NCBI RefSeq assembly: GCF_028716865.1
Contig: NZ_JAQUOY010000024.1
Location: forward strand, 1 to 39,433
Length of the DNA: 39,433 nt
DNA from: Candidatus Methylomirabilis sp.
Lineage (GTDB): Bacteria > Methylomirabilota > Methylomirabilia > Methylomirabilales > Methylomirabilaceae
Direction of reading: 5' to 3'
How positions within the stretch are numbered: the stretch's first letter is position 1; each line of letters starts with the position of its first letter. Below the pieces are notes generated by a model, which worked only from the letters and a program-made list of their open reading frames with translations, did no database searches and was not told the DNA's origin. Both the position numbers and the translations under genes were made by a program. This document shows, in pieces, positions 1 to 39,433 of this stretch.

Positions 1-410
1 ACCCGCTCCAGCTCCACCGCGAGCTCGACTGGGTCATCAAGCACGGGCTCATCACCTCCTACATCACCCGCAAGGGCTGCTCCTTCGACGACCAGCGCGT
101 CTTCATGCTGGACCTGCAGTACCATGACATCAAGCGGACCCGTGGGCTGTACTACCTTATGTTGCATGACGGACTGATCGATCGGGTGATTACAGAGGAC
201 GAGATCGAAGCGGCCATGACGACGCCGCCGCAGACGACCAGAGCCAAGGTACGAAGCGACTTTATCAAGTACGCGAATGAGAAGAACAAGTCGTACGATG
301 TGGGTTGGAGCTACCTGAAGCTGAACGATCGGTATCAGCGCACGATCCTCTGCAAGGATCCGTTCAAGCCATGGGATCCGCGCGTGGATGAACTGATCGG
401 TTTGTCGTAG
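1..410 (+). CDS. pafA: Pup--protein ligase PafA, C-terminal part (5' end outside window)
   Basis: The open frame runs in from the left edge (frame begins at base 3) to a TAG at 408-410, giving about 135 C-terminal residues. PafA joins the C-terminal Glu of Pup (or the related Ubact modifier in some Gram-negatives) to substrate lysines, marking proteins for the bacterial proteasome. The tail carries the blocks LDLQYHDIKRTRGLYYL, PPQTTRAKVR and LKLNDRYQRTILCKDPF. The last block is typical of the PafA ligase C-terminal domain rather than of the deamidase Dop. The catalytic domain lies outside the window. The next gene, 178 bases on, is an aminopeptidase, which would suit a peptide-recycling role, but no operon is evident because a repeat hairpin sits between them. 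Confidence 0.85.
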   Translation, partial: PLQLHRELDWVIKHGLITSYITRKGCSFDDQRVFMLDLQYHDIKRTRGLYYLMLHDGLIDRVITEDEIEAAMTTPPQTTRAKVRSDFIKYANEKNKSYDVGWSYLKLNDRYQRTILCKDPFKPWDPRVDELIGLS

Positions 411-430
411 GGGCCGTGCGTGGGGGCGCA

Positions 431-493
431 GCGTTCAGCGGTCAGCCCTTCCGCACGTTTCGGTGTAGGCACTGATAGCTGATAACTGAACGC
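431..493. repeat. Intergenic inverted repeat
   Basis: The arms GCGTTCAGCGGTCAGC (431-446) and GCTGATAACTGAACGC (478-493) are complementary with a few mismatches around a 31-base loop. The same wording (cagc-g-tcagc, ctga-agc) recurs in the gaps between the ankyrin genes, so this looks like a dispersed repeat family. No T-run follows, so a terminator role is not obvious. Confidence 0.6.
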
Positions 494-587
494 GTACAGC
501 GGTACGAAGAGAGAGGGGTGGCAGCCGCCATCCCTCCTATTTTTACGGCCACGAGGTGGACGTGGATTGTTTGAAAGGAGTGATCGA

Positions 588-2108
588 GTGAAGGTAGAGC
601 TCAGGACAGAGGAACTACTTTCTTATGAAGGAGATGCGCTGATCGTGAATCTCTTCGAGGGGGTGGAGCACCCAGGCGGGGCGACTGGGGCAGTGGACCA
701 GGCGCTCGGGGGATCGATCGCCTCCGCCATCCGCCAGCAGGAGTTCAAAGGTAAACTGCATGAGCGGCTCCTACTGCATACCAGCGGACAGCTTTCAGTG
801 AGCCGTGTGCTGGTGATCGGGCTGGGCAAGCAGGACGAATTTACCCTTGATCGGGCGCGCTCGGCTTCTGCAGAGGCGATGCGCCATCTGCGCGGGGTGG
901 GGGCGCGAAAGGTGGCGTCCATCGTGCACGGCGCCGGTATCGGAGGGCTGGATGTCGGGCAGGCGGCTTGTGCTGTCACCGAGGGGGCATTGTTGGGCCT
1001 CTATCGGTTTGATATGTATAAGAAACCGGAAGAAAACGGGAAGAAGGTCATCCAGGCGCTGACGCTGCTGGAGCGTGACAAAACCAAGATTCCCGCAATG
1101 AGGGAGGGAGTGCGTCGCGGCCGAATCCTGGCCGAGGCTGTGAGCTTCGCCCGTGACTTAGTGAATGAACCGGCAAATACCCTGACCCCGTCAGAACTGG
1201 CGGCGCGAGCCAGGAAGATGGCGAGCGGCTTAGGCCTCACGATCAAGATCCTGGAGCGCGCCGACATGAAGAAACTCGGTATGGGGGCGCTCCTGGGGGT
1301 GGCTCAAGGAAGTCAGGAGCCCCCGAAGTTCATTGAGGTGAGCTACAAGGGGAGAAAAGGGAAAGGGACGGGTCCGCGCCTCGGCCTGGTAGGGAAGGCG
1401 TTGACCTTCGATTCGGGAGGGATCTCGATCAAGCCGAGCGAGGGGATGGAGGCGATGAAGAGCGACATGGCCGGTGGGGCGGCGGTCCTCGCAGCGATCA
1501 AAGGGATCGCGGAGCTCAAGCTGCCGGTGGATGTGACGGCCATTGTGCCGGCGACGGAGAATATGCCAAGCGGGACGGCCCAGCGTCCCGGCGATATCGT
1601 CAAGGCCATGAACGGCAAGACGATCGAGGTGATCAACACGGATGCTGAGGGGCGTCTGATCCTGGCTGATGCGCTCTGTTACGCCTGTGACAGGGGCCTT
1701 ACTCATCTCGTCGACGTTGCGACATTGACGGGTGCCTGCGTTATCGCTCTCGGGTCAGTTCGGACCGGCGCCTTTACCAATGACGCCGAACTGCTGCGGC
1801 AGGTGAAGGAGGCGAGCGAGGCGGCCGGCGAGAAGATCTGGGAACTGCCGATGGATGATGAGTACGCCGAACAGATCAAGAGCGATTATGCGGACATGAA
1901 GAATGTCGGCGGGCGAAAAGCCGGGCCGATTACCGGCGCGAAGCTTCTGGCGAACTTTATCGGGAAAGCGCCGTGGGTTCATCTGGACATTGCCGGAACC
2001 GCGCAAACCGAGAAGGACAGCGGATATCAGGTGAAGGGGGGAACAGGGGTGATGGTCCGTACCCTGATCTCTTTAGCGATGAGCTTCGCCGGGTCCGGGA
2101 AGAGGTGA
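588..2108 (+). CDS. pepA: Leucyl aminopeptidase (M17 family)
   Basis: Cytosolic aminopeptidase that removes N-terminal residues from peptides using two metal ions. The N-terminal regulatory domain is followed by the catalytic domain with the family signature NTDAEGRL at residues 350-357. Metal and catalytic residues expected of PepA are present: K270 and D275 in GKALTFDSGG, D293 in KSDMAGG, D352 and E354 in the signature. Length is 506 aa, close to E. coli PepA (503). I chose GTG 588 because AAAGGAG lies at 574-580 with a 7-base gap. The TTG at 567 precedes that ribosome site and is not credible. It may act downstream of the proteasome, but that is inference from the adjacent pafA. Confidence 0.95.
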   Translation: MKVELRTEELLSYEGDALIVNLFEGVEHPGGATGAVDQALGGSIASAIRQQEFKGKLHERLLLHTSGQLSVSRVLVIGLGKQDEFTLDRARSASAEAMRHLRGVGARKVASIVHGAGIGGLDVGQAACAVTEGALLGLYRFDMYKKPEENGKKVIQALTLLERDKTKIPAMREGVRRGRILAEAVSFARDLVNEPANTLTPSELAARARKMASGLGLTIKILERADMKKLGMGALLGVAQGSQEPPKFIEVSYKGRKGKGTGPRLGLVGKALTFDSGGISIKPSEGMEAMKSDMAGGAAVLAAIKGIAELKLPVDVTAIVPATENMPSGTAQRPGDIVKAMNGKTIEVINTDAEGRLILADALCYACDRGLTHLVDVATLTGACVIALGSVRTGAFTNDAELLRQVKEASEAAGEKIWELPMDDEYAEQIKSDYADMKNVGGRKAGPITGAKLLANFIGKAPWVHLDIAGTAQTEKDSGYQVKGGTGVMVRTLISLAMSFAGSGKR

Positions 2109-2135
2109 TGACATTCCTGGACCGTTGGGGGGATT

Positions 2136-2366
2136 CTACACAGCGACGCAGGTCACCGTCCTTGTGACGCCCTTCAAGGTGCGGATTTTCGAGAGGACGA
2201 CCGCCCCGACCGTGCCGACGTCAGTTGCCTCAACGCACGCGATCACATCGTAGGGTCCGGTTACAGCATGCGCCGACTTCACCCCTTTTATCTTCTGCAA
2301 TGCTTTGACGATGTTGGCCGTCTGGTCCGATGAACCTTCGATCAGGACATACGCAGTGGTTGTCAT
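2136..2366 (-). CDS. Stand-alone Lrp/AsnC ligand-binding (RAM) domain protein
   Basis: This 76-aa protein is only the dimeric alpha/beta-barrel effector domain of the Lrp/AsnC family, with no helix-turn-helix. Visible features are the opening strand TAYVLIEG, the effector-pocket wording VTGPYDVIACVEA (residues 40-52), and the closing strand VTRTVTCVAV. Such single domains bind amino acids or partner regulators. The target here cannot be told. Start ATG 2366 is preceded on its strand by AAAGGAGG at a normal distance. The gene converges with pepA, whose stop is 27 bases away, and diverges from the MFS gene. Confidence 0.85.
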   Translation of the reverse strand: MTTTAYVLIEGSSDQTANIVKALQKIKGVKSAHAVTGPYDVIACVEATDVGTVGAVVLSKIRTLKGVTRTVTCVAV

Positions 2367-2527
2367 AGTGGATTCCTCCTTTCGGGTAGCCGAACGCTAA
2401 GATAGGGTTATAATAATAAAAGAGCTGACTCTTTCTGCCGACAACGTCTGCCTCAGGAGTCTCCGGCCACTCATATGCCCGGAACAATGGCTCAATCTGA
2501 TAGGCGGATGATCTCGACTCGACGTAT

Positions 2528-2553
2528 GTATACGATAGATTCCAGCGGTATAC
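2528..2553. promoter_or_regulatory. Paired GTATAC palindromes upstream of the MFS gene
   Basis: Two copies of the palindrome GTATAC start exactly 20 bases apart (2528-2533 and 2548-2553), about two helical turns, and lie 31 bases before the MFS start. That geometry is what a dimeric regulator would bind, but no known operator is matched. The rest of the 2367-2583 gap holds an AT-rich stretch near 2400-2420 that may carry the promoter of the minus-strand Lrp-domain gene. Nothing else is clear. Confidence 0.3.
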
Positions 2554-2583
2554 AAGGAGAAAGATAGGGGGCTGACCTTACAG

Positions 2584-3819
2584 ATGGATCGATCAGGTAA
2601 GGGTCACGTCATAACGTTATCGAGCCCGACCAGTCAGGCGCGGGATAGCTCTGTCGATGAAACGATTTCCAGCTTCAACTTCTTCGTTGCCTGCCTTGCG
2701 AATTTTTTCTTTTTCTCCAGTCTCAACGCCTTCAGTTTGCTCCCCCTCTACATCAAGACACTCGGGGGGACCGAATCGCAGATCGGTTGGGTCATGGGGA
2801 GCTACAGTCTTACGGCCATTCTTGGGCAGCCGCTGGCTGGGGCCCTTGTTGACCGCTTTGGACGTAAGCGATTTCTCCTGGTGGGATCGGCGTTAGGGAT
2901 ACTGGCCTCGGTCGGCTTTGCCTTTTCGACCCACATGGATGCGCGATTTATTTTCTTTCGCATCCTGCAGGGTATCGGGTACTCCACCTTCTATGTCGCG
3001 AATCTGACCCTGGTGGCTGAAATCGTCCCATCGAGCCGTCGCGGGGAGGCGGTAGGTCTTTTCGGAATCTCGGGACTCATTACGATCGCACTCTCTCCCG
3101 CCCTCGGGGAGCAGGTGATCCATCGTGCGGGATATTCGACTTTCTTTTTGGCCGCCGCGGTTGCCGCAACGGGCTGCCTGCTGACCAGTCTGGCGTTTCG
3201 TAATCTCGCCTCGATGCCACGCGAAGCTGTCTCTTCGGGTCCTTCTTTCTTGATCCCGCCGGTCCGCATTCTTCCGCCAATTCTCCTCTCGCTGGTATTC
3301 GGTCTGACCTCCGGGGCGGTATTCGTATTCCTGCCGACCTACGCGACGCAGGCTGGGTTGCCGCGCATCGGTGGATTCTACATCGCGTATAGCGTGGCTG
3401 CGATAGGCATCCGGTTGGCATGTGGCAGATTGTCTGATCGATGGGGGCGTCGGCGCGTGATCCTTCCCGCCCTGTTGCTTATGGGATCCGGTACCCTGGG
3501 ACTTGTCTGGCTCGTCTCTCCAGTCGGTCTGTTGCTGGTTGGGATGCTGACCGGAATGGCTCACGGCTTGCTGTTTCCCGCCCTGAGTGCCTACGCAATC
3601 GATCTCGCGGACTCGGAGGAGCGAGGCCGCTCCATTGGCGCGTTCACCACTGCAATGTTGCTTGGCCATGCCCTTGCATCGTTCATATTCGGTATTGTCG
3701 CAGAGCAGTTCGGCTACCGGCTGATCTACCTGTTGGCTTCGACAATTGCGATCACGACGTTTTTTGTAATGTGTCGTTTTCGAGATAGCTCAAATACGCA
3801 GATGACCTCATACGTGTGA
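2584..3819 (+). CDS. Major facilitator superfamily transporter
   Basis: A 411-aa, roughly 12-helix inner-membrane carrier. The MFS motif A appears in both halves, as GALVDRFGRKR (residues 86-96) after the second helix and as GRLSDRWGRRR in the second half. The N-terminus has a polar lead of about 30 residues before the first helix (FNFFVACLANFFFFSS). The family moves small molecules by proton coupling. The substrate cannot be read from sequence, although drug or sugar efflux carriers are the closest in layout. A purine-rich AAGGAGAAAGATAGGGGG lies upstream, a little far from the ATG. The ankyrin cluster begins 37 bases after its stop, so read-through into ank1 is possible. Confidence 0.9.
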   Translation: MDRSGKGHVITLSSPTSQARDSSVDETISSFNFFVACLANFFFFSSLNAFSLLPLYIKTLGGTESQIGWVMGSYSLTAILGQPLAGALVDRFGRKRFLLVGSALGILASVGFAFSTHMDARFIFFRILQGIGYSTFYVANLTLVAEIVPSSRRGEAVGLFGISGLITIALSPALGEQVIHRAGYSTFFLAAAVAATGCLLTSLAFRNLASMPREAVSSGPSFLIPPVRILPPILLSLVFGLTSGAVFVFLPTYATQAGLPRIGGFYIAYSVAAIGIRLACGRLSDRWGRRRVILPALLLMGSGTLGLVWLVSPVGLLLVGMLTGMAHGLLFPALSAYAIDLADSEERGRSIGAFTTAMLLGHALASFIFGIVAEQFGYRLIYLLASTIAITTFFVMCRFRDSSNTQMTSYV

Positions 3820-3856
3820 GCCTCTGTTGGGATGTACGATCTGAAAAGGAGATTAC

Positions 3857-4768
3857 ATGGGGTTCTTCAGCTCATTATTTGAGGGTGGCGGGAAACTTGG
3901 CAAGAACCTTATCGATGCGTCTAAATCTGGAACCGCCGAAAACGTCAAGAGCCTGTTAGCTCAAGGCGCAGATACGAACGCCCGTGATAAACATGGCTGG
4001 ACTCCCCTGATGCATGCGTCCTGGCATGGACGTTCCGAAGTGGTAGAGCTATTGCTCGCTCAAGGGGCGGATGTGAATGCGACTGATCAACATAGCTGGA
4101 CCGCCCTGATGCGGGCATCCTGGAAAGGGCATTCCGGAATGGCAGAGTTGCTGCTCGCTCAAGGGGCGGATCCGAACGTGAAGGATCATAATGGTGTGAC
4201 TCCCCTGATGCATGCAGCCGGGCATGGACGTTCCGAAGTGGTAGAGCTGCTGCTCGCTCAAGGGGCTGATGTACATGCGACAGATAAAGACGGCTGGACC
4301 GCCCTGATGCATGCAGCCGGGCATGGGCGTTCCGGGGTGGTAGAGCTGCTGCTCGCTCAAGGGGCTGATGTACATGCGACAGATAAAGACGGCTGGACCG
4401 CCCTGATGCGGGCGTCCTGGAATGGGCATGCCGGGGTGGTAGAGCTGTTGCTCAGTCAAGGGGCGGATCCGAACGTGAAGGATAAGAATGGCGGAACTGC
4501 CCTGATACGTGCGTCTTGGAGAGGACATTCCGGGGTGGTAGAGATGCTGCTTAATCATGACGCTGATGCGAACGCAATGGATTATAAGGGCGGGACGGCC
4601 CTGATTCGCGCATCAGAGAGAGGACGTTCCAGGATTGTAGGGCTGCTGCTTAATAAAGGCGCTGACGTGAAAGTGAAAGATCATAGTCGTCAGACGGCCC
4701 GGATGTATGCGTCTTCCAATGGCCATTCTAAAGTTGCTGAACTGCTGGACAGGCACGCGATAAGCTAA
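3857..4768 (+). CDS. Ankyrin-repeat protein, paralogue 1 of 6
   Basis: 303 aa made of a short N-terminal block (MGFFSSLFEGGGK) and about nine 33-residue ankyrin repeats with the usual TALM-A-GH-VVELLL-GAD pattern. The first repeat is a degenerate cap (LIDASKSGTAENVKSLLAQGAD). Ankyrin stacks bind other proteins and no enzymatic domain is present, so a scaffold, inhibitor or effector role is possible. There is no Sec signal. The first eight residues are hydrophobic and could touch a membrane. AAGGAG at 3846-3851 supports ATG 3857. At DNA level, 4241-4311 and 4340-4410 are nearly identical one-repeat units 99 bases apart, a sign of recent internal duplication. Confidence 0.93.
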   Translation: MGFFSSLFEGGGKLGKNLIDASKSGTAENVKSLLAQGADTNARDKHGWTPLMHASWHGRSEVVELLLAQGADVNATDQHSWTALMRASWKGHSGMAELLLAQGADPNVKDHNGVTPLMHAAGHGRSEVVELLLAQGADVHATDKDGWTALMHAAGHGRSGVVELLLAQGADVHATDKDGWTALMRASWNGHAGVVELLLSQGADPNVKDKNGGTALIRASWRGHSGVVEMLLNHDADANAMDYKGGTALIRASERGRSRIVGLLLNKGADVKVKDHSRQTARMYASSNGHSKVAELLDRHAIS

Positions 4769-4791
4769 GAAAAAGGCGCATAACTTCACGT

Positions 4792-4932
4792 ATGAAAATT
4801 CCCTTTTGGGCTATCCACTTGACTCTCGCAGGCGCTATGTATATGGTTTTATGGTCTGGGGTGGGTTGCCAGGCAACTATTGCTCCGGCAGGGATCGATC
4901 CGGCTGCTTGCCGGATCAGATGGACGGGCTGA
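4792..4932 (+). CDS. Possible small membrane or lipoprotein-like ORF (46 aa)
   Basis: An ATG-to-TGA frame in the gap between ank1 and ank2. It starts MKIPFWAIHLTLAGAMYMVL and has one hydrophobic segment followed by SGVGC, loosely like a lipoprotein processing site. No good ribosome-binding site precedes it. The same stretch contains a promoter-like pair (TTGACT 4819-4824, 17 bases, TATGGT 4842-4847), so the region may be regulatory for ank2 rather than coding. Low certainty. Confidence 0.25.
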   Translation: MKIPFWAIHLTLAGAMYMVLWSGVGCQATIAPAGIDPAACRIRWTG

Positions 4933-4950
4933 GCGTTAAAAGGAGGTTAT

Positions 4951-5664
4951 ATGGGTTTCTTCAGCTCATTATTTGAAAGTGACAGGAAGCCTGTTGATAA
5001 ACTTATCGAGGCGTCTAAATCCGGAGACGCCGAAAAAGTAAAAAGCCTGTTGGCTGAAGGCGCTGACGTGAACGTGAGAGACCAGGATAGTGTGACCGCT
5101 CTGATGTCTGCATCCGGACATGGGCATTCCGGGGTGGTAGAGCTGCTGCTCAAGCACGACGCTGAGATAAACGCGATAGATAAAGACGGCTGGACGGCCC
5201 TGATGCATGCATCCTGGCATGGGCATGCCGAGGTTGTACAGATACTACTCAAGCGCGGGGCTGATCTGAACGCCAAGGCGCGCAGTGGTGCAACGGCCCT
5301 GATGCGTGCGTCTGAGAAAGGGCATTCCAGAGTTGTGGGGCTGCTGCTCAATCACGACGTTGATGTGGATGCCAGGGCGAATGATGGCGCGACCGCCTTG
5401 ATACGCGCATCCTGGCATGGACATGCCGGGGTTGTGGGGCTGCTGCTCAATCACGGTGCTGATGTGAATGCAAGAGACCACAATCGCGCGACCGCCTTGA
5501 TACGCGCATCCTGGCATGGGCATACCAAGGTGACAGAGCTGCTGCTCGATAAGGGCGCTGATGTGAACGCGAAGGATAATATGAATGCGACGGCCTGGAT
5601 GTATGCCTCCCAGAATAAATTGTCTAAGATTACTGAACTGCTGGACAAACACGGGGCGCGCTAA
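4951..5664 (+). CDS. Ankyrin-repeat protein, paralogue 2 of 6
   Basis: The shortest member at 237 aa, with about seven repeats. The N-terminal block is MGFFSSLFESDRKPVDK, followed by the cap LIEASKSGDAEKVKSLLAEGAD. The second-last and last repeats end in ATAWMYASQNKLSKITELLDKH, the same C-cap style as paralogue 1. AAAGGAGG ends about five bases before ATG 4951. Being two repeats shorter than most siblings fits loss or gain of whole 99-base units. Function unknown beyond predicted protein binding. Confidence 0.92.
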   Translation: MGFFSSLFESDRKPVDKLIEASKSGDAEKVKSLLAEGADVNVRDQDSVTALMSASGHGHSGVVELLLKHDAEINAIDKDGWTALMHASWHGHAEVVQILLKRGADLNAKARSGATALMRASEKGHSRVVGLLLNHDVDVDARANDGATALIRASWHGHAGVVGLLLNHGADVNARDHNRATALIRASWHGHTKVTELLLDKGADVNAKDNMNATAWMYASQNKLSKITELLDKHGAR

Positions 5665-5682
5665 GATTGGACGCAGCGATCA

Positions 5683-5766
5683 GCTTTCAGCGGCCAAGGG
5701 ATGGGAAGTAGAGGGCGCTATTTACCTTCGGCCTTCAGCCTGGCGCTGATCGCTGAAAGCCTTTTT
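5683..5766. repeat. Inverted repeat with T-run between ank2 and ank3
   Basis: Arms GCTTTCAGCG (5683-5692) and CGCTGAAAGC (5751-5760) are perfect complements, and CTTTTT follows at 5761-5766. Nested arms CGATCAGC (5677-5684) and GCTGATCG (5745-5752) offer an alternative fold. The loop contains a 33-base segment (5718-5750) repeated identically at 8858-8890 and with changes near 6794-6825. It is both a dispersed repeat and a plausible factor-independent terminator. Confidence 0.6.
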
Positions 5767-5786
5767 CGTAGGAAGAGGGGGGTTGC

Positions 5787-6698
5787 ATGGGTTTCCTGAG
5801 CTCATTATTTGGGAGTGGTGGGAAGCGTGGTAAAAGGCTCATTGAGGCGTCCAAATCCGGAGACAGCGACACAGTGAAGCGCCTGTTGGCTGAAGGCGCC
5901 GATGTGAATGGAACGGATGGGGATGGCTGGACAGCCCTGATACATGCGTCCTTCTACGGGCAGACCGATGTTGCAGAACTCCTCCTCAATAAAGGCGCTG
6001 ATGTGAATGCGAAGGATAAGAATGGCGGAACGGCATTGATACGAGCGGCCTGGAAGGAGCATATCAGAATTGTGGAGATGCTGCTCAAAAGGGGCGCTGA
6101 GGTCAATGTGAAGGATAAGGATAGTTTCAGCGCGCTGATGCGTGCGGCATGGAATGGCCGCTTCGGGGTGATAGAGATGCTGCTCAATGCCGGGGCTGTC
6201 ATCGATGCGAAAGACAAGTTTGGATTAACCGCCCTCATGCGCGCGTCGTTGAACGGACATACCAGGATTGCAGAGCTCCTGCTCAATAAAGGTGCGGATG
6301 TAAACGCGCGGGATCAACATGACGGGACAGCGCTGATACAGGCGGCTGCACATGGACATGCCGAGGTTGCAGGCCTCCTGCTCGATCGCGGTGCAGACCT
6401 AAACGCGCGGGATCAGTATAGCAGGACGGCGCTGATACGGGCGGCTGCGCACGGACATGCCGAGGCTGCGAAGCTCCTGCTCGATCGCGGTGCAGACCTA
6501 AACGCGCGGGATCAACATGGCTGGACGGCGCTGATACGGGCGGCTGCGCACGGACATACCGGGCTTGCAGAGCTCCTGCTCAGCCGCGGCGCGGATCTGA
6601 ACACACTGGACGTTGAGGGCGGAAATGCCCTGATGCGGGCGACATTGAATGGGCATACGAAGATGTGCGAATTGTTGAAACAGTATGGAGCGAGCTGA
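5787..6698 (+). CDS. Ankyrin-repeat protein, paralogue 3 of 6
   Basis: 303 aa, about nine repeats, N-terminal block MGFLSSLFGSGGKRGK. Its repeats use alanine-rich helices (ALIRAAAHGHAEAAKLLLDRGADLNARDQ) and three consecutive units (about 6300-6590) share AACGCGCGGGATCA wording, pointing to local unit duplication different from that in paralogues 1 and 4. A purine run GGAAGAGGGGGG precedes ATG 5787. The protein ends in an asparagine/histidine-capped helix, CELLKQYGAS. No extra domain is visible. Confidence 0.92.
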   Translation: MGFLSSLFGSGGKRGKRLIEASKSGDSDTVKRLLAEGADVNGTDGDGWTALIHASFYGQTDVAELLLNKGADVNAKDKNGGTALIRAAWKEHIRIVEMLLKRGAEVNVKDKDSFSALMRAAWNGRFGVIEMLLNAGAVIDAKDKFGLTALMRASLNGHTRIAELLLNKGADVNARDQHDGTALIQAAAHGHAEVAGLLLDRGADLNARDQYSRTALIRAAAHGHAEAAKLLLDRGADLNARDQHGWTALIRAAAHGHTGLAELLLSRGADLNTLDVEGGNALMRATLNGHTKMCELLKQYGAS

Positions 6699-6859
6699 GG
6701 TTGGAAGAAGCGATCAGCCCTCAGCGATCAAGAGATAGGAGTATAGACTAAAGGCTGAAGGCTGAAGGATCCTCACAATCTTCTACCTTCAGTCTATTTA
6801 CCTTCGGTCTTCAGTCTGGTGCTGACCGCTGACACCTATTGTCTGAGAAGGGAGGGTGC
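6699..6859. repeat. Repeat-rich spacer between ank3 and ank4
   Basis: Contains GCGATCAGCCCTCAGCGATC near 6709, two tandem AAGGCTGAAGG units near 6750-6765, then 6794-6825, a diverged copy of the 33-base segment found at 5718-5750. The GGCTGAAGG and CCTTCAG/CTTCGG words are complementary, so the spacer can fold into a hairpin. Same family as the other inter-ankyrin gaps. Confidence 0.55.
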
Positions 6860-7771
6860 ATGGGTTTATTTGGCTCACTATTTGAGGGTGGTGGAAAGCA
6901 TGGCGCAAAGCTCATCGCGGCGTCTCAATCCGGAGAGTCCGATAAAGTCAAGAGCCTGTTAGCTGAAGGCGCCGATGTGAATGCGAAGGATCGCGAAGGT
7001 TGGACACCTCTGATGCATGCGTCCTGGCATGGACATGCCGAGGTTGCAGAGTTGTTGCTCGATCGCGGCGCAGACCTGAACGCGAGTGACAATAATGGCG
7101 GGACGGCCCTCATACGCGCATCCTGGCACGGGTATGCCGGAATTGTAGAGCGGCTGCTCGCTAAAGGCGCCGATGTGAATGCGAGCGATAAGGACAGCTT
7201 TACGGCCCTGATGTATGCGGCCGAGAATGGGCATGCCAAGGTTGCGGAACTGCTGCTCGCTAAAGGCGCCGATGCGAACGTCAGGGCGAATAGTGGCCGG
7301 ACGGTCCTGATGATGACGTGTGCGGAAGGATATACCGGAATCGTAGAGGCACTTCTCAACCAAGGCGCCGATGTGCATGCGAAGGACAAGAGCGGCTGGA
7401 CGCCTCTGATGTATGCGTCCGGGAAGGGGCATACCGGAATCGCAGAGCTGCTGCTCGCGAAAGGCGCCGATGTGAATGCGAAGGATAATAATAGTGTAAC
7501 GGCCCTGATGCGTGCGTCTGTGAATGGACAAGCCAAGGTTACAGAGCTGCTGCTCGCGAAAGGCGCCGATGTGAATGCGAAGGATAATAATAGTGTAACG
7601 GCCCTGATGTATGCGTCCGGGAAAGGGCATGCCAAGGTTGCAGAGTTACTGCTCACGCATGGCGCTGATGTGAACGTCAAGGCGACTGATGGCGGGACGG
7701 CCCTGGAGTATGCGCATTGGCATGGGTATGATGACGTTGCTCAACTGCTTGAGAGACACGGGGCGCACTGA
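6860..7771 (+). CDS. Ankyrin-repeat protein, paralogue 4 of 6
   Basis: 303 aa from ATG 6860, which follows AAGGGAGGG and matches the start block of its siblings (MGLFGSLFEGGGKHGAK). An upstream in-frame codon at 6839 would add seven residues lacking in the others. About nine repeats. Two neighbouring units beginning at 7443 and 7542 are identical over roughly 68 bases (LLLAKGADVNAKDNNSVTALM), a very recent 99-base duplication. One unit (SGRTVLMMTCAEGYTGIVEALL) departs from the consensus and may be an interaction surface. Confidence 0.92.
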   Translation: MGLFGSLFEGGGKHGAKLIAASQSGESDKVKSLLAEGADVNAKDREGWTPLMHASWHGHAEVAELLLDRGADLNASDNNGGTALIRASWHGYAGIVERLLAKGADVNASDKDSFTALMYAAENGHAKVAELLLAKGADANVRANSGRTVLMMTCAEGYTGIVEALLNQGADVHAKDKSGWTPLMYASGKGHTGIAELLLAKGADVNAKDNNSVTALMRASVNGQAKVTELLLAKGADVNAKDNNSVTALMYASGKGHAKVAELLLTHGADVNVKATDGGTALEYAHWHGYDDVAQLLERHGAH

Positions 7772-7888
7772 GCGGGAGTAGAGGCTGAAGGCTGAAGGTT
7801 TTGAGGATGCGTCAGTCTTCGGTCTTCGGCCTGAACACCAGCTTTGAGTGCCGGTCGCCTGCGGCTATTCTCAAGAGGAGGAGATACG
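7772..7888. repeat. Repeat-rich spacer between ank4 and ank5
   Basis: Holds the tandem words GGCTGAAGGCTGAAGG (about 7783-7798) and the complementary CTTCGGTCTTCGGCC (about 7817-7832). They can pair around a short AT-richer loop. The second half, to 7888, carries the ribosome site AAGAGGAGGAG of paralogue 5. Confidence 0.5.
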
Positions 7889-8803
7889 ATGGGTTTCTTC
7901 GGCTCATTATTTGGTGGGGAAGGTGGGAATCCTGCTGATAAGCTCATCGAGGCGTCAAAGTTCGGAGACATTGAAAAAGTCAAGCGCCTGCTGGCTGAAG
8001 GCGCCGATGTGAACGCGAGAGATACGGATGGCTGGACGGCCCTGACACATGCGTCCTGGTATGGGCATACTCGGGTTGTCGATCTGCTACTGAATAAAGG
8101 CGCCGATGTGCATGTAAGGGATAATAAAGGCTCTTCGGTGTTGATCCATGCGTCTTGGAGGGGGCATGTGGAGGTAGTGAAGCTGCTGCTGAATAAAGGG
8201 GCTGATGTGTATGTGCGGAATGAAGATGGCGGAATAGCCATGATGCGTGCGTCTGAGAAAGGGCATGCCGGGGTTGTGGAACTGCTGCTGAATAAAGGCG
8301 CCGATGTGAATGCGAGGGATAAAGACGGCTGGACGGCCCTGATGCGAGCATCCTGGTACGAGCATGCCCCTGTTGTGGAGCTGCTGCTGAATACAGGCGC
8401 TGATGCAAACGTAAGGGATCAGAATGGCGGAACACCCCTGATGCATGCGTCCAAGCACGGGTATGCCGGGGTTGTGGAGCTGCTGTTGAATAGAGGTGTT
8501 GATGTGAATGCCAAGGCGGGTAATGGTGTAACCGCCCTGATGTATGCATCTGAGTACGGGTATGCCGGGGTTGTGGAGCTGCTGTTGAATAAAGGTGCTG
8601 ATGTGAATGCCAAGGCGGGTAATGGCGCGACTGCCCTGATGCTGGCGTCTGGGAATGGGCATGCCAGGGTTGTAGAGGCACTGCTCACTCAAGGCGCTGA
8701 TGTGAAGGCGAAGGACCATGATCGCCAGACGGCCCGGATGTACGCCTCTGCTGGCGGGCATGCCAAGCTGGCTGAGCTGTTGCAGAAGCACGAGATGCGC
8801 TAA
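7889..8803 (+). CDS. Ankyrin-repeat protein, paralogue 5 of 6
   Basis: 304 aa from ATG 7889. GAGGAGGAG ends just upstream, and the block MGFFGSLFGGEGGNPADK aligns with the siblings, so the longer frame from 7844 is rejected. About nine repeats. The last full unit reads HDRQTARMYASAGGHAKLAELL, nearly the same C-cap as paralogue 1, which suggests these two are close relatives or have exchanged ends by gene conversion. Two adjacent units around 8460-8640 share KAGNGVTALM/KAGNGATALM and almost identical DNA. Confidence 0.92.
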   Translation: MGFFGSLFGGEGGNPADKLIEASKFGDIEKVKRLLAEGADVNARDTDGWTALTHASWYGHTRVVDLLLNKGADVHVRDNKGSSVLIHASWRGHVEVVKLLLNKGADVYVRNEDGGIAMMRASEKGHAGVVELLLNKGADVNARDKDGWTALMRASWYEHAPVVELLLNTGADANVRDQNGGTPLMHASKHGYAGVVELLLNRGVDVNAKAGNGVTALMYASEYGYAGVVELLLNKGADVNAKAGNGATALMLASGNGHARVVEALLTQGADVKAKDHDRQTARMYASAGGHAKLAELLQKHEMR

Positions 8804-8923
8804 GATTAAGAGAAACGTTCAGCTTTTAGCGATCAAGAGATAGAGGAATATAGGGTGCTATTTACCTTCGGCCTTCAGCCTGGCGCTGATTACTGATAAC
8901 CATTTTCCAAGAAAGGAGGCACT
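8804..8923. repeat. Repeat-rich spacer between ank5 and ank6
   Basis: 8858-8890 is identical over 33 bases to 5718-5750 in the ank2-ank3 gap. It is flanked by ACGTTCAGCTTTTAGCGATC and by CTGATTACTGATAACC, the diverged arms of the same inverted repeat. Ends with the ribosome site GAAAGGAGG of paralogue 6. Confidence 0.6.
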
Positions 8924-9742
8924 ATGGGTCTCTTCGGACAATTATTTGGTGCGGGAGGTGACAAGCCCGCCAGCAACCTTATCGATGCGGCGAAATATGG
9001 AGAGGTTGATAAAGTCAAGAGCCTGTTAGCTGAAGGCGCCGATGTGAACGCGAAGGATCTGGATGGCTGGACGGCTCTGATGCGTGCATCTTGGCGTGGG
9101 GATGTGGGGATTGCAGAGCTGCTGCTCAATAAGGACGCCGATGTGAACGCGGGTGATAAACAGAACTGGACAGCCCTGATGCATGCGTCTGAGAATGGAC
9201 ATCCAGAGATTGCAAAGCTGCTTCTCAGTAAGAACGCTGATGTGAATGTCAGGGCGAGCAATGGCGCAACGACCCTGATCATCGCGTCTGCCAACGGCCA
9301 TACCGAGATCGTCAAACTTCTGCTCGAGAAGGGGCCCGAAGTGAACGCGCAGGCGAATGATGGCGGGACGGCTCTGATGCGTTCGGCTGCGAACGGGCAT
9401 ACCGATATTGTCACACTGCTGCTCAATAAAGGCGCGGATGTCAACATTAGGGATCGAAAAGGCGAGACGCCGCTGATGCGTACCGCTGCGGAAGGGCAGT
9501 TGGGGCTTGTTACGATGCTGCTCGAGCACGGGGCTGATGTGAACGCGCAGGCGATTAAAGGCGAGACAGCCCTGATGTATGCGGCGTGGTATGGGCGTAT
9601 GGGGGTTGTTAAGCTGCTGCTCAGTCACGGCGCTGATGTGTATCTCAAGGATAGCGTCAAGAATGAGAACGCCAGAGGGTATGCGTACGGGAACGGACAT
9701 GAGGACATCGCGCTGCTGCTGGAGAAGCACGCGGCGCAATGA
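8924..9742 (+). CDS. Ankyrin-repeat protein, paralogue 6 of 6
   Basis: 272 aa, about eight repeats, and the most diverged member. The N-terminal block is MGLFGQLFGAGGDKPASN, and several units use ETPLM or TTLI instead of TALM. The final unit (SVKNENARGYAYGNGHEDIALLLEKH) differs from the caps of the other five. It is the last gene before base composition jumps at the GC-rich island, so it marks the right end of the cluster. No transport signal or catalytic motif is seen. Confidence 0.92.
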   Translation: MGLFGQLFGAGGDKPASNLIDAAKYGEVDKVKSLLAEGADVNAKDLDGWTALMRASWRGDVGIAELLLNKDADVNAGDKQNWTALMHASENGHPEIAKLLLSKNADVNVRASNGATTLIIASANGHTEIVKLLLEKGPEVNAQANDGGTALMRSAANGHTDIVTLLLNKGADVNIRDRKGETPLMRTAAEGQLGLVTMLLEHGADVNAQAIKGETALMYAAWYGRMGVVKLLLSHGADVYLKDSVKNENARGYAYGNGHEDIALLLEKHAAQ

Positions 9743-9830
9743 GAAAAAAGCGCGGATTTTTCCTTGAACTCGATTTAAACTTTCTGATAGTGTGTCAGCC
9801 GCCTCTACTACTATCTCCCATTTGATGCCT

Positions 9831-9862
9831 TCTCCGGTTCTGGCGTCGTGAGACACCGGAGA
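9831..9862. other. Hairpin at the left edge of the GC-rich island
   Basis: Perfect 8-base arms TCTCCGGT (9831-9838) and ACCGGAGA (9855-9862). They lie in the 9743-9944 gap, which also has a weak promoter-like pair (TTGAAC 9764-9769, GATAGT 9786-9791). No T-run follows. Role unknown. Confidence 0.35.
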
Positions 9863-9944
9863 GGGCCGAGCCTGGTGCGACGCACGCAGTCATGCCGCGC
9901 ACCGCGCTCAAAGGGTTCCCAGAAAGACCGGGCAGGAGGAGGCC

Positions 9945-10106
9945 GTGGTTGCACCTGGGCTGGATGCGTTCCGGGTGGCCCGCTTCAAAGTCGCGCTTGA
10001 AGCGAAGGACTGGCTCCGCCTTCTCGAGTACAAGGGTTCCGCCCTCTTCTTCTCGCACACCGGCCCGCACGGTGATGGCGCGCCCCGGCCGCGCCGTGGC
10101 GCTTGA
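9945..10106 (+). pseudogene. cas6-like N-terminal fragment
   Basis: A 53-codon frame opens at GTG 9945 after a strong AGGAGGAGG site (about 9934-9942) and closes at TGA 10104-10106, two bases before ATG 10108 of the next gene. The residues DAFRVARFKVALEAKDWLRL followed by LEYKGSALF resemble the N-terminus of the CRISPR RNA endonuclease Cas6 of the YKGS-x-LRG type. The next stretch, FFSHTGPHGDGAPRPRRGA, does not fit, so the gene breaks off there. No repeats or other cas genes are in the window. The small size makes the identification tentative, but the strong start signals show this was the front of a real gene. It may now serve as a translated leader for the oxidoreductase. Confidence 0.45.
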
Positions 10107-10107
10107 C

Positions 10108-12105
10108 ATGCCCGAGGACCTCAGTCCGAAGTATCAGGTCACCATCCCGAACCACGCTTACTGGCGCCAACAGATCAAGTGCCAGGACGCCTGCCCCGTG
10201 CACACGGACGCCCGCGGCTACGTGAGCGCCATCGCCGACGGCGATCCCGAGCGGGCCTACATCATCGCCCGCGAGCCGAATCCCTTCGCCTCGATTTGCG
10301 GCCGGGTGTGCGCCGCGCCCTGCGAGGCCGCCTGCCGCCGGGGCGACCTCGACGCGCCCGTCGCCATCCGCGCCCTTAAGCGCTTCGTGACCGAGCGCTA
10401 CGGCGTGGAGGCCCCGCTGCGGGCCGACCGGGCCCGCCCGCCGATCGAGGCGACGGGCCTCCACCTGGTGGAGGCGAGCCCGAGCGTCCGGGAGATCCGG
10501 AATGCCGAGGACGCCACCGCCCTGCGGCGAGTCGGCCGGTGTGGGCACGCGGGGACGGGCAAGCGCGTGGCCGTGGTCGGCTCAGGGGTGGCGGGCCTGA
10601 CCTGCGCGCACGACCTGGCCCTGCTCGGGTATCGGGTGACGGTCTTCGAAAAGCAGACGGTCCCCGGTGGGATGCTCATGCTCGGCGTCCCCGAGTACCG
10701 CCTTCCCCGGGACCTGGTGCGGGCGGAGATCCAGGCCATCCTCGACCTGGGTGTGGAGTTGAAGACGAACGCGGCCATCGGACGGGACTTCGCGCTGGCC
10801 GACCTGCGGGCCCAGGGTTTTGAGGCCACGTTTCTGGCCGTCGGGTGTCACAAGGCGCGTGGGCTGCCGATCGAAGGAACCGAACTGGACGGGGTCTTTC
10901 GGGCGGTGGAGTTCCTCCTCAATATCAACCTCGGCTTCAAGGTTGACCTGGGCCGGCGCGTGATCGTGGTGGGCGGCGGGGACGTGGCCATGGACGCGGC
11001 TCGCACCGCCGCCCGCGAGATGGCCGGGGTAGATCTCGTCGGGGCCATGCGCGAGGCCATGGACGTTGCCCGCGAGGCAGTCCGAACGGGCGCCAGTGAG
11101 GTGCGGGTCGTCTGCCTCGAGTCCTGGGAGGAGATGCCGGCCCAGCGCTTCGAGATCGAGGAGGCTCTGGCGGAGGGGCTGACCATCTTCCCGCGCCTCG
11201 GACCGAAGCGCATCGTGGGTCGGGAGGGCAAGGCGGTCGGCTTGGAGACAATTCGCGTAAGCCGGGTCTTCGACGAGCAGCGACGCTTCAGCCCCCAGTT
11301 CGTGGAAGGGACGGAGCAAGTGATGTCCGCCGACTCGATCATCCTGGCCATCGGGCAGGCGCCGGACCTGGCCTTCCTTAATCCGGAGGATGGCGTCGCA
11401 GTCACCCCCCGCCAGACGATCCAGGTGGACCCGGCCACGCTGGCCACCAGCGCGCCCGGGGTGTACGCCGGCGGCGATGCGGCGTTCGGCCCGCGCATTT
11501 TCATCGAGGGTGTCGCCAACGGACATCGCGCAGCCCGCTCCATCCACGAATATCTGAGCGGCCGGCGTCTCGCCCCCTCGACCCTGGAGGAGTGGGTCCG
11601 CCTCGATCACGGCCGCCAGGTCCTGCGGGGAGAGGCCGGGACCGAGCCGGCCTTACCGCGCGTGTATCCCGGCTACCGGGCGACGCCGCGCCACGAACCG
11701 CCAGGCCTGCCCATCGACCGACGCATCGGGATCGCCGAAGTGGAGCTGAAGTACCCGGACCCCGAAGCGCAGGCTCAGGCACGGCGCTGCGTCCGGTGCG
11801 GGATCCACACGATCTTCGACGGCACAAAGTGCATCCTGTGCGGCGGGTGCGTGGATGTCTGTCCTGAGTACTGCCTGCGCATGGTGCCTATAGATCGGCT
11901 CGCCGGCGACGACGCCGTGACGTCCCTCGCTGAATCCTTCATCGGCTCTCCACAATCCGCAACCCCCGTCGCGGCCTCAGTCGCGACCGCGATGCTCATG
12001 GATGCGACCCGCTGCATCCGCTGCGCCCTGTGCGCGATGCGGTGTCCCACGGGCGCCATCAGCATGGAGGCGTTTCGCTATGCCGAAACCTGGATCCTCG
12101 CCTGA
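10108..12105 (+). CDS. GltD-like FAD/NAD(P)-binding Fe-S oxidoreductase of a bc-type complex
   Basis: 665 aa. An N-terminal cysteine-rich Fe-S domain (CQDACPVH at about residues 30-37, then CGRVCAAPCEAAC) is of the kind that opens glutamate synthase small subunit and NfnB-like proteins. An FAD-binding GSGVAGL follows, then a second Rossmann motif GGGDVAMDAA for NAD(P)H. The C-terminal ferredoxin-like region has CVRCG, CILCGGCVDVCPEYC and CIRCALCAMRCPTGAI. No glutamate synthase large subunit is nearby; the next genes encode Rieske, cytochrome b and cytochrome c. This suggests electron exchange between NAD(P)H and the quinol complex. I prefer ATG 10108 (MPEDLSPKYQ). ATG 10075 is possible, and the frame upstream of it overlaps the cas6-like fragment. 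The stop overlaps the Rieske gene by 26 bases. Confidence 0.85.
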   Translation: MPEDLSPKYQVTIPNHAYWRQQIKCQDACPVHTDARGYVSAIADGDPERAYIIAREPNPFASICGRVCAAPCEAACRRGDLDAPVAIRALKRFVTERYGVEAPLRADRARPPIEATGLHLVEASPSVREIRNAEDATALRRVGRCGHAGTGKRVAVVGSGVAGLTCAHDLALLGYRVTVFEKQTVPGGMLMLGVPEYRLPRDLVRAEIQAILDLGVELKTNAAIGRDFALADLRAQGFEATFLAVGCHKARGLPIEGTELDGVFRAVEFLLNINLGFKVDLGRRVIVVGGGDVAMDAARTAAREMAGVDLVGAMREAMDVAREAVRTGASEVRVVCLESWEEMPAQRFEIEEALAEGLTIFPRLGPKRIVGREGKAVGLETIRVSRVFDEQRRFSPQFVEGTEQVMSADSIILAIGQAPDLAFLNPEDGVAVTPRQTIQVDPATLATSAPGVYAGGDAAFGPRIFIEGVANGHRAARSIHEYLSGRRLAPSTLEEWVRLDHGRQVLRGEAGTEPALPRVYPGYRATPRHEPPGLPIDRRIGIAEVELKYPDPEAQAQARRCVRCGIHTIFDGTKCILCGGCVDVCPEYCLRMVPIDRLAGDDAVTSLAESFIGSPQSATPVAASVATAMLMDATRCIRCALCAMRCPTGAISMEAFRYAETWILA

Positions 12106-12598
12106 GTCGAGAGACAACAGTCCGGACGAGGGGCGGATCTCGCGCCGAGTCCTGCTGGGGACAGGCTGGTGCGGGTTCCTGCTGTCCATCGTGGGCCCTG
12201 CCCTGGCCAACATCCGCTTCCTCTTCCCCAACGTGGTGTACGAAGGCCCCACACTGCTCAAGGTGGGACGCCCGGAGGACTACGCGTCGGGAACGATCAC
12301 GTTCCTGGATGAGCAACGGCTCTTCATCATGCGAGACGCCGAGGGGCTCCGAGCGCTGTCGGCCATCTGCACGCACTTGCGGTGCACCACCGGGCCCTTC
12401 GTGCCGCCGACCGCCGAGTGGAGGGAGGCCCACTCGCGCTGCCCGTGCCACGGCAGCGTCTTCGCCAAGGACGGCCGGGTCCTCCAGGGACCGGCCCCAC
12501 GGCCCCTCGATTTCTATCGGGTTAGCCTCGCCCCGGACGGCCGCCTCGTGGTCGACACGGCCGCCGTCGTGGACAAGGGGGATGTCCTGAAGGTGTAG
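12080..12598 (+). CDS. Rieske [2Fe-2S] protein of the GC-rich bc cluster
   Basis: 172 aa. The cluster-binding boxes are CTHLRC (residues 97-102) and CPCHGS (121-126), with the two Cys and two His ligands intact. An N-terminal [10 protein letters not shown] at 21-30 followed by a hydrophobic stretch is a twin-arginine-type uncleaved anchor, so the head lies on the periplasmic side. It takes one electron from quinol and passes it to a c-type haem. ATG 12080 lies inside the end of the oxidoreductase gene and has GGAGG about 10 bases upstream, so the two are translationally coupled. A longer in-frame start at 12002 would add a low-complexity leader and is unlikely. Confidence 0.92.
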
Positions 12599-12702
12599 GC
12601 AAGAGGCCGAAGGCAAGCGCGAGGCCATCATCGCTTCGGTGTATCGCCGTCGGGAGACGGCTCCTACCCGGACCACCCGGAACTCAGGTGTTCTTGGGAG
12701 CC

Positions 12703-14184
12703 ATGATGACAGACGGATGGACGAGCGGGATTATCGGTCGCGTGACTGCGAGCCGGCTGTGGAAGTCGGTCTTTCGGCACGGCTATCCGGCCACGGATCT
12801 GGACCGGATGGCCACCATGTTCACCAACTTCTTCCTCCACCTCCTCCCGGCCAAGGTCCATCCGAACAGCCTACGCCTCACCTACACCTGGGCTCTGGGG
12901 ATGGTCACCTTCTACCTCATGGTCATCCTGTTCGTGACCGGCTTTCTCCTGATGTTCTTTTACATCCCGGTCACGGACCTGGCCTACCACAACATGAAGG
13001 ACCTCCAGTTCGCCGTCTCCTTCGGCCTCCTCCTTCGCAACATGCACCGCTGGGCGGCCCACGGGATGGTGGCGCTGGTATTCCTCCACATGAGCCGCGT
13101 CTTCTACACAGCCTCGTACCGCCCGCCTCGAGAGTTCAACTGGATCCTGGGTGTCCTCCTCTGGCTGGTGACGCTGTTCCTCAGCTTCACGGGGTACCTC
13201 CTCCCGTGGGACCAGCTCGCCTTCTGGGCCATCACCGTGGGTACGAGCATCGCCGGCTACCCCCCCTGGATCGGAGAGACCATCCGGACCCTGATGCTCG
13301 GCGGCCATCAGGTCGGCCAGGGCGCCCTGCTGCGCTTCTATGTGCTCCACGTCGCGATCCTTCCCGCGGTGCTCTGCCTCCTGGTGGCGATCCACTTCTG
13401 GCGGGTGCGGAAGGACGGCGGCCTTTCTCGGCCGGAGGGCCCGGCGCCGAAGCGCACCGCCATCCTGGGCGCCGAGGGGCGGTTCGTCCCTGGGCCTCAG
13501 AAGACCTATACCTTGATGGAGGTCGTGCGCGGAACCTCGCCGATGGTGGGGGCACAGAGGCCGGAGGACGAGGTCCCCGCCTGGCCCCACCTCCTCTTCC
13601 GGTTGGTCGTTCTCTTCCAGGTCGTGCTGGGCGTTGTCGTCCTCCTGGCCATCTTTTTTGACGCTCCCCTGGAAGAACTGGCCAACCCCACGCACCCGCC
13701 GAACCCGGCCAAGGCGCCTTGGTACTTCCTGGGCCTGCAGGAGCTGGTAAGCTACTCGGCCCTGGTGGGGGGCGTGGTGATCCCCGGCCTCCTGGTCCTG
13801 GGTCTGATGGGCATCCCGTACATCGACCGTGCGCGGGAGGGGGAGGGGATATGGTTCACGTCGGCCAGGGGGAAGCGGATCGCGGCATGGTCTTTCGTGG
13901 GAACGATCCCGTACACCATGGGCCTCCTGTTCCTGAACGCTCGCTTCGGCGTGCGGCGATTCTCCCCCGAAGCCCCGCAGGGGGTCGTGGACCTGCTCAA
14001 CCCGGCCACGCTGCTCCTGGCTGCCATCGTCGCCTTCTCGGTCATCGTCGGCTGGCGTACCGGCTCGCGCCGGATGGCGGCCATCGCCCTCTTCTCGGCC
14101 TTTGTCTCGGCCTACGTGCTCCTAATGATCATCGGGACGTGCTTTCGCGGTCCAAACTGGGACTGGGCGCTGCCATGGCGTTGA
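12703..14184 (+). CDS. Cytochrome b (b6/subunit IV fused) of the GC-rich bc cluster
   Basis: About 493 aa, multi-spanning. Haem ligands are H115 and H129 (13 residues between) and H216 and H231 (14 between). The 14-residue second spacing is that of cytochrome b6 rather than mitochondrial b. The quinol-site PEWY motif is altered to APWY (338-341). The C-terminal third adds helices beyond a plain subunit IV (to WDWALPWR). GGGAG at 12696-12700 fits ATG 12703 or 12706, while an in-frame GTG at 12688 has no ribosome site. A large overlapping frame at 12639-13661 is only a GC-driven shadow. It follows the Rieske gene and should form the quinol-oxidising core. Confidence 0.92.
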
Positions 14185-14222
14185 GAGCACCTGGTGTGGA
14201 CTAGCGGGAAGAGAGGCAGGGG

Positions 14223-15014
14223 ATGAGCCGGCGCTGGGTGTGGGCCTTCGCTGTGTTGGGCGTCTTCAACGGGCTCCTCTTTTTAGTTGCCCTCTGGCGC
14301 GACTATGACCGGGATTGGAAGCGCTACCAGACGGCCTTCTTCGCCCTCGAGGGCCGCAAGGCGCGGACGGCCCGGGAGGAAGAGGCCGTGAAGGCCCGCC
14401 GGCACGAGTTCATCCAGGTCGCCGTGGCGGGGACCGCGAGGGTGGACCGGTGCATGATGTGCCACCTCGGCATCGAGGATCAGCGGTTTGCCGACGCGCC
14501 GCAGCCGTTCCGGACCCACCCGGAGATCCCGAGACATCCCTTCGAACGCTTCGGGTGTACCGTCTGCCACGGGGGGCAGGACATGGCCACCACGAAGGCC
14601 GATGCCCACGGGCGCGTCCCGTTTTGGGGGGAGCCGCTGCTGGAGGAGGAGTACCGCCAGGCTGCCTGCGGTGGCTGCCACCTCGGCGCCGACGTACCGG
14701 GCGCGCCGCTGCTGGCGCAGGGGCGGCAACTCTACCCCCAGCAGCCCTGCGTCGGGTGCCACCGGATCCGTGGCGTGGGCGGGGTGGTCGGGCCAGACCT
14801 CACGTTCGTGGGGAGCCGCAAGCACGACCCCGAATGGTACCTGCGACACTTCAAGGATCCGCAGGCCACGGTGCCTGGCTCGACCATGCCCTCCTTCAAA
14901 CACCTGCCGGAGGCGGAGTTGAAGGCGTTGACGGTCTACATGCTGAGCCTGCGCGAGATGCCGTCGGCCCTCCTTCCGGCGCCCAGGACAGCGGCAGCCT
15001 CTGAGACGCGATGA
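14223..15014 (+). CDS. Membrane-anchored tetraheme cytochrome c of the bc cluster
   Basis: 263 aa with one N-terminal helix (residues 7-25), then a periplasmic domain with four CxxCH haem sites: CMMCH (77), CTVCH (112), CGGCH (149) and CVGCH (176). The last site sits in a class-I-like fold (CVGCHRIRGVGGVVGPDLT) with a likely axial methionine in STMPSF (M222). The first two haems lie in an extra N-terminal part. It probably stands in for cytochrome c1 and accepts electrons from the Rieske head. ATG 14223 follows GAGAGGCAGGGG, 38 bases after cytochrome b. Base composition is as GC-rich as its partners. Confidence 0.92.
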   Translation: MSRRWVWAFAVLGVFNGLLFLVALWRDYDRDWKRYQTAFFALEGRKARTAREEEAVKARRHEFIQVAVAGTARVDRCMMCHLGIEDQRFADAPQPFRTHPEIPRHPFERFGCTVCHGGQDMATTKADAHGRVPFWGEPLLEEEYRQAACGGCHLGADVPGAPLLAQGRQLYPQQPCVGCHRIRGVGGVVGPDLTFVGSRKHDPEWYLRHFKDPQATVPGSTMPSFKHLPEAELKALTVYMLSLREMPSALLPAPRTAAASETR

Positions 15015-15236
15015 TGGCTTCTATTCCGCTCACCGCTTGAATACGGGCGCCTCAGCGCTCATCTTGTGCGCAGACACGCTGGATTGGAGCGACGGTTGCT
15101 CGCATCGGCGCATCGTCACGCATCGTCGGCGCGTCCCGTGCGCTCGGTCGAATCGCTGGTTATGTGACCGATCCAACTACGCCCAAATCCTAACCGACTC
15201 AATCAACTACTGCTACATGATTTCCCACAACTGAAC
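15015..15236. other. Non-coding right edge of the GC-rich island
   Basis: The high GC content carries on past the cytochrome stop and drops near 15170. Short GCATCG-type words repeat around 15100-15135. I see no convincing gene: the frame at 15037-15234 lacks a ribosome site and resembles nothing. Confidence 0.4.
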
Positions 15237-15265
15237 TTTACGCATGGCATCTTTTCTGCCATAAT
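15237..15265 (+). promoter_or_regulatory. Promoter and operator of the MazEF-type pair
   Basis: TTTACG (15237-15242), 17 bases, CATAAT (15260-15265). The inverted repeat ATGGCA (15244-15249) / TGCCAT (15257-15262) overlaps the spacer and -10 box, which is where an autoregulating toxin-antitoxin repressor would bind. AGGAGG follows at 15273-15278. Confidence 0.55.
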
Positions 15266-15285
15266 TCCTGTCAGGAGGATAGACC

Positions 15286-15573
15286 ATGTCCAAGACGGAT
15301 ATGAAGAACCTGCACGTACCCTTGCCACAACCGCTGTATCAGCGCCTCCGCGCAGAAGCCAAACGCGAGAACCGACCGGCCACAGTCTTGGTCCGTGAGG
15401 CGATCGATCTCTGGCTTACCGAGCAGTACCGGGCCTCCGTACACGACGAGATTGCCTCCTACGCGCGAACAGTCGCGGGGACCTCTGACGATCTCGATCC
15501 GGACTTGGAAGCGGCAAGCGTTGAGCGCTTGGTGGATACCGTGGAGAACTCCGAGCGAGTTACGGACCAGTGA
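15286..15573 (+). CDS. Antitoxin of MazEF-type pair (ribbon-helix-helix-like)
   Basis: 95 aa. The N-terminal half (KNLHVPLPQPLYQRLRAEAKRENRPATVLVREAIDLWL) has the strand-helix-helix pattern of CopG/RHH DNA-binding proteins. The acidic C-terminal half (TSDDLDPDLEAASVERLVD) would wrap the toxin. It should repress its own promoter. AGGAGG lies eight bases before ATG 15286, and the stop overlaps the toxin start by four bases (GTGA), the usual layout for antitoxin-first operons. Confidence 0.85.
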   Translation: MSKTDMKNLHVPLPQPLYQRLRAEAKRENRPATVLVREAIDLWLTEQYRASVHDEIASYARTVAGTSDDLDPDLEAASVERLVDTVENSERVTDQ

Positions 15574-15917
15574 AGCGAGGCGAGGTGTATTGGGCCAGCC
15601 TTTCCCCACGGTCCGGATCCGAACAACAAGGCGCTCGGCCGGTCATCGTCGTGTCGCACGATGCGTTCAACCAGACCCCAGGGTGGCGATCCGTCATTGT
15701 GGTCCCCGTTTCCACAGCCGGCTCCCAGGCGCGACGTGGACCGACCGCCGTATCGCTCCCGGCAGGAACAGGCGGCCTGAAGAAAGATAGCGTCGCGCTT
15801 TGCCACCAAGTAACGACGCTTGATCGAAGCAAGTTGACCTCGCTTGCCGGGGTACTTCCACCCGAACTCCTCGCCCAAGTCGGCGACGGTTTAAGAATCG
15901 CACAGGATCTGCCGTAG
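15570..15917 (+). CDS. MazF/PemK-family mRNA interferase toxin
   Basis: 115 aa starting at GTG 15570. Family features: the opening strand KRGEVYWASL, RPVIVVSHDAFN with the conserved R23, VIVVPVSTA with T49, and the later strand SVALCHQVTTLDRSKL. MazF-type toxins cut RNA at short sequences and halt growth when the antitoxin is degraded. The length is normal and catalytic residues are present, so it looks intact. It sits between a respiratory island and an integron cassette, a typical place for a stabilising addiction pair. Confidence 0.9.
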   Translation: MKRGEVYWASLSPRSGSEQQGARPVIVVSHDAFNQTPGWRSVIVVPVSTAGSQARRGPTAVSLPAGTGGLKKDSVALCHQVTTLDRSKLTSLAGVLPPELLAQVGDGLRIAQDLP

Positions 15918-15939
15918 CCAACCACAAGACGATCTCCGG

Positions 15940-16062
15940 TCATACAACGATTTGGGCGAGCCGCCCGAGGCAGCGCACCCCGCGGCCATCCGCTTCGATC
16001 CGGCGCCAGAGTCGTCCCCCGACATAGCCAGTGACGCCCGTGACGAGAACGAGACCGCTCAT
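15940..16062 (-). pseudogene. Truncated NAD-dependent epimerase/NmrA-like fragment
   Basis: About 40 residues beginning MSGLVLVTGVTGYVGGRLW, the start of an extended short-chain dehydrogenase with its TGxxGxxG nucleotide-binding loop. The frame loses similarity after VRCLGR and stops at 15940, where a full gene would continue for 250 or more residues. It lies on the same strand as, and directly downstream of, the attC of the integron cassette, so cassette insertion or loss may have broken it. Confidence 0.6.
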
Positions 16063-16153
16063 GCCGATCCCGTGGACCTCGGAATGCAGTCCTCGGTATC
16101 TGCATGCAGGTGACCGCCCGTTGATGCTCAAGGAGGAATCTCACAGCCCATCG

Positions 16154-16249
16154 GCCCAACGTTTGAGGTAACCAGCCGCCGGAGCGCGAAGCGCGGAGGG
16201 AACCCGCAAGCGCAGCTTGCGGGCGGTCCAGTCGACCGAGAGGTTATGC
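16154..16249 (-). other. attC: Integron attC recombination site
   Basis: Read on the minus strand, the site starts with GCATAAC (R'' box, matching RYYYAAC) and ends with GTTGGGC (R' box, matching GTTRRRY), 96 bases in all. Inside is a perfect 9-base hairpin, CCCGCAAGC/GCTTGCGGG, and a second GCGC-rich hairpin. GGT/ACC and CCGCC/GGCGG words near the ends can pair as the L boxes. The last bases before R' (TTACCTCAAAC) are typical of attC sites. The TAA inside R'' is the stop of the DUF4365 gene, as is common in cassettes. Confidence 0.8.
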
Positions 16250-17275
16250 ATCATCGCTATCCGGCGGGTTGAAGCCGAGACATCTAAAGCAGGCATAGGT
16301 GATGCGCTTGTTTTCTTCGATTGACATTCCAAGCCATTCGGCCATCGCATTCAGCCCAGGAAACTGGCGCATAAAAAATGTTCCCACCATTTCGGTCTCG
16401 AATATGACCCGTCGAGTCACCGTACGTGTTGACCGTTCGCCTTCCCAGGAGACGGTTGTCAAGCACAAAGCAAAAAGTCGAAGAGTGGCCGTGGGCTGCT
16501 CTGTTCGGACGAAGAACAGCAATTCGGGCAAGGCTGCTTCAAGAGCCGCCATATACCGACGAACTTCGGGAATCTCGAAGAGTTCTCGGGGGTCATTGTC
16601 GTAGCCGGAGATGCTGAACTCAATTTTCCCTTGGCACTCGTAAGCCAGTTCCTTGGTAGAGCGCAGACGATCAAAGAAAGCTCGGGGCCGCGATGTATCC
16701 ATTGAGAGAACGTCTTTGTCATCGAAAACAAATAGGACGTGGCCGGACTCCACGATCATCTTGTTGAGCGCCCAATACGCCCGTAACTCCGCTAGCGTGT
16801 CGGCCGGCGGTGGCAGGAGAGCCAATAGTGCCGCCTTAGACTGGGACAACCTATTCTCGAATGGAACTGTGATCTTCCAACCAGCTTCAGTTGTTTGTGT
16901 CTGCTCGGGTTGAAACCGAACCCAAAAACATTCACCAGACTCTGGGTCACAGACAATGATCAGGACGGGAATTGGGTAGTTCGAGAGGTAATTGAAGTGC
17001 TTCAACTCGCCACGGTAGACATAGCCCCACTTATTCTTCTCTTGTAGGAATGACCTTCCGCACTTGATTTGCATCGCGAGTAGCTGACCAGTTACCGCAC
17101 CTGAGTCAGTCACTACTTCAAGTTGGCCATCTATGCCAAAGTCGTGTTCCTGATGGTTCCGTTTGAAGAGCCACCCAAACGAATCAGAAGCGATCCGAGC
17201 AACAAGGGCAACTCCAAGTTCGCCTTGCTTGGCTGAACTAGAAAGCGTGGGGAAGCCGATGATCATGATGCATAA
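16160..17275 (-). mobile_element. Integron gene cassette carrying a DUF4365 gene
   Basis: The minus-strand GTTATGC at 17276-17270, ten bases before the start codon, is the exact complement of the GCATAAC that opens the attC at the other end. This is the junction signature of a cassette inserted at a G-TTRRRY point: when the cassette is circular, its attC ends become complementary. One gene plus one attC, about 1.1 kb, is standard. No integrase gene or second attC is visible in the window, so it may be a single cassette at a secondary site or the remains of an array. Confidence 0.75.
16244..17266 (-). CDS. DUF4365 (PD-(D/E)XK nuclease-like) cassette protein
   Basis: 340 aa. The N-terminal domain has EHDFGIDGQLEV (residues 40-51) and LLAMQIKCG (62-70). 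D46 and the QxK motif at Q66-K68 match the nuclease-type core of DUF4365, with Q in place of the usual Glu before x-Lys. The family is found in anti-phage and cassette contexts. The actual target is not known. The C-terminal half (about residues 150-340) is not recognised; it contains EHLLFFVRTEQ-like strands and two late Cys. The gene has lower GC than the island upstream, which fits separate acquisition. It starts at ATG 17266, ten bases inside the cassette, with no strong ribosome site. Confidence 0.8.
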   Translation of the reverse strand: MIIGFPTLSSSAKQGELGVALVARIASDSFGWLFKRNHQEHDFGIDGQLEVVTDSGAVTGQLLAMQIKCGRSFLQEKNKWGYVYRGELKHFNYLSNYPIPVLIIVCDPESGECFWVRFQPEQTQTTEAGWKITVPFENRLSQSKAALLALLPPPADTLAELRAYWALNKMIVESGHVLFVFDDKDVLSMDTSRPRAFFDRLRSTKELAYECQGKIEFSISGYDNDPRELFEIPEVRRYMAALEAALPELLFFVRTEQPTATLRLFALCLTTVSWEGERSTRTVTRRVIFETEMVGTFFMRQFPGLNAMAEWLGMSIEENKRITYACFRCLGFNPPDSDDA

Positions 17276-17276
17276 C

Positions 17277-17540
17277 TATTGAGTAGATTGGTCAGCCTAT
17301 CTCGACTGATGAGTTGTGAGGTTAAGACAAATCCTACAAGTTTTTCCCAGACTTAACAAGAAATTATCAGCTTTCTGGAGCATGGCCAACACTGCACGTC
17401 TGGTCAGCCTATTCCGGCAGACTCCAATGGTCTCTGCCGATCAAAGCCGAGTCGATGAGGACTCGTGAGGCGTCAGCGTTCAGAGCAAGGGCGATACATT
17501 CGTTGAGGAGCGGGCCTGTTACTGCATGCTTTACGCAGAA
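17277..17540. other. Spacer between the cassette and the LysR gene
   Basis: No convincing gene. The 11-base word GGTCAGCCTAT occurs near 17291 and again near 17401. An AT-rich stretch at 17320-17380 could hold the promoter of the cassette gene. After the LysR stop, its frame stays open on the minus strand for about 42 codons without a start codon, and that peptide is not recognised. No attI or second attC is evident. Confidence 0.35.
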
Positions 17541-18455
17541 TCAGGAATGATGAGATTCGTGAGGACGGGTGGGGGCGCCGAGGAAGGCGAGAAAGGCGTT
17601 GCAGATGGGCGAGCGGGAACGGTGGCGATGGGTGATGAGGTAGAACGGCCTGGTCAGTTTCAGGCCTGCGATGGGAATGGCGGTGAGTTCGCCGCACTTG
17701 ATATCGCTGGCGACGGCGAGCTTCGAGATGATGGCGATACCGCTGCCGGCCTTGACCGCTTGTCGGATCGCCTCGTTGCTGCCCATCTCTGCGATCACCC
17801 TGAAGGTGTCCATCGACAGATGGTGCTGCGCCAGGGCGTGTTCCATCATCTTGCGCGTTCCAGAGCCGCGCTCCCGAATGAGAAACGGCTGACTCGGCAG
17901 CTCCTTGATCTTGACGATTCTCCGGGACGCCCAGGGGTGCGTGGGCGGCACGACCAACACCATCTCGTCTTCGGCACATTGCTGGTACTCGAGCCTGCCA
18001 TCATCGAATTGTGCGCCCACGACGCCAACCTCATACGCGCCGGTCGTCACTGCCTCGATGATCTCTTTTGAGTCCGAGACCTTGAGAACGATCGAGATGT
18101 CCGGGTACTGGGCCCTGAACCGTCCGATCAGGGACGGCAGCAGATAGCCGCCGGGGATGCTGCTGGCGCCGAGTATCAGTTCTCCCTTTAGCCCTCCCCT
18201 GAGCTCGTCGAGCGCCTGTTGCGCTTCCTGGCGGAGCGCCAGAATCCGTTTGGCATAGCGATACAGCAGATCGCCGGCCTTGGTCGGGGTGGCTCGGTGC
18301 CCGAGGCGATCGAGGAGCCGGATTCCTGCCTCCTGCTCCAGTTTCTTGATGTGGCCACTGACCGTGGGCTGGGTCAGGTAGACTGCGTTGGCTGCCTTCG
18401 AGAAGCTTCCCGATTCAACGATTCTGGCGAACAGTTCGAGGGCGTGGATATCCAT
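17541..18455 (-). CDS. LysR-family transcriptional regulator
   Basis: 304 aa from ATG 18455. The helix-turn-helix lies at residues 3-62 (LELFARIVESGSFSKAANAVYLTQPTVSGHIKKLE), then a linker helix and a two-lobed effector domain (LILGASSIPGGYLLPSLIGRF onward). The longer frame to 18659 overlaps the glycosyltransferase out of frame and is rejected. The N-terminal half resembles the LysR subgroup linked with selenium metabolism, but that is from memory of the family and needs a search. The gene begins 10 bases after the glycosyltransferase stop on the same strand, so it is probably the last gene of that operon. Confidence 0.9.
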   Translation of the reverse strand: MDIHALELFARIVESGSFSKAANAVYLTQPTVSGHIKKLEQEAGIRLLDRLGHRATPTKAGDLLYRYAKRILALRQEAQQALDELRGGLKGELILGASSIPGGYLLPSLIGRFRAQYPDISIVLKVSDSKEIIEAVTTGAYEVGVVGAQFDDGRLEYQQCAEDEMVLVVPPTHPWASRRIVKIKELPSQPFLIRERGSGTRKMMEHALAQHHLSMDTFRVIAEMGSNEAIRQAVKAGSGIAIISKLAVASDIKCGELTAIPIAGLKLTRPFYLITHRHRSRSPICNAFLAFLGAPTRPHESHHS

Positions 18456-18465
18456 GATGCGTCTT

Positions 18466-19524
18466 CTATCCTCTGCGCGAGCAGGCGCCGATCGCCTCTT
18501 GATACAGTTGGAGATAATCCTGAATCTCCCCTTCTCGGGAGAACTCCCGCTCGATCTTTTCCTTCCCGTTCTTCCCCAGCGCGTGGCGCAGGCTCGGCTC
18601 CCTGATGAGCCGCTCAGCCTTGCGAGTAAACTCCGCCTCCGAACCGAAGAGCAGCCCATTGATCCCGTCTTGCACCACCGATCGGTTCCCCTCGATATCC
18701 GAAGTCAGGACCGCTCGTCCGCAACTCATCGCCTCCAGGATGCTGTTGGCCATGCCGCCTTCGGAGAGCGATGAGTTGATCACTACATCCACGGACGTAA
18801 GCATGGCGCAGATCTGCTCATGAGGAACCGATCCCAGGTAGAAGGCCCAGGGGTAGTCTCGCAGGGCTTCCCGCAATCGGGCTCCTTCCGCCGCCTCGAT
18901 GACCGGTCCCACAAAGACGGCCTTGACCTGCGGATACCGTATTCTGAGCGCGTCAAGTGGCTTCAGACAGAAGGTCACATTTTTGACGCGCCGGATGCCG
19001 GCCGGGATAAAGAAGATCAGGTCATCCGGCGTGAGATCCAGGTGCTGTCGGAGATCGAATGGGGTCTCCTGGCAGCGAACCGTCTGGCCGATCACGCGGA
19101 TTCGGCGTGCGACCTCGGGGAGTTCACCGACGAGCTTGACCCGCATACAGTCGTGAAAGACGACGATACGCGTTGCCCGCTGAAGGACGTCTATGACTTT
19201 TAACCTCCAGTGAGGATCGAAGAGATCGGTATTGACATCAGTTCCGGTGATGGTGAGGATTGAAGGGATGCCAAGCCGAAGCGCGGCCTCCGTCACGATC
19301 TGCCCCGAAGAGCTGACATGGAATCCATGGATCAGGTCAGGTGTGAAGTCTTCCAGTGCCTGCAGGATCTCGCCGGGTGAGGATCCATACTCCAGGGACC
19401 AGACTCGGACGATCACACCCTGTTCTTTCAACCCGGACTCGATGCGCTGGACCGTAATCGAATTGCCGCGGACCGAGGGGAAATAATAGGGGGTGACAAT
19501 ACCCAGTCGCATCCGCCTCCTCAT
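18466..19524 (-). CDS. GT4-like glycosyltransferase
   Basis: 352 aa with a GT-B layout. The N-terminal nucleotide-like domain opens LGIVTPYYFPSVRGNS, with TITGTD at residues 91-96. The C-terminal donor domain has GIRRVKN (176-182) and SEGGMANSILEAMSCGRAVL, where E255 and E264 form the EXnE pair (one residue longer than the usual EX7E). It transfers a sugar from a nucleotide-sugar donor, acceptor unknown. The TGTD and EGG-AN wording recalls the TIGR04348 group that includes the selenosugar synthase SenB, but the match is partial. ATG 19524 overlaps the asmA stop (ATGA). ATG 19512 with AGGAGG just before it is an alternative. Confidence 0.82.
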   Translation of the reverse strand: MRRRMRLGIVTPYYFPSVRGNSITVQRIESGLKEQGVIVRVWSLEYGSSPGEILQALEDFTPDLIHGFHVSSSGQIVTEAALRLGIPSILTITGTDVNTDLFDPHWRLKVIDVLQRATRIVVFHDCMRVKLVGELPEVARRIRVIGQTVRCQETPFDLRQHLDLTPDDLIFFIPAGIRRVKNVTFCLKPLDALRIRYPQVKAVFVGPVIEAAEGARLREALRDYPWAFYLGSVPHEQICAMLTSVDVVINSSLSEGGMANSILEAMSCGRAVLTSDIEGNRSVVQDGINGLLFGSEAEFTRKAERLIREPSLRHALGKNGKEKIEREFSREGEIQDYLQLYQEAIGACSRRG

Positions 19525-21551
19525 CGGCTGAAGAGTTTCTTGAACACCTTCTCCAGCTCCTTGTCCCGATCTTTCCCAAGGAGTTTGCCGACTTCTGTTT
19601 TGATCCGTCCCTCGATACGACCCATTTGAGGGGTGACGACCGGATCGGATGAGGGGCCTTGTACCTTGGCCTCAAGCGTCGTTTTCGCGAGTTTGGCTGT
19701 GACGTCGAAATCCAGGGTCTGATTGAGCAGATTGGCGCCTCCGACAGCATAGAACTTGGCCCCGTCTCGAAGCAGTGTCAGATCACGGGTTCGTAGGATT
19801 CCACCATCGAGTGTCCAGTGGGCGCTGAGGCGATCGAACTCGTTTAGAGTGAGAGGAGGGATGCCTACCCCCTTCAGGATAGGATCTACGGTTTTGGAGA
19901 GCCGTTCCAAAGGCGTATAGCCGATTATGCGGCCGTTTGTCACGGCCATGTCGGTTTGTCCTGAGACCTTGGCGAGCGCCCCAGGGCCGAGCGGTCCCGA
20001 AAACTCCATCTTCGAGTCCAGCGTCATCATTCCGTGTAAGGTCCACCGCGGCTCTTGGATCGCCTTCAGGAACGGCTCAGTCTGGATCCCCTCGAGATGC
20101 GTGGCGACCCTTACATGTGGCGCTCGTCCACTGAAGGAGAGCGCCGCGTCACCCGACAGATTTCCGCCATAGAAGCCGCCATGGAGTTGACGGATGGTGA
20201 GCAGCCCACAGCAATAGCGAAGGTCGCCTTCTGCGGCGGTCAGGACCAGCTTTCCCCAACGCAGAACGCCTGAGCGTAGGTGTCCCTCAACCTGGAGTCC
20301 GCCGACTTCGGAGGAGTGCGGAGTGCGAAATCCTCCCACCCCCCCTTTATCATTTGAAGGTACGAGGTCTGCGGTGCGTAGGGGCGACTGGCCGGTCGCC
20401 CCTACAGGTGCTGCTGCAGTCGCTATGGCCACGAGGGATTCGATGGAAAGATCCGGCGTATCCAGCCAAAATTGAATGCGAGGCGACTTCTGAGTTGCCA
20501 GGTGGAGACGGCCCGTGGTGGTGTGGCCCTCCCAGAGCAGGCTTACCTGAGAAAGGTCGAGTCCGTCACCTTCCCATCGCCCCTTCGCCCGTAGCCACGC
20601 TTTATCCCCCGGCGCTTTGTCGTTCTCCTTTCCGCCTGTCCCCGCATGCGTGAAGCGGGAAAGCGCCATACCGACTCGCTGCAGATCGACGTTGGTCTCC
20701 AGATCAAGGCGCGGCCACTCGCCAACGGCCTTCCCTTCAAGATCGAGGGTTCCACTGAGTGCTGCGGCAAAGGGCGAGGAGCGTAGTGCGCCGAATGACG
20801 AAGCCAATTGCGCGACATCGAGTCCCCGCACGTGAAGCGCCACCTCAATCGACGGGTGATCTCCTTCATGGGGTTGTATGCTCCCGGTCAGGTCAAACGA
20901 GCCGGATGCGCCGCCAAGCAGGGGTCCGTTGGCATGAATGCGGATGGGGCTGCGGGGAAGTGGCGCCGGGATGTCCACGTTCACATCCTTCAACTCCAGC
21001 CTGGCCGGTCCATAAGGGTAGAGAGGGTTATCGAGAACGATGGCCCCCTGACGGATGGTCAGGGCCCCTGCCACCAGGACCGGCAGGGCAGGCTGCCCTC
21101 TGGCCACTCGCGTACCTTCAGTATGGCGCGATTCGACGGCTGCCTCTCGTGCGGTCGGTCGAATCAAGTCATCGAGGTTCCACCCATCCGGCCCCCCGGC
21201 CAACCTGATACGTGGCCGGTCAATGCGGACGTTCCTGACCTGGAGTTCGCCCTTGAGGAGCGGCAGCAGTTTGAGCGCCAGATCAAGCCGCTCCGCCTCC
21301 AGGAACGGTCCAGACCACGGGGCGCGATCAGTAATAAGCAGATCTCGGATGGTGACCCCGGGCGACGGCAGGAGGTGGACTCGCAGACTGCTTGCGGTGA
21401 CTTTGCGGTTCAGCAGTTGGCTGGTTCGACTGGTGAGGATCCCTCGGTACCGCTCCTGGTCCAGGAGAAGCGGGCCGGCGAGGAGCACGATGACGAGCCC
21501 ACCCAAGACCAGGAGTAACCCGAAGAGCCAACGCCGCCCGCGTCCCGTCAC
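19521..21551 (-). CDS. AsmA-family envelope protein
   Basis: 676 aa with an N-terminal signal anchor (RWLFGLLLVLGGLVIVLLAGP, residues 7-27), then a long periplasmic part rich in short beta strands and ending in the AsmA C-terminal domain (FDVTAKLAKTTLEAKVQG). AsmA-like proteins are bridge-type factors for outer-membrane lipid balance. A proline/glycine-rich patch (about residues 382-418, APVGATGQSPL to SSEVGG) is encoded by a palindromic repeat inserted in frame. GTG 21551 starts one base after the gatB stop, so the gene is coupled to gatB and the whole run to LysR is likely one transcript. Confidence 0.88.
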   Translation of the reverse strand: MTGRGRRWLFGLLLVLGGLVIVLLAGPLLLDQERYRGILTSRTSQLLNRKVTASSLRVHLLPSPGVTIRDLLITDRAPWSGPFLEAERLDLALKLLPLLKGELQVRNVRIDRPRIRLAGGPDGWNLDDLIRPTAREAAVESRHTEGTRVARGQPALPVLVAGALTIRQGAIVLDNPLYPYGPARLELKDVNVDIPAPLPRSPIRIHANGPLLGGASGSFDLTGSIQPHEGDHPSIEVALHVRGLDVAQLASSFGALRSSPFAAALSGTLDLEGKAVGEWPRLDLETNVDLQRVGMALSRFTHAGTGGKENDKAPGDKAWLRAKGRWEGDGLDLSQVSLLWEGHTTTGRLHLATQKSPRIQFWLDTPDLSIESLVAIATAAAPVGATGQSPLRTADLVPSNDKGGVGGFRTPHSSEVGGLQVEGHLRSGVLRWGKLVLTAAEGDLRYCCGLLTIRQLHGGFYGGNLSGDAALSFSGRAPHVRVATHLEGIQTEPFLKAIQEPRWTLHGMMTLDSKMEFSGPLGPGALAKVSGQTDMAVTNGRIIGYTPLERLSKTVDPILKGVGIPPLTLNEFDRLSAHWTLDGGILRTRDLTLLRDGAKFYAVGGANLLNQTLDFDVTAKLAKTTLEAKVQGPSSDPVVTPQMGRIEGRIKTEVGKLLGKDRDKELEKVFKKLFSR
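20378..20405. repeat. Palindromic repeat inserted in frame in asmA
   Basis: Arms GTAGGGGCGAC (20378-20388) and GTCGCCCCTAC (20395-20405) are perfect complements with a six-base centre. GTAGGGGCGA-type palindromes are usually intergenic. Here the copy is translated within AsmA. The neighbouring 20300-20345 (GGAGTGCGGAGTGCGAAATC) also looks repeat-derived. Confidence 0.65.
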
Positions 21552-21552
21552 C

Positions 21553-23025
21553 TTACCCGCCCCCTCCGGGCTCCTCTCCCTTGAGTCGCGTGAGAAGCAG
21601 CTCGCCCACCACCTGTGGATTGGCCTTGCCGCGACTGGACTTCATCACCATGCCGACCAGAAAGGTGAGGCTTTGTACCTTCCCTTTCCGGTAGTCGGCG
21701 ACCGGCCCGGGATGTTTGGCCAGCACCTCCTCAACAATCTGGAGCAGCGCGTCCTGGTCGGAGATCTGGGTCAGCCCCTGCTCCTTCACGATCAGCTCAG
21801 CCGATTTCCCGGTCTGATACATCTGCTCAAAGACTGTTTTGGCGATCTTGCCGCTGATACTTCCGCCTTTCAGCAGCCCAAGGAGCGCAGCCAACTCGGC
21901 CGGCGGGATCGGGCTGTCGGCAATCTCCCGGCCATCCTTGTTCAGATGGCCCAAGAGTTCTACCATCACCCAGTTACTGGCGAGCTTCGGCTCCTGGCAG
22001 TTCTTCGCGACCTTCTCGTAGTAGTCGGCAAGCGGCCTGGATGCCGTGAGGACCGCAACATCGTAGTCCGGGATCCCATACTCCCGGGCAAACCGAGCGC
22101 GGCGCTGCTGCGGTAGTTCGGGCAGGGTCGCGCGGATCTCGTCGATCCACTTCTGTGAGACGGCCAGGGGGACCAGATCCGGTTCCGGGAAGTAGCGGTA
22201 GTCATGAGCGTACTCCTTGCTTCGCATCGACAAGGTCAGCTCCTGGTCGGCGTCCCACAACCGTGTCTCTTGAACGATCCTTCCTCCTTCTGTGAGGACC
22301 TGTGTCTGTCGCTGGATCTCATAGGCCAACGCCTTCTGGACGCTCTTGAAGGAGTTCATGTTCTTGACCTCAGCCTTGACCCCCAACTCCTCGCTGCCGG
22401 CTGGCCGCAGCGAGACGTTGGCGTCGCAGCGCAGGCTGCCTTCCTCCATGTTGCCGTCGCAGACTTCCAGATACACGAGGATCGCCCGGAGCTGCCGGAG
22501 ATATTCACCAGCCTCTTCCGGGCTGCGGATGTCGGGCTCACTGACGATCTCCATTAATGGCACGCCGCTGCGGTTAAAGTCCACCAGACTAGAGTCGGCG
22601 GCCTGCAACGTGCCGGCATGTAACAGCTTGCCGACGTCCTCTTCCAGATGGAGGCGATGGATGCGGACGCGCCTGGTCGTTCCATCGACAGGGAATTCGA
22701 TCGATCCTCGCCAGGCGAGCGGGAGTTCGTACTGGGAGATCTGGTAGTTTTTCGGCATGTCGGGGTAGAAGTAATTCTTCCGGTGGAAGCGACAGGCTGG
22801 AGCGATGTCGCACCCCAGGGCAAGCGCGCTCTTGAGGGCGAATTCCACCACCCGCCTGTTCAGGACGGGCAACGTGCCCGGCATCCCCAGGCAGACAGGA
22901 CAGGTCTGGCTGTTGGGGGGGGCGCCGAAGGCGGCGCTGCAGCCGCAGAAGATTTTCGATCTGGTCAGGAGCTGGGCATGTACCTCCAGCCCGATGACCG
23001 CTTCAAATTGGGTATTGGGTGTCAT
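21553..23025 (-). CDS. gatB: Asp-tRNA(Asn)/Glu-tRNA(Gln) amidotransferase subunit B
   Basis: 490 aa. Phosphorylates and amidates mischarged Glu-tRNA(Gln) or Asp-tRNA(Asn) with ammonia from GatA. Family blocks: IGLEVHAQLLT (residues 11-21), the four zinc cysteines C27, C29, C42 and C45, CPVCLGMPGTLPVLN, and YFYPDMPKNYQISQYE. The C-terminal YqeY-like tail (GGSISGKIAKTVFEQM) binds tRNA. Full length. It is separated from gatA by two small genes, an arrangement less tight than a plain gatCAB operon. Confidence 0.97.
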   Translation of the reverse strand: MTPNTQFEAVIGLEVHAQLLTRSKIFCGCSAAFGAPPNSQTCPVCLGMPGTLPVLNRRVVEFALKSALALGCDIAPACRFHRKNYFYPDMPKNYQISQYELPLAWRGSIEFPVDGTTRRVRIHRLHLEEDVGKLLHAGTLQAADSSLVDFNRSGVPLMEIVSEPDIRSPEEAGEYLRQLRAILVYLEVCDGNMEEGSLRCDANVSLRPAGSEELGVKAEVKNMNSFKSVQKALAYEIQRQTQVLTEGGRIVQETRLWDADQELTLSMRSKEYAHDYRYFPEPDLVPLAVSQKWIDEIRATLPELPQQRRARFAREYGIPDYDVAVLTASRPLADYYEKVAKNCQEPKLASNWVMVELLGHLNKDGREIADSPIPPAELAALLGLLKGGSISGKIAKTVFEQMYQTGKSAELIVKEQGLTQISDQDALLQIVEEVLAKHPGPVADYRKGKVQSLTFLVGMVMKSSRGKANPQVVGELLLTRLKGEEPGGGG

Positions 23026-23039
23026 ATGTTGAGTCCTTA

Positions 23040-23483
23040 CTACGTCAAAGGTCGGATTGACTCAAGAAGGTCGATGTACTCATCGGACAGTCCGTGTTCC
23101 TCAGCGCCGCTGATCAGCAACTGTTTATACCGTTTTGAGGGAGGCGTCTCGCGGCCAGGATTCTCCATGAAGTACGCAAACGCTCTGATGACCTTGCCCG
23201 AGCGGGTCCGGAGCTGAATCTCCTTACGAAGATACAGATCGGGGAAGTGTTCATACTCATCCAATGCCTTTTGTTCTGCGTCGCTGATCTCCCACACCAC
23301 GCCCTCAACCTGCTTTCCTGGTTTCTCGCGGATGTTTGCAATTCCACCACCCCACATCGGGGAGTTTCCGAAGAAGGTCAGCTCATGGTCAGAGAGCACC
23401 GCCGCGTCCACAAACTTCGCCTTCGGGCAGAGCCGCTTGAGCTGGACTCGCTCCATGTTCGAGCCGTAGGCGAAGTAGAGCAT
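23040..23483 (-). CDS. Gamma-glutamylcyclotransferase-like protein (AIG2/GGCT fold)
   Basis: 147 aa. Opens MLYFAYGSNM with the YGSN substrate loop, and carries the acidic residue region ALDEYEHFPDLY (catalytic Glu likely E75 or E77). Enzymes of this fold release 5-oxoproline from gamma-glutamyl peptides, though the substrate of this one is unknown. It lies 14 bases upstream of gatB on the same strand and four bases after the small secreted-protein gene, inside the gat gene run. Confidence 0.85.
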   Translation of the reverse strand: MLYFAYGSNMERVQLKRLCPKAKFVDAAVLSDHELTFFGNSPMWGGGIANIREKPGKQVEGVVWEISDAEQKALDEYEHFPDLYLRKEIQLRTRSGKVIRAFAYFMENPGRETPPSKRYKQLLISGAEEHGLSDEYIDLLESIRPLT

Positions 23484-23486
23484 CCG

Positions 23487-23897
23487 TTAACGCCCCCCGG
23501 AACGAGCTCGACCCCTCGCGTCCCAGATCGCGTGAGGCTCGAACGTAAATGAGGTTGCCATGCGGTACTTCTCGGCGATCTCGACCTCGAAGGGCGCTTC
23601 CTGGCCAGGATCGAGTGCCGTAACTTTCACCGTCTGCCGGCCCAGCTCCTGCCGGTGAGTCGGCTTACGCCTGTACGGCCCTACATGGCTCCTTGTTTCG
23701 CCCAAAAATCGGACGACGATGACGACATCTTCGGCCCGTTTGGCGCTGACGTTCTTGACCGTGCCCTTAAGGGTGTCGATCCATCGCTCTGAGTTCAGGA
23801 TCACCAGGTCCTTGTTCGCGGCCGAGGTGGCGCATGGCAGTAGACTGAACGCGAAAGTCAACCCCATGGCAAGGCGTCTCACCGATGCTGCCGCCAT
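23487..23897 (-). CDS. Small secreted protein with FxLYD-like fold
   Basis: 136 aa. ATG 23897 gives a signal peptide (MAAASVRRLAMGLTFAFSLL, cleavage near ATSA-A). The mature part has alternating strands (WIDTLKGTVKNVSAKRAEDVVIVVRFLG ... LDPGQEAPFEVEI), the pattern of the FxLYD/DUF3426-type beta-sandwich seen in many secreted bacterial proteins. The charged tail ARGRARSGGR is not typical. Start is one base from the gatA stop, so translation is probably coupled. Role unknown. Confidence 0.65.
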   Translation of the reverse strand: MAAASVRRLAMGLTFAFSLLPCATSAANKDLVILNSERWIDTLKGTVKNVSAKRAEDVVIVVRFLGETRSHVGPYRRKPTHRQELGRQTVKVTALDPGQEAPFEVEIAEKYRMATSFTFEPHAIWDARGRARSGGR

Positions 23898-23898
23898 T

Positions 23899-25359
23899 TT
23901 ACAATGGGGGTTTGCGGCGGCGCCAGTCGGTCGCCTGCTCATAGGCATGTGCTACCTTCAGGATTGTCGCCTCATCGAAGGGCTTACCGATCAGTTGAAG
24001 CCCGATCGGCAGTCCGGCCTTGGTGAACCCGCATGGGATTGAGATGCCGGGCAGGCCCGCCAGGTTGACCGAGATCGTGAAGATATCCGACAGGTACATC
24101 TGAAGCGGATCCTCGGTCTTCTCGCCGAACTTGAACGGTGGTGTCGGCGAGGTAGGGGTCGCGATCACCTCGCACGTCTCGAAGGCCCGTTCGAAATCAC
24201 GGCGGATCAGCGTCCGGACTTTCTGGGCTTTGAGGTAGTAGGCATCGTAGTAGCCGGCCGACAGCGCATAGGTCCCGAGCATAATCCGGCGCTTGACCTC
24301 CGGCCCAAACCCCTCTCGCCGGCCCCTCTGGTACATCTCCAGCAGGTCGGCCGGCCGCGAGGTCCGATACCCGTATTTGACCCCGTCGTAGCGGCCCAGG
24401 TTGCTGCTGGCCTCAGCGGTCGCCACGAGGTAGTAGGTCGCGATAGCATACGGGCTGTGGGGGAGCGAGACCTTTTTCTGCGTTGCCCCCAACTCTTTCA
24501 GCGTCCGGATCGCCGCCCAGATAGCCGTTTCGACCTCGGGGTCCATCCCCTCGACAAAATACTCGTCGGGAATCCCGATGCGCACTCCACGAACGTCTCC
24601 AGTGAGTGCGGACGAATAGTCCGGAACGGGCAGATCCGCCGAGGTCGAATCGCAGGGGTCGTGTCCGGCGATTGCGTGCAGGAGTATGGCGCAATCGCGA
24701 ATATCTTTCGCGAAGGGCCCGATCTGGTCGAGTGATGAGGCGAAGGCTACCAGGCCGTATCGGGAGACCCGGCCATAGGTCGGCTTGAGGCCCGCAACGC
24801 CACAGAAACTCGCCGGCTGCCGGATTGATCCCCCCGTATCGCTGCCGAGCGCGGCGGCGCACAGATCGGCCGCCACCGCGGCGGCAGAGCCGCCCGAGGA
24901 GCCACCGGGGACATAGTCGAGCGCCCAAGGATTCCGCGTCGGGAAGAAAGCCGAGTTCTCCGTCGAGGAGCCCATGGCGAACTCGTCCATGTTCGTCTTC
25001 CCCAGCAGGACCGCCTCTTGCGCTTTGAGGCGTCGGATGACGGTCGCATCGTACGGCGGCTCGTACGGTTCCAGCATCTTCGAGGCGCAGGTAGTCCGCA
25101 CTCCTTTCGTGCTGATGACATCTTTAATCGCCAGCGGGATACCGGCCAACGGGGGGAGAGGTGAGCCCCCGGCGAGCAGCCGATCGACGGCCCCGGCTTG
25201 CTCAAGGGCTCTGTCCTCAGTCAGGGTTGTGTACGCCATGACCTGTCCATCGAGGCGTGTGACCCGATCCAGCACCGAGCGGACAAGCTCGGTTGCGCTC
25301 GCTTCGCGCCTTCTGAGCAGCTCCTGCATCTCGTGGATGGTGAGTTGAGTGAGGTCCAC
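23899..25359 (-). CDS. gatA: Asp-tRNA(Asn)/Glu-tRNA(Gln) amidotransferase subunit A
   Basis: 486 aa amidase that frees ammonia from glutamine. With GTG 25359 as start (GGAGGAG eight bases upstream) the catalytic Ser-cisSer-Lys triad falls at S178, S154 and K79, the same numbers as in well-studied GatA proteins, which supports that start. Motifs: PLAIKDV around K79, [10 protein letters not shown] around S154, and [10 protein letters not shown] around S178. An in-frame frame to 25419 has no ribosome site and is rejected. gatC stops four bases upstream. Confidence 0.97.
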
Positions 25360-25363
25360 GGCG

Positions 25364-25654
25364 TTACTCCTCCAGGATTCTCGGGACGCGGAAGAAGAGA
25401 TCATGCCGGTCTGGTGCATTCGTCAGGGCCTCCTCCTGAGAAAGCGACGGCGTGACCTCATCCTCGCGGAATACGTTGGTCATCGGCAGGACATGAGAGG
25501 TCGGCTCGACAGCAGTCGTGTCCAGTTCATTCAGTTTGTCGATATAGCTCAGGATCGAGTCGAGTTGAGCCTGCATCCGCTCCTTCTCCTCCGCGGTCAG
25601 CTCCAACCGGGCCAGCCTGGCCACATGCTCGACCTCCTTGAGTGTAATCTTCAT
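25364..25654 (-). CDS. gatC: Asp-tRNA(Asn)/Glu-tRNA(Gln) amidotransferase subunit C
   Basis: 96 aa, standard for GatC. The helical start [18 protein letters not shown] is the signature, followed by [20 protein letters not shown] and the tail with [15 protein letters not shown] that clamps GatA to GatB. First of the gat genes on this strand. It follows pcrA by 45 bases. Confidence 0.95.
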
Positions 25655-25699
25655 GGCATATGTCCTCTCGCGTTAGTGTCGTGCGTGGCAAGCGATCAC

Positions 25700-27994
25700 C
25701 TACGCCTGCTCCAATTGGGCATACTTGACCATGAGCTTCTTTTCACCGGCGCCATTGAACTTTACGACGACCTTCAGATCGTCCCCGCTGCCGCTTCGCT
25801 GCCGGATCACCCCGACGCCGAAGTCGGGATGCCGGATGCGGGCTCCGGGATACAGGCGATCGACGAAGGGCTCATCCTCGTGACGCTCTTGCTGATGCTC
25901 TCGATGTTCGGAAAAGATCAAGGGCGACGCGCCCCTGGATTCCCACGGCTCCTGGATCTGCAGGACTTCCGGCGGGATTTCATCCAGGAACCGTGACGGC
26001 AGGTTAAAACTACGGTTGCCGTAGAGGCGTCGCTGCCGAGCCGATGCCAGATAGAGCCGTTGCTTCGCCCTGGTCATGCCGACATAACAGAGTCGGCGTT
26101 CCTCTTCCAACTCCCGCTCGTCAGGCATGGCAAAGGCGTGAGGGAAGATTCCTTCCTCCAGTCCAACCATGAAGACCGTGTCAAACTCGAGACCCTTGGC
26201 CGTATGAAGCGTCATGAGCGTGACGGCGCCTCGGCCTTCGGTATATGCGTCGATGTCACTGATCAGTGCCACGGAGTCGAGGAACGCCGGCAATCCTCCC
26301 TCCGCATTGCGCTCCACAAACTCCTGGGCGGCGGTGACGAGTTCCTTCAGATTTTCCAGGCGGCTCTGGGCCTCCGGCGTGTCATCGCGCTGAAGCTCCT
26401 CAGCGTACCCGGAAGCGGTAATCAGCTCTGCGATCAGGTCTGGAATTGAGATGAAGGCGGATTTTGTCCTGGCCTCTTCAATCAGTTGGAGTAAGCCCTC
26501 CATGGCCGACTGTTGCCTGGTATTGAACAGCTTCTCGCGTACCGCGCGTTGGCATGCCTCCCAGATCGTGCTCTTTCCTTGCATGGCCAACAGTTCGAGC
26601 TTGGCGATCGTGGCCGGTCCGATCCCGCGCGCCGGCGCATTCACAAGCCGCTTAAAGCTGATGCTGTCGGCGGGATTGACCACCCAGCGCAAATAGGCCA
26701 GGAGGTCCTTAATCTCCTTCCGTTCATAGAAGCGGAGCCCACCCACAATGACGTACGGAATCAGGACTCGACGCAAGGCCTCCTCCAGGACTCGAGACTG
26801 CGCGTTTGTCCGGTAGAAGATTGCGTAGTCGTCGTACCGCGTCACTGTATCGGCCATCCGACCTTGGATCGTCCTGGCGGCGAAGAGAGCCTCATCGGTT
26901 TCATCGAGGGCCCGATAGAGCGTGATGATGTCCCCGACCTCGTTTTCGGTCCATAAGGTTTTTCCCTTCCGATCGCTGTTGTGGGCTACCACCGCCCCCG
27001 CGCCCTGCAAGATCCGCTGCGTCGATCGATAGTTCTGTTCCAGCCGGATCACCGCGCAGCCCGGATGGTCCCGCTCGAAGTTCAGGATGTTGTTCAGGTC
27101 GGCGCCGCGCCACCGATAGATCGACTGGTCGTCATCGCCTACTACGCAGAGATGCCCGTACTTGCCGGCCAACAGATGGATGAGGCAGTACTGGACGTGG
27201 TTGGTGTCCTGGTACTCGTCCACCAGGATGTAGCGCCAGAGATCCTGGTAGGCAGCCAGCACTTCCTGGTGCTCCTCAAAGAGGCGCACCGTCGCCATGA
27301 GTAGATCGTCGAAGTCGAGCGCCTGCAGACCCTCCAATCGCTCCTGATACATGATGTACAGCTTGGCGGTTCGCTCCTCCATGTGGTCATTGGCCTGCAG
27401 TGCATACTCCTCGGCGGAGAGCAGCTCGTTCTTGGCGCGACTGATACGGGACAGGACCGCACGGGGGTTGACCGCGCGCTCGGACAAGCCCAGCCCCCGC
27501 AGACAATCCCGCATCAGGCTCATCTGATCGCCCTCATCATAGATGACGAAGGAGCTCTTCAAGCCCAACGCCGAGCCATGCTTCCGCAGAATCCGAACGC
27601 AGGTAGAATGAAACGTCCCGACCCAGACCCCTTCGACGCCCCAGCCGCTCGTCCTGAGTCCTTCGACTTTGCTCAGGACAGGCTTGTCGAAGCCTGTGGT
27701 GAGCTCTGTCGAACCAGATGCGGCTGGGGTGCTCAGGGCAGGGCTGATATCGGCTTGTCCCAAGAGGTCCGCCACTCGGCGCTTCATTTCACCGGCCGCC
27801 TTGTTGGTGAAGGTGACCGCTAGTATATTCCAGGGTGGGACCCCGCAGTGGCCGATCAGATAGGCGATCCGCCTGGTGATCACCCGGGTCTTCCCCGATC
27901 CGGCCCCCGCCAGCACCAGCAGCGGCCCCTCGGTGTGCAGGACCGCCTCTTCCTGTCTGGGATTGAGGCCCTCCAAGATTACGTCAGTGTTCAC
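25700..27994 (-). CDS. pcrA: UvrD/PcrA-type 3'-5' DNA helicase
   Basis: 764 aa superfamily 1A helicase. Motif I AGAGSGKT lies at residues 29-36, with TFTNKAAGEM (Ia), DEYQDTN (II), GDDDQSIYRWRGAD (III) and the late VGMTRAKQRLYLA (VI). The tail ARIRHPDFGVGVIRQ to VKYAQLEQA is the Tudor-like domain typical of PcrA, which contacts RNA polymerase. Residues about 81-121 (from ADISPALSTPAASG to LRTSG) are an extra loop made by a palindromic repeat inserted in frame just before VWVGTFHS. Motifs on both sides are intact, so it should still work. The next gene on this strand, gatC, is likely co-transcribed. Confidence 0.93.
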   Translation of the reverse strand: MNTDVILEGLNPRQEEAVLHTEGPLLVLAGAGSGKTRVITRRIAYLIGHCGVPPWNILAVTFTNKAAGEMKRRVADLLGQADISPALSTPAASGSTELTTGFDKPVLSKVEGLRTSGWGVEGVWVGTFHSTCVRILRKHGSALGLKSSFVIYDEGDQMSLMRDCLRGLGLSERAVNPRAVLSRISRAKNELLSAEEYALQANDHMEERTAKLYIMYQERLEGLQALDFDDLLMATVRLFEEHQEVLAAYQDLWRYILVDEYQDTNHVQYCLIHLLAGKYGHLCVVGDDDQSIYRWRGADLNNILNFERDHPGCAVIRLEQNYRSTQRILQGAGAVVAHNSDRKGKTLWTENEVGDIITLYRALDETDEALFAARTIQGRMADTVTRYDDYAIFYRTNAQSRVLEEALRRVLIPYVIVGGLRFYERKEIKDLLAYLRWVVNPADSISFKRLVNAPARGIGPATIAKLELLAMQGKSTIWEACQRAVREKLFNTRQQSAMEGLLQLIEEARTKSAFISIPDLIAELITASGYAEELQRDDTPEAQSRLENLKELVTAAQEFVERNAEGGLPAFLDSVALISDIDAYTEGRGAVTLMTLHTAKGLEFDTVFMVGLEEGIFPHAFAMPDERELEEERRLCYVGMTRAKQRLYLASARQRRLYGNRSFNLPSRFLDEIPPEVLQIQEPWESRGASPLIFSEHREHQQERHEDEPFVDRLYPGARIRHPDFGVGVIRQRSGSGDDLKVVVKFNGAGEKKLMVKYAQLEQA
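27651..27715. repeat. Palindromic repeat inserted in frame in pcrA
   Basis: Arms GTCCTGAG (27651-27658) and CTCAGGAC (27672-27679), then a perfect CAGGCTT-GTCG-AAGCCTG (27679-27696), then a third partial copy GTGAGCTCTGTCGAAC. These are forms of the dispersed TCGAA/CTGAG palindrome also seen at 29128-29152 and 29225-29250. Translated, it gives the peptide FDKPVLSKVEGLRTSG. Confidence 0.75.
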
Positions 27995-28160
27995 TTCGGC
28001 GTGCCCCTACGTCGGTTGGCCGTTCTACGTTAATAATCTCGGCTTCATCATAGGCGAACCCGCCCGATGCGACAAGCGATATTTCGCGTGTGAAGCCTTG
28101 TCGGAGATGGGTTCCAGTGCTGGAGCAGGTACTCCCGAAAGAAGGGCAGTTTCAGGAATC

Positions 28161-28217
28161 TTGACCACGCCTGAAGATGATGCTAGAGTTGCATCATAAT
28201 GATGCATTATATGCAAC
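28161..28217 (+). promoter_or_regulatory. VapBC promoter and operator
   Basis: TTGACC (28161-28166), 17 bases, TAGAGT (28184-28189) preceded by an extended TGC. A perfect 8-1-8 inverted repeat TGCATCAT/ATGATGCA (28190-28206) starts right after the -10 box. An outer pair GTTGCAT (28188-28194) and ATGCAAC (28211-28217) adds a second symmetry. This is a likely binding site for the antitoxin encoded next. AGGAGG follows at 28222-28227. Confidence 0.65.
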
Positions 28218-28233
28218 ATCACAGGAGGCGTCA

Positions 28234-28497
28234 ATGAAGGCGATCACACTGCGAAATCTGCCACCCGAGCTCACCAGGATTATTCGCCAGAAGGCCGACG
28301 AGCAGCACGCGAGCATCAACAAGGTGGTCATCAGCCTGTTGGAGAAAAGCGTAGGGGTTCGAAGAAAGAAAGGTGAGGTGACCCTGCACCACGATCTGGA
28401 TGCGCTGGCCGGGACGTGGACGCGCGAAGAGGCCGCAGCCTTCAACAGAGCCCTGACCAGGCAGCGTGCTATTGATCCGGATCTGTGGCGACGATGA
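28234..28497 (+). CDS. FitA/VapB-like antitoxin (ribbon-helix-helix)
   Basis: 87 aa. The start MKAITLRNLPPELTRIIRQKADEQHASINKVVISLLEK is the classic RHH layout for binding DNA as a dimer. The C-terminal half (about 48-87) carries a Trp- and Arg-rich tail suited to fitting into the toxin's active site. ATG 28234 follows AGGAGG by six bases, so the longer frame from 28177, which runs through the operator, is rejected. The stop overlaps the toxin start (ATGA at 28494). Confidence 0.85.
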   Translation: MKAITLRNLPPELTRIIRQKADEQHASINKVVISLLEKSVGVRRKKGEVTLHHDLDALAGTWTREEAAAFNRALTRQRAIDPDLWRR

Positions 28498-28895
28498 GTC
28501 GGGCGATGGTGGACACATCGGCCTACTCGGCGTTCATGCGAGGTCACCCGGAATTCACGCATGCTCTCCAGCAGACCGACGAGATCTATCTTAATGCCGT
28601 CATTATAGGTGAACTGCTTGCAGGTTTTATGCGTGGAAAGTACAGAAAAAAGAACCAATTAGAGCTACAGCAGTTCCTGACATCACCGCGAGTGAGCATC
28701 GTAGCAATCAATGAGGAGACCGCCGAAAGGTACGCGGTGATCCTCGATGCGCTCTGGAAGGCAGGTACTCCTATACCCACGAACGACATCTGGATCGCGG
28801 CAAGCGCCATGCAACACGGGTGTCGCCTCATAAGTGCGGACGCACATTATCAGAAGGTCGGTCAAATCATCGTGGAGTATTTTGAGGTGTCCTGA
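28494..28895 (+). CDS. vapC: VapC-type PIN-domain ribonuclease toxin
   Basis: 133 aa. The four acidic residues of the PIN active site are in place: D7 (MVDTSAYS), E40 (VIIGELLAGF), D98 (PTNDIWIAA) and D116 (LISADAHYQKV). PIN toxins cut tRNA or rRNA when released from the antitoxin. ATG 28494 overlaps the antitoxin stop by four bases. GTG 28485 would start further inside the antitoxin gene and is less likely. Intact by length and motifs. Confidence 0.9.
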   Translation: MSRAMVDTSAYSAFMRGHPEFTHALQQTDEIYLNAVIIGELLAGFMRGKYRKKNQLELQQFLTSPRVSIVAINEETAERYAVILDALWKAGTPIPTNDIWIAASAMQHGCRLISADAHYQKVGQIIVEYFEVS

Positions 28896-29099
28896 TGTCA
28901 TGCCAAGTCGAAGATACGGCATTACGATGACGGCATTGCGCGGATCGGCGTCATACTGATCTTGACAGCGACCTATATTCATAATGTACTACTTGAAATA
29001 TCGTTGATAAGTGTGTTTAAACACATAATAAGTATGTTAAGCCAAAGCGACTTCAGGCTGGTGCTATGCAGACCAGCAGAGCCATAGCGAGGTGTCTTA
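28896..29099. promoter_or_regulatory. Gene-free stretch with an orphan promoter-like site and palindrome
   Basis: TTGACA (28962-28967) with TGTACT 17 bases later, then a perfect 14-base palindrome TGTGTTTAAACACA (29012-29025), in AT-rich DNA. No gene follows before the MITE-like element at 29100. It may once have driven a gene now lost, or a short RNA. Nothing else is seen from 28896 to 29099. Confidence 0.35.
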
Positions 29100-29276
29100 G
29101 AACCCGTCCTGCAAACCCCTTGTTGTGGTTCGACGGGCTCACTACGAACGGGAAAACGTTATTCTTCTCAATCTACAGGGGGTTGATTCCCCGCGGCTTA
29201 CTGCGGGGTAGTTCACTGCATATACCGTTCGCCCTGAGCGTGTCGAAGGGTGGATGGGGGTTTACAGGACAGGTTC
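29100..29276. mobile_element. MITE-like non-autonomous element
   Basis: About 177 bases with long imperfect inverted ends. The left reads GAACCCGTCCTGCAAACC and the right, reversed, GAACCTGTCCTGTAAACC. The symmetry continues inward for nearly 58 bases through TTCGAC/GCTCA/CGAACGG (29128-29152 and 29225-29250). CTTA flanks both sides (29096-29099 and 29277-29280), a possible 4-base target duplication. The centre holds CCCCGC/GCGGGG arms near 29190-29212. No transposase is inside, so mobility would need one from elsewhere. Confidence 0.6.
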
Positions 29277-29302
29277 CTTAGTGACTGCAAAGGATAGCGT
29301 CA

Positions 29303-29914
29303 GTGAATCCCGAATCCCCTTACTTTACGCAGAAGCGCCGGTACCGATTGACGGTGGCGCGTGTTGGGGTGATCGTTTCCCTTATTGCAGCAGCAGTGGC
29401 GCTCGCGAACGTGCTGGCGGTCAGGGATCATCTGTGTTATGAGCACCACATGAATATGTTTTGCTCGATCGCCCAAATCGGCGAATCCGAGGTGAGAGTA
29501 TTCGCATGGCATCCGGAGGTGAAGCCATTTGACCGGAGCGCCTCGACCCCTCGCAGCGCACTGTCCGAGATTCTACCTGAGGAAAAACGGGCATACGGCA
29601 GCCGCTTTCCGAGCGGACAACGACAGTGGCTGTACTGGGAAGCGCGATTGAAGTCTCGTGAACCTCCGGGTCGCTCAATCAGGTTCATCGTCCATTGGAC
29701 GACGTATGCTGCAGGTGATCATGCTGTCGCGGGCGGTGTCGTTGAGGCCACGTGGGGTGCTGATGACCCGGCAGTCCTTATTATTGGCCCTGTCGACACC
29801 GTTCCAGTGCAAACCTCCAGTCAATTCCCGCCTGGCCGCTATGAGATCGTTCTGAATGTGTACGGCAATCAACTGGCTGAGTCGAAGGTTCGCGGCGGAT
29901 TCAAGATTTACTGA
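29303..29914 (+). CDS. Hypothetical membrane-anchored protein
   Basis: 203 aa from GTG 29303, with AAAGGA about eight bases upstream. Residues 19-41 (VARVGVIVSLIAAAVALANVL) form one membrane helix after a basic start, so the rest is probably periplasmic. Two Cys (CYEHHMNMFC) sit just past the helix and could pair or bind something. The C-terminal half has strand-rich wording (FIVHWTTYAAGDHAVAGGVVEATWG ... FPPGRYEIVLNVYGNQLAESKVRGGFKIY), like a beta-sandwich ligand-binding fold. I do not recognise the family. It lies just before the multiheme cluster but has no promoter or spacing that links it. Confidence 0.6.
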   Translation: MNPESPYFTQKRRYRLTVARVGVIVSLIAAAVALANVLAVRDHLCYEHHMNMFCSIAQIGESEVRVFAWHPEVKPFDRSASTPRSALSEILPEEKRAYGSRFPSGQRQWLYWEARLKSREPPGRSIRFIVHWTTYAAGDHAVAGGVVEATWGADDPAVLIIGPVDTVPVQTSSQFPPGRYEIVLNVYGNQLAESKVRGGFKIY

Positions 29915-30013
29915 AGAGCCTGTCCAACCAATGAGAGCGCGATGTATCTGTTTGTACGGGGATAATAATATGAGGGGAGCAGTTCGTGAGGGAACAACGA
30001 GGCAAGTAAATAC

Positions 30014-30042
30014 TTGACATTCCATCGAGGCAATCATATAGT
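30014..30042 (+). promoter_or_regulatory. Promoter of the multiheme cytochrome operon
   Basis: A near-consensus sigma-70 site: TTGACA (30014-30019), exactly 17 bases, TATAGT (30037-30042). AAGTA-AA-TACTT (30004-30015) forms a small inverted repeat overlapping the -35 box, a possible operator. It lies 64 bases before the decaheme gene. Confidence 0.75.
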
Positions 30043-30105
30043 CCCTTCGCTGCTTGAAGTCAGAGTTGCGTTTCCATTCGCGCTCCATACCTGAAGGGTG
30101 TAAAG

Positions 30106-31089
30106 ATGAAGAAACGTAACGCTGTAGTCGTCCTGTTACCCTTATTGCTGATTACTCTCCTCGTTGGGTGGGCGTGCAGTCGCTTTACCTCTCCGCCCTC
30201 TAAAACTGGAGCCCCATCCGCCACGACCACCGATGCCCCTCAGCCCAAGTGGGTCGGTCCACCCCCAGGCGCCAAGTACGTGGGAAGTGAGTCATGTGTG
30301 AAGTGTCATGAGGAGTCGACCCAGCGTTTCCACAAGACGAAGATCGGGCGGGTCATGTCGGTGAATCCGCGAGCGACGCAGGGGCAGGGAGACTGCGAGT
30401 CATGCCATGGTCCAGGTGGCCCGCACGTTGCCACAGAAGGCGGTGCCCTGGAGACAGTGATCAGCTTTGAGAAGGGAGCGGAGCCTGTCGAAGTGCAGAA
30501 TGCCGTCTGCGTGAAGTGCCACGAAAAGGGTGAGCATACCTTCTGGAAGGGAAGCACCCACGAAGTACGGGGGGTGGCTTGCGTGTCCTGTCACAAGGTG
30601 ATGGAGTCGGTGTCCGACCGATACAATCTGGCAAAGCCGACCGCGATCGAGGTCTGCTCGCAGTGCCACCAGACCCGCCGGGCCCAGCTCCAGCGGAGCT
30701 CTCACATGCCGCTGCGCGAGGGAAAGATCAGTTGCGGCGACTGCCATAACCCGCATGGGACCGCCACGCAGGCGATGCTCCGGGAAGATTCGGTCAATGA
30801 CAACTGCTTCAAGTGCCATGCCGAGAAGCGCGGACCATTTCTTTGGGAACATGCACCCGTGACGGAAAGCTGTTCGAACTGCCACGAGCCGCACGGCTCC
30901 ACCAACGAGAGGCTCCTGAAGGTCAGGGTTCCCCGCCTCTGTCAGCAGTGCCACGTCGAGACCCGGCACCCAACCAGCCCTTACGATCCGAGGACCGGGT
31001 CACGGTTTGTCATTAATAGGGGCTGCATCAATTGCCACCAGAAGATCCATGGGTCAAACCATCCCTCAGGATTCGCCTTCACGAACTGA
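30106..31089 (+). CDS. Decaheme cytochrome c, MtrA/DmsE-like
   Basis: 327 aa. Ten CxxCH sites at C64, C97, C135, C159, C184, C210, C234, C256, C279 and C307, the number and spacing of the DmsE/MtrA/PioA family. The N-terminus (KKRNAVVVLLPLLLITLLVGWAC) is a signal with a Cys at 24 that could be lipidated, though the GWAC box is not ideal. In the known Mtr and Pio systems this protein sits inside or below the outer-membrane barrel and carries electrons across the envelope. The next gene is that barrel. GAAGGGTG precedes ATG 30106. Confidence 0.92.
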   Translation: MKKRNAVVVLLPLLLITLLVGWACSRFTSPPSKTGAPSATTTDAPQPKWVGPPPGAKYVGSESCVKCHEESTQRFHKTKIGRVMSVNPRATQGQGDCESCHGPGGPHVATEGGALETVISFEKGAEPVEVQNAVCVKCHEKGEHTFWKGSTHEVRGVACVSCHKVMESVSDRYNLAKPTAIEVCSQCHQTRRAQLQRSSHMPLREGKISCGDCHNPHGTATQAMLREDSVNDNCFKCHAEKRGPFLWEHAPVTESCSNCHEPHGSTNERLLKVRVPRLCQQCHVETRHPTSPYDPRTGSRFVINRGCINCHQKIHGSNHPSGFAFTN

Positions 31090-31122
31090 GGTGGCGATCT
31101 GCATCAAACGGAGGAGGTGGCC

Positions 31123-33456
31123 ATGGGAGCGTTAGTCTGGATGAGGCGGATCAGCACAGCACTGCTACTCGCCATCGCCTTGTTGCTGGCAGCCGTGGCG
31201 CCGGGCCAGGCTCAACAACCACAGTCGGAGGAGGCTTTCCCATGGTGGGTCAACTGGCTCAACGATCGGTTGCCGTTCGGCCTCAACGTCACCTCGGTAG
31301 ATATTGAGGGAGGCTATCGGACGATTGGCGACAATCGGAGCTCGGCCAAGTTCCAGGAGTATCGGGTGCTTGAGGAAAGCCCTTTTCTGGACCATGCTCG
31401 AATCTCTCTTGAAACCAAGGACCAGAAGCAATACATCGAGTTCTCCTCAATAGACTCCTTCAAGCAAGATCAGAGCTACTTGTTCCGATTCGGGAAGTAC
31501 GGTGGCTATGAGCTGGAGATCTTCTGGGATCAGGTCCCTCATCTGTTGAGCACGACGGGACGGACTCTGTTCACGACAACGCGCGAAGACGGCAACCCCA
31601 ACCTGACCTTGCCGTCCGGTGTCGCATCGACGGTGCAGGCTGCCACACCCGCGACCAGGGCCTCCGTGCTGGCAGGCTTTCTGGCCAATGCCACGCCGAC
31701 GGATCTTAGCTTCCTGACCTCCAAAGCGGGATTCGGGTTTAAATACAACCTGACAGATTCTCTGGATTTCGGTGTCCGCTACACCTTTACGCAGAAGGAC
31801 GGGACGATCCCTTTTGGCGCGGGCTTCAGCAGCCCAGGGGGGAACGTAGTCGAGATTCCGGCCCCCCTCTTTAACCGGACTCACCAGGTTGAGGTCAAGA
31901 CGCAGTATGCTCAACCAGGCTGGAATGTCGGCCTCGGCTACACCGCCTCGATCTTCGATCAGAGCGTCGACAATATTACGTTCGACAACCCACTCTCGGC
32001 CACGAACAGCCCGACCCTTTCGGCTCGCGGACTGACCACCATGGACCCGAGCAACCAGGCGCATAACGTGTTTCTCTCTGGTGGTCTCTCCCTGCCGCTT
32101 CAGACCAGGGTCACGGGGAAGGTCTCCTATGGGTGGCGGCTTCAGGATGAATCGTTTGTCTCCCATACCATCAACCCGGCCTTGGCCGCGAACCCTGGGT
32201 TGGTTCTCCCCAGGAGCAGCTTTGACGGAGATATCAGGACGACCCTTGTGGCTCTCAACGCGACGAGCCGCCCGCTTACCGCTTTGCCGCTGACGCTGTA
32301 TGGCGGCTACCGTTTCTACGATTTCAATAACCGATCGCCCGAGATCGTGTTCCCGGCTCATACCGTTCGGGATACGTCGCTCACACCCGATGCGGAGGTC
32401 AACGCGCCTTTCTCCTACACCAAGCACAATGCCCACCTGGACGCGGGTTATCCTATTCTCAGCGATCTTCATTTCAAGATGGGCTACGAGTGGGAACGTT
32501 GGGATCGTAATTCCAAACTCCGCGAGGTGCCGACCAGTGATGAGCACTCCCTAAAAACCAGCCTGGACTTCACGCCGATCGATTGGCTGCTCTTCCGCGC
32601 CGCGTATCGTCGGGGCTGGCGGCGTATCGATAACTACGTGCCACAAGCTCACGATAAGCACGTGACCGTTGACATCGAGGGGGAGCCATGGGCGCCGGAT
32701 CCTCTGGGCCAGTCGGTCCTGCTTCGGAAGTTCGACGAGGCTGACCGGAACAGGGACCGGGTGGAGATCCTGACGTCGATCAGCCCGATCGAGAACCTCA
32801 GCTTTACGGCTACCTATAGTCTCCTGCAGGACCATTTCAATAACTCCGACCTTGGCTTGCAGAAATCGAGAGGGTGGAGTGCAGGCGGTGATCTGGCCTA
32901 TAGCCCGTTCAAGTGGCTGTCGTTCTTCGTCAACTACACGCGAGAAGAGTTCCGCTATGATCAGCTCTCTCGCTCCAGGCCGGTCACCGGCACTACGGCT
33001 TTTGACTTCACGGACTTCAACTGGAGGAGTGTCAACACTGATACGATTGACACCTACGGGGTCGGTACGGACGTCAGCCTGATTCCCAATCGTCTCAATT
33101 TTCGGCTGACCTACACCTTCTCGGATGCCGATACCATCATGAGATCGTTCAACCCGGTTAAGCCGACCAGTGGCACTGGAGCTCAGCGAGCGACCGCGAC
33201 CGCCGTGGACTATCCGTTGGCGAACACGAACCTCCATACCCTGATTGCCGCGCTTCGCTATAACCTGACCAGGAACTGGAGTCTCAAGGGCGAATATCGA
33301 TTTGAGCAGTTTCGCGAGACCGATTGGGCGACCGATGCGATCGGGCAATCCGGTCTGACAAATCTGCCCCCGACGACCGATACCTTTTTGGGCGCTCGGT
33401 TCCTGCAGAATTATGACGCCCATATTGCAGCGTTTACACTTCGCTACCAGTTTTAA
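31123..33456 (+). CDS. MtrB/PioB-family outer-membrane beta-barrel
   Basis: 777 aa. Signal peptide ending near GQAQ, then a long chain of amphipathic strands with typical MtrB-like wording (GYRTIGDNRSSAKFQEYR at about residues 64-81) and a terminal TLRYQF ending in Phe, the outer-membrane insertion signal. The barrel sheathes the decaheme cytochrome. The N-terminal CxxC of gamma-proteobacterial MtrB is absent; the N-terminal region has no Cys. GAGGAGG at 31111-31117 supports ATG 31123 over the GTG at 31117. It follows the decaheme gene by 33 bases, the expected pairing. Confidence 0.9.
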   Translation: MGALVWMRRISTALLLAIALLLAAVAPGQAQQPQSEEAFPWWVNWLNDRLPFGLNVTSVDIEGGYRTIGDNRSSAKFQEYRVLEESPFLDHARISLETKDQKQYIEFSSIDSFKQDQSYLFRFGKYGGYELEIFWDQVPHLLSTTGRTLFTTTREDGNPNLTLPSGVASTVQAATPATRASVLAGFLANATPTDLSFLTSKAGFGFKYNLTDSLDFGVRYTFTQKDGTIPFGAGFSSPGGNVVEIPAPLFNRTHQVEVKTQYAQPGWNVGLGYTASIFDQSVDNITFDNPLSATNSPTLSARGLTTMDPSNQAHNVFLSGGLSLPLQTRVTGKVSYGWRLQDESFVSHTINPALAANPGLVLPRSSFDGDIRTTLVALNATSRPLTALPLTLYGGYRFYDFNNRSPEIVFPAHTVRDTSLTPDAEVNAPFSYTKHNAHLDAGYPILSDLHFKMGYEWERWDRNSKLREVPTSDEHSLKTSLDFTPIDWLLFRAAYRRGWRRIDNYVPQAHDKHVTVDIEGEPWAPDPLGQSVLLRKFDEADRNRDRVEILTSISPIENLSFTATYSLLQDHFNNSDLGLQKSRGWSAGGDLAYSPFKWLSFFVNYTREEFRYDQLSRSRPVTGTTAFDFTDFNWRSVNTDTIDTYGVGTDVSLIPNRLNFRLTYTFSDADTIMRSFNPVKPTSGTGAQRATATAVDYPLANTNLHTLIAALRYNLTRNWSLKGEYRFEQFRETDWATDAIGQSGLTNLPPTTDTFLGARFLQNYDAHIAAFTLRYQF

Positions 33457-33500
33457 GCGAACCTCCTGGTTTCAGACGTCTCGCTGATGTGCTAGTATGT

Positions 33501-33560
33501 TGCCTGCGAACAGGAGCAGGCAAGCCAGCCTGCCGGGCACCGTCTGGTAGGCTGGCTTTT
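33501..33560 (+). terminator. Double hairpin after the barrel gene
   Basis: First hairpin TGCCTGC/GCAGGCA (33501-33522). Second has arms AAGCCAGCCT (33522-33531) and AGGCTGGCTT (33549-33558) and runs into TTTT (to 33560). The second is a plausible factor-independent terminator for the decaheme-barrel genes. Because the next Rieske gene starts just 23 bases on, it could also be an attenuator that lowers expression of the downstream genes. Confidence 0.6.
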
Positions 33561-33583
33561 CACGTTTAAGACTGAAGGAGGGA

Positions 33584-34039
33584 ATGGTTGTGGCACAGCA
33601 GGATGAACAGGTCGACTATGGGCGGCGCACAGTGAATTGGCTTCTGGGAAGTTCCCTCGGCGTGCTCTTCATATCCATCCTGTACCCGATTGTAAAATAC
33701 TTGATCCCCCCCAAGCTGGCCGAGCCGACCACGTTCAGCGTGACCCTTCCCTGGAAGCTCGCGGAACTGAAGGCGAACTCAGGGCGGATCTTTCGCTTCA
33801 GGAGTCGTCCGGGTATCTTGGTGAAGACCTCAGCAGGCGAGTTGCGGGCGTTTTCTGCGGTCTGTACCCACCTGGAATGCACGGTGCAATACCGGGAAGC
33901 GCGGCAGGATATCTGGTGCGCCTGTCACAATGGTGTGTACGACCTAAATGGGAAGAATATCAGCGGTCCGCCGCCACGGCCCCTGGAGCCTCTCAAGTTG
34001 AACGTCCGGGGAGATCAGATCATCGTCATGAAAGGATAA
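33584..34039 (+). CDS. Rieske [2Fe-2S] protein of the multiheme cluster
   Basis: 151 aa. Cluster boxes CTHLEC (residues 94-99) and CACHNG (112-117) keep the Cys/His ligands, with unusual Glu and Asn next to them. The N-terminal [10 protein letters not shown] is a Tat-type anchor leading into a membrane helix. The head is short, lacking the insert of mitochondrial Rieske proteins. ATG 33584 follows GAAGGAGGG. GTG 33590 is possible. Five bases separate its stop from cytochrome b, so the two form a unit. It shares little with the Rieske protein at 12080 beyond the boxes. Confidence 0.92.
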
Positions 34040-34044
34040 GTAAG

Positions 34045-35133
34045 GTGACGGGAGTTCGGATTGCGGCCTGGCTCGAAGAGCGAATCGATCTCTGGCCGCT
34101 CAGGCATCTCATTCAGAAGAAGGTCATCCCTGTTCATCGCCATACCGTCTGGTACTACTTCGGCGGGATGACGCTCTTTCTCTTCGGGATTCAGGTGGCT
34201 ACCGGGATCCTGCTGACCCTCTACTACCGGCCCAGCGGCGAAGAGGCGTACGAGAGTGTTCAATTTATCATGACCGAAGTCCAATTCGGTTGGCTTGTTC
34301 GCTCGATCCATAGCTGGTCGGCCAACCTGATGGTGCTGACAATGATGATCCACCTGTTCAGTGTGTACCTGACCCAGGCCTACCGAAAGCCGCGGGAGCT
34401 GACATGGGTGACCGGAATGTTGCTGTTCGGCATCGTTCTGTTCTTCGGCTTCAGCGGGTATCTGCTGCCCTGGAATGTTCTCGCGTATTTCGCCACTAAA
34501 GTCGGAACTGAGATCGCCGGGCAGTTCCCACTTGTGGGTCCTGTTCTGATGCGGCTCCTGCGGGGTAGCGACGAGGTCACGGGCGCGACGGTTTCCCGCT
34601 TTTACGGTATGCACATTGCCATCCTGCCGGCGCTCATCACCATGATCCTCGGCCTCCATCTGTTCCTGGTGCAGAAGCAGGGGATGAGCGTTCCCCCGGC
34701 CGTGGAGCGATCTCATGCGGGACGGCCGCTTCCGACCATGCCGTTTTTCCCTAATTTTCTGCTGCGAGACCTCTTTGGCTGGTTTGTCACCCTCGGGGTC
34801 TTAGCGGCATTAGCCGCGCTGTCCCCATGGGAGCTGGGACAAAAGGCCGATCCCTTCGCTCCGGCGCCTGCCGGCATTCGACCGGAATGGTACTTCGTCT
34901 TCATGTTTCAGAGCCTGAAGTATATCCCGGCGAAGATCGGTCCCTTTGAGGGTGAGGTCTTGGGAGTCCTGGGTTTCAGTCTGGGCGGGCTGTTACTTTT
35001 ATTGGTCCCATTTCTGGACAAGAAGTCGGCATTGGGAGAGCCTAGTCCGCTCTTCCGATCGATCGGAATCGGCATTATTGCGTACATTGTGATATTTACC
35101 GTGCTTGGATATGTCGCGCCCGGCGCCAAATGA
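34045..35133 (+). CDS. Cytochrome b (b6/subunit IV fused) of the multiheme cluster
   Basis: 362 aa. Haem ligands H89/H103 (13 between) and H190/H205 (14 between), b6-type spacing. The quinol motif PEWY is intact at 280-283. The protein is a compact eight-helix b6-plus-subunit-IV fusion. GTG 34045 follows AAAGGA by eight bases. The frame upstream to 33637 is the out-of-frame shadow of the Rieske gene. No c1-type gene follows. Instead comes a nonaheme cytochrome, which likely takes its place. Confidence 0.93.
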
Positions 35134-35140
35134 GGACGCC

Positions 35141-36409
35141 GTGAGGATGGCGCTGCGCGTTGTATGCTTCGGCCTCCTCCTGATCGCGGCCGGCCTGATT
35201 CGTGCCCCCTTCGCGGCGGCGGCGGATGCTTGCATCGACTGCCATATTGGATTAAGAGAGGAGCGCCTCAACCGTCCGGCTGTCAAGATTAAAGACGATT
35301 ACCACCTGGCGAGGGGACTGGGCTGCCAGGGCTGTCACGGCGGTGATCAGACGGCGTTCGACAATAAAGCGCAGAGCCACAGTCCGGCCAAGGGATTTCT
35401 GGGCAAACCGAAGCGGCAGGCGATCCCTGAAACCTGCGGGAAGTGCCACAGCGATCCGGTCTATATGCGACAGTTCAATCCATCCATTCGGACAGACCAG
35501 GTGAAGGAATACTATACCAGTGTCCATGGCAAAAAGTTTCGCGAGGGAGATCAGAAGGTCGCCGTCTGTATCAGTTGCCATGACGTGCATGCGATCCGTG
35601 CCGTCAAAGACCAGATGGCTTGGACGCATCCTGTCAAGGTCGCTGAGACTTGTGGCCGATGCCACGGTAACGCTGAGTATATGAAAGCGTATAAAATCCC
35701 CACCGATCAGTTGGACAAGTACAAGCAGAGCTTCCATTACGAGATGTTGACCAAGAGGGGGGACCTCGCCTCCCCGACATGCAGTAGTTGCCACGGCAGT
35801 CACGGCGCCGCCCCTCCTGGTATCGATTCAGTGGCGAATATCTGTAGCCACTGTCATGTAGCGACGGCCGAGCTCTTCGCGAAGAGCCCGCACAAGCCGG
35901 CATTTGCCGAGCTGGGGATGCCGGCCTGCGTGACGTGCCATAGTAATCACGATGTCACGAAACCGTCAGATGCCATGCTGGCTGGTGGAGAAGGCACCCC
36001 GTGTGCCACATGCCACGAAGCGAACTCTCTACCCCTGAAGAAGGCCGCCGAATTACGAACCATGATTGAGAGTCTTTCAAGCCGGATCGATCAGGCGACG
36101 ACGACCCTTACCAGGGCCGAGCAGGCAGGAATGGAGATCGGCTCTCCTCGATTCGAGCTGCTTGCGGCAAAAGAGTCCTTGATTAAGGCTAGAGCCGCGA
36201 CGCATTCACTCGAGGTGGAACAGATCAAAACCGCTACCGACTCAGGGTTAGTCGTAGCCCAGAAGAGTCTTGAGAGCGGCCACGGTCTCCTGGCTGAGGT
36301 GCAGTTTCGCCGCAAGGGGCTGGCAGCCTCCATGCTGATCATTGTCGCGGTCCTGGTCGGCCTCTTCTTGAAGATCAGAGAAGTTGATCGGCGGAAAAGG
36401 TCCGGATGA
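35141..36409 (+). CDS. Nonaheme cytochrome c with coiled coil and C-terminal membrane anchor
   Basis: About 422 aa. Signal sequence to AAAADA, nine CxxCH sites (C31, C62, C99, C143, C171, C214, C235, C263, C288), then a haem-free helical coiled coil (about 302-392, LRTMIESLSSRIDQATTTLTRAEQAG) and a single membrane helix at 396-411 ending in a basic tail. Haems would sit in the periplasm next to the b/Rieske core. It probably replaces cytochrome c1 in passing electrons on. GTG 35141 lies eight bases past the cytochrome b stop. ATG 35111 (overlapping cytochrome b) or 35147 are alternatives. I do not know a named family with this exact layout. Confidence 0.88.
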   Translation: MRMALRVVCFGLLLIAAGLIRAPFAAAADACIDCHIGLREERLNRPAVKIKDDYHLARGLGCQGCHGGDQTAFDNKAQSHSPAKGFLGKPKRQAIPETCGKCHSDPVYMRQFNPSIRTDQVKEYYTSVHGKKFREGDQKVAVCISCHDVHAIRAVKDQMAWTHPVKVAETCGRCHGNAEYMKAYKIPTDQLDKYKQSFHYEMLTKRGDLASPTCSSCHGSHGAAPPGIDSVANICSHCHVATAELFAKSPHKPAFAELGMPACVTCHSNHDVTKPSDAMLAGGEGTPCATCHEANSLPLKKAAELRTMIESLSSRIDQATTTLTRAEQAGMEIGSPRFELLAAKESLIKARAATHSLEVEQIKTATDSGLVVAQKSLESGHGLLAEVQFRRKGLAASMLIIVAVLVGLFLKIREVDRRKRSG

Positions 36410-36423
36410 TCGTACGACCGGCA

Positions 36424-36452
36424 TTGACATGATTGAGCGGAGTGATTATAGT
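36424..36452 (+). promoter_or_regulatory. Promoter of the triheme c7 gene
   Basis: TTGACA (36424-36429), 17 bases, TATAGT (36447-36452): the same boxes and spacing as the promoter at 30014. It lies 114 bases before the c7 start, leaving a long leader with no other clear signal. Implies that the c7 and 13-heme genes can be expressed apart from the upstream genes. Confidence 0.7.
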
Positions 36453-36566
36453 TCAGAGATACGTGAAGCAAAGCGGATGGGTTCCTCAAGGCATCCGTGG
36501 GATATAGTCGTGAAGCTTAGCCAGATTCTTACGATTCGAGAAGATTGCCCGCGAAAAGGAGGAAGC

Positions 36567-36950
36567 ATGAGATCAATGATCGGAAGGAGCGCGACGCTTA
36601 CTCTGGCGTGCCTCCTCATCGTAAGCTTCACACCGACTCGCAGTCTGGCCCAGGCAAAGCCGAAGGTCCCCCCTCCCTTCACCTTTGAGCAGAAGACCAC
36701 GAGTGAGGAGGGGAACCCGAGCCCAGGGAAGGTGACGTTCGATCACAATAAGCATATTGAAAAAGGCCAGAAGTGCCTGAACTGCCACGGTAAGGATAAA
36801 CCTTTCAAGACCAAGATTGGGACCTCTCCGGACCTCACTATGAAGGCCTACAATGAAGGAAAGGCGTGCGGGACATGCCATAACGGGAAGGTGGCATTCT
36901 CCACAAAGGAGATGGGCAACTGCCTGAAATGCCATAAAGTCCCATCATAG
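36567..36950 (+). CDS. Triheme c7-type periplasmic cytochrome
   Basis: 127 aa. Signal peptide cleaved near SLAQA-KP, then a small domain with three CxxCH sites (C70, C101, C119) and the leading KVTFDHNKHIEKG, where H60 and H63 are likely distal haem ligands. This is the c7-type triheme domain of PpcA-like periplasmic shuttles that carry electrons from inner-membrane to outer-membrane complexes. ATG 36567 follows AAAAGGAGG. It has its own promoter and sits just before the CbcL-like gene, the same functional pairing as in Geobacter. Confidence 0.88.
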   Translation: MRSMIGRSATLTLACLLIVSFTPTRSLAQAKPKVPPPFTFEQKTTSEEGNPSPGKVTFDHNKHIEKGQKCLNCHGKDKPFKTKIGTSPDLTMKAYNEGKACGTCHNGKVAFSTKEMGNCLKCHKVPS

Positions 36951-37040
36951 CGCCGCACCTCTACAGCACCGAGACACAGCGACGAGAGTGTAGCGGGTGG
37001 CTGACATGAGGGTCCGCCTATTCGCCATGCCATTGTACGC

Positions 37041-39218
37041 TTGATAACGCGGAGCGTAGGTTGTGGAAAGGTGGCCGGAGGCCTTCTCCTTGTCTGGATT
37101 TTTCTGACGATAGCTCCGAATGCCTTTGCGGCCCTCTCGGGGTCGGCTTCCACTTCTGAGGAGTGTCTGGCCTGTCACAACGATCCCAACTTAAAAAAGG
37201 AGACCGGCGAGGGACGATACGCCTCGCTGTTTGTAGCGCCGGCCGATCTTGTTCAATCTGCGCACAAAGGGCTTGCCTGTACCGAATGCCATAATGACAT
37301 CTCAGTAGTCCCTCACGCCGCAACGCCGCAGCCGGTCCGCTGCGGCGCATGCCATCGCAAACCCCATGAGACGGTTCCGAAGAGCGCTCATGCCAAACTG
37401 GGTAGCGACGGCCCCAGCGCCAATTGTATCGCCTGCCATGGCAGTCACCGAATCCAGAAGATAGCCGCGGATGGCAACGTCATCTGCGCGTCGTGTCATG
37501 GCCGTCAGGCAAAGCAAATGGCGGCCGGCATTCATGCCGGTAGCCGCGGGGAAAAAGCCCGGCACCTGCCTACCTGCGTCACCTGTCACACGGCCCATGC
37601 CGTCACATCCCACCGCGACCTCGCGTCACCTACCCATCGCTCACAGATTCACGATACCTGCGCCCGTTGCCATGCTGATCCGAAGGTCATCGCCCAAGAA
37701 GGGATCGTCAGACCGCGGGTCGTTGCGCTCTTTGCGCAAAGTATCCACGGCCAGGCCATCCTGCAGAAAGGCAATCTCGCTGCCGCAACCTGCACCGATT
37801 GCCATGGTACCCATGAGATCCGCCGAGCCGTCGATCCCGCCTCCGCTGTTTTTAAGCAGAACGTTGCCATCACCTGCAAGCGGTGCCACGCCGACGAGGC
37901 CGGTCAGTTTCAAGCCAGCGTTCATGGGAGGGCCGTCTCACGAGGGGTATTCGCGGCGCCGACATGTACGAATTGTCATGGGGAGCATGGGATCACCGCC
38001 ACCCGCGCCCAGGGATCGCGAGTGGCGCCACTGACGGTCTCCAAGACCTGTGCTGCCTGTCACGAAGCGGCGCAGGTGGTCGAGGAGTTTGGCCTCGCGC
38101 CGCGCCGCGCCGGGACATTCTTCGAGAGCTTCCACGGCCTGGCGGTCAGAGGCGGATCGCCAGTGGTGGCCAACTGTGCAAGCTGTCACGGGACCCACAA
38201 TATCCAGCCCTCGTCTGATCCTCGCTCGACCGTCAACCCGATGAATCTTTCGCGAACTTGCGGACAGTGCCACCGAGGCGCCGGCATGCAATTGGCCGGC
38301 TCCAGAATCCACGTAGCCCCCGGGTTCGGCGAGCACCCATGGGTGACCCTGGTCCGACGGATCTACCTTGTCATCATCTTTGTCGCCATCGGCGGGATGA
38401 GCCTGCACAACGGGCTTGACTTCCTGGCGCATCTGCGAGAGCGTTGGCGGGCAGAGGGCCGGAGGGAAGACGAACCCCGCGTACCTCCCGAGGTGGCACG
38501 CCGGCTCTTTGAGCGCTTCACACTCAATGAGCGGATTCAGCACTTCACGCTGTTTGTGACCTTCACGATCTTGGTCATTACCGGCTTTGCCCTGAAGTTT
38601 CCTGATGCGTGGTGGGCTCAGCCGCTGGTCTGGATGGAAAGCGGGTATGCCGTCCGAGCCTGGTCACATCGGATCGCCGGCGTGCTCATGACGCTGGCGG
38701 CAGGGTATCATCTGGCGTATCTGTTCGGAACGCAGCGCGGTCGGATTCAGTTCCGTCTGATGCAACCCTGCCGGCGGGATGTAGGCGAGGCGTGGGGAAT
38801 GGTCGCCTTTAACCTGGGTCTGCGATCGCACCGACCCCGTTTTCACCGCTTTACGTACGTGGAGAAGCTGGAGTATTGGGCGGTCATATGGGGCACTGCT
38901 GTGATGGCCGGCACCGGATTTATCATGTGGCTCCAGACTGTTGTGCTGAAGCGCTGGCCCCTTCTGGTTATTGACCTGGCGAACGTCGTCCATTATTACG
39001 AGGCTTGGCTTGCAATGCTTGCTGTCCTGGTCTGGCACTTCTACAGCGTCATCTTCCGGCCTGATATCTACCCGATGAGTCGAGTGTGGCTGACGGGGAC
39101 GATGACGGGAGAACAGATGGCCAAGGATCATCCTGCTGAGTTAGAGGAGACGCTCGCGGCAGAAACCGTAACAAGCTTAATGCCCGAAGATGAGATGACG
39201 GGACCGCGGGTAAGCTAA
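37041..39218 (+). CDS. 13-heme cytochrome c fused to a b-type membrane domain (CbcL-like)
   Basis: About 725 aa. A signal segment is followed by thirteen CxxCH sites (C42, C80, C101, C129, C149, C179, C207, C251, C279, C309, C337, C379, C407), then from about residue 435 a multi-helix b-type domain with histidines suited to two haems (H501, H543, H557, H651, H666). The plan matches CbcL of Geobacter, a quinol-oxidising fusion that feeds periplasmic cytochromes, but with more c haems than the nine in CbcL. The start is uncertain: TTG 37041 opens the frame, while GTG 37071 would still leave a signal. Neither has a strong ribosome site. Ends just before the IS element. Confidence 0.85.
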   Translation: MITRSVGCGKVAGGLLLVWIFLTIAPNAFAALSGSASTSEECLACHNDPNLKKETGEGRYASLFVAPADLVQSAHKGLACTECHNDISVVPHAATPQPVRCGACHRKPHETVPKSAHAKLGSDGPSANCIACHGSHRIQKIAADGNVICASCHGRQAKQMAAGIHAGSRGEKARHLPTCVTCHTAHAVTSHRDLASPTHRSQIHDTCARCHADPKVIAQEGIVRPRVVALFAQSIHGQAILQKGNLAAATCTDCHGTHEIRRAVDPASAVFKQNVAITCKRCHADEAGQFQASVHGRAVSRGVFAAPTCTNCHGEHGITATRAQGSRVAPLTVSKTCAACHEAAQVVEEFGLAPRRAGTFFESFHGLAVRGGSPVVANCASCHGTHNIQPSSDPRSTVNPMNLSRTCGQCHRGAGMQLAGSRIHVAPGFGEHPWVTLVRRIYLVIIFVAIGGMSLHNGLDFLAHLRERWRAEGRREDEPRVPPEVARRLFERFTLNERIQHFTLFVTFTILVITGFALKFPDAWWAQPLVWMESGYAVRAWSHRIAGVLMTLAAGYHLAYLFGTQRGRIQFRLMQPCRRDVGEAWGMVAFNLGLRSHRPRFHRFTYVEKLEYWAVIWGTAVMAGTGFIMWLQTVVLKRWPLLVIDLANVVHYYEAWLAMLAVLVWHFYSVIFRPDIYPMSRVWLTGTMTGEQMAKDHPAELEETLAAETVTSLMPEDEMTGPRVS

Positions 39219-39309
39219 GGCGAGAGGATCCGATGACCGAACAGCCGCCCATCCGACGCCAACATGGGCCGACCTCCTGAAGGCTAACAAGATAATCGAG
39301 CAGGCCAAG

Positions 39310-39433
39310 TACCTCCCCCAATAAAGTGGACACCCACACCTAACAATGGAGGGGGGTCCAATGCGAGGCGTCAAGCGCTGTCAGGTGTCCACAGGACGGA
39401 TGAAGAAGCATCGCTACAGCAATGAGTTCAAGG
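39310..39433. mobile_element. Left end of an IS3-like insertion sequence (runs off the window)
   Basis: After a 90-base gap from the cytochrome stop comes CCCCCAATAAAGTGGACACC (near 39317-39336), the kind of TGGACACC-type end seen in IS3-family elements, followed directly by a transposase start. The exact end and any target duplication cannot be set because only one end is in view. Confidence 0.6.
39361..39433 (+). CDS. IS3-family transposase OrfA, N-terminal part
   Basis: ATG 39361 follows GGAGGGG. The frame is open to the edge and includes MKKHRYSNEFK at codons 14-24, the standard start of IS3/IS911 OrfA helix-turn-helix proteins. ATG 39400 is the usual family start, so the first 13 codons may be a leader. 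OrfA binds the element's ends, and with the frameshifted OrfB makes the transposase. Confidence 0.7.
   Translation, partial: MRGVKRCQVSTGRMKKHRYSNEFK

Follow-up and report, generated by a model that had tools for sequence, protein, structure and literature searches.

Genes and features at the locus

The window, that is, the whole 39,433-nucleotide stretch of DNA that was analysed (contig NZ_JAQUOY010000024.1 of a Candidatus Methylomirabilis sp.), contains a single integron gene cassette, with an attC site at one end and a region assigned to attI at the other. The features of the locus, in the direction in which the cassette is read, are the following:

17541..18659, minus strand, gene of a LysR-family regulator, the attI-side neighbour, conserved in the genus
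17404..17460, minus strand, 3′ stump of intI ending in HRLGFDRQRPLESAGIG and a stop, which matches ADRLGFNPERPLESAGIR and a stop in the IntI relic of sister genome G033
17331..17359, minus strand, Pc-like promoter, TTGTTA-17-TAGGAT, with 55 nt from the end of the −10 box to the attI crossover
17277..17412, minus strand, putative attI region, assigned by homology to contig 60 of G033, in which the 12-nt direct repeat ATAGGCTGACCA occurs in two identical copies (17401-17412 and 17289-17300), and with a core ending in CTACTCAATA before GTT
17270..17276, minus strand, 5′ junction of the cassette, GTTATGC, with the crossover between G17276 and T17275, placed from the sequence and the cassette-free locus
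16160..17275, minus strand, integron gene cassette of 1,116 bp, from TTATGC... to ...CAAACG
16244..17266, minus strand, cassette gene of 340 aa, with a DUF4365 (DREN-like PD-(D/E)XK nuclease) domain and a Crr6-like domain
16154..16249, minus strand, attC site of 96 nt
16243..16249, minus strand, R″ box GCATAAC, from the sequence and alignment A3 (see below)
16228..16237, minus strand, L″ GGTCGACTGG, in which C16234 is an extra base relative to L′
16167..16175, minus strand, L′ CTGGTTACC; both L boxes were counted on alignment A3, and a sister site folds in this way
16154..16160, minus strand, R′ box GTTGGGC, with the crossover between G16160 and T16159, from the sequence and comparison with the cassette-free locus
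15940..16062, minus strand, truncated NAD-epimerase-like gene, the attC-side neighbour, of which G033 and G034 have a longer, intact version

The original prediction had placed a cassette at 16154-17276. The cassette proper covers 16160-17275, while the integron reaches further, to about 17460, and includes attI, Pc and the intI stump. At the break of the epimerase gene, next to the integron's outer end, a ribbon-helix-helix antitoxin and a PemK/MazF-type toxin are encoded as a pair at 15286-15917 on the plus strand. At the far end of the window, positions 3-398 encode a stretch that is 54% identical to an ORF near intI in locus L028 of genome G091.

The cassette and its ends

The original prediction was built on three signs, and all of them are present: GTTATGC at 17270-17276 is the complement of GCATAAC at 16243-16249, the attC site ends in GTTGGGC at 16154-16160 on the minus strand, and the TAA stop of the gene (17266-16244) lies inside the R″ box. 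By itself, the 7-nt complement carries little weight, because 73 of the 834 NNNNAAC sites in the window (about 9%) have such a complement 200-2000 nt upstream. Nevertheless, the true complement between the ends of the cassette is 12 nt long (GTTATGCATCAT and ATGATGCATAAC). No second pair of this kind occurs in the window, and a Markov-shuffled window is expected to yield about 0.23. The cassette holds one ORF in the orientation of attC, and its gene has a GC content of 51.7% as against 59.3% for the window. The interval is also missing as a discrete unit between GTT-type sites in two sister species, G033 and G034. The segment 16160-17275 is a genuine integron gene cassette.

The attC site

A DNA search returned 96-nt relatives of the attC site in the genus that are 79-93% identical to it. 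In their alignment, A3, the pairing of R″ with R′ and of L″ with L′ is supported, as are the extra base of L″ and a branched tip: paired cells make up 85% of the total, but fall to 26-42% once the partner strand is shifted along. A covariance model of these genus sites, R1, recovers eight attCs that stand in tandem in an Aquabacterium array (E 5e-9 to 8e-15); some of its matches that score under about 35 bits in the genus may be false. The window's own site was among the sequences from which R1 was made, and the match of R1 there is therefore not independent; for this reason a second model, R2, was built from the eight Aquabacterium attCs and one site of a Bordetella metagenome-assembled genome, with no sequence from the phylum. 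R2 matches 16154-16249 with 43.4 bits (E 2.5e-8; the next match reaches 10.9 bits) and has no other match in the whole genome, and the predicted attC is thus borne out by an independent model. No Rfam family matches the site.

The site of the window shows the attC arrangement of R boxes, L boxes and one extra L″ base, with L pairing weakened by wobbles. On the top strand, three of the L pairs are wobbles, which turn into mismatches on the bottom strand, and the fold of the window's attC is only 1.7-2.2 s.d. below that of shuffled sequences. In predicted folds, the canonical R pairing has a near-zero probability in the integrated window copy, whereas for the sites of G025, G027 and G031 its probability on the bottom strand is high. 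Since R pairing is close to zero and the L boxes carry wobbles, excision of the window cassette is probably inefficient, to judge from these folds.

The upstream flank: attI, Pc and the intI stump

The DNA before several cassettes of the genus was compared with that behind IntI relics. In the window, the region 17277-17460 shares 86% identity over 187 nt with the stretch immediately after a relic of the IntI C-terminus on contig 60 of G033. The alignment of the window flank with that contig scores 133, whereas the best of 200 shuffles scores 22. By this homology to regions beside IntI relics, on which the assignment of attI rests, the flank is judged to be the attI/Pc region of the genus and not ordinary chromosome, and by the same homology it adjoins intI, as attI does in a complete integron. 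A functional intI is lacking there, as its remnant consists of the last ~17 codons. The original prediction had seen no integrase; this holds for an intact gene, but not for its 3′ stump.

The promoter was not called by a generic promoter scan, in which it stays under the threshold. Other attI loci of this and sister genomes have the same 17-nt spacer, with 53-55 nt to the crossover, and the conserved form is TTGYTA-17-TAnnnT at a fixed distance. The direct repeats ATAGGCTGACCA would suit integrase-binding repeats.

Integrons elsewhere in the genome and phylum

Integron integrases above the curated cut-off were found in 32 of 95 genomes of the phylum, and an intact IntI is present in the same genus (G021). 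Integrons are therefore not rare in a lineage for which the original prediction had called integron cassettes not commonly described. The intI gene of G021 is oriented towards attI, and so are the relics. The window's own genome has no TIGR02249 match above the cut-off; the proposed search for intI and further attC sites returned intI 3′ fragments only, on contigs 13, 28 and 29, and a second attC on contig 29. As the assembly comprises 53 contigs and is 99.98% complete, an intact intI could be missing from it. Tyrosine recombinases on contigs 6 and 35 were considered as integron integrases and rejected, as they fall under the cut-off and resemble XerC/XerD.

Further Pc-attI modules lie in this genome on contig 13 (39482-39515, L079), contig 20 (30861-30892, L194), contig 23 (40136-40184, L195) and contig 33 (10683-10711, L193), which brings the number to at least five including that of the window, with no intact intI found. 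On contig 23, a second unit of attI, cassette and attC can be recognized by eye, with a 239-aa cassette that has an attC-like end.

Several related loci were observed in passing. On contig 33 (L193), an acyl-CoA-dehydrogenase-like gene immediately follows the Pc-attI module, downstream of 10683 on the minus strand, as though this metabolic gene had been put behind a cassette promoter. On contig 29 (L078, 3650-6560), an IntI fragment is followed by three codirectional genes, one with a metallo-beta-lactamase fold, and an attC, as another relic integron. The IntI relics of the genus (L083, L163, L176, L078, L079, L081 and L198) are mostly 3′ fragments of 20-70 codons by attI, with N-terminal ones rarer. 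A shared cassette, with the same attC and identical flanks, was seen on contig 79 of G031 (L161) and contig 39 of G032 (L162).

The distribution of the modules allows a further, quite doubtful reading, in which Pc-attI, with the 3′ stump of intI, would be a dispersed landing pad, with modules at unrelated loci that are served in trans by an integrase from another locus. Each module would then hold zero or one cassette, or drive a resident gene. If true, this would be a scattered integron instead of one platform with one array.

Origin of the locus

On contig 156 of G033 and contig 80 of G034, the same order of LysR gene, intI stump, attI and epimerase gene is found without a cassette. With its cassette removed, the window reads CTCAATAGTTGGGCCGATGGG, and the sisters read CTCCTAGTGAGGCCGATGGG and CTCATAGTGAGGCCGATGGG. 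The best explanation, with a probability of roughly 0.87, is that the locus is a sedentary chromosomal integron that was cut down to Pc, attI, one cassette and attC by deletion of its integrase gene. The locus is read as a one-cassette integron with a deleted integrase, and not as a stray cassette, because the flank is homologous to attI/Pc regions and keeps an intI stump and because the same locus is free of the cassette in two sisters. The original reading of an integron cassette thus stands, given the attC model match and a gene that is not conserved in relatives, but the cassette is not isolated. An integron integrase, either from another integron in the cell or from a time before intI was lost, would have joined the attC of a circular cassette to attI between G and TT, and Pc would now transcribe the cassette gene.

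Because the intI-deleted junction stands in the same order, without the cassette, in G033 and G034, the deletion of intI is probably older than the split from these genomes. Either the window's lineage would then have gained the cassette, with an integrase working in trans, or the sisters would have lost it. The second course, in which the cassette was inserted before the split and later excised in the sisters, is a possible though unlikely variant of the best explanation. It would account for an intI-deleted junction common to all three genomes, as an insertion after the split, without a local intI, needs an integrase in trans; nevertheless, the gene occurs in no other genome of the phylum and looks foreign, and the sister sites read GTGAGGC and not a clean GTT, which later mutation could explain.

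In a more distant alternative, there was never an integron at the locus, and IntI put a lone cassette into a non-integron chromosomal target (attG or a secondary site). This would agree with a single cassette without an integrase and with a locus in G033 and G034 that has neither the cassette nor a detectable integrase. Its target, though, would be neither attI nor attC, whereas the 5′ flank resembles the DNA after an IntI relic, keeps the last codons of intI and has the Pc-to-crossover spacing of attI loci; the alternative is largely refuted by this homology and is very improbable. That heptamers and a hairpin merely resemble an integron by chance, as the frequency of 7-nt complements and the shallow fold of the site could suggest, is refuted, with a negligible probability left, by the R2 match, the 12-nt complement, the attI homology and the homologous cassettes of other phyla.

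Under the preferred reading of a sedentary integron that lost its integrase gene, the cassette is probably fixed in place and has effectively become a fixed gene, because no intact intI was found in the genome and the attC no longer folds well.

The cassette gene

The 340-aa product matches DUF4365 and the Crr6-like domain in Pfam with 117 and 26.5 bits, respectively. Its homologues, with 31-64% identity, come from Betaproteobacteria, Gammaproteobacteria and other groups, and none was found in the 94 other genomes of the phylum, which speaks against heptamers that are a conserved part of a non-mobile gene in relatives. The suggested look for the same cassette in other bacteria gave homologous cassettes in seven other genomes, including proteobacteria: complementary GTT... 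and ...AAC ends of 8-12 nt flank seven of the nine homologues examined (L035, L036, L038, L044, L045, L046 and L050). The extended complement of L044 shows a one-base difference that occurs at both ends together (GTTATGCCTCAT and ATGAGGCATAAC), a compensatory change. Among DUF4365 cassettes (that of the window, L036, L044 and L045, and also the ends of L167), the end complementarity was seen to extend over 12 nt, past the 7-nt R boxes and up to the start codon.

Across 14 homologues, residues D46, Q66 and K68 do not vary; they correspond to D41, Q60 and K62, the catalytic residues of NbaSPARDA (PMC12205087); profile and D...QxK motif together place the protein with the DUF4365/DREN nucleases. 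A confident protein model (mean pLDDT 89, pTM 0.60) matches SPARDA nuclease chains in Foldseek (E 3e-10), and a profile match has E 6e-6. In PADLOC, the Argonaute-associated REase and PDC-M02A models were matched in part. The features that would define a SPARDA system are absent, with no APAZ domain in Pfam and no short Argonaute partner beside the gene, whose neighbours are the LysR gene and the truncated epimerase gene. By analogy, the product is most likely a metal-dependent nuclease and a small stand-alone effector of anti-phage type; that the gene is a stand-alone defence-type nuclease is somewhat favoured.

Comparison with known systems

These results place integrons firmly in the phylum of the methane-oxidising NC10 lineage, if that assignment, taken from the NC10 suggestion of the original prediction and from kinship groups of the genomes, holds. 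The locus would be an integron caught in the middle of its decay, in which the integrase is gone, the landing site, the promoter and one cassette are kept, and the sisters show the site free of the cassette. It illustrates how a single captured gene can turn into an ordinary gene of the chromosome, and why such genes are overlooked by scans that need an integrase or two attC sites. In effect, standard scans would probably miss this integron, because it has one attC and the default of IntegronFinder 2 is two attC sites (PMC9024848).

In the chromosomal integrons of Treponema, intI is codirectional with the cassettes, and T. phagedenis kept its attC sites after the loss of intI (PMC3607928). The integrons described here are similar in that intI is upstream of attI and in the direction of the cassettes, as in the intact IntI of G021, and in that the integrase was lost while attC was kept. 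In contrast to Treponema, the locus of the window retains attI, Pc and an intI stump, has one cassette only and is accompanied by several remnants scattered over the genome. It resembles a CALIN as an attC-bearing cassette without an integrase, but a CALIN has at least two attC sites, whereas the window has one and still holds attI and Pc.

Regarding the cassette itself, a close comparison is the integron array of Aquabacterium fontiphilum (L038), whose DUF4365 cassette is homologous (59% identity) and whose attC is built similarly. The likeness covers the gene and attC; the Aquabacterium integron differs in being an array with at least eight attCs. The protein shares its N-terminal fold and its D-Q-K active-site residues with the SPARDA DREN-APAZ effector (DUF4365), but it differs in its Crr6-like C-terminal domain and in lacking both APAZ and an Argonaute neighbour. 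A decayed integron with a cassette is thus known in kind. It is new to the phylum as far as the literature found shows, where no paper was seen to link integrons with NC10, Methylomirabilota or Methylomirabilis, and the surprising part is the repetition of the Pc-attI modules.

Follow-up and report, generated by a model that had tools for sequence, protein, structure and literature searches.

Does the gene at 37041..39218 encode an enlarged relative of the Geobacter cytochrome CbcL, and what would such a protein do in a methanotroph? The first-pass annotation had described a CbcL-like fusion expanded to 13 c haems, beyond the nine of Geobacter CbcL. The window (the whole stretch of 39,433 nucleotides that we analysed) belongs to a 2.54 Mb genome of the phylum Methylomirabilota (NC10) that carries a gene for pMMO/AMO subunit A. 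The fusion gene and its parts are as follows.

37041..39218, + strand: 13-haem c / b-type fusion, CbcL-like, 725 aa, TTG start
37077..37136, + strand: hydrophobic N-terminal helix, residues 13-32, likely a signal peptide or anchor (model helix, hydropathy)
37164..38312, + strand: c-haem part, periplasmic, residues 42-424, with 13 CxxCH and 13 more invariant His
38337..38471, + strand: membrane helix, residues 433-477, joining the c part to the b part (hydropathy, model)
38493..39191, + strand: FdnI-like b domain, residues 485-717, probably with two b haems (1kqf_C fold match, profile match)

The basic architecture was confirmed. Exactly 13 CxxCH motifs, all within residues 42-411, precede the b-type domain (starts at 42, 80, 101, 129, 149, 179, 207, 251, 279, 309, 337, 379 and 407), whereas 2,000 shuffles of the protein averaged 0.06 motifs and never gave more than 2; CxxxCH is absent. 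Beyond the motifs, Pfam Ni_hydr_CYTB matches residues 492-673 with 47.1 bits (cut-off 30.1). As for the TTG start, several same-genus relatives are homologous down to the first residues.

All 13 motifs are invariant in an alignment of 14 Methylomirabilota sequences, and 13 are kept in every relative from the phylum that is not cut by a contig end. The same 14 sequences share 13 further invariant His in the c part (75, 92, 117, 136, 165, 186, 236, 258, 295, 316, 365, 386 and 424). Because motifs and additional His are alike invariant in this set, the fusion likely carries 13 bis-His c haems. One distal His per haem is the simplest reading and, with a candidate for each, no open catalytic haem is indicated. 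In CbcL, all nine haems are bis-His (PMC9129911). A wider alignment, A2, combines the window protein with 68 of 76 complete fused relatives (L071, L081, L084, L087, L094, L105, L108 and L112, with long ORFs or extra haems, were set aside). There, 11 of the 13 motifs are retained in 68 or 69 of 69 sequences. His 117 is kept in 18 and His 186 in 40 of the 69, possibly due to misalignment; both are invariant in the phylum set.

Folded alone, the c part gave a pLDDT of 90.3 and a pTM of 0.84. Its best fold match was MtrA (6r2q_A; Z 9.2, 4.3 Å over 215 residues), followed by the hydroxylamine oxidoreductase (HAO) group at Z 7.7 to 8.7; with gaps in Z under 1 counted as ties, most ranks among MtrA and the HAO group are ties. 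Foldseek returned no match to the c part below E 0.001 (best E 7.9e-3). By sequence, the N-terminal part matches the PDB entry 28pb ("Cytochrome c") at E 1.6e-15, an entry absent from the fold-match rows shown. The fold matches of this predicted model fit an extended haem chain; the first-pass idea that the extra haems could reach a periplasmic partner directly would go beyond what these matches measure.

Geobacter CbcL does have nine c haems (PMC9129911), which raises the question of whether 13 is a special enlargement, as first proposed. We find that it is not. A 2018 survey of 138 CbcL/MtoC/MtrH homologues reports 3 to 23 CX2CH motifs (PMC6295460, in the passages available). We scanned named genomes with patterns from Methylomirabilota and took the best 80 of 357 confirmed matches, which gave 79 loci; three of these (L043, L090 and L103) are cut by contig ends, leaving 76 complete fused ORFs. 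Thirteen motifs were found in 50 of the 76, 11 in 18, and 12, 17, 18 and 19 in two each. One caveat is that, because only the best 80 of 357 matches are counted and the patterns derive from the phylum, the 50/76 figure leans toward close relatives. Nevertheless, the search for the same 13-haem plan, which the first-pass annotation had suggested as a check, found it widely. The 79 loci span Ignavibacteria, Bacteroidota, Acidobacteriota, Gemmatimonadota, Calditrichota, Verrucomicrobia, Omnitrophica and others. The 13-haem fusion plan is common in many bacterial phyla and ordinary for its family. The idea of a unique plan was rejected on the published range and on 13 being the commonest count. 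Among the titles of the 79 loci (best 80 of 357), no Geobacter or other Desulfuromonad appeared and no CbcL, MtoC or MtrH was recognised; plasmid records gave no match.

The relatives with fewer haems suggest how the number varies. The 11-haem forms (18 of 69) lack a pair of adjacent motifs from the stretch of motifs 3 to 5: motifs 4 and 5 in alignment A2, and a gap over 3 and 4 in A3. Because the two are missing as a pair, 13 looks like an 11-haem core plus a two-haem module, or 11 like the loss of that module.

Some match to the protein is seen in 41 of the 99 genomes searched. It occurs in 12 of the 14 same-genus genomes, with none found in G006 and G011, and the loci L044 (79% identity) and L043 (83%) are from Candidatus Methylomirabilota bacteria. 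Besides the window, 16 fused loci from the phylum were read, 14 of them with 13 haems and two (L014, L018) cut by contig ends. Elsewhere in the class and order, 13 loci from other families encode the c part and the b part in separate genes. All 13 split c proteins have 13 haem motifs, and several have a hydrophobic stretch near the C-terminus, like the joint of the fusion. In a c-part tree built by a quick method (68 of the 109 rows, which comprise 96 fused forms, the window among them, and 13 split ones), the 13 split sequences lie on one side of a single long branch (SH-aLRT 100), nested with the fused forms of the phylum and one Eisenbacteria sequence (SH-aLRT 96). The evolutionary picture is one of a two-haem module present or absent on an 11-haem core, and of a 13-haem c part that keeps its haem number whether or not the b part is fused to it.

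Two observations on individual genomes belong here. One same-genus genome (G002, locus L015) holds a 55-56% identical version grouping with L016, L017 and L045 of another family in the order. This points to transfer, a second lineage or misbinning. In G009, the first bases (2-130) of the seven contigs C4, C12, C16, C17, C18, C20 and C33 all match one 43-residue segment of the protein (238-280), a pattern that resembles an assembly artefact.

We then consider the b-type domain. The whole-protein model (mean pLDDT 87.8, pTM 0.71) has long helices fitting the membrane at 433-477, 495-519, 537-563, 606-630 and 641-672, i.e. five in the C-terminal half plus the N-terminal hydrophobic helix, rather than six C-terminal ones. 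The survey reports six transmembrane helices in most family members and five or four in a few (PMC6295460). Residues 485-717 of the model superimpose on the γ subunit of E. coli formate dehydrogenase N, FdnI (1kqf_C), with Z 16.5 and 2.6 Å, 208 of 216 residues being aligned, and a profile of 69 relatives matches the same chain at E 5.9e-12. All 69 aligned sequences share His 501, 543, 557, 651 and 666, and 68 of them share His 456, enough for two bis-His b haems. The survey describes three conserved membrane His for b haems (PMC6295460). The domain probably binds two b haems, with these His as candidate axial ligands.

A fold and profile belonging to FdnI, with hydrogenase-1 cytochrome b as the next fold match (Z 11.5), bring up the possibility named at the outset as a refutation: that the domain anchors a formate dehydrogenase or hydrogenase in the membrane. 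The formate dehydrogenase γ model TIGR01583 does match weakly, at 49.2 bits, but this is far below its cut-off of 115.85. In all 76 complete ORFs (79 loci; best 80 of 357), the b domain is fused to 11 to 19 c haems. The eight cluster proteins scanned, starting at 29303, include no formate dehydrogenase or hydrogenase subunit; this search covers the upstream side, as the contig ends 215 bases past the fusion stop codon. Finally, a genome-wide search found no Ni_hydr_CYTB match other than the fusion's own b domain. On sequence evidence, these data refute the anchor reading, which we regard as extremely improbable.

The last bases of the contig (window 39400-39433, + strand) read MKKHRYSNEFK, which we take to resemble the way IS3-type transposases begin. 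The contig may therefore break at a mobile element.

What, then, does the neighbourhood say about function? The fusion is the last gene of a cluster on the + strand, preceded by the following.

29303..29914, + strand: conserved 203-aa protein with no family assigned, at the cluster head
30106..31089, + strand: DmsE/MtoA-type decahaem cytochrome (TIGR03508, ten CxxCH)
31117..33456, + strand: MtrB/PioB-family outer-membrane porin (TIGR03509, PF11854)
33584..34039, + strand: Rieske iron-sulphur protein (Pfam)
34045..35133, + strand: cytochrome b of a bc-type complex, GTG start inferred
35105..36409, + strand: nonahaem c cytochrome with a C-terminal hydrophobic helix
36567..36950, + strand: triheme c7 cytochrome, periplasmic (ORF opens at 36384, likely ATG at 36567)

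The decahaem protein scores 269.9 bits against TIGR03508 (cut-off 192.2), and the porin 324.3 bits against TIGR03509 (cut-off 240.05) and E 1.6e-114 against PF11854; it is the only MtrB/PioB porin found in the genome. The GTG start of the cytochrome b was chosen because of the protein's length in relatives. The nonahaem cytochrome and the 13-haem part are distantly paralogous, with 31% identity (E 1.1e-19). A c7 shuttle gene next to the fusion had also been predicted, and one does lie just upstream (Cytochrome_C7, E 3.4e-15; nanowire_3heme, 63 bits against a cut-off of 40). Its likely ATG at 36567 agrees with the 127-aa product in a relative, G005.

This arrangement is conserved. The order decahaem, porin, Rieske, nonahaem, c7, fusion is kept in all five further same-genus neighbourhoods read out (G005, G008, G009, G013 and, as locus L044, G001). 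The cytochrome b slot holds an ORF without haem motifs in G005, G008, G009 and G013; Pfam confirms cytochrome b itself in the window, G005 and L047. Following the fusion in G005 and G013 is a 16-haem protein, whose G005 copy starts NapC/NirT-like; a search of the present genome, run without a positive control and thus weak evidence of absence, did not find this gene. Farther afield, in the fetched flanks of the 79 loci (best 80 of 357), Rieske relatives occur at 20, phylum members included, and relatives of the window's porin at two.

Several variants of the cluster were also seen. At L047, the fusion is followed by 19-haem, NapC/NirT-type 6-haem, Rieske, cytochrome b and 11-haem proteins, so that one cluster (7956-18040) contains three quinone-facing modules: the 13-haem fusion, the NapC/NirT-type 6-haem protein and Rieske/cytochrome b. 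L049 and L063 are similar to this cluster in their ORF sizes and haem counts. In G008 (L037, 3-3353), a second decahaem/porin pair, 50% and 31% identical to the window pair, lies just upstream of the conserved one. Elsewhere in the window (9892-15014, + strand), a second bc-type cluster encodes a flavin/4Fe-4S oxidoreductase, Rieske and cytochrome b proteins, and a c protein that has four CxxCH motifs and ends in a FixO/cytochrome c region. Six ankyrin-repeat ORFs stand in a row at 3857-9742 (+ strand; 303, 237, 303, 310, 319 and 272 aa); they are alike by eye, and the one scanned is clearly ankyrin.

The first-pass view is supported in that the protein is a CbcL-type fusion of c haems and b domain, lies beside a c7 gene and belongs to an electron-conduit cluster. 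We think it probable that the protein works in the inner membrane as a CbcL/MtoC/MtrH-type gate for electrons between menaquinone and the periplasm, serving an outer-membrane conduit that it either feeds or is fed by. The observations behind this proposal are the sequence anatomy, the conservation, the gene cluster and the predicted b fold; quinone chemistry, the numbers of bound haems, partners and route are inferred from them. Menaquinone is likely in this organism because its genome has two genes of the MqnA/MqnD family. The FdnI-like domain would exchange electrons with membrane menaquinone, and the two putative b haems would carry them to the periplasmic face. From there, the chain of 13 bis-His c haems could pass them to the c7 shuttle encoded next door, which may in turn exchange with the decahaem protein held in the MtrB/PioB-type porin and so with the cell exterior. 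The Rieske/cytochrome b/nonahaem complex would constitute a second quinone gate, probably working in another potential range. There is precedent for parts of this scheme: CbcL reduces the c7 protein PpcA in vitro (PMC9129911), and mtoC and mtrH genes stand beside mtoAB/mtrAB in other bacteria (PMC6295460). Several observations count against the gate: the model has five C-terminal membrane helices, no MtrC-like surface cytochrome was found among the haem-motif ORFs of the window, and the search of this genome for the 16-haem gene of some relatives, run without a positive control, came up empty.

A different destination for the electrons is suggested by the genes that travel with the fusion. Throughout the genus, the Rieske, nonahaem and c7 genes remain linked to the fusion, the nonahaem cytochrome is paralogous to the c part, and Rieske relatives flank 20 of the 79 loci versus two for porin relatives (best 80 of 357). 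The fusion might then form a periplasmic supercomplex with Rieske, cytochrome b and nonahaem proteins and deliver electrons to periplasmic nitrogen-oxide enzymes rather than outside. Yet the same cluster holds the sole MtrB/PioB porin found in the genome together with a DmsE-type decahaem, proteins known for crossing the outer membrane, and we judge the supercomplex improbable.

For the gate itself, the direction of flow has to be considered. Rieske/cytochrome b complexes usually oxidise quinol, and one is encoded in the same cluster; menaquinone, which the MqnA/MqnD genes make the likely pool, has a low potential for Fe(II) to reduce it directly at neutral pH. Both points argue against inward flow, in which electrons from Fe(II), a partner cell or a mineral would enter through the MtoAB/PioAB-like conduit and c7, and the fusion would reduce menaquinone. 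On the other hand, this type of conduit (MtoAB, PioAB) is used by Fe(II) oxidisers, in which MtoC, a CbcL homologue, adjoins mtoABD (PMC6295460), and PioA and PioB homologues are reported from Rokubacteria (PMC10654088). Because the survey saw no apparent feature separating quinol-oxidising from quinone-reducing members (PMC6295460, in the passages available), sequence is compatible with either direction. We slightly favour outward flow, i.e. quinol oxidation; inward flow appears unlikely, if less so than the supercomplex.

What makes the locus notable is its setting. Methylomirabilis is a genus of methanotrophs known for oxygen production from nitrite, and its members have every part expected of an extracellular electron route. 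We tentatively suggest, as something short of an even bet, that Methylomirabilis-type methanotrophs own a complete, genus-wide, envelope-spanning route with two quinone gates, c7 and an MtoAB/PioAB-type conduit, through which minerals, humics or partner cells could take up or supply respiratory electrons under nitrite shortage. Methylomirabilis is known to live by nitrite plus methane, which makes a need for such exchange putative and counts against the gate. If the route is used, these bacteria would consume methane under a wider range of conditions. The locus is of moderate importance, and it owes this to the complete cluster in a genus of methanotrophs rather than to its haem number.

No description of this cluster in Methylomirabilis was found in the literature searched, which mostly lay outside subscription papers. 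It is undescribed in the passages available of PMC8805035, PMC7374466, PMC8163242, PMC5506047, PMC8258643, PMC9039326, PMC6137239, PMC11475568, PMC11008690, PMC11302344 and PMC10367259. A further published study is said to concern iodate reduction by a Methylomirabilota methanotroph. The nearest report lists mtrA as one of the iron genes in some Methylomirabilota genomes (PMC10386581). Together with the PioA and PioB homologues of Rokubacteria (PMC10654088), this means that extracellular electron transfer in the phylum has already been hinted at in print.

How does the fusion compare to known systems? MtrA (6r2q_A) and the HAO group are the best fold matches of the c part alone; as a difference, the c part of the fusion has no sign of an open catalytic haem. 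The b domain shares the fold of FdnI (1kqf_C), whereas here it is fused to c haems, has no catalytic partner genes in view and scores below the TIGR01583 cut-off. The split c and b proteins of other Methylomirabilota families have the same 13 haem motifs, encoded with the b part in two genes instead of one. Likeness to CbcL, MtoC and MtrH is judged on domain plan and published descriptions, as opposed to sequence scores against those proteins. Like CbcL of Geobacter sulfurreducens (GSU0274), the fusion joins a multihaem c N-terminus to a HydC/FdnI-type b domain, di-haem in CbcL and probably so here, and has a periplasmic triheme c7 as its putative partner (PMC9129911, PMC6295460). It differs in having 13 motifs and, in the model, five C-terminal helices, versus nine c haems and six predicted membrane helices, and in being clustered with a porin, a decahaem cytochrome and a Rieske/cytochrome b complex. 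With 13 motifs it falls outside a narrow definition of Geobacter CbcL by nine c haems; it shares with the surveyed CbcL/MtoC/MtrH family a motif number within 3 to 23, a HydC/FdnI-like b domain and conserved membrane His. With MtoC and MtrH of Dechloromonas, Gallionella and Rhodoferax, compared by description, it shares the motif range of 3 to 23 and the place beside mtoAB/mtrAB (PMC6295460), and it differs from them in phylum and in the added Rieske, cytochrome b and nonahaem genes.
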